A stretch of 64,000 nt of DNA from Nocardiopsis suaedae (lineage in GTDB: Bacteria; Actinomycetota; Actinomycetes; Streptosporangiales; Streptosporangiaceae). The notes beneath the pieces were generated by a model. That model was not told the origin of the DNA. It worked only from the letters and a program-made list of their open reading frames with translations, and did not search any database. Below are positions 1 to 64,000 of the stretch, piece after piece. Position numbers and translations under genes: made by a program. Location of the stretch: assembly GCF_027706745.1 (NCBI RefSeq), contig NZ_JAQFWP010000001.1, positions 186,001-250,000 on the forward strand. Reading direction: 5' to 3'. The number at the start of each line of letters is the position of its first letter. The first letter of the stretch is position 1.

Positions 1-233
1 AGGCGAAGCGACCACACCACCGCGCTGGCCTCGCCGCCGTCCGGCGTGCCCAGCACCCGCCAGACCTCGCCCGGTGGGAGGGCGCGGGCGCCGATGAGCA
101 GGCTCGCCGCGGCGCAGGCGGCGAGCAGGCCCACCAGCACCGCCAGGCCGATCGTGCGGCGGGCGCGCACGGCGGCGCCGAAACCCGGAGTGCTCGGCGG
201 TCCGGCCGCCCGGGCGGGGGAGGCGGAGGGCAT
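1..233 (-). CDS. FecCD-type iron-siderophore ABC permease, N-terminal part
   Basis: Partial gene running off the left edge; 77 codons are visible. The product starts MPSASPARAAG, has a basic stretch, one hydrophobic helix (about residues 28-50), then ALPPGEVWRVLG and WSLR. That layout is the usual start of BtuC/FecCD permeases, where the helix is followed by an 'LxxGEV...' loop and an 'R.PR' motif. It would form the membrane channel for ferric-siderophore import. An in-frame GTG directly before the ATG is an alternative start, since GAGGAG lies about 10 bases ahead of it. The gene is divergent from the siderophore-binding lipoprotein, and the two share an iron box. Family call is fairly sure; the substrate is not visible. 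Confidence 0.8.
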   Translation of the reverse strand, partial: MPSASPARAAGPPSTPGFGAAVRARRTIGLAVLVGLLAACAAASLLIGARALPPGEVWRVLGTPDGGEASAVVWSLR

Positions 234-361
234 CACGGTCGCGGGACTCCTCGGGGACGGGGGACGGCGGCGGGGCGCCCCGGCCGGGCTCCGGACGGGC
301 CCGGGCTGGACAAATGGGGCGCTGAACCGCATACTGCCTGATCGCGGGCGCAAGCTCACTC

Positions 362-380
362 TTAGGCAAGACAAACCTAA
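362..380. promoter_or_regulatory. Iron box (DtxR/IdeR/DmdR operator)
   Basis: TTAGGCAAGACAAACCTAA is a 19-bp inverted repeat that keeps the TTAGG and CCTAA ends of the DtxR/IdeR consensus (TTAGGTTAGGCTAACCTAA). It ends 27 bases before the binding-protein start and sits in the shared promoter region of the divergent permease. The family binds with Fe(II) and represses, so both genes should be iron-repressed. Confidence 0.85.
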
Positions 381-407
381 GGCATTGTCCCATCAGAAAG
401 GTCCGCG

Positions 408-1418
408 ATGTCCCCCATCCGACGCCGCACCTCCCCCGGCGCCCTCGCGGGCGCCTTCGCCACCGGGGCGGCACTGCTGCTGTCCGCCGCCTGTGGAGGC
501 GGGGGCGAGGAGTCCGGCTCCGCCGACGGCGGCGGCGACGGCGCGTTCCCGATCACCGTCGAGCACGCCATGGGCGAGACCACGATCGAGTCGGCGCCGG
601 AGACCGTCGTCGTCCTGGACAACAGCTACCTGGACTCGGCCATCGCGCTCGGCATGGACGTGGTCGGGCGCACCGACTACTACGACGGCGGCGACCTGCG
701 CGACTACCTCGGCGACGAGGGCACCGAGTACGCCGGGGACGCCGCGTCCCTGGGCACTCTGGAGGCGCCCGACATGGCCGCCATCGCCGAGCTGCAGCCC
801 GACCTGATCCTCTCGGCGAAGGTCCGCCACGAGGACATCTACGAGCAGCTCTCGAAGATCGCGCCGACCGTGTTCTCCGAGACCACCGGGGCCACCTGGA
901 AGCAGAACCACATCATGGTCGGCGGGGCCGTCGGCAAGAAGGACGAGGCCGAGCGGCAGATCGCCGCCTACGAGGAGCGCGCCGCCGAGCTGGGCGACCG
1001 GATCGCCGAGGCCTCCGGCGGCGAGATGCCCACCATGAACATGGTGCGGTTCGCGGGCGAGCCCACGGTCCGGCTGTACCAGCCCGAGTCCTTCCCCGGC
1101 ATCGTCCAGGCCGACGTGGGCGTGCCGATGCCCGAGGACGCCCCCGAGGGCGAGGACGGCGCCATCTCCGCCGACCTGGGCCCGGAGGAGATCCTGGACC
1201 TGGACGCCGATCACATCTACGTGTCCACCTGGGACGACGGCACCGGCGACGCGGCGGACAAGTCGGAGGAGTTCACCGGCAACCCGCTGTGGGACCAGCT
1301 GGAGGGCGAGAAGCACGAGGTCGACGACCGGGTGTGGGCCGGCTCCGTCAGCCTGCAGGGCGCCGACGCGATGCTCGACGACATGGCCGAGGGCTTCGGA
1401 GTCGACCCGGTCGAGTGA
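408..1418 (+). CDS. Iron-siderophore ABC transporter substrate-binding lipoprotein
   Basis: 336 residues. A signal peptide (RRR, hydrophobic core at about 12-27) ends in LSAAC, with Cys29 as the lipidation site, followed by a Gly/Glu/Asp-rich linker. The rest fits the FecB/FepB fold: 'ETVVVLDNSYLDSAIALGM', 'IAELQPDLILS' and 'WDQLEG' correspond to the usual 'RVV...LD.LLALG', 'LEALKPDLII' and 'NPLWDQL' landmarks. It binds ferric siderophore outside the membrane and hands it to the divergent FecCD permease. The mature protein is very acidic, as in salt-adapted exoproteins. An iron box lies just upstream and a strong hairpin terminator follows. The siderophore identity cannot be read from sequence. 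Confidence 0.9.
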   Translation: MSPIRRRTSPGALAGAFATGAALLLSAACGGGGEESGSADGGGDGAFPITVEHAMGETTIESAPETVVVLDNSYLDSAIALGMDVVGRTDYYDGGDLRDYLGDEGTEYAGDAASLGTLEAPDMAAIAELQPDLILSAKVRHEDIYEQLSKIAPTVFSETTGATWKQNHIMVGGAVGKKDEAERQIAAYEERAAELGDRIAEASGGEMPTMNMVRFAGEPTVRLYQPESFPGIVQADVGVPMPEDAPEGEDGAISADLGPEEILDLDADHIYVSTWDDGTGDAADKSEEFTGNPLWDQLEGEKHEVDDRVWAGSVSLQGADAMLDDMAEGFGVDPVE

Positions 1419-1455
1419 CCCGTCCCCGGGCGCGCGGCCGCCCGCCGCGGACGTA

Positions 1456-1487
1456 TCGGCCCGGACGCCGCAGTGCGTCCGGGCCGA
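1456..1487 (+). terminator. Hairpin terminator after siderophore-binding gene
   Basis: Perfect 13-bp stem (1456-1468 with 1475-1487) and a 6-base loop, 38 bases after the stop. No U-tract follows, as is common in very GC-rich actinobacteria. The rest of 1419-1722 shows no gene. Confidence 0.75.
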
Positions 1488-1722
1488 CGGCGTACCTCTG
1501 ATTCGCGCAGGAAGCAGGCCGCTCCGGGGGCGTCGGCCTGAGCGCGGTGGTGGCACCCCGCCCCGTGCGCCCTGGCCGCCGAGGAGCAGGGCGGGACCGA
1601 CGCTCGGCCGGCGCGGGCCGACGGCCGACCACAGGAGGCGGCCGGTGTTCCTTCCGACAGGACCGCCCGCGCGCGTCCCCGCCCGGAGAAGCCGCCTCGA
1701 ACCGCGGTTCGACGGGGCCCGT

Positions 1723-2604
1723 TCAGGGCTTCTTCGCGATGCCGCCGATGATGATGTGCTTATTGCGCGGCGGCATCACATAGTTCCCCGCCTGGGCGCT
1801 CTCCTTGGGCAGGGGGCGCCAATCGTTCAGCGGGACCAGACCGGGCTCCACCAGCGGCCATCCCTGGAAATAGGAGAGGATCTCCTCCCGGCCGCGCCAG
1901 AGGCCGTGGCCGAGCTTCTCCATGAACGCCTTCTGCAGGGCCGCCGCCCTCTTCGCGCTCTTGGGCGAGCGTGCGGCGTCCGGGCAGCAGAAATGGCTGA
2001 TCACGAGGTGGCTTCCGGGGGCGAGCGCGTCGCACAGTTCGCGGGTGGTCCCGCCGGGGTCGTCGTCGTCCTGCAGGTGGTGCAGGATTCCGCCGAGCAT
2101 CAGCGCCACCGGCCGGTCCAGGTCGATCAGCCCGGTCCCCACGGCCTCCTGCAGCACCGTCTTGGGGGAGGTCAGATCGGCCTTGAGGACGACCGTGGTG
2201 TTGTTGTCGGCCAGCAGCGCACGGGCGTGCGTCAGCACCATGGGGTCCTTGTCGACGTAGACGACGCGGCCGTGCGGGGTGCTCTCGTGCACCACCTCGT
2301 GCACGTTGCCGTCGGTGGGCAGGCCCGAGCCGATGTCGAGGTACTGCTCGATGCCCGCCTCTGTCGCCAGGTAGCGCGCCGCGCGCTGCACGAACGCCCG
2401 GTTCCCCAGCGCCAGGTCGGTGACGCCCGGGACGACCCCCTCAGCGTAGTTCGCCATATCGCGGTCGGCCGCGAAATGGTCCTTGCCGCCGAGGAAGTAC
2501 GAATAGACACGCGCGATCGACGGTTTCGTCAGGTCGATGTCGGGCGGCTCGGTGTACTTCTGGCCGGTCCGCTTGAGGAATTCGGGGGGGTCGGGTCGGG
2601 CCAT
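1723..2604 (-). CDS. SAM-dependent methyltransferase, DUF574 family
   Basis: 293 residues. The family hallmark 'QYLDIGSGLPTDGNVHEV' (SAM motif I with the actinobacterial GxGxPT...NVHEV extension) is present, then 'VVYVDKDPMVLTHARALL' (acidic residue that binds the ribose), a 'LDRPVALMLGGILHHL' motif II-like strand and 'LAPGSHLVISHF'. The N-terminal 'PSIARVYSYFLGGKDHFAADR' is also typical. These proteins are abundant in actinobacteria and their substrates are mostly unknown. The gene is monocistronic; a hairpin separates it from the carnitine operon upstream on the same strand. A paralogue lies at 50725-51531. Confidence 0.9.
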   Translation of the reverse strand: MARPDPPEFLKRTGQKYTEPPDIDLTKPSIARVYSYFLGGKDHFAADRDMANYAEGVVPGVTDLALGNRAFVQRAARYLATEAGIEQYLDIGSGLPTDGNVHEVVHESTPHGRVVYVDKDPMVLTHARALLADNNTTVVLKADLTSPKTVLQEAVGTGLIDLDRPVALMLGGILHHLQDDDDPGGTTRELCDALAPGSHLVISHFCCPDAARSPKSAKRAAALQKAFMEKLGHGLWRGREEILSYFQGWPLVEPGLVPLNDWRPLPKESAQAGNYVMPPRNKHIIIGGIAKKP

Positions 2605-2774
2605 CGGCGTCCCATCGTCATCCGGGGGGATAGCGCTACGCTCCGGAGTCTATTCCTCGCGGGCGCCCTTGGTAACCGTCGATTCGGGGACGGATGGCCC
2701 GAAACGGCCTCACCCCCGGTCATCGGCCTGATGCGGCCACATGCTCCGCCGACCGGGGGCGGTCTGGTATCCCG

Positions 2775-2806
2775 GCCGCGCCCCGGGCCGGGGCCCGGGG
2801 CGCGGC
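2775..2806 (-). terminator. Hairpin terminator of the carnitine operon
   Basis: Perfect 15-bp GC stem (2775-2789 with 2792-2806) and a 2-base loop, beginning 8 bases after the thioesterase stop. It separates that operon from the methyltransferase. Confidence 0.7.
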
Positions 2807-2814
2807 TCCGGGCG

Positions 2815-3252
2815 TCAGCCGATGGAGCGCCCCGCGTACTCGGGGACCTCCTCGACCGCGTCCGCCAGGCGGGCCAGGACCTCGCCGGGGAACGGCACGG
2901 TGCCGCCGTTCACCTGGTCGACGTGGAGCGCCATGACCTCCTCGGTCGCGCGCAGCACGCCGTCCAGCCACATCTCATGGCACACGCGGACCTTCTTGGC
3001 GCCCGCCGACACCACCCGCGTCCACACCTCCAGCTCCGCCCCGGGCGGGACCTCGCGCAGGTAGCGCACGTGCGCCTCGACCGTGTACAGCGAGCACCCG
3101 GTGCGCTCCCGGTACCCGGCGTCCATCCCCGCGCGGTCCATCAGGGCGTCGGTGGCGAACCCGAACACCAGCACGTAGTAGGCCTCGCTGAGGTGTCCGT
3201 TGTAGTCGATCCACTCGGGCAGGACCCGCCGGACCAGGTGCGGCCCGCTCAC
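2815..3252 (-). CDS. Acyl-CoA thioesterase, likely betainyl-CoA thioesterase
   Basis: 145 residues with a hot-dog (4-hydroxybenzoyl-CoA thioesterase-like) fold: 'VLPEWIDYNGHLSEAYYVLVFGFATDALMDR' has the conserved Asp-x-x-x-His and the long central helix, followed by 'YTVEAHVRYLREVPPGAELEVWTRV'. The start is GTG at 3252, overlapping the dehydrogenase TGA as GTGA, so translation is coupled. In characterised carnitine degradation a thioesterase of this type hydrolyses betainyl-CoA to glycine betaine, and in some bacteria it is fused to carnitine dehydrogenase. Here it is a separate gene directly behind the dehydrogenase. Fold is sure; substrate is from context. Confidence 0.8.
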   Translation of the reverse strand: MSGPHLVRRVLPEWIDYNGHLSEAYYVLVFGFATDALMDRAGMDAGYRERTGCSLYTVEAHVRYLREVPPGAELEVWTRVVSAGAKKVRVCHEMWLDGVLRATEEVMALHVDQVNGGTVPFPGEVLARLADAVEEVPEYAGRSIG

Positions 3253-4286
3253 GCGCCGCCCCCTTCGGTGTCTTCGTTCCCTTCGGTGCCGCGGGCCCGC
3301 GCCTCGGCGGCCTCCTCGGCCTCGACCTCGGCCAGCGCCCGCATCACCGCGATCATCCGGCGGTCGCGCTGCTCGATCAGCTCGGCCGTGCTCCGCCCGG
3401 CCACCACCTCGTCGGTCCCGGCCACCATGGCGTCGCGCAGCCCGGCGGTGAGCTCGGGCGCCTCCAGGCGGGTCCACGGCGCCTTCAGCGACGGGCCGAA
3501 GTGGTCCAGCATGTGCGCCATGCCGCCCTCGCCGCCGGCCAGGTGGAAGGTCAGGCACGGGCCGAAGAACGCCCAGCGCAGCCCCATCCCGGCGGTCATG
3601 GACCGGTCGATCTGCTCCACCGTGGCCTCGCCCTCGGCCACCATGTGCAGCGCCTCCCGCCAGGCCGCCTCCTGGATGCGGTTGCCGATGAAGCCCGGCA
3701 GCTCCCGGTCCATGGTGATGACCTGCTTGCCCGCGGCGCGGTAGAACTCCGAGGCCCACTCCACGGCCCAGCGCTCCGTGGACTCCCCGCCCACGACCTC
3801 CACCAGCGGAACCAGGTAGGGCGGGTTGAACGGGTGGCCCACCACCAGGCGCTCCGGCCGGGCGGCCTTGACCTGCATCTCGCTCATCGAGTAGCCGGAG
3901 GTGGAGGAGCCCACCACCACATGCCCGGGCGCGGCCTCGTCGATCTCGGCGAGCAGGGAGATCTTCAGGTCGATCCGCTCGGGGGCGCTCTCCTGCACGA
4001 AGTCCGCCTCGGCGACCGCCTCGGCCAGCGTGCCGGTGACGGTCAGCCGGTCCATCGACGCGCCCTCGGCCAGTCCCAGGCGGGTCAGCGCGGGCCAGGC
4101 CGAGGCGACCAGGTCGCGCAGCCTGCGCTCGGCGTCGGGGGCCGGGTCCCAGGCACGCACGTCGTAGCCGCGGGCCAGGAAGTGGGCGACCCAGCCGCCG
4201 CCGATCACCCCCGCGCCCACGCACGCGACCGTGCGCACCCCGCCGGGCGCGGCCGTCGCCGCCGGGGCGCCGTTCGTCTCCGCCAT
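3249..4286 (-). CDS. L-carnitine dehydrogenase (3-hydroxyacyl-CoA dehydrogenase family)
   Basis: 345 residues. 'VACVGAGVIGGGWVAHFLARGYDVRAWDPAPDAE' is the Rossmann NAD site (about residues 20-50). 'DFVQESAPERIDLK', 'SSTSGYSMSEMQ' and 'VVGHPFNPPYLVPLVEVVGG' match 3-hydroxyacyl-CoA dehydrogenases, and 'PGFIGNRIQEAAWREALHMV' begins the C-terminal dimer domain. Carnitine dehydrogenases belong to this family and oxidise L-carnitine to 3-dehydrocarnitine with NAD+. I chose ATG 4286 because AGAAGG lies 9 bases before it; two upstream in-frame ATGs lack that spacing. Neighbours are a DUF849 cleavage enzyme and a thioesterase, the set expected for carnitine to glycine betaine. A plain 3-hydroxybutyryl-CoA dehydrogenase is less likely. 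Confidence 0.8.
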   Translation of the reverse strand: MAETNGAPAATAAPGGVRTVACVGAGVIGGGWVAHFLARGYDVRAWDPAPDAERRLRDLVASAWPALTRLGLAEGASMDRLTVTGTLAEAVAEADFVQESAPERIDLKISLLAEIDEAAPGHVVVGSSTSGYSMSEMQVKAARPERLVVGHPFNPPYLVPLVEVVGGESTERWAVEWASEFYRAAGKQVITMDRELPGFIGNRIQEAAWREALHMVAEGEATVEQIDRSMTAGMGLRWAFFGPCLTFHLAGGEGGMAHMLDHFGPSLKAPWTRLEAPELTAGLRDAMVAGTDEVVAGRSTAELIEQRDRRMIAVMRALAEVEAEEAAEARARGTEGNEDTEGGGA

Positions 4287-4379
4287 CGGACACATCCTTC
4301 TCATCGTCGGGAAGTCGCAGAACCGCTTACGGGGGGTGGTGCTCCAGGACCCGCCGGGAGCGGCGTCCGGGCAGGCGGA

Positions 4380-4428
4380 GGGCGCCGCCCGCGGTACGGC
4401 GGCGCCCGGCCCGGGGTGCCCCGGGCGG
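4380..4428 (-). terminator. Tandem hairpins between cleavage enzyme and dehydrogenase
   Basis: A 10-bp stem (4380-4389 with 4398-4407) is followed by a second GC-rich hairpin (GCCCGGGG/CCCCGGGC). They lie in the 148-base gap inside the operon. They may attenuate or process the transcript rather than end it, since the downstream genes complete the same pathway. Confidence 0.4.
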
Positions 4429-4434
4429 GGGTGG

Positions 4435-5337
4435 TCAGCGCGCGCTGCGCAGCTTCAGCTTGGCGCGGGCCTCGTCGGGGGAGACGACCCGCGCGCCCAG
4501 GGCCTCGATGATGCCGCGGGCCTTCTCCACGAGCTGGCCGTTGGTGGCCTTGACCCCGCGGCTCAGGTAGAGGTTGTCCTCCAGGCCGACGCGGGCGTGC
4601 CCGCCCAGCAGTACGGACTGGGCCACCCACGGCATCTGCATGCGGCCGATCGCGAAGCTCGCCCACTCGGCGCCCTCGGGCAGCATCCGCACCATCGACT
4701 GCAGCACGCCCGGGTCGGCCGGGGCGCCGTAGGGGATGCCGGTGCACAGCTGGAACATGCTCGGGTCGTCGATGAGGCCCTCGGCGTACATCTGCTTGGC
4801 GAACCACAGGTGGCCGGTGTCGAAGATCTCCAGCTCCGGGCGCACGCCCAGCTCCTGGATGCGCTGGGCCCCGGCGCGCAGCATGTCCGGCGTGGAGATG
4901 TAGACACTGCTGCCGTCGCCGAAGTTGAGCGTGCCGCAGTCCAGGGTGCAGATGTCGGGAAGCAGCTCCTCGACGTGCGGCAGCCGGTCCAGCCCGCCGA
5001 CCAGGTCGGTGGCGGCGCCGAAGGCGAACGGGTCGGAGCCCTGGCCGATCTCCAGGTCGCCGCCCATCCCGGCGGTCAGGTTGATGACGATGTCGGTGCC
5101 GGACTCCTTGATCCGCTCGACGACCTCCCGGTACAGCGCGTTGTCCCGGGAGGGGGCGCCGGTCTCGGGGTCGCGCACGTGGATGTGCACCGCGCTGGCC
5201 CCGGCCCCGGCGGCCTCGACCGCCGAGGCGGCGATCTGCTCGGGGGTGACCGGGACGTGCGGGCTGCGGCCCACGGTGTCCCCGGCGCCGGTCAGCGCGG
5301 CGGTCAGGATGACCTCGGTGTTCATGGTCTCGTTCAC
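4435..5337 (-). CDS. Beta-keto acid cleavage enzyme (DUF849/BKACE), 3-dehydrocarnitine type
   Basis: 300 residues from GTG 5337, with GAGGAA just upstream; an ATG 12 bases later is possible but lacks that site. The fold is a TIM barrel: '[11 protein letters not shown]' at the N-terminus, zinc ligands in '[12 protein letters not shown]' (His51, His53), '[12 protein letters not shown]', and '[14 protein letters not shown]'. BKACE enzymes use acetyl-CoA to cleave a beta-keto acid. With dehydrocarnitine the products are acetoacetate and betainyl-CoA. The dehydrogenase and thioesterase downstream support that substrate. The start overlaps the regulator stop as GTGA. Confidence 0.85.
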
Positions 5338-6314
5338 GGGGTTTCCTCGCTCGTGTGCGGGTGTTCGGTGGCCGGTGCGCCGGGCCCCGGTGCGTGGGGC
5401 GCCGGTGTGTCGGGCGCCGCTGCGCCGCCGGCCGGCGGCTCGATCTGGGTGGTGACGAACGCGTGCAGGGCGGTGCGCATCCCCTCGACGGTGCGCCCGG
5501 GGCGCCCGGTGAGCACCTGGATGCCCAGGCCGTCGATGAGGGCGGTGAGGCGGACCGTCACCGCCTCGGCGTCCAGGTCGGCGCGGAAGGCCCCGGAGGC
5601 GGCGCCGTCGCGCAGCGTCCGGGCGATGGTGTCGTGCCAGCGCTGGTAGGACTCGGCGTGCAGCTCCCGCATCGCGGGGTCGAGCGCGGACTCGGTCCAC
5701 ACCTGCATCCAGATGGACCACTCCCGCGCCAGGTGCCCGGGGGAGGGAAGCTGCAGCTCGATGAGGCGGTGCAGCCGCTCCCGCGCGTCCTCGATGCCGT
5801 GCAGGACCGCGACCTGGCGGTCGAAGGCCTGCTTGACCGAGGAGCGCAGGGTCTCGTCGAGCAGCTCGCGCAGAGTGGGGAAGTGGTAGTGGATGGCGGC
5901 GCTGGACACCCCGCACTCGGCGGCGATGTCGGCGGTGCGCACCGAGTGGTAGCCGCGCTCGGCGATGAGCCGCCAGGCGGCGTCGGTGATCTGGCGCCGC
6001 CGTCCCTGCTCGCGTGCGGCGCGCCCGTCCTGCCCGGCGTCGGGGGGCGGCTCGGTGGCCACGGCGACGCGGGGGGCGGCCGCGACGACGCCGTCGGCGG
6101 CGTCCTCGCCGTGCAGCAGCCAGTTGACGGTCACCCCGGCGGTGTCGGCGATGCGGATGAGCTCTTCGGCGGTGAAGCGCCGGGTGCCGCTGAGCGACTT
6201 GGAGAGCTTCGATGCCTCCAGGCCCATGACGGCGGCGAACTCGCGCTGCGGGCGCCCGGACCGCCGGATCACGTCGCGGACCCGGTGGCGCAGGCCCTCC
6301 ATGTGGTCGGTCAC
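5334..6314 (-). CDS. XRE-TetR fusion transcriptional regulator
   Basis: 326 residues with two DNA-binding domains. Residues about 6-68 form an XRE/Cro helix-turn-helix ('[25 protein letters not shown]...[19 protein letters not shown]'). After a Pro/Ala/Arg linker, residues about 105-160 form a TetR domain ('[37 protein letters not shown]'), then a ligand domain and a Pro/Ala-rich tail. Start is GTG 6314; ATG 6302 is an alternative, and neither has a strong ribosome site, so a leaderless start is possible. Its stop overlaps the cleavage-enzyme start, so it is the first gene of the carnitine operon and probably its autoregulator. The ligand is presumably carnitine or a pathway intermediate (inference). 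Confidence 0.85.
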
Positions 6315-6339
6315 GGGGGGTGACGCTAGCAGGGGAGTA

Positions 6340-6350
6340 GCGATAATCGC
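6340..6350. promoter_or_regulatory. Candidate operator of the XRE-TetR regulator
   Basis: GCGATAATCGC, a perfect 5-1-5 palindrome, lies 26 bases before the GTG start. Related pieces (ATCGCAGCG, GGCGATGCG) follow within about 75 bases. Autoregulation is inferred from position only. Confidence 0.4.
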
Positions 6351-6541
6351 AACGTCGCGGCGCTGGCGGCGCACCGGATCATCGCAGCGTGTATCGGATA
6401 AACCCGGGCCGTTGCGGCGATGCGATCCATCTGACTGTCGGATCAGAAAGCGGTGGGGCGATCCAGGGGGCGCGCGCTGTCCGGCCAGGTGTCCGGGCCG
6501 GAGGGCGGCGTGCGGTGGGCGCGCATGTCGCCCCCACTGAT

Positions 6542-6574
6542 CCACTCACCAAAGTTGAGTGGGTCAGGCTCACC
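6542..6574. promoter_or_regulatory. Inverted repeats before dnaK, partial HAIR/HspR-like site
   Basis: CCACTCA-N7-TGAGTGG (6542-6562) is a perfect 7-bp inverted repeat. Overlapping it, GTTGAGT-N7-GCTCACC (6554-6574) resembles the HspR site CTTGAGT-N7-ACTCAAG: 6 of 7 bases on the left arm, 4 of 7 on the right. Heat-shock control by HspR is plausible but not secure. Confidence 0.4.
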
Positions 6575-6697
6575 CTGATTGACGCGCGGAGCGGTGTCGG
6601 GCAGTCTGTGGAGAGCGGTGACGGGTTGTGTCCGGCGGGCTCAACTTGTCTGCGCCACACCTGTTGAATCCCGAGGAGTCGGCGGAGGAACCTGCTC

Positions 6698-8569
<1,872 letters not shown>

Positions 8570-8581
8570 CGGCCCCCCGCC

Positions 8582-8643
8582 GTTGACCTCGGGAGAATCG
8601 ACGCTAAAACCGCGCCTGTAGGGTCGTTTTTCCCGAGATCAAC
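8582..8643. terminator. Long inverted repeat between dnaK and pcaC
   Basis: GTTGACCTCGGGA (8582-8594) pairs with TCCCGAGATCAAC (8631-8643) at 12 of 13 positions around a 36-base loop, and TTTTT precedes the right arm. It lies between convergent genes and probably terminates both. The loop is longer than usual for a terminator. Confidence 0.5.
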
Positions 8644-8698
8644 GGGGAGGCCGCGGCGGGAGAACCGCGCACCCCCTCCGGCCCGCTCCCCTTCTCCG

Positions 8699-9100
8699 CT
8701 ACTCCGGCACCGGCTCGGCCAGGACGCGCTGGGCGATCCCGAAGGCCTTGTTGGCGGCGGGGACCCCGCAGTACACGGCGGCCTGCAGGAACACCTCGCG
8801 GATCTCCTCCTCGCTCAGGCCGTTGCGCACCGCCGCGCGGACGTGCATGGCCAGTTCCTCCCAGTGGCCTTTGGCGACCATGGCCGTCAGCACCATGCAG
8901 CTCCGCGTCCTGCGGTCCAGCACGCCGTTCGTCCAGACCTCGCCCCACGCGTAGCGGGTGATGAAGTCCTGGAACGGCGCGGTGAACTCGCTCTTCCCGG
9001 CCTCGGCGCGGTCGACGTGGGCGTCGCCCAGCACCTCGCGCCGGACCCGCATGCCCGCGGCGCGGCGCTCATCGTCGGTCCGGTCGGTCCGCTCGGTCAC
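8699..9100 (-). CDS. pcaC: 4-Carboxymuconolactone decarboxylase
   Basis: 133 residues, the normal length of stand-alone PcaC. 'RREVLGDAHVDRAEAGKSEFTAPFQDFITRYAWGEVWTNGVLDRRTRSCMVLTAMVAKGHWEELAMHVRAA' is the all-helical CMD fold, with 'EEIREVFLQAAVYCGVPAAN' after it. It decarboxylates gamma-carboxymuconolactone to 3-oxoadipate enol-lactone. In many actinobacteria PcaC is fused to PcaD (PcaL); here the two are separate, with pcaC 36 bases behind pcaD. It is the last gene of the pca run. Confidence 0.95.
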   Translation of the reverse strand: MTERTDRTDDERRAAGMRVRREVLGDAHVDRAEAGKSEFTAPFQDFITRYAWGEVWTNGVLDRRTRSCMVLTAMVAKGHWEELAMHVRAAVRNGLSEEEIREVFLQAAVYCGVPAANKAFGIAQRVLAEPVPE

Positions 9101-9136
9101 GGTCGGTCTCCTCCAAGGGTCGGCGGCAGGGCGGGG

Positions 9137-9928
9137 TCAGGCGAAGTGCGCGACGAGCAGGCGGTTCACCTCGTCGGCGCATTCACGGTTGGCCAAGTGC
9201 GCGCCCCCGTCCAGGACGTGGCGGCGGGCGCCGGGGACGGCCCGGGCGATGCGCTCGGCGTGCTCGGGCGGTGTGGACGGGTCGTGCGCCCCGGCGACGA
9301 CCAGCGTCGGAGCGGTGATGCGTCCCAGGTCGGAGCGCAGGTCCATGGCGGCGATCGCCTCACAGCACGCGGCGTAGCCCTCGGCCGGGGTGGAGGCCAC
9401 GGTCTCCCGCATCCGGGCGACCTCGCCGGGGTGCGCGGCGGCGTAGCCGGGGGTGAACCAGCGCCCGACCACGGCCTCGGCCACCGCCCCGGCCCCGTGC
9501 GCGCGCACGGTCGCCGCGCGGTCGGTCCAGTTCTCCGGCGGCCCGAGCCAGGCGGCCGTGCACATCAGCGCGAGCCGGTCGATCCGCTCGGGGGCGGCGG
9601 CCGCCAGCCACATGCCGACCATGCCGCCGAGGGACAGCCCGGTGAAGCCGACCCGGTCCAGGCCGAGCCGGTCGAGCAGGCCGAGTACGTCGGCCCCGAG
9701 GTCGGCGATGGAGGCGGGGCCGTCGGGGACGGGGGAGCGGCCGTGCCCCCTGTGGTCGAAGCGGACCACCCGGAGACCGGCCGAGGTCAGCGCCTCGACC
9801 TGCGGGTCCCACATCTCCAGCGTGCTGCCGAGCGACCCGGCCAGCACGACGGCGGGTGCGGCCTCGGGGCCCTCGGCCACCGCGTGGAGTCCGCCCGTGA
9901 TGGGGCGCCCGGTCGGCTGTGCGGTCAA
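9137..9928 (-). CDS. pcaD: 3-Oxoadipate enol-lactonase
   Basis: 263 residues of alpha/beta-hydrolase fold: 'VVLAGSLGSTLEMWDPQVEAL' (oxyanion region), 'VVRFDHRGHGRSP', nucleophile elbow 'GLSLGGM', acid loop 'VVAGAHDPSTPPEH' and catalytic His in 'DGGAHLANRE'. It hydrolyses the enol-lactone to 3-oxoadipate. I place the start at TTG 9928 because GGAGGT lies 6 bases upstream; the in-frame ATG at 9946 has no ribosome site and itself overlaps that GGAGGT. About 500 bases without a gene separate it from pcaB, so pcaDC may have its own promoter. Confidence 0.92.
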   Translation of the reverse strand: MTAQPTGRPITGGLHAVAEGPEAAPAVVLAGSLGSTLEMWDPQVEALTSAGLRVVRFDHRGHGRSPVPDGPASIADLGADVLGLLDRLGLDRVGFTGLSLGGMVGMWLAAAAPERIDRLALMCTAAWLGPPENWTDRAATVRAHGAGAVAEAVVGRWFTPGYAAAHPGEVARMRETVASTPAEGYAACCEAIAAMDLRSDLGRITAPTLVVAGAHDPSTPPEHAERIARAVPGARRHVLDGGAHLANRECADEVNRLLVAHFA

Positions 9929-10431
9929 GGGGGTACCTCCGTTCATCGGTTCGTGTCCAGTGGCCGAGAGAGCCGTGGCCACCGTTCGCATCCTGCGCCG
10001 TCGGTCCCCGGCGCCGGTGGACGCGGGCCCGGGGCGGGCGTGTCCCGCCGTGGCCTCTGTTGGAGTGGTGTGATTCCCGTGCGGCCGGGTCGACCCGCCG
10101 GTCACGGCCCGGGACGGCCGATGACGTGACCGGCGCCCCGTCCTTCGGCGCCCCGCCCTTCGGCGAGGCGGCCTCCGGCCGTTCGCCGAGGCGGTCGCGA
10201 CCGGTGAAGGTTCCACCACGCCACCCTCCAACGGACACCATCCCGCCGCCCCGTTGAGGGACATCCGCAGGACCGGCGGCCCACGGGCCCACCAGGTGGC
10301 CCGCCTCCCTCTCTGTCGCTCTCTGACGCCGCGTTGTCGCTTGCATTCCGCTGACCCGCCGTGCGGCCGGGGACCGGTCGCACGGGCGCGGGCGCCGTTC
10401 GACGGGGAGGCGTCGCCGCCGCCACGGCCTC
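9929..10431. other. Non-coding gap between pcaB and pcaD
   Basis: No convincing reading frame on either strand and no copy of the GTTCG-N5-AGAAC element. It presumably contains the 3' end of the upper pca message and the pcaDC leader. Confidence 0.4.
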
Positions 10432-11766
10432 CTACCCGGGCCCTTCCGGGCGGGTGCGGTAGATGTCCAGCGCCGCGTCGATGAACGCGTCGGCCGCACC
10501 CAGGTACGCCGTCGGGTCCAACAGCTCCCGGATCCGCTCAGGGGTGCGGCGCCCGGCCAGCCTCCGGTCGAGGACCGCGGCCAGGTCCGCCCCCGGCTCG
10601 GCCGCCTCCCGGCAGGCCTCCCGCACCAGGTCGTGGGCGTCCAGCCGGCCCAGCTCGGGGGCCAGATCGGAGGCCACCCGCTCGGCCATCGGCAGCCCGC
10701 CCGACAGCTCCAGGTTGGCGCGCATCCGCTCCGGGTCCACCTCCAGCCGTTCCAGGGCGTCGGCCGTCCACGCCGCCGCCGACCCGGTCGCGCACAGCAG
10801 CCGGTCGAAGGACTGCCACTCGGCCTGCCAGGCCCCCGCCGCGCGCTGGTGCGGCTGGTGGATCTGCGCGGTGAGCAGCGTCGCGACCAGCCCCGGCACC
10901 TGTTCGGCGCAGGCCCGCGCCGACACCGCCGCCACCGGGTTGCGCTTGTGCGGCATCGCCGATGACCCGCCGACCCCCGCACCGGCCGCCTCGGCGACCT
11001 CGCCGACCTCGGTCTGCGCCAGCAGCACCAGGTCCCCGGAGACCTTGCCGCAGGCCGCCGCCGTCCGCGCCGCCGCCGACGCCACCGCCGTCAGCGGGCC
11101 CCGGTCGGTGTGCCACGGCAGGGCCGGGCGGGCCAGCCCCAGCCGGTCGGCGAAGGCGGCGACGACCGCCGGGCCGTGGTCGCCCAGCGAGGCCAGTGTG
11201 CCCGCCGCACCGCCCAACTGCGCCGGGGTGCGCTCCAGCTCGGTGCGCAAGGCGTCGGCCGCCCCCGTCACCGCGTGCAACCACCCGGCCGCGACCAGGC
11301 CGAACGTGGTCGGCAGGGCCTGTTGGAGCAGGGTGCGGCCCGGCATCACCGTCCGCCGGTGCTCCTCGGCCAGCCCGGCCAGCGCGCACGCGGCCCGGTC
11401 GGCCTCGGCGAGGACGGCGCCACCGGCGCGGCGGGCCACCAGCACCGCGGCGGTGTCCATGACGTCCTGGCTGGTCGCCCCCTGGTGCACGTGCCGCGCC
11501 GCGGACCCCTCCACGGCCCGGGTCAGCTCCCGGACCAGCGGGACGACGGGGTTGGCCGAGTCGGCGGCGCCCCGGGCCGCGGCCTCCGCGTCCACGTGGC
11601 CGTCCCTGCGGGCGGCCTCCACGGCCTCGGCGTCGCCGGGTGCGGCCAGGCCGGCCCGGACGAGCGCGTGCACCAGCGCGGACTCGGCGTCGAGCATCGC
11701 CCGGAGCCAGGCCTGCTCGCCGGTCTCCCCCGCGACGGCGCCGCGGGCGAACATGTCCCCGAACAC
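10432..11766 (-). CDS. pcaB: 3-Carboxy-cis,cis-muconate cycloisomerase
   Basis: 444 residues of the fumarase/aspartase superfamily, with signature 'GSSAMPHKRNP' and the upstream block 'HVHQGATSQDVMDTAAVLVARR' (TS...D motif). It cyclises beta-carboxymuconate, the product of the dioxygenase, to gamma-carboxymuconolactone. Start is GTG 11766 with GAGGAG 5 bases before; an open stretch of about 23 codons continues upstream but has no ribosome site. A gap of 232 bases separates it from pcaG on the same strand. Confidence 0.95.
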   Translation of the reverse strand: MFGDMFARGAVAGETGEQAWLRAMLDAESALVHALVRAGLAAPGDAEAVEAARRDGHVDAEAAARGAADSANPVVPLVRELTRAVEGSAARHVHQGATSQDVMDTAAVLVARRAGGAVLAEADRAACALAGLAEEHRRTVMPGRTLLQQALPTTFGLVAAGWLHAVTGAADALRTELERTPAQLGGAAGTLASLGDHGPAVVAAFADRLGLARPALPWHTDRGPLTAVASAAARTAAACGKVSGDLVLLAQTEVGEVAEAAGAGVGGSSAMPHKRNPVAAVSARACAEQVPGLVATLLTAQIHQPHQRAAGAWQAEWQSFDRLLCATGSAAAWTADALERLEVDPERMRANLELSGGLPMAERVASDLAPELGRLDAHDLVREACREAAEPGADLAAVLDRRLAGRRTPERIRELLDPTAYLGAADAFIDAALDIYRTRPEGPG

Positions 11767-11998
11767 GGCTGCTCCTCCTCGATCGTGGCCGGTCGTCGGC
11801 AGGTGGCCGACCGGTGGTCGTCCTGGTCGCATCATCGCCGGGCGCTCCGCCGCCGGACCAGGGGTGTTCCGGGCCTTCTCCGGAAAAGGCGGCCGCGGGC
11901 GGGACGGCCCGGTTCCGAGAAGCGGTCGGCGGCCGCTCCCCGTAAGGCGCCGGGCCGCGCCACGCCCGCCGGGGCGCGTCCGCCCCCTCCCGCCCGGC

Positions 11999-12589
11999 TC
12001 AGATGTCGAAGAACACCGTCTCCCCCTCCCCTTGGAGGCGGATGTCGAAGCGGTAGCCGTCCTCCGCCGCGACCGCCACCAGGGTCGCGCGCTCCTCGGG
12101 GTCGGTGACGGACGACAGCACCGGGTCCTGCCCGTTCGCCTCCTCCTCGTCGGGGAAGTACAGCCGCGTCACCGTCCGGTGCAGCATCCCGCGCGCGAAG
12201 ACCGACACGTCGATGTGCGGCGCCTGGAGGAGCGGTGGGCCCTGCGGCCCCGGCCCCGGCCCCGGTACCGGACCCGGCAGCGGACCCGGCTTGAGCGTGT
12301 ACACGCCCCACCGGCCCTCGGCGTCGGTCGGGCACCGGCCGAACCCCCGGAACCCGTCATGGCGCACCGCGCCCCGCGGGTCGTCCGGGTGGTCGAACCC
12401 GCCCCCCGGGTCGGCCTGCCACGTCTCGATCAGCGCGTCCGGGACCGGCGCCCCGGCGCCGTCGGTGACCGTTCCCCGCAGCCACACGCCGCCCGGCGCG
12501 CCCTCCCGGAGCGCGTAGGGCCCATCCGGCCACGGCAGCCCGATGTGCAGGAAGGGTCCGACGGTCTGCGAGGGTGTCGTGGGTTCCAT
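11999..12589 (-). CDS. pcaG: Protocatechuate 3,4-dioxygenase alpha subunit
   Basis: 196 residues. 'TPSQTVGPFLHIGL' is the typical start, followed by the intradiol-dioxygenase barrel 'RGTVTDGAGAPVPDALIETWQADPGG' and 'APHIDVSVFARGMLHRTVTRLYFPDE'. The alpha subunit lacks the full set of iron ligands found in PcaH and completes the active-site pocket of the alpha-beta pair. An unusual Pro-Gly repeat (about residues 105-120) sits before the 'PPLLQAPHI' segment. Its ATG overlaps the pcaH stop as TGATG. Confidence 0.95.
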   Translation of the reverse strand: MEPTTPSQTVGPFLHIGLPWPDGPYALREGAPGGVWLRGTVTDGAGAPVPDALIETWQADPGGGFDHPDDPRGAVRHDGFRGFGRCPTDAEGRWGVYTLKPGPLPGPVPGPGPGPQGPPLLQAPHIDVSVFARGMLHRTVTRLYFPDEEEANGQDPVLSSVTDPEERATLVAVAAEDGYRFDIRLQGEGETVFFDI

Positions 12590-13362
12590 CAGTCGTCGTC
12601 CTCCAGCGCCAGCTCGTGCTCGAACACCGTCGACTCGCGCCCGCGCAGCACGATGTCCCACGTGTACGCCAGCGCCCACTCCGGTTGGGTGCGGGCGTGG
12701 TCGTAGCGCGCCACCAGCCGTTCGCGGGCCTGCGGGTCGGGGATGGAGTTCCACATGGGGTCCTGGAAGAACAGCGGGTCGCCGGGGAAGTACATCTGCG
12801 TCACCAGCCGCTGGGTGAACGCCCTCCCGAACAGGGAGAAGTGGATGTGCGCGGGCCGCCAGGCGTTGTCGTGGTTCTTCCACGGGTAGGCGCCGGGGCG
12901 CACCGTGGTGAAGGAGTACCGCCCGTCGGCATCGGTGACCGTCCGGCCCACCCCGGTGAAGTTCGGGTCGAGCGGGCACGGCCAATTGTCGCCCTTGTGC
13001 CGGTACCGGCCCCCGGCGTTGGCCTGCCAGACCTCCACGAGGGTGTGCGGCACCGGGCGCCCGTCGGCGTCCAGCACCCGCCCCTGCACGGTGATCCGCT
13101 GGCCCTGGGGCTCGCCGTCGTGCTGGCGGGTCAGGTCGTGGTCCAGCGGTCCGACCCGGTCCTCGCCCAGCAGCGGCCCGGTGATCTCGGTCAGCAGGTG
13201 CGGCAGCACCTTCAGCGGTCGCTGCGGGTGGCGCAGCGCGGTACTGCGGTACCCGGGGTAGTCCAGCGGCGGGTGAACACCGGGGTCCCGGCGGTAGCCC
13301 GGGACGGCGGCGGTGTCCTGGCCCGCGTCCGTGCCCTGTCCGGCAGCCGTGTCCTGGCCCAT
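12589..13362 (-). CDS. pcaH: Protocatechuate 3,4-dioxygenase beta subunit
   Basis: 257 residues. The four non-haem Fe(III) ligands can be placed: Tyr120 (GGRYRHK), Tyr159 (GAYPW), His172 and His174 (PAHIHFSLFG). Their spacing (39, 13 and 2) matches Tyr408/Tyr447/His460/His462 of the Pseudomonas enzyme. It opens the ring of protocatechuate with O2 to give 3-carboxy-cis,cis-muconate. The first 20 residues are a Gly/Gln/Asp/Thr-rich leader not seen in most homologues. ATG 13362 has AGAGGAG upstream; pcaF ends 14 bases before. Confidence 0.97.
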   Translation of the reverse strand: MGQDTAAGQGTDAGQDTAAVPGYRRDPGVHPPLDYPGYRSTALRHPQRPLKVLPHLLTEITGPLLGEDRVGPLDHDLTRQHDGEPQGQRITVQGRVLDADGRPVPHTLVEVWQANAGGRYRHKGDNWPCPLDPNFTGVGRTVTDADGRYSFTTVRPGAYPWKNHDNAWRPAHIHFSLFGRAFTQRLVTQMYFPGDPLFFQDPMWNSIPDPQARERLVARYDHARTQPEWALAYTWDIVLRGRESTVFEHELALEDDD

Positions 13363-13376
13363 GGTCCTGGCTCCTC

Positions 13377-14552
13377 TCACGCGTGCAGCACGGCGGCCAG
13401 GCCCTGCCCGACGCCGATGCAGATGGCGGCCAGCCCCCACCCGCCGCCGCGGCGGCGCAGCTCGTGGGCGAGCGAGCCCAGGATGCGCGCCCCGGAGGCG
13501 CCCAGCGGGTGGCCGATGGCGATGGCCCCGCCGTTGGGGTTGACGATGTCCGGGTCCAGCCCGTCCCAGCTGCGCACGCACGCCAGGGCCTGGGCGGCGA
13601 ACGCCTCGTTGAGCTCGACCGCCGCCAGGTCGCCCCAGCCGATCCCGGCCCGGCGGAGCGCGGTCTCGGCGGCCGCGACCGGGCCCACGCCGAACCGGTT
13701 CGGCTCGACGGCGGCCACGCCCCGGCTGACGATGCGCGCCAGCGGCTCGCGCCCCGCCGCCCGCGCCGCCTCGGCGTCGCCGACCAGCACCGCGGCGGCG
13801 CCGTCGTTGAGCGGGGAGGCGTTGCCCGCGGTGATGGTGCCGTCGGTGCGGAAGGCGGGCTTGAGCCCGGCCAGCTTCTCGGCGGAGGTCTCGCGGACGC
13901 TCTCGTCGCGCTCCAGCTCCACCCCGGGGACGTCCACCACCTCGTCGGCGAAGACGCCCTTGGCCCAGGCGGCGGCCGCGCGCTCGTGGCTGCGCAGCGC
14001 GAACGCGTCCTGCTCCTCGCGTGCGATCCCGAACTCGTCCGCGATCTGCTCGGTGCACTCGCCCAGGGACGCCGTCCAGGCGGGCTCCATTCGCGGGTTG
14101 ACCATCCGCCAGCCCAGGGTGGTGGAGTGCAGGGTCCCGTGCCCGGCGGGGAAGCCCTTCTCGGGCTTGGTCATCACCCACGGGGCGCGGCTCATCGACT
14201 CCACGCCCCCGGCGACCACGAGGGACGCGTCACCCACGGCCACCGCCCGGTTGGCGGCGATGACCGCCTCCAGCCCCGACCCGCACAGCCGGTTCAGGGT
14301 GGCCCCGGGGACGCTGACGGGCAGCCCGGCCAGGAGCGCCGCCATCCGCGCCACGTTGCGGTTGTCCTCCCCGGCGCCGTTGGCGTCGCCGAAGTAGACG
14401 TCGTCGACGGCGGCGGGGTCGAGCCCGGGCGAGCGCGCGGTGAGGCCGGAGACGGCGTGGGCGGCCAGGTCGTCGGGGCGGACGCCGGACAGGGCGCCGC
14501 CGTAGCGCCCGAACGGGGTGCGGACGGCGTCGATGACGAACACATCGTTCAC
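13377..14552 (-). CDS. pcaF: 3-Oxoadipyl-CoA thiolase
   Basis: 391 residues. Thiolase landmarks are complete: nucleophilic Cys90 in 'LNRLCGSGLEA', 'NEAFAAQALA', 'NPNGGAIAIGHPLGASGAR' with the catalytic His, and a C-terminal 'CIGVGQG' with the second Cys. It splits 3-oxoadipyl-CoA into succinyl-CoA and acetyl-CoA, the last step of the pathway. 'VYFGDANGAGEDNRNVARM' near residue 60 is the pattern seen in PcaF-type thiolases. It lies between pcaJ and pcaH on the same strand. Confidence 0.95.
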   Translation of the reverse strand: MNDVFVIDAVRTPFGRYGGALSGVRPDDLAAHAVSGLTARSPGLDPAAVDDVYFGDANGAGEDNRNVARMAALLAGLPVSVPGATLNRLCGSGLEAVIAANRAVAVGDASLVVAGGVESMSRAPWVMTKPEKGFPAGHGTLHSTTLGWRMVNPRMEPAWTASLGECTEQIADEFGIAREEQDAFALRSHERAAAAWAKGVFADEVVDVPGVELERDESVRETSAEKLAGLKPAFRTDGTITAGNASPLNDGAAAVLVGDAEAARAAGREPLARIVSRGVAAVEPNRFGVGPVAAAETALRRAGIGWGDLAAVELNEAFAAQALACVRSWDGLDPDIVNPNGGAIAIGHPLGASGARILGSLAHELRRRGGGWGLAAICIGVGQGLAAVLHA

Positions 14553-14601
14553 GGTGGGGCCTCCAGGGGGCGGTCGGGGCGGGCGTGGACGGCGGGCGGG
14601 G

Positions 14602-15384
14602 TCAGCCCCGCCCGGTGAGCGAGCGCAGCACCGCCAGCTCGTGCGGTTCGGGGGCGGGGGTGGTGGCCAGGTCCGGGGCGACGGCCAGGTCCCACCCGGT
14701 GGCCTCGCGCGCCTGTTCGGCGGTGACGCCCGGGTGCACGGAGGTGAGCACGAGCTCGCGGGTGGCGGGGTCGGGCTCCAGGACCCCCAGGTCGGTGATG
14801 ACGCGCACCGGCCCGGCGCCGCGCAGCCCCAGGCGCTCCCGGTCGCCGGGGCCGCCGCCGTGGCCGACCGAGGTGGTGAAGTCGACCCGTTCGACGAAGG
14901 TGCGGGGGCTCTGCCGCACGATCACGATGACCCGCCCGCAGGAGGCGGCGATCTCGGGGGCACCGCCGGCGCCGGGAAGGCGCACCGCGGGGGCGTCGTA
15001 GTCGCCGATGGCGGTGGTGTTGATGTTGCCGAACCGGTCGATCTGGGCGGCGCCGAGGAAGCCGGTGTCGATCCGCCCGGCCTGCAGCCAGTAGTTGAAC
15101 ACCTCGGTGACCGGGACGACGCTGTCGGCGGTCTCGGCCAGTTCACCGTCGCCGATGGACAGCGGGAGCGTGTCGGGGGAGGCGCCCAGGGTGCCCGACT
15201 CGTAGACCATCCACAGGTCCGGGGCGTGCGTGCGGCGGGCCAGGTTGGCGGCGGTGCTGGGCAGGCCGATGCCGACGAAGCAGGAGGAGCCGTCGGCCAG
15301 GGCGCGGGCGGCGGTGACCGTCATGACCTCGTCGGCGTCGGCCGTGGAGGGGGAGGGGGAGAGCGGGGAAGCGGTGGCGGTCAT
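14602..15384 (-). CDS. pcaJ: 3-Oxoadipate CoA-transferase beta subunit
   Basis: 260 residues, family I CoA-transferase. The catalytic glutamate is Glu62 in 'VYESGTLG'; 'GIGLPSTAANLARR' and 'GFLGAAQIDRFGNINTT' are family blocks. With PcaI it moves CoA from succinyl-CoA to 3-oxoadipate. The ATG overlaps the pcaI stop (ATGA), as expected for subunits made in equal amounts. Confidence 0.92.
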   Translation of the reverse strand: MTATASPLSPSPSTADADEVMTVTAARALADGSSCFVGIGLPSTAANLARRTHAPDLWMVYESGTLGASPDTLPLSIGDGELAETADSVVPVTEVFNYWLQAGRIDTGFLGAAQIDRFGNINTTAIGDYDAPAVRLPGAGGAPEIAASCGRVIVIVRQSPRTFVERVDFTTSVGHGGGPGDRERLGLRGAGPVRVITDLGVLEPDPATRELVLTSVHPGVTAEQAREATGWDLAVAPDLATTPAPEPHELAVLRSLTGRG

Positions 15385-16241
15385 GCGGTCTGTTCCTCCC
15401 TGTCCTCGCCGGGCGCCCGGTCCGGGGTCCGGGGGCCGCCCGCGGCGCCGAACACCTCGTCCCGGAGCCAGGCCGTGAAGCGGTCGCGGTCCCGGCCGAC
15501 GGCGTCCCAGGCGCGGTAGGCGTCATTGTCGCGGACGTAGTACCCGTGGGCATAGGAGGGGCGCGCCCCTCCGGGGACGGGGGAGACCGCGCTGACCACC
15601 CGTGAGGGCAGGACGACCTGGCCGGGGACCGGCTCCAGCTCGTCGACGACCTCCTCGACGGTGACCAGGGCGCGGTCGGCGGCCAGCACCGCCTCCTTCT
15701 GCACCCCGGTGATGCCCCACATCTGCACGTTGCCGGAGCGGTCGGCGCGCTGGGCGTGCACGATCGCCACGTCGGGGTTGAGCGCGGGCACCGCGGCCAG
15801 CTCCTCCCCGGTGAAGGGGCAGGTGATGGGCTTGATGGTGGGGGTGCGGCCGACCAGGTCGGTGCCGGCGTAGCCGCGCAGCACGGCGAAGGGCAGCCCG
15901 GCGGCCCCGGCGGCGTAGCGGTTGGCCATCCCGGCGTGGCTGTGCTCCTCCAGCTCCAGGGGGCGGGGCCAGCCGTTGACGACGGCGTCGCGGAAGCGGT
16001 GCAGCGAGCCCACCCCGGGGTTGCCGCCCCAGGAGAAGACGAGCCGGCGGGCGCACCCGGCGCCGATCATGCGGTCGTAGACGATGTCGGGGGTCATCCG
16101 CACCAGGGTCAGGTCACGCCGCCCCTGCCGGATGACCTCGTGGCCGGCCTCCACCGGGATGAGGTGGGTGAACCCCTCCATGGCGACCGTGTCCCCGTCG
16201 CGGACGAGCTCGGCCACGGCCCGGTCCAACGGCAGGATCAT
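15381..16241 (-). CDS. pcaI: 3-Oxoadipate CoA-transferase alpha subunit
   Basis: 286 residues. 'LVRDGDTVAMEGFTHLIPVEAGHEVIRQ' and 'RLVFSWGGNPGVGSLHRFRDAV' are typical of family I CoA-transferase alpha subunits of the PcaI/glutaconate-like branch, which are longer than short bacterial PcaI proteins. The neighbours pcaJ and pcaF fix the role. It is the first gene of the pca operon; ATG 16241 has GAGAGGGGG upstream, and a GTTCG-N5-AGAAC palindrome lies 33-47 bases before the start. Confidence 0.92.
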   Translation of the reverse strand: MILPLDRAVAELVRDGDTVAMEGFTHLIPVEAGHEVIRQGRRDLTLVRMTPDIVYDRMIGAGCARRLVFSWGGNPGVGSLHRFRDAVVNGWPRPLELEEHSHAGMANRYAAGAAGLPFAVLRGYAGTDLVGRTPTIKPITCPFTGEELAAVPALNPDVAIVHAQRADRSGNVQMWGITGVQKEAVLAADRALVTVEEVVDELEPVPGQVVLPSRVVSAVSPVPGGARPSYAHGYYVRDNDAYRAWDAVGRDRDRFTAWLRDEVFGAAGGPRTPDRAPGEDREEQTA

Positions 16242-16273
16242 CGCGCCCCCTCTCGTTCGGATAGCGCATCATT

Positions 16274-16288
16274 GTTCTCTTTGCGAAC
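16274..16288. promoter_or_regulatory. Candidate PcaR operator at pcaI
   Basis: Read on the minus strand: GTTCGCAAAGAGAAC. It shares all ten outer bases with the sites at 17599 and 17745. A further half-site (GTTCG at 16256-16260, plus strand) lies on the pcaI side, giving three half-sites, as known for IclR-type pca/pob regulators. Confidence 0.65.
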
Positions 16289-16519
16289 GCCTTGGACGTT
16301 ACTGGCGCCCGGACCGTCGGTCAAGGCGGGAGGGGGGCGATGGCGCTGTCGGGCGGCGGGCGTGTGCGTGGTCACTGGGCAGGGCGGCGACGGCGGGATC
16401 GGGGCGGTTCCCCGGCCCTGCCTGCCGTCCATTGGGTCCCTCGCGGTCCGGGCGGGCGGGGCGGCTCGGCGGGCGGGGCGCCCGCGTCCGTGGCGGCCGC
16501 CAGGCATGGGGCCGTTCGT

Positions 16520-16577
16520 CGAGATCCGCCTGGTAGTTGGTATTCGGGCGTGGATTCCAACAACCAGGCGCATCTCG
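16520..16577. repeat. Long imperfect hairpin between pcaR and pcaI
   Basis: Arms 16520-16540 and 16557-16577 pair at 19 of 21 positions and extend inward with mismatches to a loop of about 6 bases. It lies downstream of pcaR, about 165 bases past the stop, and upstream of the pcaI promoter. It may be a terminator for pcaR or a structured leader. The rest of 16289-16743 shows no gene. Confidence 0.6.
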
Positions 16578-16743
16578 GCGCGGGCCGCTGTCCGTTCCTT
16601 CCGGGGCCGGGCTCCCGGAGCAGTGCGGTGTCCAGGATGTCCGATTCTGGAGGGGGCTGGAGTCCGCCGATCCGCTGCCCGGCTGGAACCCGTGAGCGGG
16701 GGCCTGCTCGGCCGCCCCTCCTCCCGGCGGCGGGTGCCGGGCG

Positions 16744-17574
16744 CTACGCCCGTGCCGGGCCCGAGGTGCGGGAGGCGATCTCCAGGTCGGCTTCGACACG
16801 GGCGACCGTGGCCAGCAGCGACGGCAGGATCTCGGTGCGCAGGCCGCGCACCGGCATGCGGCTGGCCTGGACCGACACGTTGGCGGCGGCCACGACCCGG
16901 CCCTCGCGGTCGCGGATCGGGGCGGCCACCGACCGCAGGCCCTCCTCCAGCTCCTGGTCCACGATGGCCCATCCCTGGGCGCGCACCCGGTCCAGTTCCG
17001 TGCGCAGGGCCGCGGCGTCGGCGACGGTGTGCGCGGTGAGCGCGGGCACCTCCAGCCGGGCCAGGTAGGCCTCCAGCTCGGCGTCGGGCCGCCCGGCCAG
17101 CAGCACCCGGCCCATGGAGGTCACGCAGGCCGGGAAGCGCGTCCCGACGCTGATCGCGACCGTCATGATCCGGGAGGTCGCGGCGCGCGCCACGTACACC
17201 ACGTCGTCGCCGTCCAGGACGGAGACCGACGACGACTCGCGGACCTCGGCGGCCAGCGCCTGCAGGTGCGGCTGGGCCACCTCGGGCAGCCCCGCCGCGG
17301 ACAGGTACGCGTACCCCAGCTCCAGCACGCGCGGGGTGAGCGCGAACAGGCGGCCGTCGAAGCGCACGTACCCCAGGTCGGCCAGGGTGAGCAGGAAGCG
17401 GCGGGCGGCCGCGCGGGTCAGCCCGGTGGCGCGGGCGACCTCGCTCAGCGTCATCTCCGGCCGCTCGGCGGAGAAGGCCCGGACGACCCCGAGGCCGCGC
17501 TCCAGGGACTGGACGAAGTGGTCGCCGCGCGGCCCGGGTGCGCCGGCGCCGGCGTCGGAGTCGGTGTCGGACAT
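16744..17574 (-). CDS. pcaR: IclR-family regulator, PcaR/PcaU type
   Basis: 276 residues. The N-terminal winged helix is 'QSLERGLGVVRAFSAERPEMTLSEVARATGLTRAAARRFLLTLADLGYV' (about residues 21-75). The C-terminal effector domain has 'LPEVAQPHLQALAAEVRESSSVSVLDGDDVVYVARA', 'SVGTRFPACVTSMGRVLLAG' and 'VDQELEEGLRSVAAPI', the pattern of PcaR/PcaU/PobR. The expected effector is 3-oxoadipate or protocatechuate. It is followed, after a 502-base gap, by the pca operon on the same strand, and a palindrome of the same class lies upstream of its own start. Family is sure; the exact effector is inferred. Confidence 0.9.
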   Translation of the reverse strand: MSDTDSDAGAGAPGPRGDHFVQSLERGLGVVRAFSAERPEMTLSEVARATGLTRAAARRFLLTLADLGYVRFDGRLFALTPRVLELGYAYLSAAGLPEVAQPHLQALAAEVRESSSVSVLDGDDVVYVARAATSRIMTVAISVGTRFPACVTSMGRVLLAGRPDAELEAYLARLEVPALTAHTVADAAALRTELDRVRAQGWAIVDQELEEGLRSVAAPIRDREGRVVAAANVSVQASRMPVRGLRTEILPSLLATVARVEADLEIASRTSGPARA

Positions 17575-17598
17575 GCGCTCCCTTTCGGTCCCGGGAAT

Positions 17599-17613
17599 GT
17601 TCTCATACCGAAC
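17599..17613. promoter_or_regulatory. Candidate PcaR operator at pcaR
   Basis: Read on the minus strand: GTTCGGTATGAGAAC, 25 bases before the pcaR start. It shares all ten outer bases (GTTCG and AGAAC) with the other two sites and implies autoregulation. Confidence 0.6.
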
Positions 17614-17718
17614 AGGGTGGGCGCGGGCGGGTGGGCGAGGAGGGGGGCATAGGTCCGGTGGTCCGATCTCGCTACGGATTCACCGGCTGGTCACCGTCGG
17701 TGAGGCCGCCGTACGGGG

Positions 17719-17747
17719 TTGACGCTGGCCGGGGCGTCAATTACGTT
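17719..17747 (+). promoter_or_regulatory. Sigma70-like promoter of the importer operon
   Basis: TTGACG, a 17-base spacer, then TACGTT. The -10 overlaps the GTTCG-N5-AGAAC element at 17745-17759, a position suited to repression. Confidence 0.5.
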
Positions 17748-17759
17748 CGCCAGCAGAAC
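17745..17759. promoter_or_regulatory. Candidate PcaR operator at the importer operon
   Basis: GTTCGCCAGCAGAAC, 80 bases before the first binding-protein start, with another GTTCG half-site at 17764-17768. It is the third copy of the element found at pcaI and pcaR. Confidence 0.6.
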
Positions 17760-17838
17760 GGCCGTTCGCAAGACGCACAAACCCCCCTCTCGGGTGGGCG
17801 CCCCGGCGCCCGCCGCACCCCCTGCGAATGGAGAGCCG

Positions 17839-18801
17839 ATGCGTCACAGACTCCTGTCCGCCGCCGCGGCCGCGGCGGCGCTCGCCCTCGCCGCGAGCGC
17901 CTGCGGCGGCGGAGAGGACGACGGGGACGGAAGGCGCACCATCACGGTCGGCGCCATCCCCATCGTCGACCTCGCCCCCCTGCACCTCGCCGTCGACCAG
18001 GGCTTCTTCGCCGACCGCGGGATCGAGGCGGAGATCCGCAACATGAGCGGCGGCGCCCAGGCCGTCCCCAGCGTGGCCAGCGGCGACCTCGACTTCGCCT
18101 TCGGCAACGTCACCTCCCTGCTGCTCGCGCGCGACGCCGGACTGCCCCTGAAGGTCGTGGCCAACGGCGCGGCCACCACCGGTGAACAGGGCGCCGACGT
18201 GAGCGCCGTCGTCGTCCCCGAGGGCAGCCCGATCACCTCGGCCGAGGACCTGGAGGGCGCCACCGTCGCCGTGAACAACCTGGAGAACATCGGCGACACC
18301 ACCGTGCGCAACTCCGTCCGCAAGGCCGGCGGCGACCCCACCCGGGTCGGGTTCACCGAACTCCCGTTCCCCGACATGCCCGCCGCGTTGGAGAACGAGG
18401 AGGTCGACGCCGCCTGGATGGCCGAACCCTTCCTGACCACCTCCTTGGAGGCGGGCGCCACCGAGGTCGCCTCGAATTTCGTCGACGCCCACCCGAAGCT
18501 GACCATGGCGACCTACTTCACCTCCGAGCAGGTCCTGTCCGAGGACCCGGAGCTGGCCGCCGACTTCACCGCCGCCATGGAGGAGGGCCTGGCCTACGCC
18601 GAGGACAACCCCGACGAAGTGCGGCGCATCCTCGGCGAGTACACCGAGATCGCCCCGGCCGTCATCGAGGAGATCCGGCTGCCCTCGTTCCCGACCGACA
18701 TCAACCGCGAGTCCATCCGCACCATCGCGGACCTCATGGAGGAGGACGGCCTGGTGGAGCAGACCCCCGACGTCGACGCGCTGTTCGCGGACGCCGGATG
18801 A
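17839..18801 (+). CDS. NitT/TauT-type ABC substrate-binding lipoprotein, copy 1
   Basis: 320 residues. The signal peptide ends in ASACGGG (lipidated Cys21 or close). 'ITVGAIPIVDLAPLHLAVDQGFFADRGIEAEI' is the SsuA/THI5-like opening; 'GDLDFAFGNVTSLLLARDAGLPLKVV' and 'VNNLENIGDTTVRNSVRKAGGDP' follow. Proteins of this class bind small organic anions such as taurine, sulfonates, aromatic carboxylates or thiamine precursors. Start ATG 17839 has GGAGAG upstream. It is the first gene of an operon with two permeases, an ATPase, a benzoylformate decarboxylase and an aldehyde dehydrogenase, so an aryl-glyoxylate or mandelate-like ligand is likely (inference). Confidence 0.88.
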   Translation: MRHRLLSAAAAAAALALAASACGGGEDDGDGRRTITVGAIPIVDLAPLHLAVDQGFFADRGIEAEIRNMSGGAQAVPSVASGDLDFAFGNVTSLLLARDAGLPLKVVANGAATTGEQGADVSAVVVPEGSPITSAEDLEGATVAVNNLENIGDTTVRNSVRKAGGDPTRVGFTELPFPDMPAALENEEVDAAWMAEPFLTTSLEAGATEVASNFVDAHPKLTMATYFTSEQVLSEDPELAADFTAAMEEGLAYAEDNPDEVRRILGEYTEIAPAVIEEIRLPSFPTDINRESIRTIADLMEEDGLVEQTPDVDALFADAG

Positions 18802-18866
18802 CCGCCGCCCCCGCCCCCGCCGCCGAGGCCCCGCGCCCGCCGGTGCCCCCTGCGAATGGAGACCCC
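18798..18866 (+). repeat. Duplication junction with relic of permease start
   Basis: Directly after copy 1 the sequence ATGACCGCCGCCCCCGCC repeats the first bases of the permease gene at 19829, encoding the same nine residues (MTAAPAPAA). It then switches to CCCTGCGAATGGAGA, the bases that precede both binding-protein starts. This is the seam of a tandem duplication with a unit of about 1,030 bp. Confidence 0.8.
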
Positions 18867-19832
18867 ATGCGTCACAGACTTCTCCCCGCGGCCGCGTCCG
18901 CGGCGGCGCTGATCCTGGCCGCGAGCGCCTGCGGCGGCGACGGCGGCGACGACGGGGGCGGCACCCGCTCCATCACGGTCGGGGCCATCCCCATCGTCGA
19001 CGTCGCGCCGCTCCACCTCGCCGTCGACCAGGGCTTCTTCGCCGACCGCGGCCTCGACGTCGAGATCCAGAACACCACCGGCGGCGCCCAGGCCATTCCC
19101 GGCGTCGCCAGCGGCGACTTCGACTTCGCCTTCGGCAACGTCACCTCCCTGCTCGTGGCCCGCGACGCCGGGCTTCCCATGAAGGTCGTGGCCAACGGCG
19201 CGGCCACCACCGGCGAGCAGGGCAACGACTTCGGCGCCGTCGTCGTCCCCGAGGGCAGTCCCATCACCTCCGCCGAGGACCTGGAGGGCGCCACCGTCGC
19301 CGTGAACAACCTGGAGAACATCGGCGACACCACCGTGCGCAACTCCGTCCGCAAGGCCGGCGGCGACCCCGCCCAGGTCGAGTTCATGGAGCTGGCCCTC
19401 CCCGACATGCCCCCCGCCCTGGAGAAGGAGGAGATCGACGCCGCCTGGGTGGTCGAGCCCTTCCTGACCACCTCCTTGGAGGCGGGCGCCACCGAGGTCG
19501 CCTCGAATTTCGTCGACGCCCACCCGAAGCTCACCATCGCCGCCTACTTCACCTCTGAACAACTCCTGTCCGAGGCCCCGGAGCTGGCCGCCGACTTCGC
19601 CTCCGCCATGGAGGAGGGCCTGGCCTACGCCCAGAGCAACCCCGAGGAGGTGCGGCGCATCGTCGGCGAGTACACCGAGATCGATCCGACCCTCATCGAG
19701 GAGATCCGGCTGCCCCTGTTCCCACCCGAGACCGACCGCGAGTCGGTGAGCACCATCGCCGACCTCATGGAGCAGGACGGCCTGGTGGAGCAGACCCCCG
19801 ACGTCGACGCGCTGTTCGCGGACGCCGGATGA
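18867..19832 (+). CDS. NitT/TauT-type ABC substrate-binding lipoprotein, copy 2
   Basis: 321 residues, clearly a recent duplicate of the gene before it: long blocks are identical in protein and DNA (for example 'TVAVNNLENIGDTTVRNSVRKAGGDP', 'EPFLTTSLEAGATEVASNFVDAHPKLT'). Differences cluster after the lipobox, around 'LDVEIQNTTGGAQAIPG' and near 'MELALPDMPPALEKEEIDAAWVVEPF', so ligand preference may have shifted. It could also be read from ATG 18798 with 23 extra residues, but ATG 18867 has its own GGAGA site and directly begins the signal peptide. Its stop overlaps the permease ATG. Confidence 0.88.
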   Translation: MRHRLLPAAASAAALILAASACGGDGGDDGGGTRSITVGAIPIVDVAPLHLAVDQGFFADRGLDVEIQNTTGGAQAIPGVASGDFDFAFGNVTSLLVARDAGLPMKVVANGAATTGEQGNDFGAVVVPEGSPITSAEDLEGATVAVNNLENIGDTTVRNSVRKAGGDPAQVEFMELALPDMPPALEKEEIDAAWVVEPFLTTSLEAGATEVASNFVDAHPKLTIAAYFTSEQLLSEAPELAADFASAMEEGLAYAQSNPEEVRRIVGEYTEIDPTLIEEIRLPLFPPETDRESVSTIADLMEQDGLVEQTPDVDALFADAG

Positions 19833-20677
19833 CCGCCGCCCCCGCCCCCGCCGCCGGGACCGGCGCGGGGCCCGGCCCCGCCGCCGCGGCCCCGCGCCGC
19901 CCCCTCCCCGGGCGCGACGCCCTCCTGGGGGGCGCGGGCGCCGCCGCCTTCCTGCTGCTGTGGGAGGTGGTCCCGCGCACGCCCGCCGTTTCCGCGGACT
20001 ACCTCCCGCCCGCCTCCGAGGTGCTGGCCACCCTGGCCGAACGGTCGGCGACCGCCGCCTTCTGGAGCGCCGTCGGCGCCACGGTCTCCGCCTGGGCGCT
20101 GGGCCTGGCCATCGCCTTCGCGGCCGCCGTCGCCCTGGGCCTGGTCATCGGGTCGGTCCCCGCGCTGCGCGCCGCCACCGCCTCCACCGTCGAGTTCCTG
20201 CGCCCCATCCCCTCGGTCGCGCTCATCCCGCTGGCGATCCTGATGTACGGCACCGACCTGCGGTCCACACTGCTGCTGGTCGTCTACGCCTCCTTCTGGC
20301 AGATCTACATCCAGGTCCTCTACGGGGTCGCCGACCTCGACCCCGTCGCCGAGCAGACCGCCCGCGCCTACGGGCTGGGCCGGTGGGCCCGCCTGCGCCA
20401 CCTGGTGTGGCCCACCGCCCTGCCCTACCTGCTCACCGGGGTGCGGCTGGGGGCGGCGGTGGCGCTCATCCTCACCATCACCGCCCAGCTCACCATCGGA
20501 ACGCCCGGCCTGGGCCAGGAGATCTCCGTCGCCCAGTCCAGCGGCGCCGCCCCGCTCGTGTACGCCCTGATCGTGGCCACCGGCCTGCTGGGCGTCGCGG
20601 TCAACACCGGGGTCCGCGCGCTGGAGCGCCGACTGCTGCGCTGGCACAGCTCCGTCCGAGGGGAGGCGGCCGTATGA
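19829..20677 (+). CDS. NitT/TauT-type ABC permease 1
   Basis: 282 residues with an Ala/Pro/Gly-rich start and about six membrane helices. The EAA loop is 'VAEQTARAYGLGRWARLRHLVWPTALPYLLTGVRLG', where the ATPase docks. 'PASEVLATLAE' and 'FLRPIPSVALIPLAILMYG' are SsuC/TauC-type landmarks. The stop overlaps the next ATG (ATGA). It forms the membrane channel with permease 2, a heterodimer rather than the usual SsuC/TauC homodimer. Confidence 0.9.
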   Translation: MTAAPAPAAGTGAGPGPAAAAPRRPLPGRDALLGGAGAAAFLLLWEVVPRTPAVSADYLPPASEVLATLAERSATAAFWSAVGATVSAWALGLAIAFAAAVALGLVIGSVPALRAATASTVEFLRPIPSVALIPLAILMYGTDLRSTLLLVVYASFWQIYIQVLYGVADLDPVAEQTARAYGLGRWARLRHLVWPTALPYLLTGVRLGAAVALILTITAQLTIGTPGLGQEISVAQSSGAAPLVYALIVATGLLGVAVNTGVRALERRLLRWHSSVRGEAAV

Positions 20678-21510
20678 GCGCGAACGGGAACGCGGACGGG
20701 AGCGTGAAGGCGACCGCGACCGCGGGCACGGCCGCGCGCACGGGTGCGGCGGCGGCCGGCCGGGTGCTCGGGCTCCCCGCCGTGCTCATCGCCCTGTGGT
20801 GGTGGGCGGCCGCGTCCTCCGGCAGCTTCTTCCTCACCGACCCCGGCACCATCGCCGCCACCTTCGCCGAGGTGTGGGTCTCCGAGCGCTTCTTCACCGA
20901 CGTGCTGCCCAGCGTCGGCCTGCTGCTGACCGGCTACGCCCTGGCCGCCGTCCTCGGCATCGGGCTGGGCGTGCCGCTGGGGCTGTCGACCCGGCTGCGC
21001 GCCGCCGCCGAACCCGTCCTTGAGTTCCTGCGCGCGGTGCCGCCGCCGGTCCTGGTCCCGCTGCTGATGCTGCTGGTGGGCCTGGACGGCTCGATGCGCG
21101 CCGCCGTCGTCGTGTCCGGGTGCGTGTGGCCGGTGCTGCTCAACACGGTGGAGGGGGTGCGCGCCGTCGACCCCGTCCTGGCCGACACCTGCCGCGTCTA
21201 CGGCGTCCGGGGGCGGCGCCGCCTCGGAGTGCTGGTGCTGCGCTCGGCGAGCCCCCAGATCGCGGCCGGTCTGCGCCAGGCCCTGTCCATCGCGATCATC
21301 CTCATGGTCATCAGTGAGATGTTCGCCAGCTCCAGCGGGCTGGGCTACGCCGTGGTCCAGTTCCAGCGGAGCTTCGCCATCCCCGAGATGTGGAGCGGGA
21401 TCGTGCTGCTGGGCCTGCTGGGGGTGGTGCTCTCGGCCGTCTTCGCCCGCGCCGAGCGGCACGCCCTGGCCTGGCACCGCGGACTGCGCGCCGCCTCGCG
21501 CGGGGAATGA
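20674..21510 (+). CDS. NitT/TauT-type ABC permease 2
   Basis: 278 residues, the same family as permease 1: 'LPSVGLLLTGYALAAVLGIGLGVPLGLSTRLRAAAEPVLEFLRAVPPPVLVPLLMLLVG' and EAA loop 'LADTCRVYGVRGRRRLGVLVLRSASPQIAAGLRQ'. About six helices. Sequence divergence from permease 1 argues for an old duplication, unlike the recent binding-protein duplication. It is translationally coupled to the gene before. Confidence 0.9.
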   Translation: MSANGNADGSVKATATAGTAARTGAAAAGRVLGLPAVLIALWWWAAASSGSFFLTDPGTIAATFAEVWVSERFFTDVLPSVGLLLTGYALAAVLGIGLGVPLGLSTRLRAAAEPVLEFLRAVPPPVLVPLLMLLVGLDGSMRAAVVVSGCVWPVLLNTVEGVRAVDPVLADTCRVYGVRGRRRLGVLVLRSASPQIAAGLRQALSIAIILMVISEMFASSSGLGYAVVQFQRSFAIPEMWSGIVLLGLLGVVLSAVFARAERHALAWHRGLRAASRGE

Positions 21511-21524
21511 GAGGAAGGACCCCC

Positions 21525-22451
21525 ATGCTCGACGTCGACGGGCTGCGCAAGACCTACAACGGCCGGGGCCGCGATGTGGAGGCCGTGCGCGACCTGACCT
21601 TCCGCCTCGCCGAGGGCGAACTGTCCTGCCTGGTCGGCCCCTCCGGTTGCGGCAAGACGACCCTGCTCAAGTGCGTCTCGGGGCTGATGCGCCCCACGGC
21701 GGGCGCGGTCACGATCGACGGCCGACCGGTCACCGGGCCGCCGCCGGACATGGCCGTGGTGTTCCAGGAGTACGGGCGGAGCCTGTTCCCCTGGCTGACC
21801 GTGCGCGGCAACGTCGAACTGCCCCTCAAGGAGAAGCGGCTGCCCAAGGCCCGCCGCCGCGAGCTGGTGGACGGGGCGCTGGAGGCCGTCGGCCTCGCGC
21901 ACGCCGGGGCCCAGCACCCCTGGGAGCTGTCCGGCGGGATGCAGCAGCGCGTGGCCATCGCCCGCGCCATCGCCTACGAGCCCCGGGTGCTGCTGATGGA
22001 CGAGCCGTTCGCCGCCGTCGACGCGCAGACCCGCGCCGACCTGGAGGACCTGATCCGGGGTCTGTGGCAGCGGTTCTCCATGACGGTCCTTTTCGTCACC
22101 CACGACATCGACGAGGCGGTGTACCTGGGACAGCGGGTGATCGTGCTGTCCGCCTCGCCGACCGTCGTGCAGGACGACGTGCGGGTGGACCTTCCGGAGG
22201 AGCGGGACCAGCTCACCACCCGCTCCGCTCCGCGCTTCGCCGAGCTGCGGGCCCAGGTGTACCGGGAGATCCAGAACGCCAAGAACGGCTCCGGAGGGGG
22301 CGGGGAAGGCGCGGCCGAGGGGGGCGGGACGGCCGGAACCGACGCCTCGGGGACCGGCGCCGACGCCTCGGAGGCCGACGAAGGCGCGGGCGGCGCGGGC
22401 GGCGCCGACGGCCCCGACCGGGCGCCCACCCCGAGCGGGGGCCTGCGGTGA
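21525..22451 (+). CDS. NitT/TauT-type ABC ATP-binding protein
   Basis: 308 residues. Walker A 'GPSGCGKTT', Q-loop 'VFQEYGRSLFPWLTV', signature 'LSGGMQQRVAIARAI', Walker B 'VLLMDEPFAAVD' and the H-loop in 'VTHDIDEAV' are complete. The last 55 or so residues are a Gly/Ala/Asp-rich low-complexity tail with no known role. ATG 21525 has GAGGAAGG upstream; an ATG at 21507 overlapping the permease stop is possible but poorly placed. It overlaps the decarboxylase start as GTGA. Confidence 0.92.
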   Translation: MLDVDGLRKTYNGRGRDVEAVRDLTFRLAEGELSCLVGPSGCGKTTLLKCVSGLMRPTAGAVTIDGRPVTGPPPDMAVVFQEYGRSLFPWLTVRGNVELPLKEKRLPKARRRELVDGALEAVGLAHAGAQHPWELSGGMQQRVAIARAIAYEPRVLLMDEPFAAVDAQTRADLEDLIRGLWQRFSMTVLFVTHDIDEAVYLGQRVIVLSASPTVVQDDVRVDLPEERDQLTTRSAPRFAELRAQVYREIQNAKNGSGGGGEGAAEGGGTAGTDASGTGADASEADEGAGGAGGADGPDRAPTPSGGLR

Positions 22452-24334
22452 GTGTCCCGGATGCGGCCGGAGCCGGAGCCACCGTCCGCGACGCCACCGT
22501 CGCGGTGCTGCGCGCCCACGGGCTCACCACGCTCTTCGCCAACCCCGGCTCCACCGAGGTCGCCTTCCTCGCCGACCTCCCCGACGACCTGCGCTTCGTC
22601 CTGGCCCTGCACGAGGGGTCGGTGGTCGGCATGGCCACCGGATGGGCGATCGCGCGGGGCCGCGCCGCCCTGGTGCAGCTGCACACCACCGCCGGGCTGG
22701 GCAACGCCGTCGGCGCCTTGGCCACCGCACGCGTCAACCGGGCGCCGCTGGTGGTGCTCGTGGGCCAGCAGGACCGCCGCCACCTGGCCCTGGAGCCGTT
22801 CCTGGCCGGGCGGCTGGGCGGGCTGGCGGGGGAGTACCCGGTCTGGACGTGCGAACCGGCGGTCCCGCAGGAGGTCCCCGGGGCGATCGCGCGGGCGCGC
22901 TTCGAGGCCGAGTACGGGCGGGGACCGGCGATCGTGGTCGTGCCGCAGGGCGACTGGTCCGCCCCGGCGGGCGGGGCCGACCACCCCGACGCGGCGCCCG
23001 CCCGCGTGGTGCGGTCGGCCGCCGCCGAGGCGGCCGACGTGGCGCCCCTCGCCGCTCTGCTGGCCGACGCGTCGGCGCCCGCCGTGGTCACGGGCGCGGG
23101 AACGGATTCGGAGGAGGGGTGGGACGCCCTTCGGGCGCTGGCCGAACGCATCGGGGCCCCGGTGTTCCAGGAGAGCTTCGGGGCGCGCGCCGGGTTCCCG
23201 CAGGACCATCCGCTGTACGCGGGGGTGCTGCCCGCCGACCGGGCCGGGCTCCGCGAGCGGCTCGACGGGTGCGACGCCGTGCTCGCGGTGGGGGCGCCGG
23301 TGTTCCGCCAGTACCCCTACACGGAGGGGCCGCTGGTTCCGGAGGGGACGCGCGTGGCGCTGCTGACGGACGACCCGGCCGAGGCGCACCGGGCCCCGGC
23401 CGAGGTGGCGGTGGTAGCGCCCATCGGACCGGCGCTGAGACTCCTCACGGCCCAGGTGCCATCGCGTCCGAAGCGGGGAACGGCGGCCCTCGCCGACGTT
23501 GGGGCCGTCCCCGGCAGCGGCGAGGAGGGCACAGGCGCAGTGGGGGCGCCGACGGACGCCGTGGCGGCCGCCGATGCCGCCGTGGCCCCGGTCCGGGCCG
23601 CATCGCCCCCAGACGAGCCCGGCGCGGAACGCGGGGCCGAAACCGGCCCGGAGGGGCGCGACTCGCGTGGTTCCGAGGTACAGGACACCGTCGGCGACGG
23701 CGCGGATGATGGTGCGAGCGCCCCGCGCACGGGGACACCGGCTGCGGAGCCGGCCGATTCCTCCGCCGTCGGCGGCGTCGCCGCACTCCGGCCCGCGCGT
23801 GTCCTGTCCGCGCTCGCCGCGCGGATGGACCCGGACACCGTCCTCGTCGAGGAGACCCCCTCCAGCCGCCCCGACCTGCACCGCCTCGTTCCCGCCCGGC
23901 GGCCGATGGGGTTCCTGTCCGCCGCCATGGGCGGGCTCGGGTTCGCCCTCCCCGCCGCCACCGGGGTGCGCATGGCCGCGCCGGACCGCCCGGTCGTGGC
24001 GGTCGTGGGCGACGGCTCCTCCCTGTACCAGGTCCAGGCGCTGTGGAGCGCGGCCCGCTACGGAGCCGGAGTCCTGTTCATCGTGCTGTCCAACGGCCGC
24101 TACGCCGTCATGGACCGCCTCGCCGAACGCCACGGCGGCAAGGCGCCCTGGCCCGACTTCTCCCAGGTGTCGGTCGCCGCGCTGGCCCGCGGCCTCGGCT
24201 GTCCCGCCCGTACCGCCACCACCGCCGCCGAGGTCGACGCGGAACTCGACGCGCTCCTGCCCGGACTGCGCGAGCGCACCGAACCGGTCGTCCTCGACGT
24301 CGCCGTGGCCCCCGACCCCGACTTCCGTCCATGA
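22448..24334 (+). CDS. mdlC: Benzoylformate decarboxylase-like ThDP enzyme with internal insert
   Basis: 628 residues; typical enzymes have about 525. Ser35 (NPGSTEV), Glu56 (LHEGSVVG) and His79 (QLHTTAGLGN) align with Ser26, Glu47 and His70 of Pseudomonas benzoylformate decarboxylase at a constant offset. The ThDP/Mg site is 'GDGSSLYQVQALW...VLSNGRY' from about residue 521. His281 of the Pseudomonas enzyme falls on Tyr289 in 'APVFRQYPY'. Residues about 336-442 are a Gly/Ala/Glu/Pro-rich insert between the middle and C-terminal domains. Expected reaction: an aryl glyoxylate to an aryl aldehyde plus CO2. It starts at GTG overlapping the ATPase stop. Confidence 0.85.
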   Translation: MSVPDAAGAGATVRDATVAVLRAHGLTTLFANPGSTEVAFLADLPDDLRFVLALHEGSVVGMATGWAIARGRAALVQLHTTAGLGNAVGALATARVNRAPLVVLVGQQDRRHLALEPFLAGRLGGLAGEYPVWTCEPAVPQEVPGAIARARFEAEYGRGPAIVVVPQGDWSAPAGGADHPDAAPARVVRSAAAEAADVAPLAALLADASAPAVVTGAGTDSEEGWDALRALAERIGAPVFQESFGARAGFPQDHPLYAGVLPADRAGLRERLDGCDAVLAVGAPVFRQYPYTEGPLVPEGTRVALLTDDPAEAHRAPAEVAVVAPIGPALRLLTAQVPSRPKRGTAALADVGAVPGSGEEGTGAVGAPTDAVAAADAAVAPVRAASPPDEPGAERGAETGPEGRDSRGSEVQDTVGDGADDGASAPRTGTPAAEPADSSAVGGVAALRPARVLSALAARMDPDTVLVEETPSSRPDLHRLVPARRPMGFLSAAMGGLGFALPAATGVRMAAPDRPVVAVVGDGSSLYQVQALWSAARYGAGVLFIVLSNGRYAVMDRLAERHGGKAPWPDFSQVSVAALARGLGCPARTATTAAEVDAELDALLPGLRERTEPVVLDVAVAPDPDFRP

Positions 24335-24572
24335 CCGCGCCTGCCCAGGGCGGGCCCCGGCCCGCCGCCGATGCCCTCCGGTGCCGGGCCCCGGCCCCCG
24401 TCCCGGCCCCGAGGTCGGCCATCGGGCGGGCTCGGACCGCTCCGGGTGCGCTCCCGAGCGCGCGCGGGAACCGGTTCGGCAGGTCGCCCGACCCGCCGGT
24501 TCCGGTTCCACCCGTCCTTACCCTTCGTGCCGTCCTGCCCGGACGGACCGCCGTTTCCCTATGGAGGACCGC

Positions 24573-26033
24573 ATGTCCCTGCTCGACCCGGCCGTCTTCG
24601 GCGGACGCGTGTTCACCGGCGACTGGACGAAGCCGCGCGGCGGCGACGCCCCCGCCACCTCACCGGCCACCGGGGAGGAGCTGGTCCGGATCGGCATGGC
24701 CGACGCGGACGACGTGACGGCGTCGGCCGCGCGCGCCGCCGGCGCCCAGCGGGGATGGGCGGCGGCCTCCTTCGAGGAACGCGCCGCCGTGCTGCGCCGC
24801 GCCGGCGCCCTCTTCGAGGAGCACGCCGGCGAGATCGCCGACTGGCTGGTCCGCGAAGCCGGGTCGGCCCAGGGCAAGGCGGGCTTCGAGTCGCACCTTG
24901 CGGTCACCGAGGCCTACGAGTCCGCGGCGCTGGCCTCCCAGCCGGCCGGGGAGGTGCTGCGGACGGCGAAGCCGCGGCTCAGCCTGTCCCGGCGGGTGCC
25001 CGCCGGAGTGGTCGGGGTGATCTCTCCGTTCAACTTCCCGCTGATCCTGGCCATGCGGTCGGTCGCGCCCGCCCTGGCGCTCGGCAACGCCGTGGTCCTC
25101 AAGCCCGACCCGCGCACCGCGGTGTGCGGCGGGGCGGTCGTCGCCGAGGTGTTCCGCCGCGCGGGGCTTCCGGAAGGGGTGCTGCACGTGCTGCCCGGCG
25201 GCGCCGAGGCGGGCGAGCGGCTGGTGTCCGAACCGCGGGTGCGCGTGGTGTCCTTCACCGGGTCGACCGCGGCCGGGCGCCGGGTCGGCGAGGCGGCGGG
25301 GCGCCACCTCAAGCGGGTCCACCTGGAACTGGGCGGCAACTCGCCGCTGGTGGTGCTGGGCGACGCCGACGTCGAGGCGGCGGCCTCCGCCGGGGCGTGG
25401 GGGGCGTTCCTGCACCAGGGGCAGATCTGCATGACCACCGGTCGGCACATCGTCCACTCCTCCATCGCCGAAGAGTACGCCGAGCGGCTCGCGGCCAAGG
25501 CCGACGCGCTGGCGGTGGCGGACCCGGCGGCCGACCCGGCCGCGCTCGGACCGCTCATCGACGCCGGCCAGCGGGACCGGGTGCACGGCCTGGTGACGCG
25601 GAGCGTGGACGCCGGGGCGCGGCTGCGCGCCGGGGGCGTGTTCGACGGCCTGTTCTACCGGCCCACGGTGCTCGACCGGGTGGGGCCGGAGGTGCCCGCC
25701 TACGCCGAGGAGGTGTTCGGGCCGGTCGCTCCGGTCATCGCGTTCGACACCGAGGACGAGGCGGTCGCGCTGGCGTCGGAGGGTGAGTACGGGCTGTCGC
25801 TGGGCGTGCTGACCGGCAACCCGATGCGCGGCACGGCACTGGCCGAGCGCATCCCGGCGGGGCTGGTGCACATCAACGACCAGACCGTGGACGACGAGGC
25901 CACCGCCCCCTTCGGCGGGGTGGGGGCCTCGGGAACGGGGTCGAGGTTCGGCGGGACCGCGGCGAACGTCGAGGCGTTCACGGAGACGCAGTGGGTGACC
26001 ATGCAGGCGGACATCGAGCGGTACCCGTTCTGA
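24573..26033 (+). CDS. Benzaldehyde dehydrogenase-like aldehyde dehydrogenase
   Basis: 486 residues. 'VGVISPFNFPLILAMRSVAPALALGNAVVLKPDPRTA' is the NAD(P) region, 'FTGSTAAGRRVG' binds the cofactor, and the catalytic pair is Glu in 'LELGGNSP' and Cys in 'HQGQICMTTGR'. The aromatic aldehyde dehydrogenases XylC, vanillin dehydrogenase and benzaldehyde dehydrogenase share the 'GQICM' and 'PFGGVGASGTGSRFGG' features. It should oxidise the aldehyde made by the decarboxylase to the benzoate-type acid. ATG 24573 has GGAGG 5 bases before; an ATG at 24561 sits within that site. The 238-base gap before it contains a small GC hairpin only. Confidence 0.9.
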   Translation: MSLLDPAVFGGRVFTGDWTKPRGGDAPATSPATGEELVRIGMADADDVTASAARAAGAQRGWAAASFEERAAVLRRAGALFEEHAGEIADWLVREAGSAQGKAGFESHLAVTEAYESAALASQPAGEVLRTAKPRLSLSRRVPAGVVGVISPFNFPLILAMRSVAPALALGNAVVLKPDPRTAVCGGAVVAEVFRRAGLPEGVLHVLPGGAEAGERLVSEPRVRVVSFTGSTAAGRRVGEAAGRHLKRVHLELGGNSPLVVLGDADVEAAASAGAWGAFLHQGQICMTTGRHIVHSSIAEEYAERLAAKADALAVADPAADPAALGPLIDAGQRDRVHGLVTRSVDAGARLRAGGVFDGLFYRPTVLDRVGPEVPAYAEEVFGPVAPVIAFDTEDEAVALASEGEYGLSLGVLTGNPMRGTALAERIPAGLVHINDQTVDDEATAPFGGVGASGTGSRFGGTAANVEAFTETQWVTMQADIERYPF

Positions 26034-26051
26034 ACCCCCTGGCCCCGGTCC

Positions 26052-26101
26052 GCCCCCGGCCCCGGTCCCCCGGCCTCGCTCCGGGGGCCGGGGCCGGGGG
26101 C
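26052..26101. terminator. Bidirectional terminator between convergent operons
   Basis: A 21-bp GC stem with a single bulged T (26066) and a 7-base loop (26074-26080) lies between the aldehyde dehydrogenase stop and the sugar permease stop. Confidence 0.8.
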
Positions 26102-26108
26102 GGGGCCC

Positions 26109-27020
26109 TCACCCCTTCTCGGCGCCCGCGGTCAGGCCCGACACCAGGAGCCGCTGGGCCAGCAGGAACCCGGCCACCACCGGCACGGTGATCGCGATCG
26201 ACCCGGCCATCAGCACCGGCGCGGGCACGGCGAAGTCGCCCAGCCGGGCGATGCCCAGCGACACCGTCCACCGCTCCCGGTCGCCGACCAGGAACAGCAG
26301 GGCGAACAGGAACTCGTTCCAGGCGATCATGAACACGTACAGCGCGGTGGCGGTGATCCCCGGCAGCGCCATCGGCAGCACCACCCGCACGATCACCTGC
26401 AGCCGGTTGCACCCGTCGACCTCGGCCGCCTCCTCCACCCCGGCCGGCACCGCCTGGAAGTAGCCGCGCAGCATGTACAGCGCCACCGGCACCGTCTGGG
26501 CCATGTAGATCAGCACCAGCCCGGTCAGGGTGCCGGTCAGGCCGATCCGGCTGAACAGCACGAACAGCGGGACGGCCAGCACGATGCCGGGGAAGAGGTA
26601 GACCGCCAGGAAGAACCCGTTGACGGTGTCGCGGCCGAAGAAGCGCAGCCGGACGGCGGCATAGGCGCCCAGGACGCTGCAGGCCACCGTCAGCACCGTC
26701 GTCCAAGCCGCGACGGACGCCGAGTTGCGCATGAACCGGGCGAGGCCGAACCCGCCGTCCTCCTCCGAGCGCAGGGCGGTGGCATAGGTCCCGATGTCGA
26801 TCTCCGAGAGGGAGGGGAGCGCCAGCGGGTCCGCGACGAACGCGGCGAAGGGGCGCACGGACAGCACGACCCCGTAGAGGAGCGGACCGGCGGCCGCGAC
26901 GGCCGCGAGGACGATCACGACGACCCGGGCGACCCCCAGCACGCGCCGTTCCACGGCATGCCGGTCCCACCGGCGCCTCGCCGCGCCGGGCGTCCCCTTC
27001 TTCGGGGCGGCGGGGGGCAT
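26109..27020 (-). CDS. Carbohydrate ABC permease, MalG type
   Basis: 303 residues with six membrane helices. The EAA loop 'YFQAVPAGVEEAAEVDGCNRLQVIVRVVLPMALPGITATALYVFMIAWNEFLFALLFL' is diagnostic of CUT1 sugar permeases of the MalG branch. ATG 27020 overlaps the stop of the partner permease (TGATG). There is no ATPase gene in this operon; in actinobacteria a shared ATPase (MsiK type) commonly powers several CUT1 systems. Confidence 0.92.
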   Translation of the reverse strand: MPPAAPKKGTPGAARRRWDRHAVERRVLGVARVVVIVLAAVAAAGPLLYGVVLSVRPFAAFVADPLALPSLSEIDIGTYATALRSEEDGGFGLARFMRNSASVAAWTTVLTVACSVLGAYAAVRLRFFGRDTVNGFFLAVYLFPGIVLAVPLFVLFSRIGLTGTLTGLVLIYMAQTVPVALYMLRGYFQAVPAGVEEAAEVDGCNRLQVIVRVVLPMALPGITATALYVFMIAWNEFLFALLFLVGDRERWTVSLGIARLGDFAVPAPVLMAGSIAITVPVVAGFLLAQRLLVSGLTAGAEKG

Positions 27021-28030
27021 CACAGCCGCCCCTTCCGCACCAGGCGCAAGTAGAGCAGCAGCGGAACGGCGAGGGCGGCCGTCATCAGCACCCCGAGCGC
27101 CGCCGCGGACCCCACGTCCGCGTTCGTCACCAGCTCCCGGTACACCCGCACGGCCACCACCTCGGTGCCGCCCGCGCCGCCGGTCAGCAGGTACACGTCG
27201 TTGAAGTTCTGGAACGACCAGATGAACCGGAGCAGGGCCAGCACCCCCAGCACACCGGCGAGCTGCGGCAGCAGCACGTACCGGAACACCTGCAGCGGCG
27301 AGGCGCCGTCCACCACCGCCGCCTCCTCCACGTCCCGGGGGACCGCCTGCAAGCGCGCCGTCAGGAACAGGAACGCCAGCGGGAACGACTTCCACACCTC
27401 GAAGGCGACCACCGTGCTCAGCGCCGCCGGGACCGGCAGCCCGGCCACGTCGATGCGGTGCTCGGTGAGGAAGTCGACCGGCGCCTGCCAGCCGAGGAAC
27501 CGGCGGCCCGCCTCGTTCACCGCCCCGTACTGCGGGTCGAGCAGCATCTCGGTGATCGTGGCCGCCGCCACCACCGGCAGCACGTACGGCACCAGCGCCA
27601 GGCCCCGCATCAGGCCCCGCCCCCGGAAGGGGCGGCGCAGGGCCAGGGCCAGGGCGAGCCCGGCCGCCAGCGAGCCCGCCGTGGTCGCGGTCGCGTACAC
27701 GAGGGTGGTGCGCACCGCCGCCCAGAACCCGGAGGCGGTGAGCACCCCGGCGAAGTTGGCCAGGGACACTCCCAGGTCGGCCGGGCTCAGCGTGCGGATC
27801 TCGATCAGCCGCAGCTCCTGCATGGACAGCACGACCACGGCGGCGAACGGCAGCAGCACCACCCCGCCCACCACCAGCAGGGTGGGGGCCACCAGCAGCC
27901 GCCCGTGCAGCTCCTCACGGGCGCGGCGGGTCAGGCCGCGTCGGCGGCGGTACCCGCGGCGGGGGCGGCGGCCGGTGACGGGCGCCGATGCACCGCCGCC
28001 CGCCCCCGCGCCGCTTGATGGCCCGGTCAT
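27020..28030 (-). CDS. Carbohydrate ABC permease, MalF type
   Basis: 336 residues. An Arg-rich cytoplasmic leader of about 40 residues is followed by six helices. The EAA loop is 'LQAVPRDVEEAAVVDGASPLQVFRYVLLPQLAGVLGVLALLRFIWSFQNFNDVYLLTGG', with the 'NFN.iYlLTGGGP'-like ending typical of MalF-type CUT1 permeases. It pairs with the MalG-type protein encoded next. Confidence 0.92.
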   Translation of the reverse strand: MTGPSSGAGAGGGASAPVTGRRPRRGYRRRRGLTRRAREELHGRLLVAPTLLVVGGVVLLPFAAVVVLSMQELRLIEIRTLSPADLGVSLANFAGVLTASGFWAAVRTTLVYATATTAGSLAAGLALALALRRPFRGRGLMRGLALVPYVLPVVAAATITEMLLDPQYGAVNEAGRRFLGWQAPVDFLTEHRIDVAGLPVPAALSTVVAFEVWKSFPLAFLFLTARLQAVPRDVEEAAVVDGASPLQVFRYVLLPQLAGVLGVLALLRFIWSFQNFNDVYLLTGGAGGTEVVAVRVYRELVTNADVGSAAALGVLMTAALAVPLLLYLRLVRKGRL

Positions 28031-28193
28031 CGGGGCCTTCCCCGGCGGATGGCCCGGCCCTCAGGGCGGAGGGGGAACGGAGCCTCTGCGGCACAGGGCA
28101 GGGAACGCCGAATCGCCGCCGGTCCGCCTGTGGAGACGGTGTCCGACCTCAAGGGGAGTCCCGCCGGACGGGGCGGTCGCCGGTGGAGCAGGA

Positions 28194-28217
28194 GCCCCGG
28201 CGGGCGGCCGCCGGGGC
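28194..28217 (-). promoter_or_regulatory. Intercistronic hairpin between sugar-binding and permease genes
   Basis: GCCCCGGCGG pairs with CCGCCGGGGC around a 4-base loop in the 214-base gap. Such stems in sugar operons often stabilise the binding-protein message or reduce permease expression. No other gene is seen in the gap. Confidence 0.5.
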
Positions 28218-28244
28218 CCACCCGCCTCAAGGCGGCAGAGGACG

Positions 28245-29738
28245 TCATTCCGTGTCGGCCTTGACCGCGCGGGCCGCATCGGCCATGGACGCGGCGACCA
28301 CCGCGGGCTCCTCGCCCTCGAAGAGCGGCCCGACTTCCTGGGCGAGGGTGTTCTGCGCGGCCAGTGGGCCCGCGAACGCCGCGTGCTCGGTGCCGTAGCC
28401 CCACCTGCGGAAGGACTGCGCACCTTCGACGATGTCCCCGATCACCGCTTCGCCGTAGAACTCCGAGAGCGGCGCCCGGCTGTCGTCGTCCTCCCCGGTG
28501 GGCAGCTCCGACCACGCCTCGGCGTAGACCTCCGGCTCGTCGGGCGTGCCGGGCCGCACGGGGACCCGTCCCTCCGGGGACACCTCCAGAGACTCCACAT
28601 AGCCCGGCCCCATCAGGTACTCGACGAAGGCCCGCGCGTCCGCGGTGTCCGCACCGACGGGCACGCCCAGGTTGAGGGTGAGCCCGTACTGCACGGGCGA
28701 TCCGTCGGGGGCGCTCAGGGCGCCCACCGTTCCGGAGTTCTCCGCGAGGAACTCCGGGTCGTCGGAGCACTCCGGGCACGTCGGCGGGAAGTCGGGGGCC
28801 AGCCCCGCCAGCTCGTCGTAGATGTGCGAACCCCAGAACAGCATCGCCGCCTCACCGGAGAGATAGGCGGCGCGGGTGGTCTCCACGTCCTGGTCGCCCG
28901 GGACCGACGCCCCGGCCATGCGGGCGTAGGCGTCCAAGGCGTCCACGCACGCGGGCTCCTCCAGGGCCACCTCGCCCGCGCCGTCCACCAGCTCGCAGCC
29001 CCCGGCCAGCAGCAGGGCCTCCACGGTCTGCGTGGTGAACGGGTCGCCCGGCTCGGTACCGAGCACGATCCCGGCCCTGCCGTCCCCGTCGAGCTCTTCG
29101 GCGGCGTCGGCGACGTCCTCCAGGGTCGCGGGCGGGTCGAGCCCGGCCTGCTCGAACAGGTCGGCCCGGTAGACGAGCACCTGGCCCCAGCCGTCACTGG
29201 GCACGGCGGCGGGGACGCCCTCGAAGGTGACCATGTCCAGGGCGTTGCGGCTGAAGGTGTCGGGGCCGAGCTCCTGGACGACCGCGTCCGCGGTCCCGGC
29301 GTCGAGCACCCCCTGGGCGGACCAGGCGGCGGCCTGGTCCGGGGCGAGCAGCACCACGTCGGGCACGTCGCCGGAGGCGGAGCCGACCGCCATGCTCTGG
29401 TTCTGGTCCTCGGCCGACATCGGCACCACGTCCACGTCGACGCCGGTCTCCTCGGTGAACGCGGCGGCGGTGGCCTCCTGCTGGGCGAGGCGGTCGGGGG
29501 TGACGTGCGGGGTCCAGAACACCAGGGCGCCCTGGTCCTCGGGGGCCTGGCAGGCGGTGAGCGCGAGCAGCAGGGCCGCACCGGCGGCCCAGAAGGGGCG
29601 GCGAGCGGAGCCGGGGCCGTGGCGGGGGCGGCGGGCCGCGGCCGGGGGTGCGGCCCGGTCGTCGGCGGGGGGGGGCGGGGCGGGGCCGGGGGGGGGCGGT
29701 GGGGGGTCGGGGCGGGGGGGGGGGCGCGGCTCGTGCAT
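28245..29738 (-). CDS. Sugar ABC substrate-binding lipoprotein with proline-rich leader
   Basis: 497 residues. From about residue 50 it is a normal lipoprotein signal (RRPFWAAGAALLLALTAC, lipobox LTAC) followed by a CUT1 binding domain: 'LVFWTPHVTPDRLAQQEATAAAFTEETGVDVDVVPM', 'GDVPDVVLLAPDQAAAW' and 'AAMLFWGSHIYDELAG'. Before it lies a highly proline-rich N-terminal segment of about 45 residues coded by C-runs. ATG 29738 has GGAGGT 4 bases before; the GTG at 29744 lies inside that site. Ligand is unknown; the adjacent GH15 enzyme suggests an alpha-glucoside. Confidence 0.88.
   Translation of the reverse strand: MHEPRPPPRPDPPPPPPGPAPPPPADDRAAPPAAARRPRHGPGSARRPFWAAGAALLLALTACQAPEDQGALVFWTPHVTPDRLAQQEATAAAFTEETGVDVDVVPMSAEDQNQSMAVGSASGDVPDVVLLAPDQAAAWSAQGVLDAGTADAVVQELGPDTFSRNALDMVTFEGVPAAVPSDGWGQVLVYRADLFEQAGLDPPATLEDVADAAEELDGDGRAGIVLGTEPGDPFTTQTVEALLLAGGCELVDGAGEVALEEPACVDALDAYARMAGASVPGDQDVETTRAAYLSGEAAMLFWGSHIYDELAGLAPDFPPTCPECSDDPEFLAENSGTVGALSAPDGSPVQYGLTLNLGVPVGADTADARAFVEYLMGPGYVESLEVSPEGRVPVRPGTPDEPEVYAEAWSELPTGEDDDSRAPLSEFYGEAVIGDIVEGAQSFRRWGYGTEHAAFAGPLAAQNTLAQEVGPLFEGEEPAVVAASMADAARAVKADTE
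29667..29724. repeat. Three long G homopolymer runs in the start of the binding-protein gene
   Basis: On the plus strand there are runs of 9 G (29667-29675), 9 G (29688-29696) and 11 G (29714-29724), with shorter runs between. They lie within the first 25 or so codons of the sugar-binding protein. They could form a quadruplex and are prone to slippage or miscalled length. Confidence 0.8.
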
Positions 29739-29780
29739 CGGCACCTCCGTGGGGCGGCGGCCGGTCGCGGCGCGGCCGGG

Positions 29781-31319
29781 TCAGTGGGGCGGGATCGGCG
29801 GGACGGGCGGCGGGCGGCCCTCCAACGCGGCGAGGGCGGCCAGCACGCACGCCCCGGTGAGGGCGAGCGGGGCCACGGCGGCCGGGCGCCCGGCGGCGGT
29901 GACCTTCTCCGGAAGGGCGCCCAGGCGGGTGCGGCGTGCGTCCAGCCAGTCGAGCAGGCGGGCGGCGACGGTGCGCTCGCCCAGGCAGGCGGCGGCCATC
30001 GCGAACAGGGACACCTGCGGGGTCCAGGCGGTGACCGGGTCGGGCCAGTCCTCGCCGGGGCGGACGCCGCCGTTGGACACGCGCAGTGCGTCGAGTGTGC
30101 GCAGCCACGCGGCGTGTGGGCCGGGGCGGGCGGGGGCGAAGGGCGGCAGCAGGAAGGCGACGGAGGCGTCGCGGCCGCCCGCACGGCCGCCGCGATCGGC
30201 GGGGTCGACGCGGTCGGTGGGTGCGGTGGGGGAGTCCGGTGCTCGGGGGACGGTGCGCGGGTAGTCGTCGGGGGCGAATCGGGCCTCGACGGCCGCCTCC
30301 ATCTCCGCGGCGAGCTCGGCGGTCTCCGGGTCCCCGGTCAGCGCTGCCGCCGCCCTGGCACCCAGGGCCAGCGGCGCGGCTGTGCCGAGGGTGAGGTCGT
30401 CGGTGCGCTTCTCCCAGTAGTCGGGGGAGGGGCGCGGCAGGCGGGTACGCGGGTCGAGGGACTGTTCGACGACGGCCAGCGCGCGCGGGACGAGCCGCTC
30501 GACGGCGGCGAGGTCGTCGGCGGACGGCACCTGCTCCGCACCCTCCCGGCCCGGCCGCTCCCCCTCCGGCCGCAGCGCCTCCTCAGGCCTGAAGTGGAGA
30601 GAATCCGCGGCCCCGTCCGGGAAGGACGCGAGCGCGTCGCGCCCGACCGGGAGCTCTGTCGGAGCGCCGCCGACCGGCGGGACGGCGACGGTCGGGGACG
30701 GGAGGTGCGGATCGCCGCTCAACCTCTCCACGGTCCACGCCGCCCACAGCACCCACCCGGCGCCGTCGAGCTGGACGCCCCGGTCGTCGGGTGCGTCCCC
30801 GGACCCGTCGGGCAGGTACCGCGCCTGCCAAGGGCCCGCATGGGGCAGGACCCGCTCCAGGTAGGCGAGCACGCGGACCGCGTCGGCGCGCAGCCCGCAC
30901 AGGGCCAGCGCCACGGCACAGTAGGAGGCGTCGCGGGGCCACACGTACCGCCAGTGGGGGCTGGCGGCGGCCACCATCGCGCCGTTGGGGAAGAGCAGCG
31001 CCCGGATGTCGATGAGGGCGGTGCGCGCCATGTCGCACCAGCGTGACGCCTGTCCGGGGATCCGGGCGGCGGCGAGTCCGGCGCGGCGCGCGGCGACGGC
31101 GGCCGGGTCGGCGGGTGCGGCCCCCTCCAGCGGCCAGCGCGGGTCCAGCAGGGCGGTTCCGGGGATGCGCAGCCGGTCCGAGTGCGGCGGCAGCGCGAGC
31201 GGGGAGCCGTCGGCGCCCTCGGCGACCCCGTCGGTGTACAACCGGGTCTCAGGGGACCAGGCGGTGCCCCGCGTCCCCAGCGGCACGCCCGTGTCCGGTG
31301 CGCCGTCCTGCACGGGCAT
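29781..31319 (-). CDS. Glycoside hydrolase family 15-like (glucoamylase-type) protein
   Basis: 512 residues. 'HWRYVWPRDASYCAVALALCGL' (about residues 121-142) is the GH15 signature with the substrate-contacting Arg-Asp, followed by an (alpha/alpha)6-type series of helices and 'SNGGVRPGEDWPDPVTAWTPQVSLFAMAA', where a catalytic acid is expected. No signal peptide is visible, so it would act on imported oligosaccharides in the cytoplasm. Start ATG 31319 has GAGGTGG 7 bases before; an in-frame GTG at 31388 would add 23 residues. It is the first gene of the sugar importer operon. Confidence 0.82.
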   Translation of the reverse strand: MPVQDGAPDTGVPLGTRGTAWSPETRLYTDGVAEGADGSPLALPPHSDRLRIPGTALLDPRWPLEGAAPADPAAVAARRAGLAAARIPGQASRWCDMARTALIDIRALLFPNGAMVAAASPHWRYVWPRDASYCAVALALCGLRADAVRVLAYLERVLPHAGPWQARYLPDGSGDAPDDRGVQLDGAGWVLWAAWTVERLSGDPHLPSPTVAVPPVGGAPTELPVGRDALASFPDGAADSLHFRPEEALRPEGERPGREGAEQVPSADDLAAVERLVPRALAVVEQSLDPRTRLPRPSPDYWEKRTDDLTLGTAAPLALGARAAAALTGDPETAELAAEMEAAVEARFAPDDYPRTVPRAPDSPTAPTDRVDPADRGGRAGGRDASVAFLLPPFAPARPGPHAAWLRTLDALRVSNGGVRPGEDWPDPVTAWTPQVSLFAMAAACLGERTVAARLLDWLDARRTRLGALPEKVTAAGRPAAVAPLALTGACVLAALAALEGRPPPVPPIPPH

Positions 31320-31419
31320 GGGGACCACCTCGCTCGCTGCACCGCCCGGCTCCCGCCGCAGGGACCGGAGGGCGGGAGGGGCGTTCACCCTGCACGCCGA
31401 TCGTCCCCATTCCGGGGCC

Positions 31420-31431
31420 GTCTGACCAGAC
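31420..31431. promoter_or_regulatory. Palindrome upstream of the sugar operon
   Basis: GTCTGACCAGAC is a perfect 12-bp palindrome flanked by GGCC on both sides, about 100 bases before the GH15 start. It is a candidate operator; no regulator gene is adjacent. Confidence 0.4.
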
Positions 31432-31644
31432 CCGGCCTATCCGGCCGCGGTGCGCCTGTGACCGGCCGGGACGAACGAGGACACAGCGCCGGGAAAAAGG
31501 GGGGATCCGAAGCCCGGATCACGGTCCGGGGAAAACCGGGTGCGGGCCCGCCGCCCCGTACCGTTCACTCGCCCACCGGGGCCGGGAATCCCCGGTGGGA
31601 AGCCCGCGAAGGCTGCGGCCGTCCGGGCCGGACGGCCGGCCGAT

Positions 31645-31722
31645 CGGTTCGGTGCATGATCGCGGTGCGCGGACTCGGTGCACGAACTGCGTGCATGGAC
31701 TCAGCGCACGGACTCAGTGCAC
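31645..31722. repeat. Six tandem 13-bp repeats with GTGCA cores
   Basis: Six contiguous 13-bp units: CGGTTCGGTGCAT, GATCGCGGTGCGC, GGACTCGGTGCAC, GAACTGCGTGCAT, GGACTCAGCGCAC, GGACTCAGTGCAC. They share a (G/A)(T/C)GC(A/G)(C/T) end. The last unit overlaps the end of the small gene at 31714-31989. Function unknown. Confidence 0.8.
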
Positions 31723-31989
31723 GCCGTCGACGTCCTTGTCGACGTTCTTCCGGGACGGCTTGCGGTCGCCGCCCCGCTGGTCCGCGCCGCGCACGTGGCG
31801 GGCGGCGTCGGCGGCGGCCCGGCGCGCCGCCGTCTCGGATTCGACCAGGAGTTCGCGCAGGTAGTGGATCTCGCGCTGCTGGCGGGCCACGATGCGGTCC
31901 ATCGACCAGGTGGCGTGGTTCGACGTGAGGATCCATCCGGTGATCGCCCCCGCGATGAAGCAGGCGAGGGCGGTGAACAGAACGGCCAT
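31714..31989 (-). CDS. Small membrane-anchored protein with coiled coil
   Basis: 91 residues. An N-terminal membrane helix (MAVLFTALACFIAGAITGWIL) is followed by a predicted helical segment 'VARQQREIHYLRELLVESETAARRAAADAARH' with heptad-like spacing and a basic, Asp-rich tail. GGAGGAGG lies 7 bases before the ATG, which supports a real gene. It is divergent from the helix-turn-helix gene at 32179. No family recognised. Confidence 0.65.
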   Translation of the reverse strand: MAVLFTALACFIAGAITGWILTSNHATWSMDRIVARQQREIHYLRELLVESETAARRAAADAARHVRGADQRGGDRKPSRKNVDKDVDGVH

Positions 31990-32095
31990 GGACCGTCCTC
32001 CTCCCTTGACCGACCCACCGGACTGCCGCCCGGAGGTGGCCGCCTTCGGCCACCCCGGACCGTCCGGCCACCATCAGGGGAGCACATGGGGGGAA

Positions 32096-32152
32096 TGCTT
32101 GCCGATACACAGAATCCGTGCGAGCAAGCACGGGAAGCGGGCAAGCAAGCAG
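32096..32152. promoter_or_regulatory. GCAAGCA repeats before the lower-GC regulator
   Basis: TGCTTGC (32096-32102) is inverted against GCAAGCA (32124-32130); CCGTGC/GCACGG flank that site, and GGCAAGCAAGCAGG follows at 32140-32153. The core GCAAGCACGG resembles GTAAGCACGG at the DUF397/HATPase promoters. Candidate autoregulatory operator. Confidence 0.45.
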
Positions 32153-32178
32153 GAACGGTCACCCGGAAGGGAGCCCCC

Positions 32179-33081
32179 ATGGCCGGATCCGCCCACGAGC
32201 CGAACTCCCCCGAGCTGAGAATCCTGGGAGAGCTCCTTCGGGCCGCCCGCACCGCGGCCGGTGCGACGACACGGCAGGTGGAGGGGTTCTCCAGCGGCCA
32301 CGTGTCCAATGTCGAGAACGGCAGGGTGATGCCGTCCAGGCAATTCCTCCTCACGTATGTCACCCGCTTCGGTTGTGACCGCAATCGAGTGATGGACGCG
32401 TATCAACGGGCCAAGGTCGCCGCCAGTGGACGGCGGGAGGCCGCACGGAATGCGCAGGGGGTCGAAGGTGTCTGGGAGGTGAATCTCGATGCGACGTCGA
32501 GCCACGCCGACATCAGGTCGGCGTACCGGATCCGCAGCACTGAGTCGAGTTACCTCCTGGGCGGGCGCGGGGAGATAAAGGAGATCACCGCAATACGCAC
32601 CATATCGCCTGTGTCGGCCGAGGTGTCCTTCGTGAGTGTGAGGTACACGTATCCCACCGACCCGAACCCCGGTGTTCTGAGTATTCAACCGGAATACGGG
32701 TGCAGTCTGGTCCGGTGCGACGAGTCGCACATGGGGTCGATCAGCGCGGTGCTCGCGCTTGAGGCTCCTGCGTCGGTCGGTGGGGTCGATGCCTCCGTGG
32801 CCTATCGCATCAGGGTTGATTCGGACATTCCGGCCGTTCCGCGTATCCGCCACTACGCATCCGGACAAACCCTCAAGTGTTCTGTGAGGGTGTGGTTTCA
32901 CGAGAGTAAAATTCCGGTATCGGCCTGGTCTTACAGGGCCCGCTCTCGCGTGGCGGCCGATTACGTCGACTACAGTGCGGACCAGGCGAGTCCTCTGTCG
33001 AGTGTGACGGGGGGCTTCATTTTCTCTGATTTCTATGATCTCGATGATGAATACTGCGGTGTCGCCTGGTCGTGGCGGTGA
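32179..33081 (+). CDS. XRE-type helix-turn-helix protein with uncharacterised C-terminal domain
   Basis: 300 residues. Residues about 14-75 form a helix-turn-helix ('ELLRAARTAAGATTRQVEGFSSGHVSNVENGRVMPSRQFLLTYVTRFGCDRNRVMDAYQRAK'). The rest is not DUF5753: it is beta-rich ('VEGVWEVNLDATSSHADIRSAYRIRSTESSYLLGG...', 'VSFVSVRYTYP', 'LKCSVRVWFHESKIPVSAWSYRARS') and might bind a ligand or partner. From about 32380 the base composition is clearly less GC-rich than the neighbours, with AT-ending codons, which suggests later acquisition. GGAAGGGAG precedes the ATG. No function assigned beyond DNA binding. Confidence 0.75.
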   Translation: MAGSAHEPNSPELRILGELLRAARTAAGATTRQVEGFSSGHVSNVENGRVMPSRQFLLTYVTRFGCDRNRVMDAYQRAKVAASGRREAARNAQGVEGVWEVNLDATSSHADIRSAYRIRSTESSYLLGGRGEIKEITAIRTISPVSAEVSFVSVRYTYPTDPNPGVLSIQPEYGCSLVRCDESHMGSISAVLALEAPASVGGVDASVAYRIRVDSDIPAVPRIRHYASGQTLKCSVRVWFHESKIPVSAWSYRARSRVAADYVDYSADQASPLSSVTGGFIFSDFYDLDDEYCGVAWSWR

Positions 33082-33342
33082 GCCGCGTAGAAAAGGTGGG
33101 GCATGGATGAAGAATAATCTCGTCGGCCGCAGTGTAGACGGAGATGCGAGTTAATGACGTGCTGTGGCGGCTGCGGGAGTCGCCTCTGTGGTTCCTGCGG
33201 CTCCCTCAGTCGTCGTCCTGCATCCCTTGCCTCCCAGCGTCGTCTCTAGAGAAGTTTTTTCGCCCATGATGCGCCCTGTCCGGCGTCTGGGGAGCGCTCT
33301 CTGATACGGGGTGTACCCGGTAATGTGGGCGCTACGCCGGGA

Positions 33343-33849
33343 TCAGTATTCCGAGGGGGTATCGCCGCCTCGGAGGAGATGGGCGTTCGGCGCCGTCGCT
33401 GCGCCCGTCAGGTCGGCGATGTGGACGACGGAGCGGCCGGAACCGGCCAAGCGCGCCGCGCCCGTCGCCTCGACGAATACGCTCGGCTCGCTCCACGCGT
33501 AGACGATGCGGGGGATCGGCGTCGCCAGGATCAGATCTGCGCACGGGTGCGGGCGGGAGGCGCGCCTTCCGCAGGGCTCCAGGGAGCTGTACAGTGTCGC
33601 GCCCGCCAGTCGGCCCTCATCGGGGCCCAGGTCCCTGAGCGCCGTCTCCTCCGCGTGGTCGTGCGGATCGTCCCTGCGCGAGTACCCCTCGGCGATGACC
33701 TCCCCGTCCCGGTCGGCGATCACGCACCCGACCGAGAACGCCGTCGTCGACGGCGGGCACAGGCGGGACAGCTCGATGGCCCTCCGCAGGAGCGCCCGGT
33801 CGCGGTCGTCGGCGGTCGCGGGGTCTCCGGTCTCCGGCCGGTCGGTCAT
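33343..33849 (-). CDS. RibD-type pyrimidine deaminase domain protein
   Basis: 168 residues. Zinc cytidine-deaminase fold: 'HAEETAL' (His65, Glu67) and 'PCGRRASRPHPCADLIL', the PCxx(n)C motif with the longer RibD-type loop; 'SVGCVIADRDGEVIAEGYSRRDDPHDHAEE' matches the RibD N-terminal domain. It would deaminate a diaminopyrimidine in riboflavin- or deazapurine-like chemistry. Start ATG overlaps the reductase stop (ATGA). The order reductase-then-deaminase as separate genes is the reverse of fused RibD. Confidence 0.85.
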   Translation of the reverse strand: MTDRPETGDPATADDRDRALLRRAIELSRLCPPSTTAFSVGCVIADRDGEVIAEGYSRRDDPHDHAEETALRDLGPDEGRLAGATLYSSLEPCGRRASRPHPCADLILATPIPRIVYAWSEPSVFVEATGAARLAGSGRSVVHIADLTGAATAPNAHLLRGGDTPSEY

Positions 33850-34604
33850 CGGTCCGCTCCGGGGGCGGGGGCATCGAACGCCCCGTCGTCCCCATCCGCC
33901 CCCAGGCCTCCGGCAAGGGCCGCGGCCCTCTCGGACCTGTACCGCATCACCGCGATCTCCCCGAGCCGCCGGACCTCCTCCAGGCGCATCGGCGTCCCCG
34001 GCCCGTCCGGGAAGACCCCCGGCCCCGTGAACCGGGGTGCCGTGGCGTCACCGACGAAGAACGGCGCGACGGCGAGGCGCAGCTCATCGGCCAGCCCGCT
34101 GGTCAGGAACAGCGTGTGCACGTGGGTCCCGCCCTCGACCAGCAGCCGTCTCACGCCGCGCCGGGCCAGGTCGTCCAGGATCGCGCCGAGCGCGGGCGGG
34201 TCGCCCGCGTCGACGACCGAGGTCCCCGGAGCGCCCAGGAAGCGCTGCTCCGCCGCCGGGTAGGCGCTCGCGCCCGTGTAGACGACCTTCTCCGCGTCGC
34301 CGGTGACGAAGAAGCGCGCACCCGGGTCGAGCTTCCCGCTCTCGCTCAGCACCGCCTTGACCAGGTCGCCCGTGCGCCCGGCGGCGAGGCGCCGTTCGCG
34401 GCGGGCGGGGGAGCGCACCAGCAGGCGCGGGTTGTCCTTGCGGACCGTCCCCGCTCCGACGAGGATCGCGTCGCATTCGGCGCGGAGGGCGTCGACCTCG
34501 TCGAAGTCCTCGTCGCTGGATAGCCGGAGGCGGTCGGGACTCGCGTCGTCGATATACCCGTCGAGCGAGACCGCGCAGCTCAGGATGGTGTAGGGACGGT
34601 CCAT
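33846..34604 (-). CDS. RibD C-terminal-type pyrimidine reductase
   Basis: 252 residues of dihydrofolate-reductase-like fold: 'PYTILSCAVSLDGYIDDASPDRLRLSSDEDFDEVDALRAECDAILVGAGTVRKDNPRL' is the RibD_C/Rib7 opening, and 'RRLLVEGGTHVHTLFLTSGLADELRLAVAPFFVG' the NADPH-binding end. It should reduce a ribosylaminopyrimidine phosphate. Together with the deaminase it makes a split RibD. The other rib genes are not nearby, so a specialised role is possible. Confidence 0.88.
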   Translation of the reverse strand: MDRPYTILSCAVSLDGYIDDASPDRLRLSSDEDFDEVDALRAECDAILVGAGTVRKDNPRLLVRSPARRERRLAAGRTGDLVKAVLSESGKLDPGARFFVTGDAEKVVYTGASAYPAAEQRFLGAPGTSVVDAGDPPALGAILDDLARRGVRRLLVEGGTHVHTLFLTSGLADELRLAVAPFFVGDATAPRFTGPGVFPDGPGTPMRLEEVRRLGEIAVMRYRSERAAALAGGLGADGDDGAFDAPAPGADR

Positions 34605-34646
34605 GGCGGACAGGTTAGCGTCCCGGCGCCGCGCGGCACCCGGCCG

Positions 34647-36008
34647 CTACGCCCGGCGCGGGACCAGCACCTCGTCCAGGACCCTCCCCTGCGCATGCGC
34701 GGGCGGGGCCGCGCCCAGCAGGCGGCAGACCGTCGGCGCGACGTCGATGATCCCCGGATCGCAGAGCCGGCCGCGCGCCCGCACGTCCGGGCCCGACAGG
34801 GTCAGCGGGGCGTGGGCCTCGCGCAGGCTCGCGTGGCCGCCGCGCTCCGTGCCGCCCACCGCGTCCGGGTCGATGAAGGCGAACGGCGGCCGGGCGTCGA
34901 GGGTCAGGTCGCCCTCCTCCGGCGCCGCGCCGAGGGCGTCGAGGTCCTCGCGGGTGAGCACCGCCTCCAGCTCGTCCAGGCCGTGCAGGGCGCGCAGCAG
35001 GCGGGCGCGCCCTTCGGGGGCGGCCGCGGCGCCGCGCAGGTAGGCGTTGGCGGCGCGGGGGCTCGCCGTCAGGACGACCTCGGTCGCGGGGTCGGGCGCC
35101 TGTCCCGAGTAGAGTCGCTCGACCGAGAACCCCGCACCGGTGATCGCCCGGAACACCGCGGGCTCCAGGGAGCGCGTGTAGCCGGTCATGCCGTGGTCCG
35201 ACACGAGGACGAAGGTCGTCCGCCCGAGCAGCCCCGCGCGGCGCACCTCGGCGACGATGCGGCCCAGCCCCGCGTCGAGCCCGGACAGGCGCTCGGGGAT
35301 CCGCGGTGAGCGGGGACCCTCCCGGTGCCCGATGGTGTCGAGGTCGGCGGAGTAGGCCGCGATCAGGTCCGGGATCCGCGGCAGCCGCACCGGTGTCCCG
35401 TCCGAGTCGACGGGCTCGCCGCGCAGGGCCGCCGCCACTGCGTCGACGTTCTCCTCCCAGGTGCGGGCCTGGGTGTACAGGCCTTCGGGGTCGCCGTAGG
35501 CGGTGCCGCGGTCCTCCACGATGTACCACCCGGCCGACAGCACCGTCCGGCCCTGCCGCCGCAGCGCCTCGGCCAGGGTCTCGGCCCGCATGGTGCGCGT
35601 CTGCCCCCGCGCCTTCCCGGTCGCCGGGTCGAGTACGTAGGCGGTGTTGCGGTGCACTTCGGGGCGGGCGCCGGTCGCGGCGCTCGCCCGGTTGGGGTTG
35701 GAGACCGACTTGTAGGTTCCCCCCATCGTGGCGTGCGACCCGGTCCACATGAGCCCGGAGAGCACAGGGGCGCACGCGTCCAGGTGCTCGTCCAGGTAGG
35801 AGGGGGCCACGCCGTCCCAGTCGATGAGGATGACCGGGCCGGAGGGGCGCCCCGGTTCCGCGGAGCGCTCGGGCGCGGGCGCGGCCGCGGCGGAGGCTCC
35901 GGTGCCCGGGGGGTCGGGGTCCGGGAGGGCGCCTGACGGTGCACGGGACGGGGCGGCCCCACCCGGCTCTCCGGTACGGGCGGCGGATGCGACACGGTGA
36001 CCGGCCAC
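34647..36008 (-). CDS. Alkaline phosphatase-superfamily nucleotide pyrophosphatase/phosphodiesterase
   Basis: 453 residues. After a Pro/Ala/Gly-rich leader of about 55 residues comes 'VILIDWDGVAPSYLDEHL' (metal Asp). Further on are a candidate nucleophile in 'SHATMGGTYKSVSNPN', 'AAYSADLDTIGHREG' and 'VLVSDHGMTG' with the second metal set, and 'GGHASLREAHAPLTLSG', typical of type I phosphodiesterase/NPP enzymes. No signal peptide is evident. GTG 36008 has GAGGGGG upstream. It lies 42 bases behind the reductase start on the same strand, transcribed towards it. Substrate unknown. Confidence 0.82.
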   Translation of the reverse strand: MAGHRVASAARTGEPGGAAPSRAPSGALPDPDPPGTGASAAAAPAPERSAEPGRPSGPVILIDWDGVAPSYLDEHLDACAPVLSGLMWTGSHATMGGTYKSVSNPNRASAATGARPEVHRNTAYVLDPATGKARGQTRTMRAETLAEALRRQGRTVLSAGWYIVEDRGTAYGDPEGLYTQARTWEENVDAVAAALRGEPVDSDGTPVRLPRIPDLIAAYSADLDTIGHREGPRSPRIPERLSGLDAGLGRIVAEVRRAGLLGRTTFVLVSDHGMTGYTRSLEPAVFRAITGAGFSVERLYSGQAPDPATEVVLTASPRAANAYLRGAAAAPEGRARLLRALHGLDELEAVLTREDLDALGAAPEEGDLTLDARPPFAFIDPDAVGGTERGGHASLREAHAPLTLSGPDVRARGRLCDPGIIDVAPTVCRLLGAAPPAHAQGRVLDEVLVPRRA

Positions 36009-36153
36009 GGCGGACCCCCTCGGGTCGGGCGTCGGTACGCGGACGCGGCGATCGTAACCCCGCCGGGGCCGGAATCGTCAGACCCGTCCGGGAGGGTGTC
36101 CCCGCACCGAAGTACCGACCGGGTCCGGTCCGGCCGAGAGCAGAGGAGAATAC

Positions 36154-36498
36154 GTGAAGTTCGCCCTCGTCATCCTGGAGAACACGGCCTCCCGCGCGTC
36201 CATCGAGCGTGATCGGGCGGCGCACCGCACGGCCATCGAGGCCTGGATGGGGGAGATGGCCGCCACCGGCCGGCTCGTCGGCGGGGACGCCTTCGAGACC
36301 GAGGAGACGGCCCCGGTCACCGTCCGCGTCGGCGCCGACGGTGTCCGGGCCGCGACCGAGGGCTCCGCCGTCCCGGGGGACGAGACCCTCGGCGGCTACA
36401 TCCTGGTCGAGACCGCCGACCGCGACGAGGCCGTGGAGATCGCCCGCACCTGGCCCACGCCCGAGACCATCGAGGTCCGGCCGGTCATGGCCGGGTGA
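36154..36498 (+). CDS. YciI-like (YCII-related) protein
   Basis: 114 residues: 'MKFALVILENTASRASIERDRAAHRTAIEAWMGEMAATGRLVGGDAF' and 'LGGYILVETADRDEAVEIARTWP...IEVRPV' match the dimeric alpha/beta YCII/DGPF fold. Members range from dehydrochlorinase-like enzymes to partners of ECF sigma factors; no sigma gene is adjacent here. GTG 36154 has AGAGGAG upstream. Confidence 0.88.
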   Translation: MKFALVILENTASRASIERDRAAHRTAIEAWMGEMAATGRLVGGDAFETEETAPVTVRVGADGVRAATEGSAVPGDETLGGYILVETADRDEAVEIARTWPTPETIEVRPVMAG

Positions 36499-36530
36499 AC
36501 CGGCCTCCCGGCTCCGGCCGGGAGGCCGGT
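36499..36530. terminator. Bidirectional terminator filling the gap between two stop codons
   Basis: A perfect 13-bp stem (36499-36511 with 36518-36530) and a 6-base loop occupy essentially the whole 31-base interval between the YciI-like stop and the helicase stop. Confidence 0.85.
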
Positions 36531-39049
36531 CACATACGGCCGACGTCCGTCACGTGCAGCACCGCGCGGCCCTCCTCGTCGGAGGCGGTCAGGTCGACCT
36601 CGGCCGAGATGCCCCAGTCCAGGTCGCCCTCGGGGTCCTCGAAGGCCTGGCGCACCCGCCACACCGCGTGCTCCCCGTCCTCCTCGATGGACAGCATCTT
36701 CGGGCCGCGCGCGTCGGGGCCGGTGCCGACGGTGTCGTGCTCGGAGAAGTACTCCTCCAGGGCCTCCTCCCACTCCTCGGCGTCCCAGCCGTCCTCGCCG
36801 TCCAGGCGGCCCAGCTCGACGTACCGGCGCAGCGCCGACAGCTCCACCCTGCGGAACATCTCGTTGCGCACGAGCACCCGGAACGCCCGCGTGTTGGCGG
36901 TGACGGGGCGCTGCCGCTCCTCCTGGGCGGCCTGCGGCTCCTCGTCCTCCTCCGGGTTGGTGAGCTGCTCCCACTCGTCCAGCAGGCTGGAGTCGACCTG
37001 GCGCACCAGCTCGCCCAGCCACTCGATGAGGTCGTGCAGCTCCTCGGTCTTGGCGTCCTCGGGGACGGTCTGGCTCACCGCCTTGTAGGCGTTGGCCAGG
37101 TACCGCAGCACCAGCCCCTCCGAGCGCGCCAGCTCGTAGAACGACACGTACTCGGTGAAGGTCATCGCCCGCTCGTACAGGTCGCGGGCCACCGACTTGG
37201 GGCGCAGCGGGTGGTCGCCGACCCACGGGTGCCCCCGCCGGTACACCTCGTAGGCGTGGTCGAGCAGCTCCTCCAGCGGCTTGGGGTACTCGATCTCCTC
37301 CAGCCGCTCCATCCGCTCCTCGTACTCGATGCCGTCGGCCTTCATCTGGGCCACGGCCTCCCCGCGCGCCTTGTTGAGCTGCGCGCCGAGGATCTGCCTG
37401 GGGTCGTCGAGGGTGGCCTCGACGATGGTCAGCACGTCGAGCGGGTAGGTGGGCGAGGCGCGGTCGAGCAGTTCGAGCGCGGCCAGGGCGAACGTGGACA
37501 GCGGCTGGTTGAGCGCGAAGTCCGGCTGCAGGTCCACGGTCAGGCGCGCGGTGCGCCCGTCGCCGTCGGGCTCCTCCAGCTTCTCCACGATGCCGCCGTC
37601 GATGAGCGACCGGTAGATCGCGATCGCCTCGCTGATGTGCTTGCGCTGGCGCGGCCGGTCGTCGTGGTTGTCGGTGAGCAGGTGGCGCATGGCCGCGAAG
37701 CAGTCGCCCGGCCGGGCGATCACGCTCAGCAGCATCGCGTTGCTGACCTTGAACCGGGACTTCAGCGGCTCGGGCGAGGCGGCGATGAGCTTCTCGAAAG
37801 TGGACTGGTCCCACCCGACGAACCCCTCGGGCGCCTTCTTGCGCACCACCTTGCGCCGCTTCTTGGGGTCGTCCCCGACCTTGGCCAGCGCCTTCTCGTT
37901 CTCGATGACGTGCTCGGGCGCCTGGGCCACGACGTTGCCGACCGTGTCGAAGCCCGCGCGTCCCGCGCGCCCGGCGATCTGGTGGAACTCGCGCGCGCTG
38001 AGGCGGCGCACCTTGGTCCCGTCGTACTTGCTCAGCGCGGTGAACAGCACGGTCCGGATGGGCACGTTGACGCCCACGCCCAGGGTGTCGGTGCCGCAGA
38101 TGACCTTCAGCAGGCCGGCCTGGGCGAGCCGTTCCACCAGCCTCCGGTACTTGGGCAGCATGCCCGCGTGGTGCACGCCGATGCCGTGCCGCACGTACCG
38201 GGACAGGTTCTTGCCGAACTTGGTGGTGAAGCGGAAGTTGCCGATCTCCTTGGCGATCGCGTCCTTCTCGGCCCGCGTGCACATGTTGATGCTGGTCAGC
38301 GATTGCGCGCGCTCCACCGCCTGGGCCTGGGTGAAGTGCACGATGTAGATGGGCGCCTCGCGGCCCTCCAGCAGCCCTTCCAGCGTCTCGTGCAGGGGCG
38401 TCTTGCTGTAGGAGTAGTAGAGCGGCACGGGCCGCTCCGCCGAGGCGACGACGGCGGTCGACCGGCCGGTGCGCCGCGTCAGGTCCTCCTCGAACCGGCT
38501 GACGTCGCCCAGTGTGGCCGACATGAGCAGGAACTGGGCCTGCGGCAGCTCCAGCAGCGGCACCTGCCAGGCCCAGCCGCGGTCGGGCTCGGCGTAGAAG
38601 TGGAACTCGTCCATGACCACGGTGCCGATGTCGGCGTCGGCCCCGTCCCGCAGGGCGATGTTGGCCAGCACCTCGGCCGTGCAGCACACGATGGGCGCGT
38701 CGGCGTTGACGCTGGCGTCGCCGGTCATCATCCCGACGTTGTCGGTGCCGAAGACCGCGCACAGGTCGAAGAACTTCTCCGACACCAGGGCCTTGATCGG
38801 CGCGGTGTAGAAGGCGCACTCGTCCCGCGACAGCGCCGCGAACAGCGCACCGGCCGCGACCAGGCTCTTTCCGGAGCCGGTGGGGGTGTTCAGGACGACG
38901 TTGCCGCCGGAGACGGCCTCGATGAGGGCCTCCTCCTGGTGCGGGTAGAGGGTGAGGCCACGCTCCTCGGCCCAGGAGGCGAACGCCTCGAAGACGGTGT
39001 CGGGTTCGGGCCGGGCCGGAAGTTGTTCAAGGAGACTCACGCTCTCCAT
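36530..39049 (-). CDS. Ski2-like DEAD/DEAH-box RNA helicase, DUF3516 family
   Basis: 839 residues. Motif I 'TPTGSGKS' (55-62), Ia 'TAPIKALVSEKF', II 'DEFHFY' (DEFH variant), III 'LMSATLG', IV-V 'GTDTLGVGVNVPI' and VI 'QIAGRAGRAGFDT' are complete. The C-terminal half matches the DUF3516 extension of actinobacterial helicases related to Ski2/Mtr4. It is likely an ATP-dependent RNA helicase in RNA turnover or ribosome biogenesis. AGGAGG lies 5 bases before ATG 39049. Confidence 0.92.
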   Translation of the reverse strand: MESVSLLEQLPARPEPDTVFEAFASWAEERGLTLYPHQEEALIEAVSGGNVVLNTPTGSGKSLVAAGALFAALSRDECAFYTAPIKALVSEKFFDLCAVFGTDNVGMMTGDASVNADAPIVCCTAEVLANIALRDGADADIGTVVMDEFHFYAEPDRGWAWQVPLLELPQAQFLLMSATLGDVSRFEEDLTRRTGRSTAVVASAERPVPLYYSYSKTPLHETLEGLLEGREAPIYIVHFTQAQAVERAQSLTSINMCTRAEKDAIAKEIGNFRFTTKFGKNLSRYVRHGIGVHHAGMLPKYRRLVERLAQAGLLKVICGTDTLGVGVNVPIRTVLFTALSKYDGTKVRRLSAREFHQIAGRAGRAGFDTVGNVVAQAPEHVIENEKALAKVGDDPKKRRKVVRKKAPEGFVGWDQSTFEKLIAASPEPLKSRFKVSNAMLLSVIARPGDCFAAMRHLLTDNHDDRPRQRKHISEAIAIYRSLIDGGIVEKLEEPDGDGRTARLTVDLQPDFALNQPLSTFALAALELLDRASPTYPLDVLTIVEATLDDPRQILGAQLNKARGEAVAQMKADGIEYEERMERLEEIEYPKPLEELLDHAYEVYRRGHPWVGDHPLRPKSVARDLYERAMTFTEYVSFYELARSEGLVLRYLANAYKAVSQTVPEDAKTEELHDLIEWLGELVRQVDSSLLDEWEQLTNPEEDEEPQAAQEERQRPVTANTRAFRVLVRNEMFRRVELSALRRYVELGRLDGEDGWDAEEWEEALEEYFSEHDTVGTGPDARGPKMLSIEEDGEHAVWRVRQAFEDPEGDLDWGISAEVDLTASDEEGRAVLHVTDVGRM

Positions 39050-39120
39050 ACTGCCTCCTCCTCGGCACTGCCTTCTTCACGCCGCTCGTACCTGTGGACG
39101 AGCGTCGGCGGGAGAGGGAC

Positions 39121-39154
39121 GGCCCCTCCCGCGCGGGACGGCGGGGGAGGGGCC
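39121..39154 (-). terminator. Hairpin after the membrane-protein gene
   Basis: GGCCCCTCCC pairs with GGGAGGGGCC around a 14-base loop, 23 bases past the stop of the gene at 39177. Confidence 0.55.
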
Positions 39155-39176
39155 GGGGCATGCGCGGCTTCCCCGG

Positions 39177-40613
39177 TCAGGCGGTTCCGCCGCCGTTCAT
39201 CTCGCGCACCCGGCGGCCCAGCGGCACCCGTCGGCCGGACACCGGGAGGAAGCCCTCCGAGACGCCGGATTCGGGCGCCCGGACCGCGGCGTCGTCGGGG
39301 TAGAGCGCGAAGTCCAGGTGGACGAGCCCGCCGTGGTCCAGCGTCACCCGCGCCACCCGGGGCGAGTGGCCGGGCGCCGAGGCGAGCAGGGTCAGCCGGT
39401 CGCCGGGCAGGCCCGTGCCGCTGTAGGCGCCGTCGGTGCCGCTCTCCAGGGCGGCGACGTGCCGACCCGCGTGGTCGACCACGCTGACCACGGCACCGGC
39501 CACGGGGCGCCCCGAGGTGTCGGTGACCCGGCCGATCAGGGACGGCGCGGCGTCGGCCCCGGGCCCGTCCCCGGCCGCGTCGTCGGCCTCCTCCGAAACG
39601 GCGCCGCCCGTGCGCCCTCCCGCGTGCGCGCCGGGTGCGCGGCGCCGGGAGCGCTCGCGGACGGTGGCCGCGGCGAGCAGCAGGGCGCCCAGCGCCAGCC
39701 AGCCCCCGAGCACGGCCACCGCGGGCCACAGCCCGGCGCCGTCGAAGTACAGGACCGCGCGGATGGCGTCGAGAGCGCGGCCCATGGGCAGCACGGGGTG
39801 CAGGCTCTGGAAGAACTCCGGGACCATCGGCAGCGGGATCGCGCCGCCGCTGGAGGGCATGCTCAGCAGCACGAACACGGTCATCGCGACGCCGGGGAGC
39901 CACTTGGTGACGAACGGGGCCAGGCCCAGGCAGGTCCAGGAGACGGCCTGGGTGAGCAGGAACGCGATGGGGATGACGGACAGGTCGTGCGGGATCGCGT
40001 CCAGCACGTCGGCGACGGTGTAGCAGAACACCGAGGTGAAGGCGCCGAACCCGGCGACGGTGAGGACCTTGGCGCGGCGGCGCAGGTGCGGGGCGTGCGC
40101 CGAGAGCATGATCACCGAGATGTAGCCGGTGAGCGTCCAGGTGAGCACCAGGTAGAAGAGCGACATCCCCATGCCGTCGCCGGGGGCGGCCGGTGCGGCG
40201 TCGGTGACCTCCAGCTCGGCGCCGTCCTGGGCGGCGACCGGGGTGAAGGTCGACACCGCGGTCTGCTGCAGGGCGGCGCCGAGCGACCCGGCGACGTAGA
40301 GCTCGTGGTGGGCCGGGTCGTAGGCGGCCACGGCGTCGCGGTCCAGGACCTCCTGCTCGGGGGCGTCGGTGGGCAGGACGTCGAAGCCGCCGGGCGAGGC
40401 GTCCTCCAGTGCGACCGAGACCGCGGCCGCCGCCTCCTCGCCCTGGACCGCGACCGGAAGCTCGTGCGGGGCGGGGCTGTGGAAGGGCAGCAGGTAGCAG
40501 AACATGAAGCCGGCGGCGAAGAGCACGGGGAACCACAGGGCGTTGGCCAGGGTCCGGGCGGTCTCCAGGGCGCGGGAGGCGCCGCCGGGCGACGTCGCGG
40601 TCTCGTTGGGCAC
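39177..40613 (-). CDS. Multi-spanning membrane protein with carboxypeptidase regulatory-like C-terminal domain
   Basis: 478 residues. One helix at about 25-43, an extracytoplasmic domain of about 100 residues, then roughly five or six helices up to residue 340, the pattern of ABC-2/YhgE-type exporters. After a low-complexity linker, residues about 385-455 ('PSLIGRVTDTSGRPVAGAVVSVVDHAGRHVAALESGTDGAYSGTGLPGDRLTLLASAPGHSP') form a carboxypeptidase regulatory-like beta-sandwich. GTG 40613 has GAGGTGA before it. It is divergent from a TetR gene with an AT-rich operator between them, so it is probably an effector or drug exporter repressed by that TetR. Confidence 0.72.
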   Translation of the reverse strand: MPNETATSPGGASRALETARTLANALWFPVLFAAGFMFCYLLPFHSPAPHELPVAVQGEEAAAAVSVALEDASPGGFDVLPTDAPEQEVLDRDAVAAYDPAHHELYVAGSLGAALQQTAVSTFTPVAAQDGAELEVTDAAPAAPGDGMGMSLFYLVLTWTLTGYISVIMLSAHAPHLRRRAKVLTVAGFGAFTSVFCYTVADVLDAIPHDLSVIPIAFLLTQAVSWTCLGLAPFVTKWLPGVAMTVFVLLSMPSSGGAIPLPMVPEFFQSLHPVLPMGRALDAIRAVLYFDGAGLWPAVAVLGGWLALGALLLAAATVRERSRRRAPGAHAGGRTGGAVSEEADDAAGDGPGADAAPSLIGRVTDTSGRPVAGAVVSVVDHAGRHVAALESGTDGAYSGTGLPGDRLTLLASAPGHSPRVARVTLDHGGLVHLDFALYPDDAAVRAPESGVSEGFLPVSGRRVPLGRRVREMNGGGTA

Positions 40614-40704
40614 GTGTCACCTCGGGCAGGACGGGTCGCGGGCAGGGCAGGGGGCGGGGCGGCGGACGGCACACGGGGGGATGCCCCCACGGTAGGCGAA
40701 AACG

Positions 40705-40732
40705 TGCAGTAATGCAAAAATGCAATAGTGTA
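40705..40732. promoter_or_regulatory. AT-rich inverted repeat, candidate TetR operator
   Basis: TGCAGTAATGCA and TGCAATAGTGTA flank AAAA and are inverted repeats of each other at 9 of 12 positions. This is the only AT-rich patch in the region and lies between the divergent TetR and membrane-protein genes. Confidence 0.6.
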
Positions 40733-40832
40733 ATTATTTGTGAACCGCCGTGGACCCGGACCGCCGCCCCGCGCCGGTACAGTCGTGCCCGGCGGATCCG
40801 GGAGCGACGAGGTGAGGGGCGCAGAGCGCACG

Positions 40833-41441
40833 ATGACGACGGCCGATGAGGGCGCCGGACTGCGCGAGCGAAAGAAGAGGATGACCCGGCAGGCCCTGCG
40901 CACCGCGGCGGTGCGGCTCTTCACCGAGCGGGGGCCCACCTCCGTCACCGTCGAGGAGATCTGCACCGAGGCCGGGGTGTCCCCCCGGACCTTCTTCAAC
41001 TACTTCGACTCCAAGGAGGAGACCCTCCTGCCGTTCACCCGTGACACCTACGAGGAGGTCGCGGGGCGCGTGCGCGCGCGGCCGCCGCAGGAGGAGCCGC
41101 TGGAGGCGGTGCGCGCGGTCGTCGAGCAGTCCATCGCGCGGGCGGTTGCGGGCGACACGTGGCACCAGGAGGCGGAACTCCTGCGCGCGCACCCGCAGCT
41201 CCTCCAGCGGGGCATGGTCGCGGCCCGCACCTTGAACCTGGCCCTGCGCGACGGCCTGGGCGAGCGCACCGGGCGCGGGGCGGACGACCCCTATGTGCGG
41301 CTGGTGGCGGCCGTGGCGGTGACGGCGGTGCACGTCGCCGTGAACGTGTGGCAGGGGGCGGTGGAGGAGCGGGACATCTCGCTGGTCCTGTCCGAGGCGT
41401 TCGACGGCGTCGAGCGGGGCCTCACACCTCCGCCGGAGTGA
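40833..41441 (+). CDS. TetR-family transcriptional regulator
   Basis: 202 residues. 'RMTRQALRTAAVRLFTERGPTSVTVEEICTEAGVSPRTFFNYFDSKEETLL' is the TetR DNA-binding domain, with the 'SPRTFFNYFDSKE' variant common in actinobacterial drug-export repressors. The C-terminal domain is short and variable. ATG 40833 is chosen; GTG 40812 with GGGAG in front is a real alternative. It probably represses itself and the divergent membrane protein. Confidence 0.88.
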   Translation: MTTADEGAGLRERKKRMTRQALRTAAVRLFTERGPTSVTVEEICTEAGVSPRTFFNYFDSKEETLLPFTRDTYEEVAGRVRARPPQEEPLEAVRAVVEQSIARAVAGDTWHQEAELLRAHPQLLQRGMVAARTLNLALRDGLGERTGRGADDPYVRLVAAVAVTAVHVAVNVWQGAVEERDISLVLSEAFDGVERGLTPPPE

Positions 41442-41568
41442 GTCGGCAGGAGCGCTGTTCGGACGTGTGCACCCGCGTGAACGGCCTCCCGCACCTCCTA
41501 CGCCTTCCACGGCACCGCGTGAGCGCACCCGCCGCGCATGCCCCTGCCCACCGGCCCCTGGAGACGCG

Positions 41569-41598
41569 AAAAGGGCGCGCCCCCTGGGGGACGCGCCC
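41569..41598 (-). terminator. Terminator of mdh
   Basis: On the minus strand a GC stem (41598-41573) is followed by TTTT, 31 bases after the mdh stop. It is one of the few terminators here with a U-tract. Confidence 0.8.
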
Positions 41599-41628
41599 TC
41601 GAGCCCTAAGAACGAGAGCCGTGCCGGG

Positions 41629-42952
<1,324 letters not shown>

Positions 42953-43026
42953 GGGGAGGTAGCTCAGCCGGTCAGAGCAGGGGACTCATAATCCCTGGGT
43001 CGCGGGTTCGAGCCCCGCCCTCCCTA
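42953..43026 (+). tRNA. tRNA with CAT anticodon, probably tRNA-Met
   Basis: 74 bases fold as a cloverleaf: acceptor GGGGAGG with CCTCCCT (G-U at position 1-72), D arm GCTCAGCCGGTCAGAGC, anticodon stem GGGGA/TCCCT with loop CTCATAA, T arm GCGGG-TTCGAGC-CCCGC, discriminator A, no encoded CCA. A CAT anticodon can be elongator Met or lysidine-modified Ile; Met is more likely from the loop and stem, but not proven. Confidence 0.92.
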
Positions 43027-43042
43027 CGACCGCGCATCGAGG

Positions 43043-43084
43043 AACCCCAGGCCATGGGTGTTGTGTGCCATGGTGCTGGGGTTT
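43043..43084 (+). terminator. Terminator after the tRNA
   Basis: AACCCCAG pairs with CTGGGGTT, with an inner CATGG/CCATG pairing, followed by TTT. It starts 17 bases past the tRNA. Confidence 0.65.
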
Positions 43085-43133
43085 CGCGCTTCGGGAGCCG
43101 GGCCGGGGGGGCGACCGGTGGCCCGTCGGCCGC

Positions 43134-44567
43134 TTAGATGCCGTAGTCCACCGCGAACAGCCGTGGGGACGTGCACTGCTCGGTGGCGTCGATGTCGCCT
43201 CGGTCCACCGCCTTCAGGCCGTCAGGGGCGCAGGCCAGAAAGACCCCCATGACACTGCCGTCCTCGGTGTAGGAGGTCAGGAACCGCGTCCCCAGCGCAA
43301 AGTCGACGAGGAACTCCTCCCCGCCCCACAAGCCGGGGCCGGTCGCCTGCAGCGGGGCCGACAGTCGCTCCTGCCTGTCGGGGCGCGTGTCGGACCACAG
43401 GAATCGCGACCCGGTCCGGACGGTGTCCCTGGACCCGAACACATGGGGGAGATGGCGGGGGGCGACGGCGGTGTCGACCTCTTCACCGGTCTTCGGATCC
43501 AGCGCGAAAGGGGCGCCGTCCAGGCCCTGAACGAAGACGGTATCTCCGTGCTCGCCGCCTTCGAGGGCGATGAAGATCGCCTCCTCGTCGGACCCTTCGG
43601 AACGTTCCCAGAGCGGTTCGCCGGTCCGCGGATCGAGCCCCCAGAGCCCTCCCGGAGACGAGCAGGGGGTCGCCTCGCAGTTTCCGGTGGATGCGAGGAG
43701 GACTTCGGAGTTCGCGGCGACCAGCGCGGCGTTCGTGGGGATGTCGACGCCGTCCCCGAGCTCGATCGTCTCGGCCAGTTCGCCCGTACCCGTGTCCCAT
43801 CGAAGGATCCGGGTGAAGTGACCCCTGACCGGCATTCTCGTGAAGGTGTATGCGGCATCGTCCGTGATGGCGGCCGATTCATCGGAAAGGACCTCGCTGG
43901 CGCCGTCGGTCTCTTCGAAGTACCCCGACCATGCGACGGAACCGTCGTCCACGTCGACGATGAGGTTTTCGCCGACGACGCTGGGCTTCACGAGAACATG
44001 CGTGCCGTCATCGCGGAGGAACGGGTCGGAGTAGTAGCGCGACGAGATGTCGACGCGCTGCCACCCCGCGGAGCCGGGGTCGACGACGTACATGAGGTCG
44101 TCGACCCCGGCGTCGTCGTCGTTTTCGTGGAGCTTTTCGGCGACGAGAATGATGTCGTCGCCGACCATGTGCGGGTAGGAGATGTCTCCCGCGCGGTCCG
44201 GGTCGATCGCCTCGGTCCACAGAACGGCCGGTCCGGCGGTGTCGACAGCGGTGATGCGGTTCCCTTCCGTGAAGTAGAAGACGCCCTCGCCGTAGGCCCC
44301 GCTCACGTTATCGGGGTCGGAGGAAGCGAAGATGGAAGGCGAACTATTATTGCGCCAGTACAGGAAGTAGTCACCTTCCAGAGGCAACGACCAACGCACC
44401 GCGCCGGGCTCGTCGCAGGCGTCCGCTCCGTCACAGGCGAAGGGCTTGTCAGGGCTGATCGCCGTCGCTTCGAAGTCGAGGTTCAACGGTTCTTCGAAGA
44501 AGGAGCAGGCGCTGAGGGGGATGAGGAACGTAAAGGCGGTCGCCAAGGCGATCCCGTGCCGTGCCAT
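43134..44567 (-). CDS. PQQ-like beta-propeller lipoprotein
   Basis: 477 residues. Signal peptide with lipobox LSAC (Cys21). Repeated blades carry the 'G.l.avD..tG...W' pattern: 'GNRITAVDTAGPAVLWTEA', 'NLIVDVDDGSVAWSGYF', 'GGLWGLDPRTGEPLWERSEG' and 'APFALDPKTGEEVD'. This is a propeller of the PQQ/BamB-like class anchored outside the membrane; no enzymatic residues can be assigned. Codon use is slightly less GC-extreme than the neighbours. It stands alone in its own transcript. Function unknown, likely binding or scaffold. Confidence 0.78.
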   Translation of the reverse strand: MARHGIALATAFTFLIPLSACSFFEEPLNLDFEATAISPDKPFACDGADACDEPGAVRWSLPLEGDYFLYWRNNSSPSIFASSDPDNVSGAYGEGVFYFTEGNRITAVDTAGPAVLWTEAIDPDRAGDISYPHMVGDDIILVAEKLHENDDDAGVDDLMYVVDPGSAGWQRVDISSRYYSDPFLRDDGTHVLVKPSVVGENLIVDVDDGSVAWSGYFEETDGASEVLSDESAAITDDAAYTFTRMPVRGHFTRILRWDTGTGELAETIELGDGVDIPTNAALVAANSEVLLASTGNCEATPCSSPGGLWGLDPRTGEPLWERSEGSDEEAIFIALEGGEHGDTVFVQGLDGAPFALDPKTGEEVDTAVAPRHLPHVFGSRDTVRTGSRFLWSDTRPDRQERLSAPLQATGPGLWGGEEFLVDFALGTRFLTSYTEDGSVMGVFLACAPDGLKAVDRGDIDATEQCTSPRLFAVDYGI

Positions 44568-44666
44568 GCGGGGATTCTATGGGGGTTTCGGGGGGATTCG
44601 CCTCAACGGACAGCGGGCAGGTTCCTGGGCCGACCTGAAGCGGGGGATCCGCTTCCCTCGCTGCCC

Positions 44667-45539
44667 TCACCATCCGTCGACGTAGGCGGCGGCTTCGGTG
44701 TAGTCACCGGCGGCCAGGTCCTCGCCGGGCAGGACGATGTGGACGGAGCCGCCTTCGGACCAGCTCCACAGGTCGTTGGTGGACAGTTGGAGCAGCGGGC
44801 GGTCCCGGCCGCCCTTGGTGTACGCACCGGACATGGTCCGCGGCCACCCGAAGGCGATCGCCGAGCTCGGGCCGTGATCCTCGCCGCTGCCGTCCGGCCG
44901 CACGAGGCGGCCCGGCCCGCGGCGGAAGTGGCGGGACAGGAAGAATTCCGGATAGTCCCGTTCGAACTCGCTCGCCGCGGCGAACTCGGGTATCGCGTGG
45001 AGGTCCAGGTGTCCCAGGGCGTCGTCCCACTCGTCCGGAGTCATCAGCATTGGCGCGGCGTGCTGCGGGGTGGAGGGGAAGACCGTGGCCATCTCCGGGG
45101 TCTGGGCCTCCTCGGCGCGCTCCGGGCGGGCGGCGATCACCGCGCACGACGCCTTCGCGTCCTCTACCCGCGGATCGGCCCAGCTCTCCCACGGAGACCA
45201 CCGCGCCGGGCGGAACGAGTCGTCGGGGGTCTCGAAATAGAAGATGTTGAGCAGCCTCGGACCCGGTCCGTGGTGTTCGCCCGGCCAGTGGGCGAGCGCG
45301 CCGGTGTCCAACACGGCGAACAGGCTCAGCGGCACGCCCTCGTGCTCCGGCCACACCGTGCCGGGCTCCAGCAGGGCGGGCCCGCCGAACCGGCAGGATC
45401 CCGTCCGGGGGCGGTCCGGGGCGGCGTCGGTGAGTTCGAAACCGGGCGTGGCCATCGCGGCCAGGCTCCCCCCGATGGCCTCCCCGAAGTCGTCCACGCA
45501 CTGTTGCCGCAATACGGCGGCGGCCTCGGTCATGTCCAT
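44667..45539 (-). CDS. DUF1963 (YwqG-like) protein
   Basis: 290 residues. 'CRFGGPALLEPGTVWPEHEGVPLSLFAVLDTGAL' and 'PLLQLSTNDLWSWSEGGSVHIVLPGEDLAAGDYTEAAAYV' are DUF1963/YwqG landmarks (GG.P..P....WP...g.pl.ll.qid; llql.sd...W.d.g...f.i...dl...df). The molecular role of the family is not established. ATG 45539 or 45533 can serve as start; both lack a strong ribosome site. Confidence 0.82.
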   Translation of the reverse strand: MDMTEAAAVLRQQCVDDFGEAIGGSLAAMATPGFELTDAAPDRPRTGSCRFGGPALLEPGTVWPEHEGVPLSLFAVLDTGALAHWPGEHHGPGPRLLNIFYFETPDDSFRPARWSPWESWADPRVEDAKASCAVIAARPERAEEAQTPEMATVFPSTPQHAAPMLMTPDEWDDALGHLDLHAIPEFAAASEFERDYPEFFLSRHFRRGPGRLVRPDGSGEDHGPSSAIAFGWPRTMSGAYTKGGRDRPLLQLSTNDLWSWSEGGSVHIVLPGEDLAAGDYTEAAAYVDGW

Positions 45540-45647
45540 GCCGGGATCCGACCAGAGCGCCGGGACACCCCGCAAACGACGAGGATCCGAACACGGCAAT
45601 GAATCGGGCGCCCGAAGCACCGTTTCGGTTCCGGGCGTCGTCCGCCG

Positions 45648-46151
45648 TCAGCCCTCCCGGGCGACCTCGCGCTCGTAGGTGAGCAGGGTTTCGACCACCG
45701 TTCGGCGTTCGGCGGGGCTCAGCGGTTCCAGGGCCGTGTACCAGGCGCGGGCGCCGACGGCGAGCCAGTCGTCCACCGCCTTCCGGTTGCCCTCGGCCAG
45801 GGACACGATCGTCCTCCGGCGGTCGGCCGGGTCCTCCCCCCGTTCCACGACGCCCTTCTGGGACAGCTCGCCGACCATCAGGCTGACCGTCGTGGGGGCC
45901 AGTTCCAGCCGCGCCGCGAGCGTGTTGACGGTCAGGGGCCCCTCGAAGAGCAGGAAGGCCAGCAGCGACAGGTGCCGCGGCGCCAGGTCGAGGGAGCGGA
46001 GCGCCTCGGGGACCGGCGTGCGCTTGGCGCGGCCCACCAGGCGGGGCATCAGCAGCAGCATGGTCCGCACGCCTTCGTCGGCGGTGAGGCCGTTCTCCCC
46101 GGGGCGGTCCGATCCGGTGCCGTGCTCCGTTGACAATGTCTTTGCTCCCAA
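45648..46151 (-). CDS. MarR-family transcriptional regulator
   Basis: 167 residues. The winged helix 'LSLLAFLLFEGPLTVNTLAARLELAPTTVSLMVGELSQKGVVERGEDPADRRRTIVSLAEGNRKAVDDW' contains the MarR recognition helix and the 'DrR...v.LT' wing. Start is a TTG at 46151 (a second TTG lies 12 bases in); the true start is uncertain. It is divergent from an NmrA-like gene, with a perfect palindrome between them, so it should repress both. Confidence 0.88.
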   Translation of the reverse strand: MGAKTLSTEHGTGSDRPGENGLTADEGVRTMLLLMPRLVGRAKRTPVPEALRSLDLAPRHLSLLAFLLFEGPLTVNTLAARLELAPTTVSLMVGELSQKGVVERGEDPADRRRTIVSLAEGNRKAVDDWLAVGARAWYTALEPLSPAERRTVVETLLTYEREVAREG

Positions 46152-46156
46152 AGTAG

Positions 46157-46175
46157 TTTTGCTTCTAAAGCAAAA
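46157..46175. promoter_or_regulatory. MarR operator palindrome
   Basis: TTTTGCTTCTAAAGCAAAA: 8-bp perfect arms around CTA, centred 15 bases upstream of the marR start. An extra CTTTG/CAAAG element lies at 46140-46152. Strong candidate for the MarR binding site. Confidence 0.75.
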
Positions 46176-46245
46176 GTTTTCGATGCGCGCACGAGTCTAT
46201 CGGGGCCGGCGCCGCCGTCGCGGCGCCCGGCGGAAGGGACGTGCA

Positions 46246-47097
46246 ATGACCGTGCTGGTCACCGGGGCCCGGGGGAGCATCGGCCGACGGGTGGCGGGAA
46301 CGCTCGCCGCGGCCGGGCACCCCGTCCGGGCATCCGCCAGGGACACGGGCGCGCTCGCGGCGCCGCCCGGAGCCGAGGCCGTCGAGCTGGACGCCGCCGA
46401 CCCCCGGAACGCCGACGCGGTGCTGAAGGGGGTGCGCACGGTGTTCCTGTACGCGGCCGCCATACTCAGCGGCGACCTGCGCGCATTCCTCGAGCAGGCG
46501 CGCCGCGCGGGGGTCGAACACCTCGTACTGCTGTCCTCCCCGGCCTCCTACGAGGCCGGGGAGCACGACCGCGTCATCGGCCGTGCGCACCGCGCGGCGG
46601 AGGAGGCGGTCGAGGAGGCCGGGCCGCCGTCCACCGTGCTCTATCCGAGCTGGCTCGCGGGCAACGCCCAGCGCGACTGGGCCGGTCAGATCAGGGGCCG
46701 CGGCCGGGTGGCGCTGCCCTACCCGGACGCGCAGGTCAACCCGGTCCACCTCGACGACGTGGCCGAGGTCGCGGCGGACCTCCTCACCCGTGACCGGCAC
46801 CGCGGCCGGTTCCAGGTGGTCACCGGCCCCGAGTCGATGCGCCTGCGCGACGCCGTGGACCGCGTCGGCGACGCCCTGGGAACCCCCCTCCCCATCGACG
46901 TCCCGAGCCGGGAGGAGGCGATGGCGCGGCGCGAGGAGTGGATGCCCGCCGGGGTCCTCGACGTGCTCTTGGACGTCGAAGCCGCCGCTGTCGGAGTCCC
47001 GGCGCCGGTCACCAACACGGTCGAGCGCATCACCGGCCACCCGGCGCGCCCGTTCGGCGAGTGGGTGCGGTCCCATCGTGCGGACTTCTCCCCGTGA
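46246..47097 (+). CDS. NmrA-like NAD(P)-binding protein (atypical SDR)
   Basis: 283 residues. 'VLVTGARGSIGRRVAGTLAAAGHPVRASARD' is the Rossmann loop, 'VRTVFLYAAAI' and 'GVEHLVLLSSPASY' the central strands, 'VNPVHLDDVAEVAADLL' the typical end of NmrA/SDR-a proteins. Such proteins sense or use NAD(P)H, often in quinone or redox defence; several are paired with MarR or HxlR regulators. GGAAGGGA precedes the ATG. Confidence 0.88.
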   Translation: MTVLVTGARGSIGRRVAGTLAAAGHPVRASARDTGALAAPPGAEAVELDAADPRNADAVLKGVRTVFLYAAAILSGDLRAFLEQARRAGVEHLVLLSSPASYEAGEHDRVIGRAHRAAEEAVEEAGPPSTVLYPSWLAGNAQRDWAGQIRGRGRVALPYPDAQVNPVHLDDVAEVAADLLTRDRHRGRFQVVTGPESMRLRDAVDRVGDALGTPLPIDVPSREEAMARREEWMPAGVLDVLLDVEAAAVGVPAPVTNTVERITGHPARPFGEWVRSHRADFSP

Positions 47098-47110
47098 CGG
47101 GAACCGGGCC

Positions 47111-47629
47111 TCACCCCCGCGCGTCCGCCAGCGCGCGCTCGAACGCCGCATAGGCCGGGGCGTCGAACAGGACGAAGCGGCACCTCCGCACACCGGTCGA
47201 GGCGCCTTGCACCGCCTCGACGGCGATGCGGGCCGCGTCCTCCATCGGCCAGCGGTACACGCCGGTCGAGATCGCCGGGAAGGCGACCGTCGTCGCCCCC
47301 AGTTCGTCGGCGACTTCGAGCGAGCGCGTGTAGCAGGACGCGAGGACGGCGGACCGGTCCTCGGAGGTGCTGTACACCGGGCCCACGGTGTGCACGACCC
47401 AGCGCGCGGGAAGGCGGCCCGCGGTGGTGGCGACCGCCTGTCCCGCGGGCAGCCCCTTCCCGTACCGGGTGTCCCGCAGGCGGCGGCACTCGGCCAGGAT
47501 CTCCGGGCCGCCCCGCCGGTGGATGGCCCCGTCGACGCCTCCGCCGCCCAGTAGTGACGAGTTGGCGGCGTTCACGACCGCGTCGACAGGCTGCTCGGTG
47601 ATGTCGCCTTGCACCAGTTCGATGTCCAC
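47111..47629 (-). CDS. Macrodomain protein, O-acetyl-ADP-ribose deacetylase type
   Basis: 172 residues, a complete single macrodomain: 'LVQGDITEQPVDAVVNAANSSLLGGGGVDGAIHRRGGPEIL' (ADP-ribose loop 1 with the catalytic Asn-Asn and GGGVDGAIH), 'KGLPAGQAVATTAGRLPARWVVHTVGP' and 'FPAISTGVYRWPMEDAA' (loop 2). This is the MacroD/YmdB class that hydrolyses O-acetyl-ADP-ribose or mono-ADP-ribosyl aspartate/glutamate. No ADP-ribosyltransferase gene is adjacent. It is convergent with the NmrA gene, 13 bases apart. Confidence 0.95.
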   Translation of the reverse strand: MDIELVQGDITEQPVDAVVNAANSSLLGGGGVDGAIHRRGGPEILAECRRLRDTRYGKGLPAGQAVATTAGRLPARWVVHTVGPVYSTSEDRSAVLASCYTRSLEVADELGATTVAFPAISTGVYRWPMEDAARIAVEAVQGASTGVRRCRFVLFDAPAYAAFERALADARG

Positions 47630-47775
47630 ACGGGGTTTCTACCGCATTGGGAGGGGCTGTCTCAGGCGTTCGGCCGGTCCCGTGGTCGGGCGGCCCGTTC
47701 GCCTCGGGGACACGGCGGGTTCACCCCGGCTCCCTAGCATTCCCGGGTCCCGATCCCCGTCCCCCGGAGGAGTCC

Positions 47776-49095
47776 GTGATCCGCCCCCTTTCCGTGGTCT
47801 GCGCCTCGGTGCTCGCGTCCCCGCTGCTCCTCGCCGGTGCGGCCGCCCACGCCGCGTCGGCGGCCCCCGCCGCCCCCTCCTCTCCCGCCGACGGGGTCCC
47901 CGTCGTCGAGGCCGAGGACCGCACCCCGACCGTGTACGACGACGAGGAGGGCGGAGAGGCCGACGCCGACGACCCGGCCGTGTGGGTCCACCCCGACGAC
48001 GGCGACGACGGCCTCGTCATCGGAACCCTGAAGAACGCCGGCCTGGACGTCTACGACCTCGACGGCGACCTCGTCCAGCACATCGGCGCCCCCGCTGCCG
48101 AGGGCGACCGGCCCGCTGGGCGCTTCAACAACGTCGACATCGTGCGCGGCTTCACGGTCGGCGGGCGCACCACCGACCTGGCCGTGGTCAGCGACCGCGG
48201 GCAGGACCGCATGCTCCTCTTCGCGATCGACGCCGACGCCGCCGCGGACGGCCGCCCGCCGCTGCGCGAGGTCACCGACCCCGGCGTGCCCACGGTCTTC
48301 TCCGCCGACGACGCCGGGGCCGCCGATGAGCGCACCGCCTACGGCCTGACCGCCTTCACCGACGGGGGCGCGTCCTACGCCGTCGTCAGCCGGGCGGACG
48401 AGACGACGCTGGCCCTCCTGCGGCTGACCGCGAGCGGCGGCGGGGTCGGCTACGAGCACGTCGACACCGTCGACCTGCCCTCCTCCTTCGCCCTCTCCGA
48501 CGGGACCGAGTGGGCGCCGTGCACCGACCCGGACGAACGGCCGCACGTGGAGGGCATGGTCGTCGACGTGTCGGCGGGCGCCCTGTACGCGGGGCAGGAG
48601 GCGGTCGGCCTGTGGCGCATCGGCCTGACCGGCTCGGGCTTCGGTGAGACCGAGCAGGTCGACCGCGTCCGCTCCTACGGCGTGCCCTGGACCTACGACG
48701 CCGACCTCGACGAGGAGTGCGTCCTGGACTGGAACGCCGACCCGGGCGAGGGCGGCGACGTGCTCACCGCCGACGTCGAGGGCGTCACCCTCCAGCGGGA
48801 GGACGGCAGGCGGGGCGGAGACGAGGAGGGCCACGTGATCGCCTCTAGCCAGGGGAGTGACACCTTCGCCCTGTACGACCGGGAGGACGGCGCTTACGCG
48901 GGCTCCTTCTCCGTGGAGGGCGTCGAGCACACCGACGGCCTGGACGTGGTGAGCCGCCCGGTCGGGGACGACTACGACGAGGGCATCCTCGTCGTCCAGG
49001 ACGGCGAGGCCGAGCCCGCCCCAGGGCGCGGCGACGCCACGGGCTTCGCCTACGTGGAGTGGGAGGACGTCGCCGAGGACGTGCTGGACGACTGA
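47776..49095 (+). CDS. Beta-propeller phytase-like secreted protein
   Basis: 439 residues with a Sec signal peptide (to about AHAASA, residue 28). 'DADDPAVWVHPDDGDDGLVIGTLKNAGLDVYDLDGDLVQHI' with 'GRFNNVDI...DLAVVSDRGQDRMLLFAID' is the signature of six-bladed calcium-dependent phytases; 'HVEGMVVDVSAGALYAGQEAVGLWRIGL' and 'SQGSDTFALYDREDGAYAGSFSV' are later blades. It releases phosphate from phytate outside the cell and needs calcium at acidic sites. The sequence is extremely Asp/Glu-rich. GTG 47776 has GGAGGA upstream. Confidence 0.9.
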   Translation: MIRPLSVVCASVLASPLLLAGAAAHAASAAPAAPSSPADGVPVVEAEDRTPTVYDDEEGGEADADDPAVWVHPDDGDDGLVIGTLKNAGLDVYDLDGDLVQHIGAPAAEGDRPAGRFNNVDIVRGFTVGGRTTDLAVVSDRGQDRMLLFAIDADAAADGRPPLREVTDPGVPTVFSADDAGAADERTAYGLTAFTDGGASYAVVSRADETTLALLRLTASGGGVGYEHVDTVDLPSSFALSDGTEWAPCTDPDERPHVEGMVVDVSAGALYAGQEAVGLWRIGLTGSGFGETEQVDRVRSYGVPWTYDADLDEECVLDWNADPGEGGDVLTADVEGVTLQREDGRRGGDEEGHVIASSQGSDTFALYDREDGAYAGSFSVEGVEHTDGLDVVSRPVGDDYDEGILVVQDGEAEPAPGRGDATGFAYVEWEDVAEDVLDD

Positions 49096-49153
49096 TGACC
49101 GGCGACTGACGGCGCCGCGCGTGACAAAGGCGCGACAAGGGCGCGCCGATGAG

Positions 49154-49190
49154 ACGGCCGCCCGGGCGGGAGACCCGCCCGGGCGGCCGT
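49154..49190. terminator. Bidirectional terminator after phytase
   Basis: A perfect 17-bp stem (49154-49170 with 49174-49190) and a 3-base loop lie between the phytase stop and the convergent small gene. Confidence 0.85.
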
Positions 49191-49201
49191 TCCGCGTCCG
49201 T

Positions 49202-49381
49202 TCAGCCGATCAGCTCGAAGGCGGCCACGGCCAGCGCGATCAGCACCAGGCCCGCTCCGAGGATCATGCACCCCACGTTCCCGGTGCCTCCCGGGTCGCG
49301 GGTGGGGCCGCGGTGGATCTCCGTCGAACCCTTGCCGCCCCTGCCCTTGCGGGGCCTGCTCTTCTTCTTGCGTCCGCTCAT
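49202..49381 (-). CDS. Small single-helix membrane protein
   Basis: 59 residues: a strongly basic N-terminus (SGRKKKSRPRKGRGGKG), then 'GCMILGAGLVLIALAVAAFELIG' as one membrane helix at the C-terminus. ATG 49381 has GAGGA 5 bases before; a longer reading from 49417 lacks a site. No family recognised. The arrangement (cytoplasmic basic head, C-terminal tail anchor) is common among small actinobacterial proteins. Confidence 0.65.
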   Translation of the reverse strand: MSGRKKKSRPRKGRGGKGSTEIHRGPTRDPGGTGNVGCMILGAGLVLIALAVAAFELIG

Positions 49382-49474
49382 CGCGTCCTCAACGTCGCTC
49401 TCCGAGGGGTCGTGCACCAGTCATAGGGGGCGACCGCGCTCTCGGGCAAGGAGGGCAACGGACTGGACAATCTC

Positions 49475-49490
49475 TCGAAAACATGTTCGA
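49475..49490. promoter_or_regulatory. LexA (SOS) box
   Basis: TCGAAAACATGTTCGA fits the Gram-positive/actinobacterial SOS box (TCGAAC-N4-GTTCGA) with one mismatch. It ends 9 bases before the radical SAM gene start, where LexA would block transcription. Confidence 0.75.
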
Positions 49491-49499
49491 ATCACGGGC

Positions 49500-50609
49500 A
49501 TGCGCTGGGAGGATCTTCGAGAGGGCCAGGACGGCGAGGCCCTGTTCGACCGAGAGGACATCGCCCCCGTACCGGAACGGGGCACCGGCCGCGCCGGACT
49601 GGCCGCGCCCGGAGGCGGCCCCGTGGCCGGCGGCGACGGCGAACCCGTGGCGGTGGAGATCCGCGCGCGCTCGATCATCAACCGGGTGCCCGGCGAATCC
49701 CCCATGTTCCGCTGGACCCTCAACCCCTACCGCGGCTGCGCCCACGCCTGCGTCTACTGCTTCGCCCGGCGCAGCCACACCTACCTCGACCTGGACGCCG
49801 GGCACGACTTCGACACCAAGATCATGGTCAAGGTCAACGCCGGGGAGCTGCTCCGCGCCGAGCTCGCCCGCCCCGCCTGGCAGGGCGAGCCGATCGCCAT
49901 GGGCACCAACACCGACCCCTACCAGCGCGCGGAGGGCCGCTACCGGCTGATGCCGCAGATCATCTCCGCGCTGCGGGACGCCGCCAACCCCTTCTCCGTG
50001 CTGACCAAGGGGCGGCTCATCCTGCGCGACGCCGACCTGCTCGAACAGGCCGCCCGCGTCACCGACGTGCGGCTCGCGGTGTCCGTCGGCGCCGTCGACG
50101 ATCCGCTCGCCCGCTCGGTCGAGCCCGGCGCCCCCACGCCCCGCGCCCGCCTGGACACGGTCCGGGCCCTGGCGGACCGGGGGCTGGGCTGCTCAGTGCT
50201 CATGGCGCCGGTGCTGCCGGGGCTGACCGACTCGCCGGAGGCCGTCGACGCGGCCGTGTCCGCCATCGCCGACGCCGGGGCGAGCAGCGTCACCCCGATC
50301 GTCCTGCACCTGCGCCCCGGCGGGGCACGGGAGTGGTACGCCGCCTGGCTCGCGCGCGAGCACCCGCACCTCGCCCCGCTCTACCGGGAGCTGTACGGGA
50401 AGGGCTCCTACGCGCCCGCCCACTACCGGGAACTGGTCGCGGCCCGCGTCCGCGAGGCGGCCCGCCGGTACGGGGTCGGCGGCCGCTCCGCGAGGCAGGA
50501 GAGCGGCGGGGAGGCCTCCGGCAGGGGGCCCGGCGACCACCGGCAGCGGACGCCTGCGGGCGGTAGCGCGGACCGGGCCGGGGCGACCCGGCAACTGCGT
50601 CTGCTGTGA
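49500..50609 (+). CDS. Rv2578c-type radical SAM protein (spore photoproduct lyase-like)
   Basis: 369 residues. The [4Fe-4S] motif is Cys80-x3-Cys84-x2-Cys87 in 'NPYRGCAHACVYCFARRSH'; 'IAMGTNTDPYQRAEGRYRLM' and 'FSVLTKGRLILRDADLL' follow, as in the Rv2578c/SplB-related family. The last 60 residues are Gly/Arg/Ser-rich. The chemistry of the family is not established; a DNA-repair role is suggested by the LexA box directly at the start. Confidence 0.88.
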   Translation: MRWEDLREGQDGEALFDREDIAPVPERGTGRAGLAAPGGGPVAGGDGEPVAVEIRARSIINRVPGESPMFRWTLNPYRGCAHACVYCFARRSHTYLDLDAGHDFDTKIMVKVNAGELLRAELARPAWQGEPIAMGTNTDPYQRAEGRYRLMPQIISALRDAANPFSVLTKGRLILRDADLLEQAARVTDVRLAVSVGAVDDPLARSVEPGAPTPRARLDTVRALADRGLGCSVLMAPVLPGLTDSPEAVDAAVSAIADAGASSVTPIVLHLRPGGAREWYAAWLAREHPHLAPLYRELYGKGSYAPAHYRELVAARVREAARRYGVGGRSARQESGGEASGRGPGDHRQRTPAGGSADRAGATRQLRLL

Positions 50610-50724
50610 CCTGCCGACGCCTGCCGAACGCACGAGAAGCCCTGGGGCGTGGGGGATTCCGCCTCTCCGAGGGGTAGTGTCCAAAGGGTCCGACATAGGC
50701 GCTGGAAACGGAAAGCGACCCCCC

Positions 50725-51531
50725 ATGGCCGAGACCCCTGCCGACCCGCCCGCCCCGTCCGGAGTCGACACCACCGTGGCGCACTCCGCCCGGGTCTGGA
50801 ACTACTGGCTCGGAGGGCGCGACAACTACCCCGTCGACCGCGCGCTCGGAGACAGCATCATCGAGACCTTCCCGCAGATCGTCGAGGGGGCCCGCGCCGA
50901 CCGGGAGTTCCTCCGGCGGTCCGTCGCCCACCTGGCGGGAACCGAGGGGATCCGGCAGTTCCTCGACATCGGGACCGGCCTGCCCACCCACGACAACACC
51001 CACGAGGTGGCCCGGCGCGTCGCCCCGGACGCGCGCGTGGTCTACGTCGACAACGACCCCATGGTGGTCGCCCACGCACGGGCGCTGCTGGCCGGCGACG
51101 CGTCGGCCTCGTTCGTCGACGCCGACCTGCACGACCGCGACCGGGTGCTGCGGGCCGCCGCCGAGGAGCTCGACCTCGACCGGCCGGTGGGGCTGACCGT
51201 GCTCGGCACGATGGGCCACGTCACCTCGTATGAGGAGGCCCGTGACATCGTCCGCGGGTACATGGACGCGCTGGCCCCCGGCAGCTTCCTGGCCCTGTGC
51301 GACCTGGTCCTGCCTGAGGGAGAGGCCGAACAGGAGGCCCTGCGGCGCTGGAACGAAGGGGCGGCGCTTCCGTACCGCGCCCACACGACCGAGGAGATGG
51401 CGGGCTACTTCGACGGCCTGGAGCTGCTTGAGCCGGGCGTCGTCAGCGCCACCCGCTGGCGCCCGATCCCGGCCGAGGTCGGCGAGATCCGCGACGTGGA
51501 ACAGTACTGCGGAGTGGCCCGGAAGGCCTGA
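50725..51531 (+). CDS. SAM-dependent methyltransferase, DUF574 family (second copy)
   Basis: 268 residues. 'SARVWNYWLGGRDNYPVDRALGDSIIETFPQIVEGARADREFLRRSVAHLAGTEGIRQFLDIGTGLPTHDNTHEVARRV' and 'VVYVDNDPMVVAHARALL' are the same landmarks as in the gene at 1723-2604, but the two are well diverged. ATG 50725 follows GGAAAGCGA. Stand-alone gene; substrate unknown. Confidence 0.9.
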   Translation: MAETPADPPAPSGVDTTVAHSARVWNYWLGGRDNYPVDRALGDSIIETFPQIVEGARADREFLRRSVAHLAGTEGIRQFLDIGTGLPTHDNTHEVARRVAPDARVVYVDNDPMVVAHARALLAGDASASFVDADLHDRDRVLRAAAEELDLDRPVGLTVLGTMGHVTSYEEARDIVRGYMDALAPGSFLALCDLVLPEGEAEQEALRRWNEGAALPYRAHTTEEMAGYFDGLELLEPGVVSATRWRPIPAEVGEIRDVEQYCGVARKA

Positions 51532-51577
51532 CACGCCGGAGCCGCCCCCTTTCGGGCGCGACCACCGGTCCCGCTGC

Positions 51578-52399
51578 TCAGCCCGTCTCCGGCGGCAGCA
51601 GGGAGAGCAGCGCCTCCGCGAAATCCTCCGGGTGGGACGTGTAGCCGAGGTGGCCGCCGGGGAACTCGGCTGCCGGGTGGCCGACCAGGTCGCCCAGGCG
51701 TTCCGCAGGGCGGGCCGGGAGGCGGCCTCGGGTGGCCTCGCCGTGGGCCGGGACGAGGCGGCCGGACGCGCGCAGCGCCCCGGTGTCGGGCACGAAGCGG
51801 GTGAACCGGGGGACGATCCGGTCCAGGAAGAACGGCATCCCGGCGTGCATGCGGGCCATCGCCTCCGGGCCGGGCGCACGTGCCGGGGCCTCCGCAGGGG
51901 CGTCGAAGCCCTCGGCCATCACCCCGACGGCGGCTTCCACGCCGCCGGACTTGAACGCCCGGTGGACCTCGTCGAACATGCGCCGGTGCCGTTCGGCGTC
52001 CGGCAGTACTTCGACCACCGGAGGCTCGTGGGCGACCGTGCGCCGTACCCGGTCGGGGCGGCGCGCCGTCAGGGCGAGCGCGGTGATCGCCCCTGAGCTG
52101 GACCCGAACACGGACGCGGGGGCGTCGGGTGACAGCAGGTCCAGGAGACGCAGGGCGTCGTCGGCGTGCTCCTCGGGGCTCTGTTCCGCATCGGGGGCGT
52201 CGAGGGGGCTGCGCGGGGCGCCGCGCGGTTCGAGGACGGCGACGGTGAACTGTGCGGCCAGCCGCTCGGCCATCCCGTCGAACGGCTCGGCGACACCGGA
52301 TCCGCCGGGGATCATCAGGAGCAGGGGGCCGTCCCCGCGGGTCTCGTAGTGCAGCGCCGCGCCGGGGACGCGGAGCGTGCCGGGGGAGGGCTCGTCCAT
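51578..52399 (-). CDS. Alpha/beta hydrolase
   Basis: 273 residues. 'LLLMIPGGSGVAEPFDGMAERLAAQFTVAVLEPRGAPRSPLD' is the oxyanion and strand-4 region, the nucleophile elbow is 'FGSSSGAITAL', and the catalytic His probably lies in 'FPGGHLGYTSHPEDFA'. It resembles actinobacterial hydrolases often annotated as epoxide hydrolase-like. ATG 52399 has AGGAG 8 bases before. Substrate unknown. Confidence 0.88.
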   Translation of the reverse strand: MDEPSPGTLRVPGAALHYETRGDGPLLLMIPGGSGVAEPFDGMAERLAAQFTVAVLEPRGAPRSPLDAPDAEQSPEEHADDALRLLDLLSPDAPASVFGSSSGAITALALTARRPDRVRRTVAHEPPVVEVLPDAERHRRMFDEVHRAFKSGGVEAAVGVMAEGFDAPAEAPARAPGPEAMARMHAGMPFFLDRIVPRFTRFVPDTGALRASGRLVPAHGEATRGRLPARPAERLGDLVGHPAAEFPGGHLGYTSHPEDFAEALLSLLPPETG

Positions 52400-52568
52400 G
52401 GTGACGACTCCTGTGCCTGTGGTGGGTGGATGCGGTCCGGACACGACGAACCCCCTGAGCGGGAGCGATGCGCTCCGCCCAGGGGAGGGGGAGGTCGTGG
52501 CGGATCGGAAGCCTATTGCGTGCGTCCCCCGCGTTCCACTGGTTTTCCGGGCGGGAGGGCGCGCGGTC

Positions 52569-53366
52569 CTAGAGGCCGTGCTTGCGGTAGACCATCCGCT
52601 CGACCGCCGCGCGGGGGAGTACCCGCCGCAGGGCGAACACCAAGGGCGCGTTGCTGCCGACCGCGTACAGCGGCTTGGGGCGGGGCGCCTCGACCGCCTT
52701 GATCACGGTCGCGGCGACGTCCCCGGCCGGGATGCCCTTCGCCTCGTTGGCGTTGAGCGCCGTGAGCATCGTCCGGTACTCCTCCGCGTACGGGGAGTCC
52801 ACCGCGATGTACTGGGTGCGGCGCTCGCTGATGCCGGTGCTGATGGACCCCGGCTCGACCGTCGTCACGCCGACCCCGTACGGCGCCAGCTCGCGCCGGG
52901 AGGCGTTCGCGAAACCCTTCAGTGCCGCCTTGGAGGCGACATAGGAAGAGCGGAACGCCAGTGGGAAGCTGGCCAGCATCGAGCCGACCATGACGATCCG
53001 GCCCTGGCGCCGCTCGCGCATCCCGGGGAGGACGAGCTGGGTCAACCGCACCGCGCCGATGACGTTCACCTGGAAGAGCCGTTCCAGGGCGGCGCGCGGC
53101 AGTTCCTCGATCGGGCCGCTCTGGCTCTCCCCGGCGTTGTTGACCAGGACGTCGATCTCACCGGCCGCCTTGGCGCACGCCGCGATCGATGCGTCATCGT
53201 CCAGGTCGAGCGGGAGGTACTCCACCCCGGGGACGGGGTCGGACAGGGCGCCGGGATCGCGGCTGGTGCCGAAGACCCGGTAGCCGCGGGCGAGGAGGAG
53301 TCGGGCGACCGCCTTGCCGATTCCGGATGATGCGCCCGTGACAAGGGCTGTTCTCTGGAGGGGCAT
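52569..53366 (-). CDS. Short-chain dehydrogenase/reductase
   Basis: 265 residues of classical SDR: 'ALVTGASSGIGKAVARLLLARGYRVFGTSRD' (TGxxxGIG), 'IDVLVNNAGES' (NNAG), catalytic Ser in 'IVMVGSMLASFP', Tyr-x-x-x-Lys in 'SSYVASKAAL', and 'VEPGSISTGI'. Residue Arg after the motif ('TSRD') suggests NADP(H) preference. Substrate unknown. Not obviously in an operon. Confidence 0.93.
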   Translation of the reverse strand: MPLQRTALVTGASSGIGKAVARLLLARGYRVFGTSRDPGALSDPVPGVEYLPLDLDDDASIAACAKAAGEIDVLVNNAGESQSGPIEELPRAALERLFQVNVIGAVRLTQLVLPGMRERRQGRIVMVGSMLASFPLAFRSSYVASKAALKGFANASRRELAPYGVGVTTVEPGSISTGISERRTQYIAVDSPYAEEYRTMLTALNANEAKGIPAGDVAATVIKAVEAPRPKPLYAVGSNAPLVFALRRVLPRAAVERMVYRKHGL

Positions 53367-53466
53367 GGCGCCTCAGCCTAGACGGTCGGCGGGACCCGCC
53401 GCGGGGGCGGCTTGAAGACGGCAGGCGGGGCGGCCCAGGCGATCAAGGGGTTGCCGGCGTTCCGCC

Positions 53467-53650
53467 ATGCTGACGCTCCGCCCGACCGCCGCTGAGGACC
53501 TGCGCCGGCCCGAAGAATGGGAGAGCGGGCAGGACACCTCGGCATGGCTGGGAGAGACGGGGCGGCGTGGCACACCCGGGCCCTGCCCCACCCCGATGTC
53601 GAACATGTCATCGCCCTGGAAGCGGTGGATGGAGCGCAGGGCGTTGGCGA
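53467..53650 (+). pseudogene. Truncated, frameshifted GNAT acetyltransferase relic
   Basis: The frame from ATG 53467 encodes MLTLRPTAAEDL and WESGQDTSAWLGETG, typical of the start of a GNAT protein. Near 53570 the homology jumps to another frame, 'WHTRALPHPDVEHVIALE', as if one G had been lost from a G-rich stretch. After about 53650 nothing GNAT-like remains (no R/QxxGxG/A acetyl-CoA motif), so the 3' half is missing. A sequencing error could explain the shift but not the truncation. Confidence 0.6.
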
Positions 53651-53754
53651 AGGTCGCTCAGACCGCAGTGCCCTGGTTCCGTTACACATGGCCCAACCCG
53701 CGCGGACAGGCCTCGCCGGTCTCGGAGCGACCGGCGTCGAATCCGCGCGAGTTC

Positions 53755-54057
53755 TCACGACCGCCCGCGCCCGTCGCCTCCGCCGTCGTCCCCATCGTCG
53801 TCCGGTCCGGTCCCGCCGTCGTCCGGCTCGGTTCCGTCGTCCGGTCCGGGCGGCCCGTCCTCCCCGTCCTCCCCGGCCTCCGTGCCGCCGTCCTCGGGCT
53901 CCGGCCTCCCTCCCCGGCGCTCGGCGTCGCGCCGGGCGTACGTCAGCAGCCCCACGACCAGGAGAATCACCCCGACCGGGATCGCCACCGCCGCGATGAC
54001 GGAGACCAGCCAGGGCAGCCAGGACAGTCCGAGATCCTCCACGGCGGACACCCCCAT
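53755..54057 (-). CDS. Small membrane protein with acidic glycine-rich tail
   Basis: 100 residues: one membrane helix 'WLPWLVSVIAAVAIPVGVILLVVGLLTYARRD' then a long Asp/Glu/Gly/Pro-rich tail. Start ATG 54057 or GTG 54051; neither has a clear ribosome site. The hydrophobic helix with a positive stop ('YARRDAERRGG') argues for a real protein. No family recognised. Confidence 0.5.
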   Translation of the reverse strand: MGVSAVEDLGLSWLPWLVSVIAAVAIPVGVILLVVGLLTYARRDAERRGGRPEPEDGGTEAGEDGEDGPPGPDDGTEPDDGGTGPDDDGDDGGGDGRGRS

Positions 54058-54087
54058 CGCCTGGTCCCCCGGGTCTACCCGCGCGGC

Positions 54088-54114
54088 GGCCGGGCGGAAC
54101 GCGCCCGCCCGGCC
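54088..54114 (-). terminator. Hairpin after the LLM-class monooxygenase gene
   Basis: GGCCGGGCGG (54088-54097) pairs with CCGCCCGGCC (54105-54114), 9 bases past the stop at 54123. Confidence 0.6.
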
Positions 54115-54122
54115 CGCACCGG

Positions 54123-55112
54123 TCAGGCGTTGCCCGTGGCCTCGGCGGTCAGCCGCATGGAGCGCAGCCGGGCCTCGTCGTCCCCGGCCTGGAGGGCGAC
54201 GATCAGCTCGTCCGCCTGCGCGTGCGCGGCGAAGTCGTCCAGGTACGCCGCGACCTCGCCCGGGTCGCCCACCGCCGAGTAGGTGCGCATCTGGTCGATG
54301 TGCCGCCCGGCGGGGGAGGCGAGCGCCGCGTCGGCCTCCTCGGGGGTGAGGGTGCGCCCGCGCGCCAGGAGCTGGGCGGCCATCCGGCGCCGCGCCTGCT
54401 GGGCCTGCTCCTGGGCCTCCTCGGAGGTCTTCGCGGCCGTCACGTTGACACCGGCGATGACGTAGGGCTCCGAGAGCTGCTCGGACGGGGTGAACTCGCG
54501 CCGGTACAGCGCGACGGCCTCCTCCAGCGCCCCGGGGGCGAAGTGGGAGGCGAAGGAGTAGGGGAGCCCCAGGGCGGCGGCCAGCCCGGCGCCGAACAGC
54601 GAGGAGCCGAGGATGTAGAGCGGGACGCCGGTGCCCTTGCCCGGGGTGGCGTCGACCCCGTCGATGACGGAGTTCCCGGTCAGGTAGCCCTTCAGTTCGA
54701 CCACGTCGTCGGGGAAGGTGTCGGCCGAGGCCGGGTCCCGGCGCAGCGCGCGCATGGTCTTCTGGTCGCTGCCCGGGGCGCGCCCGAGGCCCAGGTCGAT
54801 CCGGCCCGGGTGCAGGGTCTCCAGAGTGCCGAACTGCTCGGCGATGGTGAGGGGGGCGTGGTTGGGCAGCATCACTCCGCCCGCGCCGAGCCGGATGCGG
54901 CGGGTGTGCGCCGCGATGTGCGCGATGAGCACGCTGGTGGCCGAGGAGGCGATGGTGGCCATGTTGTGGTGCTCCGCGTACCAGATCCGCCGGTAGCCCA
55001 GCTCGTCGGCGCCTTGGGCCAGGGCGACGCTGGCCTCCAGGCTCTCCCGCGGGGTGCTCCCCTCGGGAATGTGCGCCAGGTCGAGGATGGAGAGCGGCAG
55101 GGGTTCGGACAC
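54123..55112 (-). CDS. LLM-class flavin-dependent oxidoreductase
   Basis: 329 residues. '[108 protein letters not shown]' is a complete luciferase-like N-terminus of the YhbW/alkanal-monooxygenase-like branch. It would use reduced FMN; the substrate is unknown. GTG 55112 is the start; a GAAAGG stretch lies before it. A RidA-type gene is upstream on the same strand. Confidence 0.92.
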
Positions 55113-55247
55113 GGCGGGCGGCCTTTCTCCGAGGCGGTGGTCGGTGGGCCGCCGCCGGGGGACCGGCGCGGCCGGGCGGCCCGTGGGCCGCCCTTCGCCC
55201 AACCGACCGTCCGGCCTCCTTATTTCGCCGCGGAGGAGTCCCGTGGG

Positions 55248-55685
55248 TCACTCCGCGGCAGGGGCATCGGGGCGGGCAGCGCGCGCGGGGATCACGGCGA
55301 CGGCCTCCGCCTCGATCACGGCGCCCGGTGTGAACAGGGCGCTCACCGCGACGGTCGTGCTGGTGGGCGGGGTTCCGGGGAAGCGGCGGCTCCGGGCGGC
55401 GGCATAGGCGGGCAGGGCGTCCATGTCGGTGACGAAGGTGCGGACGTTGAGCACGTCGGCGAGGGTGCCGCCTTCGGCGCGGACGAGGGCTTCGATGGCG
55501 TCGAGGACCGCCTCGGACTGGGCGGCCATGTCGCCGGGGGCGGTGACCGGCCCGTCCGGGGCGACGGCGACCTGCCCGGAGACCATGAGCAGCGTCCCCG
55601 CGGCCCCCAGGGGGACGCGGGCGACCTGCGAGTAGGGCCCAGAGGGCGGCGGCGCGCCTGCGGGATCGGCGAGTTCGGCTCTCAC
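55248..55685 (-). CDS. RidA/YjgF family protein
   Basis: 145 residues. 'SGPYSQVARV', 'LLMVSGQVAVAPDGPVTAPGDMAAQSEAVLDAIEALVRAEGGTLADVLNVRTFVTDM' and 'PPTSTTVAVSALFTPGAVIEAEAVAVIP' are the Rid landmarks. In place of the RidA catalytic Arg of 'PxR' the sequence has 'TTVAVSAL', so it belongs to the subgroups without proven imine deaminase activity. GTG 55685 has AAGGAG 7 bases before. Confidence 0.88.
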   Translation of the reverse strand: MRAELADPAGAPPPSGPYSQVARVPLGAAGTLLMVSGQVAVAPDGPVTAPGDMAAQSEAVLDAIEALVRAEGGTLADVLNVRTFVTDMDALPAYAAARSRRFPGTPPTSTTVAVSALFTPGAVIEAEAVAVIPARAARPDAPAAE

Positions 55686-56065
55686 GGATGGGCTCCTTCC
55701 GTTGTGGGGCGAGGCGGTACGCGGTCGGTCTGTACATGGGGCAGTGGGCAGTGGGGTTCTTGCTGGGGCCGGATGAGTCGGCCCCAGCAGGAAGGCGGGG
55801 CGCGTCTCTTGGAGTGGCGCGACGATCGTCCGGTCGGCCGGGTCGGCCCGACGGGGGCAGGGGTCCGGGCCGGGTCCGGTCCGTCGCCGGTCCCCTGACC
55901 GCCGCCCCGTCTTCCGGCGCGCGGCCGGAGGGGCGGGGCGCCGAAGGCGGTCATGGCCGAGGAAGGCTCTGACGCCGCTCGATCCGCTTCCGGCCGGGAC
56001 CGGATCCGGCGCCTTCAGCACGGCGCCGGCGGGTGCCCCGCCCCTTCACGCCTCTCCCCGCCTCT

Positions 56066-56893
56066 TCACGCGGTGGCCGGCGCCGCCTTGAGCAGGGCCG
56101 ACAGGTCGTCGTTCCCGATCGACGGGTCGGCGGCCAGTGCGGCCCCGACCGCTTCGAGGACCGGTAGGTGCGCGGCCCCGGTCGCCAGGCGTACGTCCTT
56201 GGCGGCCAGGCGGACGGCGAAGTCGGCCTCCTGCGACGTCGCCCGCGCCAGCGCACCGGCCATAGGGGTGGCCGCCATCGCCTCGGCGGCGCGCCCCCGC
56301 GGCACCCCGAGGGCGTCGGCGAGCTCCATGGCCTCCGCGACCACGGCGACGCCGCCGATCAGTGCGTTGATCAGGACGAGCTTGAGCGCCGACCCCGACC
56401 CGAGGGGGCCGCATCCGCGCACGGTCCCCAGCGCCTCCAGGGCGGGGCGGACCTTTTCGACCGGTCCTCCGGCCAGCACGGACAGCGCCCCTTCGGCGGC
56501 GCGGTCGACGCTCCCCATCACCGGGGCGTCGACCAGGCGCACCCCTTCGGGAAGGCGGGCGGCGAGCCTGTGCACGCCCTCCGGGCCGATGCCGGACATC
56601 TCCACGAGGACCGCCCCCGGCACGAGCGCGGGGAGCAGGGCGTCGGCGACCTTCGCGACCGCATCCGGGCCGGACAGCATGGTGATGACGGTGTCCGCGC
56701 CGTCGGCGGCCTCGGCGGGGGAGGCGGCGACGCGGGCGCCCTCGGCGGCCAGGGGGGCGGCCTTGGCCGCGGTGCGGTTCCAGACGGTCACGTGGGCGCC
56801 CTGGGCGAGTAGGCGCCGGGCCATCGGCAGGCCCATAGCGCCCAAGCCGAGGAAGGCGATGCGGGCGGAGGCGGTCATGTGCGGTTCGGACAT
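56066..56893 (-). CDS. Beta-hydroxyacid dehydrogenase-like NAD(P)-binding protein
   Basis: 275 residues. 'IAFLGLGAMGLPMARRLLAQGAHVTVWNRTAAKAAPLAAEGARV' is the N-terminal site with 'WNRT', which favours NADP. 'VLVEMSGIGPEGVHRL' stands where 'DxSTxxP' occurs in 3-hydroxyisobutyrate dehydrogenases, and 'VDAPVMGSVDRAAEGALSVLAGG' is the substrate loop. The catalytic Lys is likely in 'GSGSALKLVLINAL'. Imine-reductase-like members share this layout. It is divergent from a LysR gene, its likely regulator. Confidence 0.88.
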   Translation of the reverse strand: MSEPHMTASARIAFLGLGAMGLPMARRLLAQGAHVTVWNRTAAKAAPLAAEGARVAASPAEAADGADTVITMLSGPDAVAKVADALLPALVPGAVLVEMSGIGPEGVHRLAARLPEGVRLVDAPVMGSVDRAAEGALSVLAGGPVEKVRPALEALGTVRGCGPLGSGSALKLVLINALIGGVAVVAEAMELADALGVPRGRAAEAMAATPMAGALARATSQEADFAVRLAAKDVRLATGAAHLPVLEAVGAALAADPSIGNDDLSALLKAAPATA

Positions 56894-56951
56894 GCCGCTC
56901 ACGCTAGGCTCCCGCGAGCCATGTGACCAGCGAATGTCTAGCATGGCACCC

Positions 56952-57881
56952 ATGCTTGATCCTCATGGCGTGTCCTTGGCCGGGCTGGCGGTGTTCTGTG
57001 AGGCGGCGCGGACCGGGTCGTTGACCGCGGCCGCCGAGCGCCTCGGCTACACCCAGTCGGCGGTCTCGCGGCAGATCGCGGCATTGGAGCGCCAGGCGGG
57101 CGCGCCGCTGTTCGACCGGCTGGCCCGCGGGGTCCGGCCCACTGCGGAGGGGCGCACGCTGCTCGGGCACGCCGAGGCGGTGGTCGGCCGCCTCGACGAG
57201 GCCCGCCGTGACCTGCGTGCGCTCCGCGACCTGGACGGGGGCCGCCTGCGTGCGGGGGCGTTCCCGACCGCCAACATCGGCCTGGTGCCGCGCGCGCTGG
57301 CGGCGCTGCGCGCGCGGCATCCGGGTATCGACGCGACGGCGGAGGAGGCGCGCACTCCGGAGCTGGAGCGGCGGCTGGCGGAGGGGGAGGTGGACATCGC
57401 TGTGGTGAGTTCCACGGCGGGGCGCGAGCCGCGCGGGGTGCGGCTGGTCCACCTGGTGGACGAGGGGATGTACGTCGCGGTCGCCGCAGGGCACTCGCTG
57501 GCGGGGAGGGACGGCGTCGGTGCGGCCGACGTGGAAGGCGAGGTGTGGATCGCGGGCAGGCGCTCCCCGGAAGGGACCCTGCTGGCCCCGCTCGCCGAGC
57601 GCGGACTGCGCCCAGAGGTCGGGCATGTCGTTGCCGAATGGGTGGCCAAGGCCGGATACGTGGCGGCGGGGCTGGGGGTGGCCCTGGTTCCGGCGCTGGC
57701 GGCGGAGAGCTTCCGCCGGATGGCCGGTGACGTGGTCCTGGTGCCATTGGAGCGGGGCGAGGTCCCGCCGCGGGCGGTCTACGCGGCGACGGCCGAAGGG
57801 AGGACGCCGTCCCCCGCGGCGCAGGAGTTCGAGAGGGCGCTGACGGAAGCGGCCCGCGGCATGGAGGCGGGGCGGGTGTAG
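56952..57881 (+). CDS. LysR-family transcriptional regulator
   Basis: 309 residues. 'SLAGLAVFCEAARTGSLTAAAERLGYTQSAVSRQIAALERQAGAPLFDRLARGVRPTAEGRTLLGHAEAVV' is a full LysR helix-turn-helix with linker helix, followed by a periplasmic-binding-like effector domain. An in-frame ATG at 56943 is possible. The 58-base space to the divergent dehydrogenase should hold the operator; AGCGTGAGCGGCAT-type pieces there are not diagnostic. Confidence 0.93.
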   Translation: MLDPHGVSLAGLAVFCEAARTGSLTAAAERLGYTQSAVSRQIAALERQAGAPLFDRLARGVRPTAEGRTLLGHAEAVVGRLDEARRDLRALRDLDGGRLRAGAFPTANIGLVPRALAALRARHPGIDATAEEARTPELERRLAEGEVDIAVVSSTAGREPRGVRLVHLVDEGMYVAVAAGHSLAGRDGVGAADVEGEVWIAGRRSPEGTLLAPLAERGLRPEVGHVVAEWVAKAGYVAAGLGVALVPALAAESFRRMAGDVVLVPLERGEVPPRAVYAATAEGRTPSPAAQEFERALTEAARGMEAGRV

Positions 57882-58429
57882 GGCCAGGGCGGCCGTCTCG
57901 GCCGGGAGGGCGGAGAGACACGGGGCGCATCCGCCGGGGGTGACCTCCGAACACGACGGGGACGCGTCGCGACGGCACACGAGTCGCCCTGATCAAGGCC
58001 CCGGTCGCCCCCGCCGGGCAGGGAGCCGGGTGTGGGGCGGCGGCGCGGCGACGGTCGGCCCGCCGGTGACCCCCTAGCCGACTCCGGCGATGGTCATGCC
58101 GGTGACCGCCGCGATGGTGGCGATCACGCTTCAGCGAACCGTGCATTGTCGCCCATCGGGCGACGAACGGCCTTATCGGCATGATTCCTGGGCATAATGC
58201 TCACATAGTGTCGGTTTGCGGATGCGCAGAGTAATCTTGTCTGGGCCGCCGGAACCCGGCCGAGAAGCGGGTGGTGGGCGGGTGCGCAGGCTCGGGGCGG
58301 GTCCCCGCGGTGCTCGGGGTCCGTGCGGGCGCCGTTCCTCCGCGGTTCTCCCGGTGTCCACCGGGGCGGGAGCCGACGGGGAGAGAATGCGGCCCGTCCG
58401 CCGCCCGCCCTTCCGGAGAGGACGACCGC
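57882..58429. other. Gap without a clear gene
   Basis: 548 bases. On the minus strand 58077-58130 encodes a short hydrophobic end (VIATIAAVTGMTIAGVG, then a stop) resembling the last helix of a transporter, but it is closed upstream by a stop. Otherwise a less GC-rich patch near 58180-58240 may be the promoter of the lipase gene. Confidence 0.4.
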
Positions 58430-60301
58430 ATGCCCGCGACATCCCCCAGACCGAGCACGGACACGCCGCCGCCCGGCCGCGCCCGCACCCGCCGCCCCGG
58501 CCGGGGCGGCGGGCTCCTCCTGGCGGCCGCCCTGCCGCTGGCCGTGCTGGGCGGCGCCACCGCCCCGCCCCCATCCGCCGAAGCGGCCCCCGCCCCGCCC
58601 CTGGCCGAGCTCTACGACAACCGCGGCATCTCCGACGACGCCGATCCCGGCGCCGCCGACCTCGACGGCCAGGGCCGCAGCCTGTCCGCGCAGGCGCTCC
58701 GCCGCGCCGGATGGGGCCCCGGGCAGGAGCTCACCCTGCACGGCACCCGCCTGACCCTGCCCGACACCCGCCCTGGCGAGCCCGACAACGTCGTCGCCGA
58801 CGGCCAGTCCGTCCCGCTGCGCGGCAAGGCCGAGGCCGTCACCCTCCTCGCCGCCGCCACCGGGGGAGGCGCCGAAGGCGAGGGCCGCATCGTCTACGCC
58901 GACGGCACCCGCCACGACTACACCGCCACCGCCCCGGACTGGGAGACCGGCCCGCTCACCACCAAGGCCGTCGAACTCGACCACGCCAACACCGCAGACG
59001 GCACCGTCGGCGCCCCCGTCCGGCTGTACGCGGTGACCGTCCCGGTCGACCGCGACAGGCCGCTGGCCCGCATCGAGCTGCCCACGGTGTCCGGCGGCGC
59101 CCGCATGCACGTCTTCGACGTGGCGGCCCGCCCCGTCGAGAGGGGGTGGACCGGGACCTGGTCCGCCTCCACCTCCGGCTATGCCGCCGTCGGCCCCTGG
59201 GAGGACCAGACGCTGCGGCTGATCGTCCGCTCCAGCACCGGCGGCCCGGGCGCCCGGATCCGCCTGGACAACACCTTCGCCGCCCGGCCGGTCGACATCG
59301 GCGCGGTCTCGGTGGCCCTGCAGGGCGAGGGCGCCGCGGCCGACGGCGCGCCCGTCCCCGTCACCTTCGGCGGGGAGCGCTCGACGACCCTGCCCGCGGG
59401 CGGCCAGGCCTCCTCCGACCCGATCGCCTTCGACGTGCCCGCCGGAGCCCGCCTCGCGGTCAGCGTCCACCTGCCCGGCCGGGTCGAGGCCGCGCCCGTG
59501 CACACCGCCAACACCGGCGACAACTACGCCGCCGAGCCCGGCAGCGGGGACCTGACCGGGACCGCGTCGGGGGCGCCCTTCACCCGGCGGATCGACTCCT
59601 GGCCCTTCCTCACCGGCGTCGACGTGCCCGGGAACACCGGTTCGGTCGTGGCCCTGGGCGACTCCATCACCGACGGCGTCGGCACCACCCCCGGTACCGA
59701 CCGCCGGTGGCCCGACGTGCTCTCCGACCGCCTCCGGGACCAGCGCGGGGTGCCCCGCTACGGGGTGCTCAACCAGGGCATCTCCGCCAACCGGGTGGTG
59801 ACCGACCGCTACGGCGGCGACGGGGTCAGCAGCGACACCGGCGGCGTGGCCGCCGTCAACCGGCTGGACCGCGACGTGTTCGCGCAGACCGGTGCCCGTA
59901 CCGTCATCGTCTTCCAGGGCGTCAACGACGTGCGGGCGGGGACCGCCCCCGAGGAGCTGGCCGACGGGCTGGAGGAGGTCGCCGAGCGCGCCCGGTCCCA
60001 CGGGCTGCGGGTGGTGGCCGCCACCATCGCCCCCTGCAAGGGGTGGAGCGACTGCACCGAGGAGGTCGACCGGGACCGGCGGCGGGTGAACGCCTTCATC
60101 CGCGAAGGCGCGGGGGAGGACGGGCCCTTCGACGCGGTCCTCGATTTCGACGCGGTGCTGCGCGACCCCGCGGACCCGGCGCGGCTGCTGCCCGAGTACG
60201 ACTCCGGCGACCATCTGCACCCGGGCGACGCGGGCCTGCGCGCGGTGGCGGAGTCGATCGACCTGGCGGTCCTCGGCGGACGGGGTCCCGATCGAGCCTA
60301 G
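58430..60301 (+). CDS. Secreted SGNH/GDSL hydrolase
   Basis: 623 residues. N-terminal signal region with twin Arg groups and a hydrophobic core (about 25-50), cut near AEAAPA. A beta-rich N-terminal half (to about residue 390) precedes the SGNH domain: block I 'VVALGDSITDG' (catalytic Ser near 411), block II Gly in 'NQGISANRV', block III 'FQGVNDVRAG', block V 'DHLHPGDAG' with Asp and His. It is an extracellular esterase, lipase or carbohydrate esterase. ATG 58430 has GGAGAGGA upstream. Confidence 0.9.
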   Translation: MPATSPRPSTDTPPPGRARTRRPGRGGGLLLAAALPLAVLGGATAPPPSAEAAPAPPLAELYDNRGISDDADPGAADLDGQGRSLSAQALRRAGWGPGQELTLHGTRLTLPDTRPGEPDNVVADGQSVPLRGKAEAVTLLAAATGGGAEGEGRIVYADGTRHDYTATAPDWETGPLTTKAVELDHANTADGTVGAPVRLYAVTVPVDRDRPLARIELPTVSGGARMHVFDVAARPVERGWTGTWSASTSGYAAVGPWEDQTLRLIVRSSTGGPGARIRLDNTFAARPVDIGAVSVALQGEGAAADGAPVPVTFGGERSTTLPAGGQASSDPIAFDVPAGARLAVSVHLPGRVEAAPVHTANTGDNYAAEPGSGDLTGTASGAPFTRRIDSWPFLTGVDVPGNTGSVVALGDSITDGVGTTPGTDRRWPDVLSDRLRDQRGVPRYGVLNQGISANRVVTDRYGGDGVSSDTGGVAAVNRLDRDVFAQTGARTVIVFQGVNDVRAGTAPEELADGLEEVAERARSHGLRVVAATIAPCKGWSDCTEEVDRDRRRVNAFIREGAGEDGPFDAVLDFDAVLRDPADPARLLPEYDSGDHLHPGDAGLRAVAESIDLAVLGGRGPDRA

Positions 60302-60492
60302 CTCCCGGCCGGCAGAGGGCGGAGGACATCGGGACCGGATCCGGGCCGAGGACGCGTCGGCGTCCGCTGCGGGGCCCCTCCGGACAGAGCCCTGGGCCGG
60401 CGGCCTGCCCTTCGGCCGCCGGGTGAACCGCAGGCCGCCGAGGGCCCCACCACTCCAGCGGAGGCCGTCCGCGTCCGCCTGCCGATCATGAA

Positions 60493-60523
60493 GCGGCCCG
60501 CACCCCCCCGGGGTGCGGGCCGC
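60493..60523. terminator. Bidirectional terminator between lipase and XRE gene
   Basis: A perfect 14-bp stem (60493-60506 with 60510-60523) and a CCC loop sit in the gap between convergent genes, 20 bases from the XRE stop. Confidence 0.8.
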
Positions 60524-60542
60524 CGGTGGGCCGTCAGGGCCT

Positions 60543-61448
60543 CTAGGTGAAGTCCTTCAGGATCGCGCCCAGGTAGCGGGCCGTCTCCGAGGCGGGGGAG
60601 GCGTCCACGCACAGGCGGTCCATGACCACCATGTACTTGTCGGTCTCCTCCGGCTTGTCGAAGTACACCGCGCTCGCCAGCTGCTCCAGGTACACCACGT
60701 CGGGCAGGTCGCCGCCGGTGAAGCGCAGGATCGAGAAGGGCCCACCCGCCGCCGCGTGCCCGCCCTTGGCGAACGGCACGATCTGCAGCGTCACGTTGGG
60801 CAGCGTGGACAGCTCGATCAGGTGCTCGATCTGCCGCCGCATCGCCCCGGTCCCGCCGAGCGGGCGGCGCAGCGCGGCCTCGTCCACCACCGCCCAGAAC
60901 TTGGGCGCGTCGGGTCCGGTCAGCCGCTGCTGGCGCTTCATCCGCAGCGCCACGCGGCGGTCGACCTCCTCCTCGGACGCCTCGCCGTGGCCGAGCATCA
61001 CCACCGCCCGCGCGTACTCCTCCGACTGCAGCAGCCCCGGTACGAACTGCAGCTCGTAGGTGCGGATGATGGAGGCGGCCTCCTCCAGGCCGACGTAGAC
61101 CTCGAACCAGCTCGGCAGCACGTCGCTGTACTTGTGCCACCAGCCGGGGGAGTTGGCCTGCCGGGCCAGGCCCAGCAGGCTCTCCCGCTCGTCGGGGTCG
61201 GTGACGCCGTAAAGGGTGAGCAGGTCCGCCACGTCGCGCTCCTTGAAGCTGACCTGGCCCAGCTCCAGCCGGCTGATCTTGGCGTGGGAGGCGCGGATCT
61301 CGTATCCGGCGTCCTCCCGGGAGATCCCCTGGAGAGTGCGCAGCCGCCGCAGCTGCGTGCCGAGGAGGATCCTCAGGACGGTGGGGCCGCCGTGCGGCCG
61401 TGCGAGGACGTTCGCGGCGGGTGACGCCTCTGATCGCGCTGCTTGCAT
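60543..61448 (-). CDS. XRE-family regulator with DUF5753 domain
   Basis: 301 residues. Helix-turn-helix at about 20-78 ('LGTQLRRLRTLQGISREDAGYEIRASHAKISRLELGQVSFKERDVADLLTLYG'), then the DUF5753 domain ('YVGLEEAASIIRTYELQFVPGLLQSEEYARAVV', 'ALRRPLGGTGAMRRQIEHLIELSTLPNVTLQIVPFAKGGHAAAGGPFSILRF'). These regulators pair with DUF397 proteins and anti-sigma-like ATPases and control development or antibiotic production in Streptomyces. ATG 61448 has GGAGGG 5 bases before. Confidence 0.95.
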   Translation of the reverse strand: MQAARSEASPAANVLARPHGGPTVLRILLGTQLRRLRTLQGISREDAGYEIRASHAKISRLELGQVSFKERDVADLLTLYGVTDPDERESLLGLARQANSPGWWHKYSDVLPSWFEVYVGLEEAASIIRTYELQFVPGLLQSEEYARAVVMLGHGEASEEEVDRRVALRMKRQQRLTGPDAPKFWAVVDEAALRRPLGGTGAMRRQIEHLIELSTLPNVTLQIVPFAKGGHAAAGGPFSILRFTGGDLPDVVYLEQLASAVYFDKPEETDKYMVVMDRLCVDASPASETARYLGAILKDFT

Positions 61449-61638
61449 CTGCCCTCCGGGGGAGCGTGCGCGTGGAGTTGTGTGGTGGCCGGTCTCGCGC
61501 CGTGGAGCGAGCGTCTCGGCATGCGGACAGCGGACGCGGTCGTCTCCGGCGACAACGGTAACCGGGCGGACGCCGGTGTTCAACGCCGGTTCCCCGGTGT
61601 CGCTCCCGTGAAGGGTGCGCCGCGGCGGCGGGGGCGGG

Positions 61639-61672
61639 GGCGCCGCCCTCCCCGGCGGAGGAGGGCGGCGCC
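61639..61672 (-). terminator. Hairpin between DUF397 and XRE genes
   Basis: A perfect 13-bp stem (61639-61651 with 61660-61672) in the 307-base gap. It ends or attenuates the DUF397 message before the XRE gene. Nothing else is seen in this gap. Confidence 0.65.
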
Positions 61673-61755
61673 GGTCTCGGGGCGGCAGCGTGAGCGGGGC
61701 GACGCTGCCGCCGGGCGGCCGGGTCCGGGTCCGGGGACCGTGGGGCCGCCGTCCC

Positions 61756-62025
61756 TCAGCGCGGCGCGGTGCACCCGGCGTCGGCCGCCAGGTCGTCGAA
61801 GTCGCCGAGCTTGGCCCCCCGCACGAACGCGTCGATCTCGGCCGGCGTGTAGATCAGCGCGGGGCCGTCGGGGTGCCGGGAGTTGCGCACGGCGATGTCC
61901 CCGCCGGGCAGCCGGGCCAGTTCGACGCAGTTGCCGCTGGGGTTGCTCAGCGAGCTCTTGCGCCACACGGCGCCCGCGAGCCGGTCGGCCGGCGCGCCGT
62001 TGCGTGCCGGGACGGCCTGGGTCAT
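61756..62025 (-). CDS. DUF397 protein
   Basis: 89 residues. 'WRKSSLSNPSGNCVELARLPGGDIAVRNSRHPDGPALIYTPAEIDAFVRGAKLGDFDDL' is the DUF397 pattern (W.KSs.S...g.CVEva..... vaVRDSkdp.gp.l.f....W..F). These small proteins act as partners or antagonists of XRE/DUF5753 regulators. It is upstream of that regulator on the same strand and shares an operator-like element with the HATPase gene. Confidence 0.96.
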   Translation of the reverse strand: MTQAVPARNGAPADRLAGAVWRKSSLSNPSGNCVELARLPGGDIAVRNSRHPDGPALIYTPAEIDAFVRGAKLGDFDDLAADAGCTAPR

Positions 62026-62084
62026 ACGTGCCTCCTTCGGGTGGGTGCGGCGGCCGGGGGACCGGCGGTGCCGGGATCAGGGTA

Positions 62085-62117
62085 TGCACGTGCATCCGTG
62101 TTTGCATCCGTGCTTAC
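62085..62117. promoter_or_regulatory. Repeat element at the DUF397 promoter
   Basis: TGCACGTGCATCCGTG followed by TTTGCATCCGTGCTTAC. On the minus strand this reads GTAAGCACGGAT and GCAAACACGGAT as tandem 12-mers before GCACGTGCA. The first 16 bases recur exactly at 62476-62491. Confidence 0.7.
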
Positions 62118-62474
62118 GTCGTCCCACCATAATCTTCGCTTCAACGGAGAAATGCACCGGAGGGCAATAAGTCGGACAGTAACCGGGGAGCCGCCGTCGG
62201 TGTCCCGGCCGTGGTCACGGCCGGACGGCGGCCCGCGGCGGGCGTCCGGATCCGGTCGGCCGGATGCGGCCCGCGCCGTGGTGGGCCCCTCCGCGGGCCC
62301 GGCCCGGCCCCACCGGAGAACGTGCAGGTCGTTGCGGGTGAGGGCAAAGTGGATGCGGGGGCCCAGGTGGGCCTCCCGGGCCGTTCGGCCCGCTTTCGGT
62401 ACGTTTCGATAACAAAGCGACCGGGGGGCGACAACCGCCACACGCCTCATTAGACTGCTGGGGTGACTGCGGTC

Positions 62475-62496
62475 GTGCACGTGCATCCGTGCTTAC
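62475..62496. promoter_or_regulatory. Repeat element at the HATPase promoter
   Basis: Same core as at 62085 (TGCACGTGCATCCGTG then CTTAC), 84 bases before the HATPase start. It contains the palindrome GTGCACGTGCA(C/T). Likely bound by the adjacent XRE/DUF5753 regulator. Confidence 0.65.
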
Positions 62497-62579
62497 AGGT
62501 GTAATCCACGCCAGGAGCGCCGACGGCCTCGGTCGGACGAGCCGAAAACCCAGCAGCAGCCAGCAGTGCAAGGGACGAC

Positions 62580-63128
62580 ATGACCACGCACCCCGCTTAC
62601 TCAGGCTCCGGAGACCTGTTCTCGGCGGCGTTCGGCGATCGGCTGCAGCCGACCGGCGGCCCCGCCTCCTGCTGGAGGGGCCTGTCCCCCGCCCCCCTGC
62701 CCGTCGGCGACCGCATGGTCCGCGGCGCCACAGCGGTCCAGGGACTGGGGTTCCACGCCGCCTCGGTCAAGCAGGCCCGCGACTTCACCACCGGCGTCCT
62801 GGACACCTGGGGACTGGCCCGGCTGCGCTCCGACGCGCTGCTGGTGGTCTCGGAGATGGTGACCAACGCCTGCCGCCACGCCGCCCCCACGGTGGGACCG
62901 CCCGGCGACTGGTCCATCCAGTTCGGCCTGGTCCGCCGCGGCGCCCGGCTGGAATGCCTCGTCTTCGACCCCAGCAGGGCCGTCCCCGTCCGGGTCGACC
63001 CCGACCGGTGCGCCGAAGGCGGCAGAGGCCTCCACCTCATCGACTCCTTCAGCTCCGAATGGGGCTGGGACCTCCTCGACGGCCAGGGCAAGGTCGTCTG
63101 GGCCGCCTTCGACGCCAACGCGAACTGA
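62580..63128 (+). CDS. HATPase-domain anti-sigma factor-like protein
   Basis: 182 residues. N-box 'LVVSEMVTNACRHAAP' and G-box 'AEGGRGLHLIDSFSSEWGWDLLDGQGKVVWAAF' are those of RsbW/SpoIIAB-like actinobacterial ATPases. The histidine-kinase phosphoacceptor part is absent. It may bind a sigma factor or anti-sigma antagonist. ATG 62580 has AAGGGA before it. It is divergent from the DUF397/XRE pair and completes the usual triad. Confidence 0.9.
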   Translation: MTTHPAYSGSGDLFSAAFGDRLQPTGGPASCWRGLSPAPLPVGDRMVRGATAVQGLGFHAASVKQARDFTTGVLDTWGLARLRSDALLVVSEMVTNACRHAAPTVGPPGDWSIQFGLVRRGARLECLVFDPSRAVPVRVDPDRCAEGGRGLHLIDSFSSEWGWDLLDGQGKVVWAAFDANAN

Positions 63129-63442
63129 CCGCCCGCACCGTCACCGGACCCCGCACCGTCCGCGACCCCCCGACCCCGCACCGGACCCGCGGCAGGCTCC
63201 CCCCACAGGCCCCGCGGCCCCCCACACCTCGCCCCCCGCACCCGAAGCCGACCCCGCTCCCTCCCTCCGCCCGGCCGGGCCCACCGCCGCGGATGAAGAA
63301 CCTCTCATCCCCCCTTCATTCCCGCGTGCGCACGAACGCGCGATGATCGAGCCATGACCCCGCTGATCTCGACGGCGCGAACAGTGCGAACAGCGCGAAC
63401 GGACGGTCCCCGCCGTCGGCGCACGGCCCCGGGGGGGCGCCC
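63129..63442. other. C-rich gap before the response regulator
   Basis: Very C-rich, no convincing gene. At 63377-63403 three 9-bp units (GCGAACAGT, GCGAACAGC, GCGAACGGA) repeat. A 30-codon Arg-rich frame from ATG 63354 ends in TGA overlapping the regulator GTG; it may be a leader peptide or chance. Confidence 0.45.

Positions 63443-64000
<558 letters not shown>

Follow-up and report, generated by a model that had tools for sequence, protein, structure and literature searches.

On the minus strand of the window, the whole 64-kb stretch of DNA analysed here, the pca genes form a single run, pcaIJFHGBDC, and pcaR lies directly upstream of this run in the same orientation. The genes pcaH (12589..13386; TIGR02422), pcaG (11999..12598; TIGR02423) and pcaD (9137..10033; TIGR02427), whose starts were all chosen by hand, and pcaC (8699..9100; TIGR02425) encode proteins over the cut-offs of their families. 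The pcaI-like CoA transferase subunit A (15381..16241) matches PF01144 and is below the cut-off of TIGR02429, the pcaF-like 3-oxoadipyl-CoA thiolase (13377..14552) is below the pcaF equivalog cut-off, and the pcaB-like cycloisomerase (10432..11835) is also below cut-off. The pcaJ-like CoA transferase subunit B (14602..15384) was assigned by its position and by eye, with no NCBIfam match at 1e-15.

The regulator gene pcaR (16744..17574, minus strand) encodes an IclR-type protein with the domains HTH_IclR (PF09339) and IclR_C (PF01614), which matches TIGR02431 with 333.2 bits (cut-off 284.75) over positions 2-248 of the 248 of the profile. Twelve IclR-type matches were found in the genome, and PcaR is the only one over this cut-off. 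It is 92-96% identical to proteins of Nocardiopsis chromatogenes, N. endophytica and N. halophila, and among its relatives of known structure is 8eju, whose name refers to the pca regulon. The segment LTRAAARRFL, where comparison with PobR and TtgV (PMC8222616) places the recognition helix, is kept in 8 of the 12 PcaR relatives compared, while one to three residues are changed in L035, L059, L069 and L081. PcaR of Rhodococcus opacus is described as a repressor controlling the pcaH and pcaI promoters (PMC9582017). However, the IclR regulators of aromatics HbaR1 and VanR1 can activate (same report), which leaves the sign of regulation by PcaR uncertain.

A second set of genes runs divergently on the plus strand in the order SBP1-SBP2-permease-permease-ATPase-decarboxylase-aldehyde dehydrogenase. 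Four of the six junctions are 4-bp overlaps; at the other two, 14 bp separate the second permease gene from the ATPase gene, and 274 bp the decarboxylase gene from the dehydrogenase gene. SBP1 (17839..18801) is an NMT1-type substrate-binding lipoprotein (PF09084) with a lipobox recognised by eye, and SBP2 (18798..19832) is its tandem copy, 82% identical. With two ABC permeases (19829..20677 and 20674..21510; both PF00528) and an ABC ATPase of the nitrate/taurine type (21525..22451; PF00005), they form a complete NMT1/TauABC-type importer set. TauABC subunits are listed among co-occurring transporter genes in a survey of the IclR family (PMC8222616).

The next gene (22448..24334, plus strand) encodes a benzoylformate-decarboxylase-like ThDP enzyme, which scores 460.9 bits with PRK07092, below the equivalog cut-off of 493; a low-complexity insert of about 100 aa splits the match. 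Its nearest solved relatives are benzoylformate decarboxylases of the PDB, and its NPGS, LHEG and LHTT motifs align with their NPGS, LQEA/LHEG and LHSA/LHAA, residues that we take to be the catalytic Ser26, Glu47 and His70 of the N-terminal half. Where 7orx and 4k9n read PVFRYHQY, the window enzyme reads PVFRQYPY, with a Tyr in place of a His that is presumably His281 of the P. putida benzoylformate decarboxylase. Four other solved chains compared also have Tyr at this position; we assume these to be engineered variants. A motif script returned Tyr in seven decarboxylase homologues (L021, L022, L025, L032, L154, L157 and L158) and His in the more distant L155, and its pattern was unmatched in L027, L030, L153, L156 and L189. 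The last gene of the set encodes an aromatic aldehyde dehydrogenase (24609..26033, plus strand) of the Aldedh family (PF00171, 473.7 bits) with the catalytic Cys in a GQIC motif, and its nearest solved relative is the 4-hydroxybenzaldehyde dehydrogenase 9jw2.

Inverted repeats and promoters around pcaR

Exactly three copies of GTTCGNNNNNAGAAC are found in the window, all within 1.5 kb, at 16274-16288 (minus), 17599-17613 (minus) and 17745-17759 (plus), confirming the three 15-bp sites with ten shared outer bases reported in the first-pass annotation. When one mismatch is allowed, shuffling gives 1.81 expected matches and 28 of 100 shuffles reach three, whereas the three window sites need none. 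From base composition, 0.033 exact copies are expected per window and 3.6 per genome. A scan of the genome (6.97 Mb in 139 contigs) returned eight copies against one for the control, and 180 places carry the palindrome with one mismatch, against 27 for the control. The bare 15-bp motif is unspecific genome-wide: with eight copies found and 3.6 expected, it says little at this scale, and the weight lies on the gathering of three copies around pcaR within 1.5 kb. Among the five copies outside the window, with ORFs called by codon composition, three lie inside called ORFs (L004, L005 and L008) and two in none (L006 and L007); judged by eye, no pca, van or pob gene accompanies these five. Copy L007 adjoins an FAD-monooxygenase-like ORF.

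At pcaI and at the importer operon, the site belongs to a pair of 15-bp inverted repeats spaced at a period of 19 bp. The predicted tandem double operator of pcaI (16255..16288) reads GTTCGgatagCGCAT-catt-GTTCTctttgCGAAC and that of the importer operon (17745..17778) reads GTTCGccagcAGAAC-ggcc-GTTCGcaagaCGCAC. The predicted operator of pcaR is a single exact site, GTTCGGTATGAGAAC on the minus strand (17599..17613), identical in 6 of the 9 relatives compared and presumed to serve autoregulation. In the IclR family, 94 groups were predicted to have tandem sites whose palindrome centres are 18-22 nt apart (PMC8222616, Suvorova and Gelfand 2021). The two group-1 palindromes of the window are 19 bp apart at both operons, and no difference in architecture from the tandem operators described there was seen; the parts of that report drawn on here do not name this regulon.

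Since single-motif genome scans were too unspecific, the tandem pattern was used instead. It was written from the two window sites, which have zero mismatches by construction, and its informative part is the absence of others: at up to two mismatches, it matches only the two window places in the genome of about 7 Mb. At three mismatches, nine more places appear against two for the reversed control, and these are taken as background. The objection that the motif might abound at unrelated genes, foreseen in the first-pass annotation, applies to the bare motif (eight copies) and not to the tandem form (no further places within two mismatches). The pobA-like gene, needed after 4-hydroxybenzoate, lies outside the window (C7:87213-88376; 449 bits against a cut-off of 538.7); it was considered as a further PcaR target and set aside, as it sits elsewhere beside an IclR gene of its own. 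Its region (L111) has palindromes only at two mismatches (602 and 2151) and no tandem pair.

The importer promoter (17719..17747, plus strand) consists of TTGACG (17719-17724), a 17-bp spacer and TACGTT (17742-17747), and the first three bases of the importer operator are the last three of the -10. This overlap, already pointed out in the first-pass annotation, is conserved as a layout in relatives: in 25 importer operators, hand-picked among loci with a tandem site (L035 and L076 were left out of the promoter table), 24 have TTGAC in register and 22 a TA-type -10, a clear -10 being missing in L049, L066 and L073. The position of the operator over the -10 points to repression by occlusion. For pcaI, a putative promoter (16296..16324, minus strand; TTGACC-17-TAACGT) is proposed on its match to the consensus alone, and the operator begins 7 bp downstream of its putative -10.

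Conservation of the paired sites and of the importer's gene company

The window proteins were mapped with tblastn onto 80 loci around PcaR relatives, and the regions from the importer to pcaR or pcaI, or before pcaI, were taken as targets (n=49, in 42 loci). Repeats with up to two mismatches reach a density of 7.3 per kb in the targets (129 in 17.6 kb), compared with 0.64 per kb elsewhere (962 in 1505 kb). When two repeats lie within 45 bp of each other in the targets, they are exactly 19 bp apart in 37 of 40 cases, as are 24 of 59 close pairs outside the targets, some of them at Rhodococcus pca regions that were not counted as targets. Such a pair is present in 31 of the 49 target regions, compared with a mean of 0.02 and a maximum of 1 in 200 runs of Markov resampling; given the common descent of the loci and the adjacency of pca operon and importer, these regions are not independent. 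All 9 pcaI-upstream and all 9 importer-pcaI regions have a 19-bp pair, as do 13 of the 31 importer-pcaR regions; at this strict threshold it is absent from the other 18, namely 17 of Streptomyces and L080. A looser scan, run without a shuffled control, gave a pair in 12 of the 17 Streptomyces regions and the TTGAC-TAC layout in 8. In the genomes of 26 of the 80 loci, the tandem pattern gave 55 forward and 57 reverse strand-matches against 4 and 5 for the reversed control, a tally (112 against 9) that includes many places twice, once per strand, and of which the non-target places were partly inspected. Among the extra matches, L190 (G037, R. erythropolis) holds no pair at the threshold used. 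In Allonocardiopsis (G013, L191), a tandem pair lies beside genes that received no aromatic label from the queries used.

An importer ATPase of more than 60% identity is encoded in 40 of the 80 loci. These 40 loci also contain vanA (17, all Streptomyces), pcaH (15), the dehydrogenase gene on the importer strand (12), pobA (9) and the decarboxylase gene (6), whereas the 40 loci without the importer contain pcaH in 29 cases and vanA, dehydrogenase and decarboxylase in none. In all 17 Streptomyces importer loci, vanA and vanB are nearby, the VanA domain having been checked in one of them (L043). These associations suggest a phenolic acid of the protocatechuate branch as the common denominator of the importer. 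The decarboxylase was not found in 34 of the 40 importer loci, 8 of which extend less than 2 kb beyond the ATPase gene; seven of the genomes of these 8 loci have no decarboxylase relative at 1e-50 and one has a 43% relative elsewhere. A search of 39 of the 80 locus genomes, with 32 candidates scored per genome, gave a decarboxylase match in 12, nine of them with a stretch of at least 62% identity.

Two genomes hold importer or decarboxylase genes in other settings. In Blastococcus haudaquaticus, pcaR and the importer permease and ATPase genes lie on one contig (L080), and on another contig (G040:C2) an SBP gene is directly followed by the decarboxylase gene. This pair is preceded by GTTCAGGAAGGGAAC-ggat-GTTCGCCATGCGAAC, and the promoter layout there is that of the importer. 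In the actinobacterial MAG of L029, the cluster SBP-permeases-ATPase-IclR-decarboxylase-dehydrogenase (G015:C67) has two tandem pairs of its own and is located about 6.7 kb from pcaI, on a contig that equals the L029 contig in length and carries the pcaI tandem sites. Both cases argue that the operator may belong to the importer and decarboxylase genes themselves and is not merely carried by the neighbourhood of pcaR, the fully unlinked case being a single genome.

Proposed regulation and its alternatives

Taken from the DNA, the link between PcaR, the importer and the decarboxylase is probably real (we put this at roughly 0.8, as we do the whole proposal that the sites would be operators of the adjacent IclR-type PcaR); it is supported by the sites, their spacing and conservation, the promoter overlap, the gene families and one unlinked target in another genus. 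One PcaR dimer would recognise the 15-bp inverted repeat GTTCG-N5-CGAAC. At the pca and importer operons, two repeats 19 bp apart, i.e., about two helical turns, would allow two dimers to sit next to each other on the same side of the helix. The operators would lie over the -10 at the importer, just past the putative -10 at pcaI, and as a single autoregulatory site at pcaR. Repression by PcaR at the double operators is the likely mechanism, with an intermediate of the protocatechuate branch releasing PcaR. Ring cleavage (pcaIJFHGBDC) in the degradation of protocatechuate, an aromatic acid derived from plants, would then be released together with the ABC importer, whose substrate would be some phenolic acid of the protocatechuate branch, and with two enzymes: the decarboxylase and the aldehyde dehydrogenase would turn aryl-glyoxylates, e.g., 4-hydroxybenzoylformate, into hydroxybenzoates. 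PcaR binding, the sign of regulation, the ligand and the substrates are here as we infer them.

The first-pass annotation had read the pcaI and importer sites as three-half-site operators like those of PcaU and PobR, i.e., one palindrome with one direct-repeat half-site. Three-box sites are known for PcaU, PobR and HmgR (PMC8222616), and the fourth half-site is weak in the window (CGCAT at pcaI and CGCAC at the importer). The extra GTTCG half-sites on which this reading was built are indeed present, at 16255 and 17764, but each forms one arm of a further 15-bp inverted repeat, whereas an operator of the PcaU/PobR type has only three half-sites, the third being an unpartnered direct repeat. Moreover, the second importer repeat has at most one mismatch of ten in 11 operators of Nocardiopsis and its nearest kin (window included), likewise hand-picked among loci with a tandem site, and none in L025, L157 and L158, and the 19-bp period recurs in other families. 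At L158, the fourth half-site is perfect both at pcaI (GTTCGCAGTAAGAAC and GTTCGCTATCCGAAC) and at the importer (GTTCGTTTTCCGAAC and GTTCAAAAAGCGAAC, all read on the locus strand). Given the 19-bp spacing and the perfect fourth half-site in some relatives, a three-half-site operator is unlikely. Binding of the importer site by another IclR paralogue appears more improbable still: the motif GTNCG-N5-6-CGNAC is common to IclR regulators of aromatics (PMC8222616), the genome holds 11 further IclR-type matches, and a second cluster in Phytohabitans flavus combines PcaR paralogues with similar tandem sites, yet all three window sites flank pcaR and share their ten outer bases, and the 11 other matches reach at most 160.4 bits. 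That the motif arose by chance or codon composition and has no function is scarcely credible, since the abundance of one-mismatch palindromes and the five exact copies elsewhere have to be set against the clustering, the 19-bp spacing and the recurrence across families.

What the importer carries bears on another part of the earlier reading, according to which PcaR coordinates the pca pathway with uptake and decarboxylation of a keto-acid. Its link to the importer and decarboxylase is upheld by the recurrence of the sites in related families, whereas the keto-acid as imported substrate is weakened, the decarboxylase being found in 6 of 40 importer loci and vanAB in the 17 Streptomyces loci. 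An importer that carries the keto-acid itself (an aryl-glyoxylate) and exists for the decarboxylase would fit their common operon, the 4-bp overlap of the ATPase and decarboxylase genes, and the Blastococcus SBP gene directly upstream of the decarboxylase gene. Against it stand the many importer loci in which the decarboxylase was not found and the vicinity of the Streptomyces importer to vanAB, and we consider it doubtful. The specificity of the SBP may differ between clades, which leaves room for keto-acid uptake in Nocardiopsis. With phenolic-acid uptake under PcaR as the preferred reading, a tentative extension, to which we give somewhat less than even odds, is that, in Nocardiopsaceae and relatives, PcaR would govern a complete aryl-C2 (lignin side-chain) funnel through double operators of 19-bp spacing. 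The substrates of the importer clade would be phenolic acids, joined in some lineages by aryl-glyoxylates, and a separate decarboxylase clade (Tyr for His281) would act with the aldehyde dehydrogenase. In Streptomyces the importer would have been re-paired with vanAB, in Nocardiopsaceae and Micromonosporaceae with pca, and in Blastococcus split with the decarboxylase, the operator-in-promoter design being kept.

To our knowledge, it is poorly established which importers of actinobacteria take up lignin-derived phenolic acids. The conserved operator, by tying one ABC importer clade to pca, vanAB, the dehydrogenase and the decarboxylase would offer directly testable candidates, and the promoter/operator pair could be used for protocatechuate-responsive expression.

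Each element of the proposal is already known. The window protein, over the family cut-off, shares its regulator family with the PcaR proteins of Corynebacterium glutamicum and R. opacus, which are IclR repressors of pca genes, and the motif GTTCGC-N3-GCGAAC reported for C. glutamicum PcaR (PMC8222616) has the same outer half-sites. In contrast to both species, the pca genes here form one run on one strand, and the divergent NMT1-type importer, the decarboxylase and the aldehyde dehydrogenase are added as presumed targets. In Rhodococcus jostii RHA1, 4-hydroxybenzoylformate is decarboxylated to 4-hydroxybenzaldehyde, and its methoxy form to vanillin (PMC9811514). As in the RHA1 cluster (Wei et al. 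2019; PMC9811514, PMC7760541), a decarboxylase and an aromatic aldehyde dehydrogenase would feed hydroxybenzoates, whereas the window genes follow those of an ABC importer that has a PcaR-type operator. Among the vanillate genes of Streptomyces scabies (SCAB_15301/15321/15331; PMC6904314), SCAB_15301 is required for the breakdown of vanillate, which stops on its deletion, and the IclR gene SCAB_15331 is close by number to the vanillate demethylase genes. The 17 Streptomyces loci resemble this IclR-vanillate gene set and also hold the importer; S. scabies has vanAB instead of pca, and the available part of that report does not mention an importer.

Among the literature matches listed, no title or abstract opening names a PcaR-controlled ABC importer with this decarboxylase. 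However, RNA-seq in S. lividans provides an experimental parallel to the joint control and weakens the case for an undescribed link. There, SLYA8N_02125-02135 rise with the pca genes on protocatechuate/4-hydroxybenzoate (PMC10731712), the tabulated values being 5.35/6.61 for a benzoylformate decarboxylase, 6.69/8.36 for a benzaldehyde dehydrogenase and 5.66/7.30 for a transporter. In contrast to the window, this transporter is an aromatic acid:H+ symporter, and the parts of that report drawn on here leave the regulator unassigned.

A second cluster in Phytohabitans flavus

In Phytohabitans flavus, a second cluster, covered by loci L188 and L189 (G021:C1:4651689-4678730), matched the tandem pattern of two 15-bp inverted repeats with a 19-bp period at five places. 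Besides VanA/VanB-like genes (27-49%), the cluster contains one paralogue of pcaI (66%) and two of the IclR-type regulator PcaR (53% and 57%); it is perhaps a second aromatic regulon with an operator of the same kind as the PcaR tandem.

Genes of the importer/decarboxylase operon

The substrate-binding lipoproteins SBP1 and SBP2 (17839-19832) are tandem copies, 82% identical to each other, and possibly differ in specificity. When the window proteins were mapped onto related loci with tblastn, a single SBP copy was seen in L022. The decarboxylase (22448-24334) carries a low-complexity insert of ~100 aa (residues about 340-445), which separates the middle from the C-terminal domain. In L153, an extra IclR gene (9243-9818) lies within the operon, between the ATPase and the decarboxylase.

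Other sites and regulators in the genome of the window

At L111 (G000:C7), a pobA-like gene is divergent from its own IclR-type gene, and no PcaR tandem site was found at the pobA-like gene in this locus. One exact copy of the GTTCG-N5-AGAAC palindrome from the first-pass annotation, L007 (G000:C57:44090-44104), is located between two divergent ORFs, which were judged by eye to be TetR-type regulator-like and FAD monooxygenase-like.
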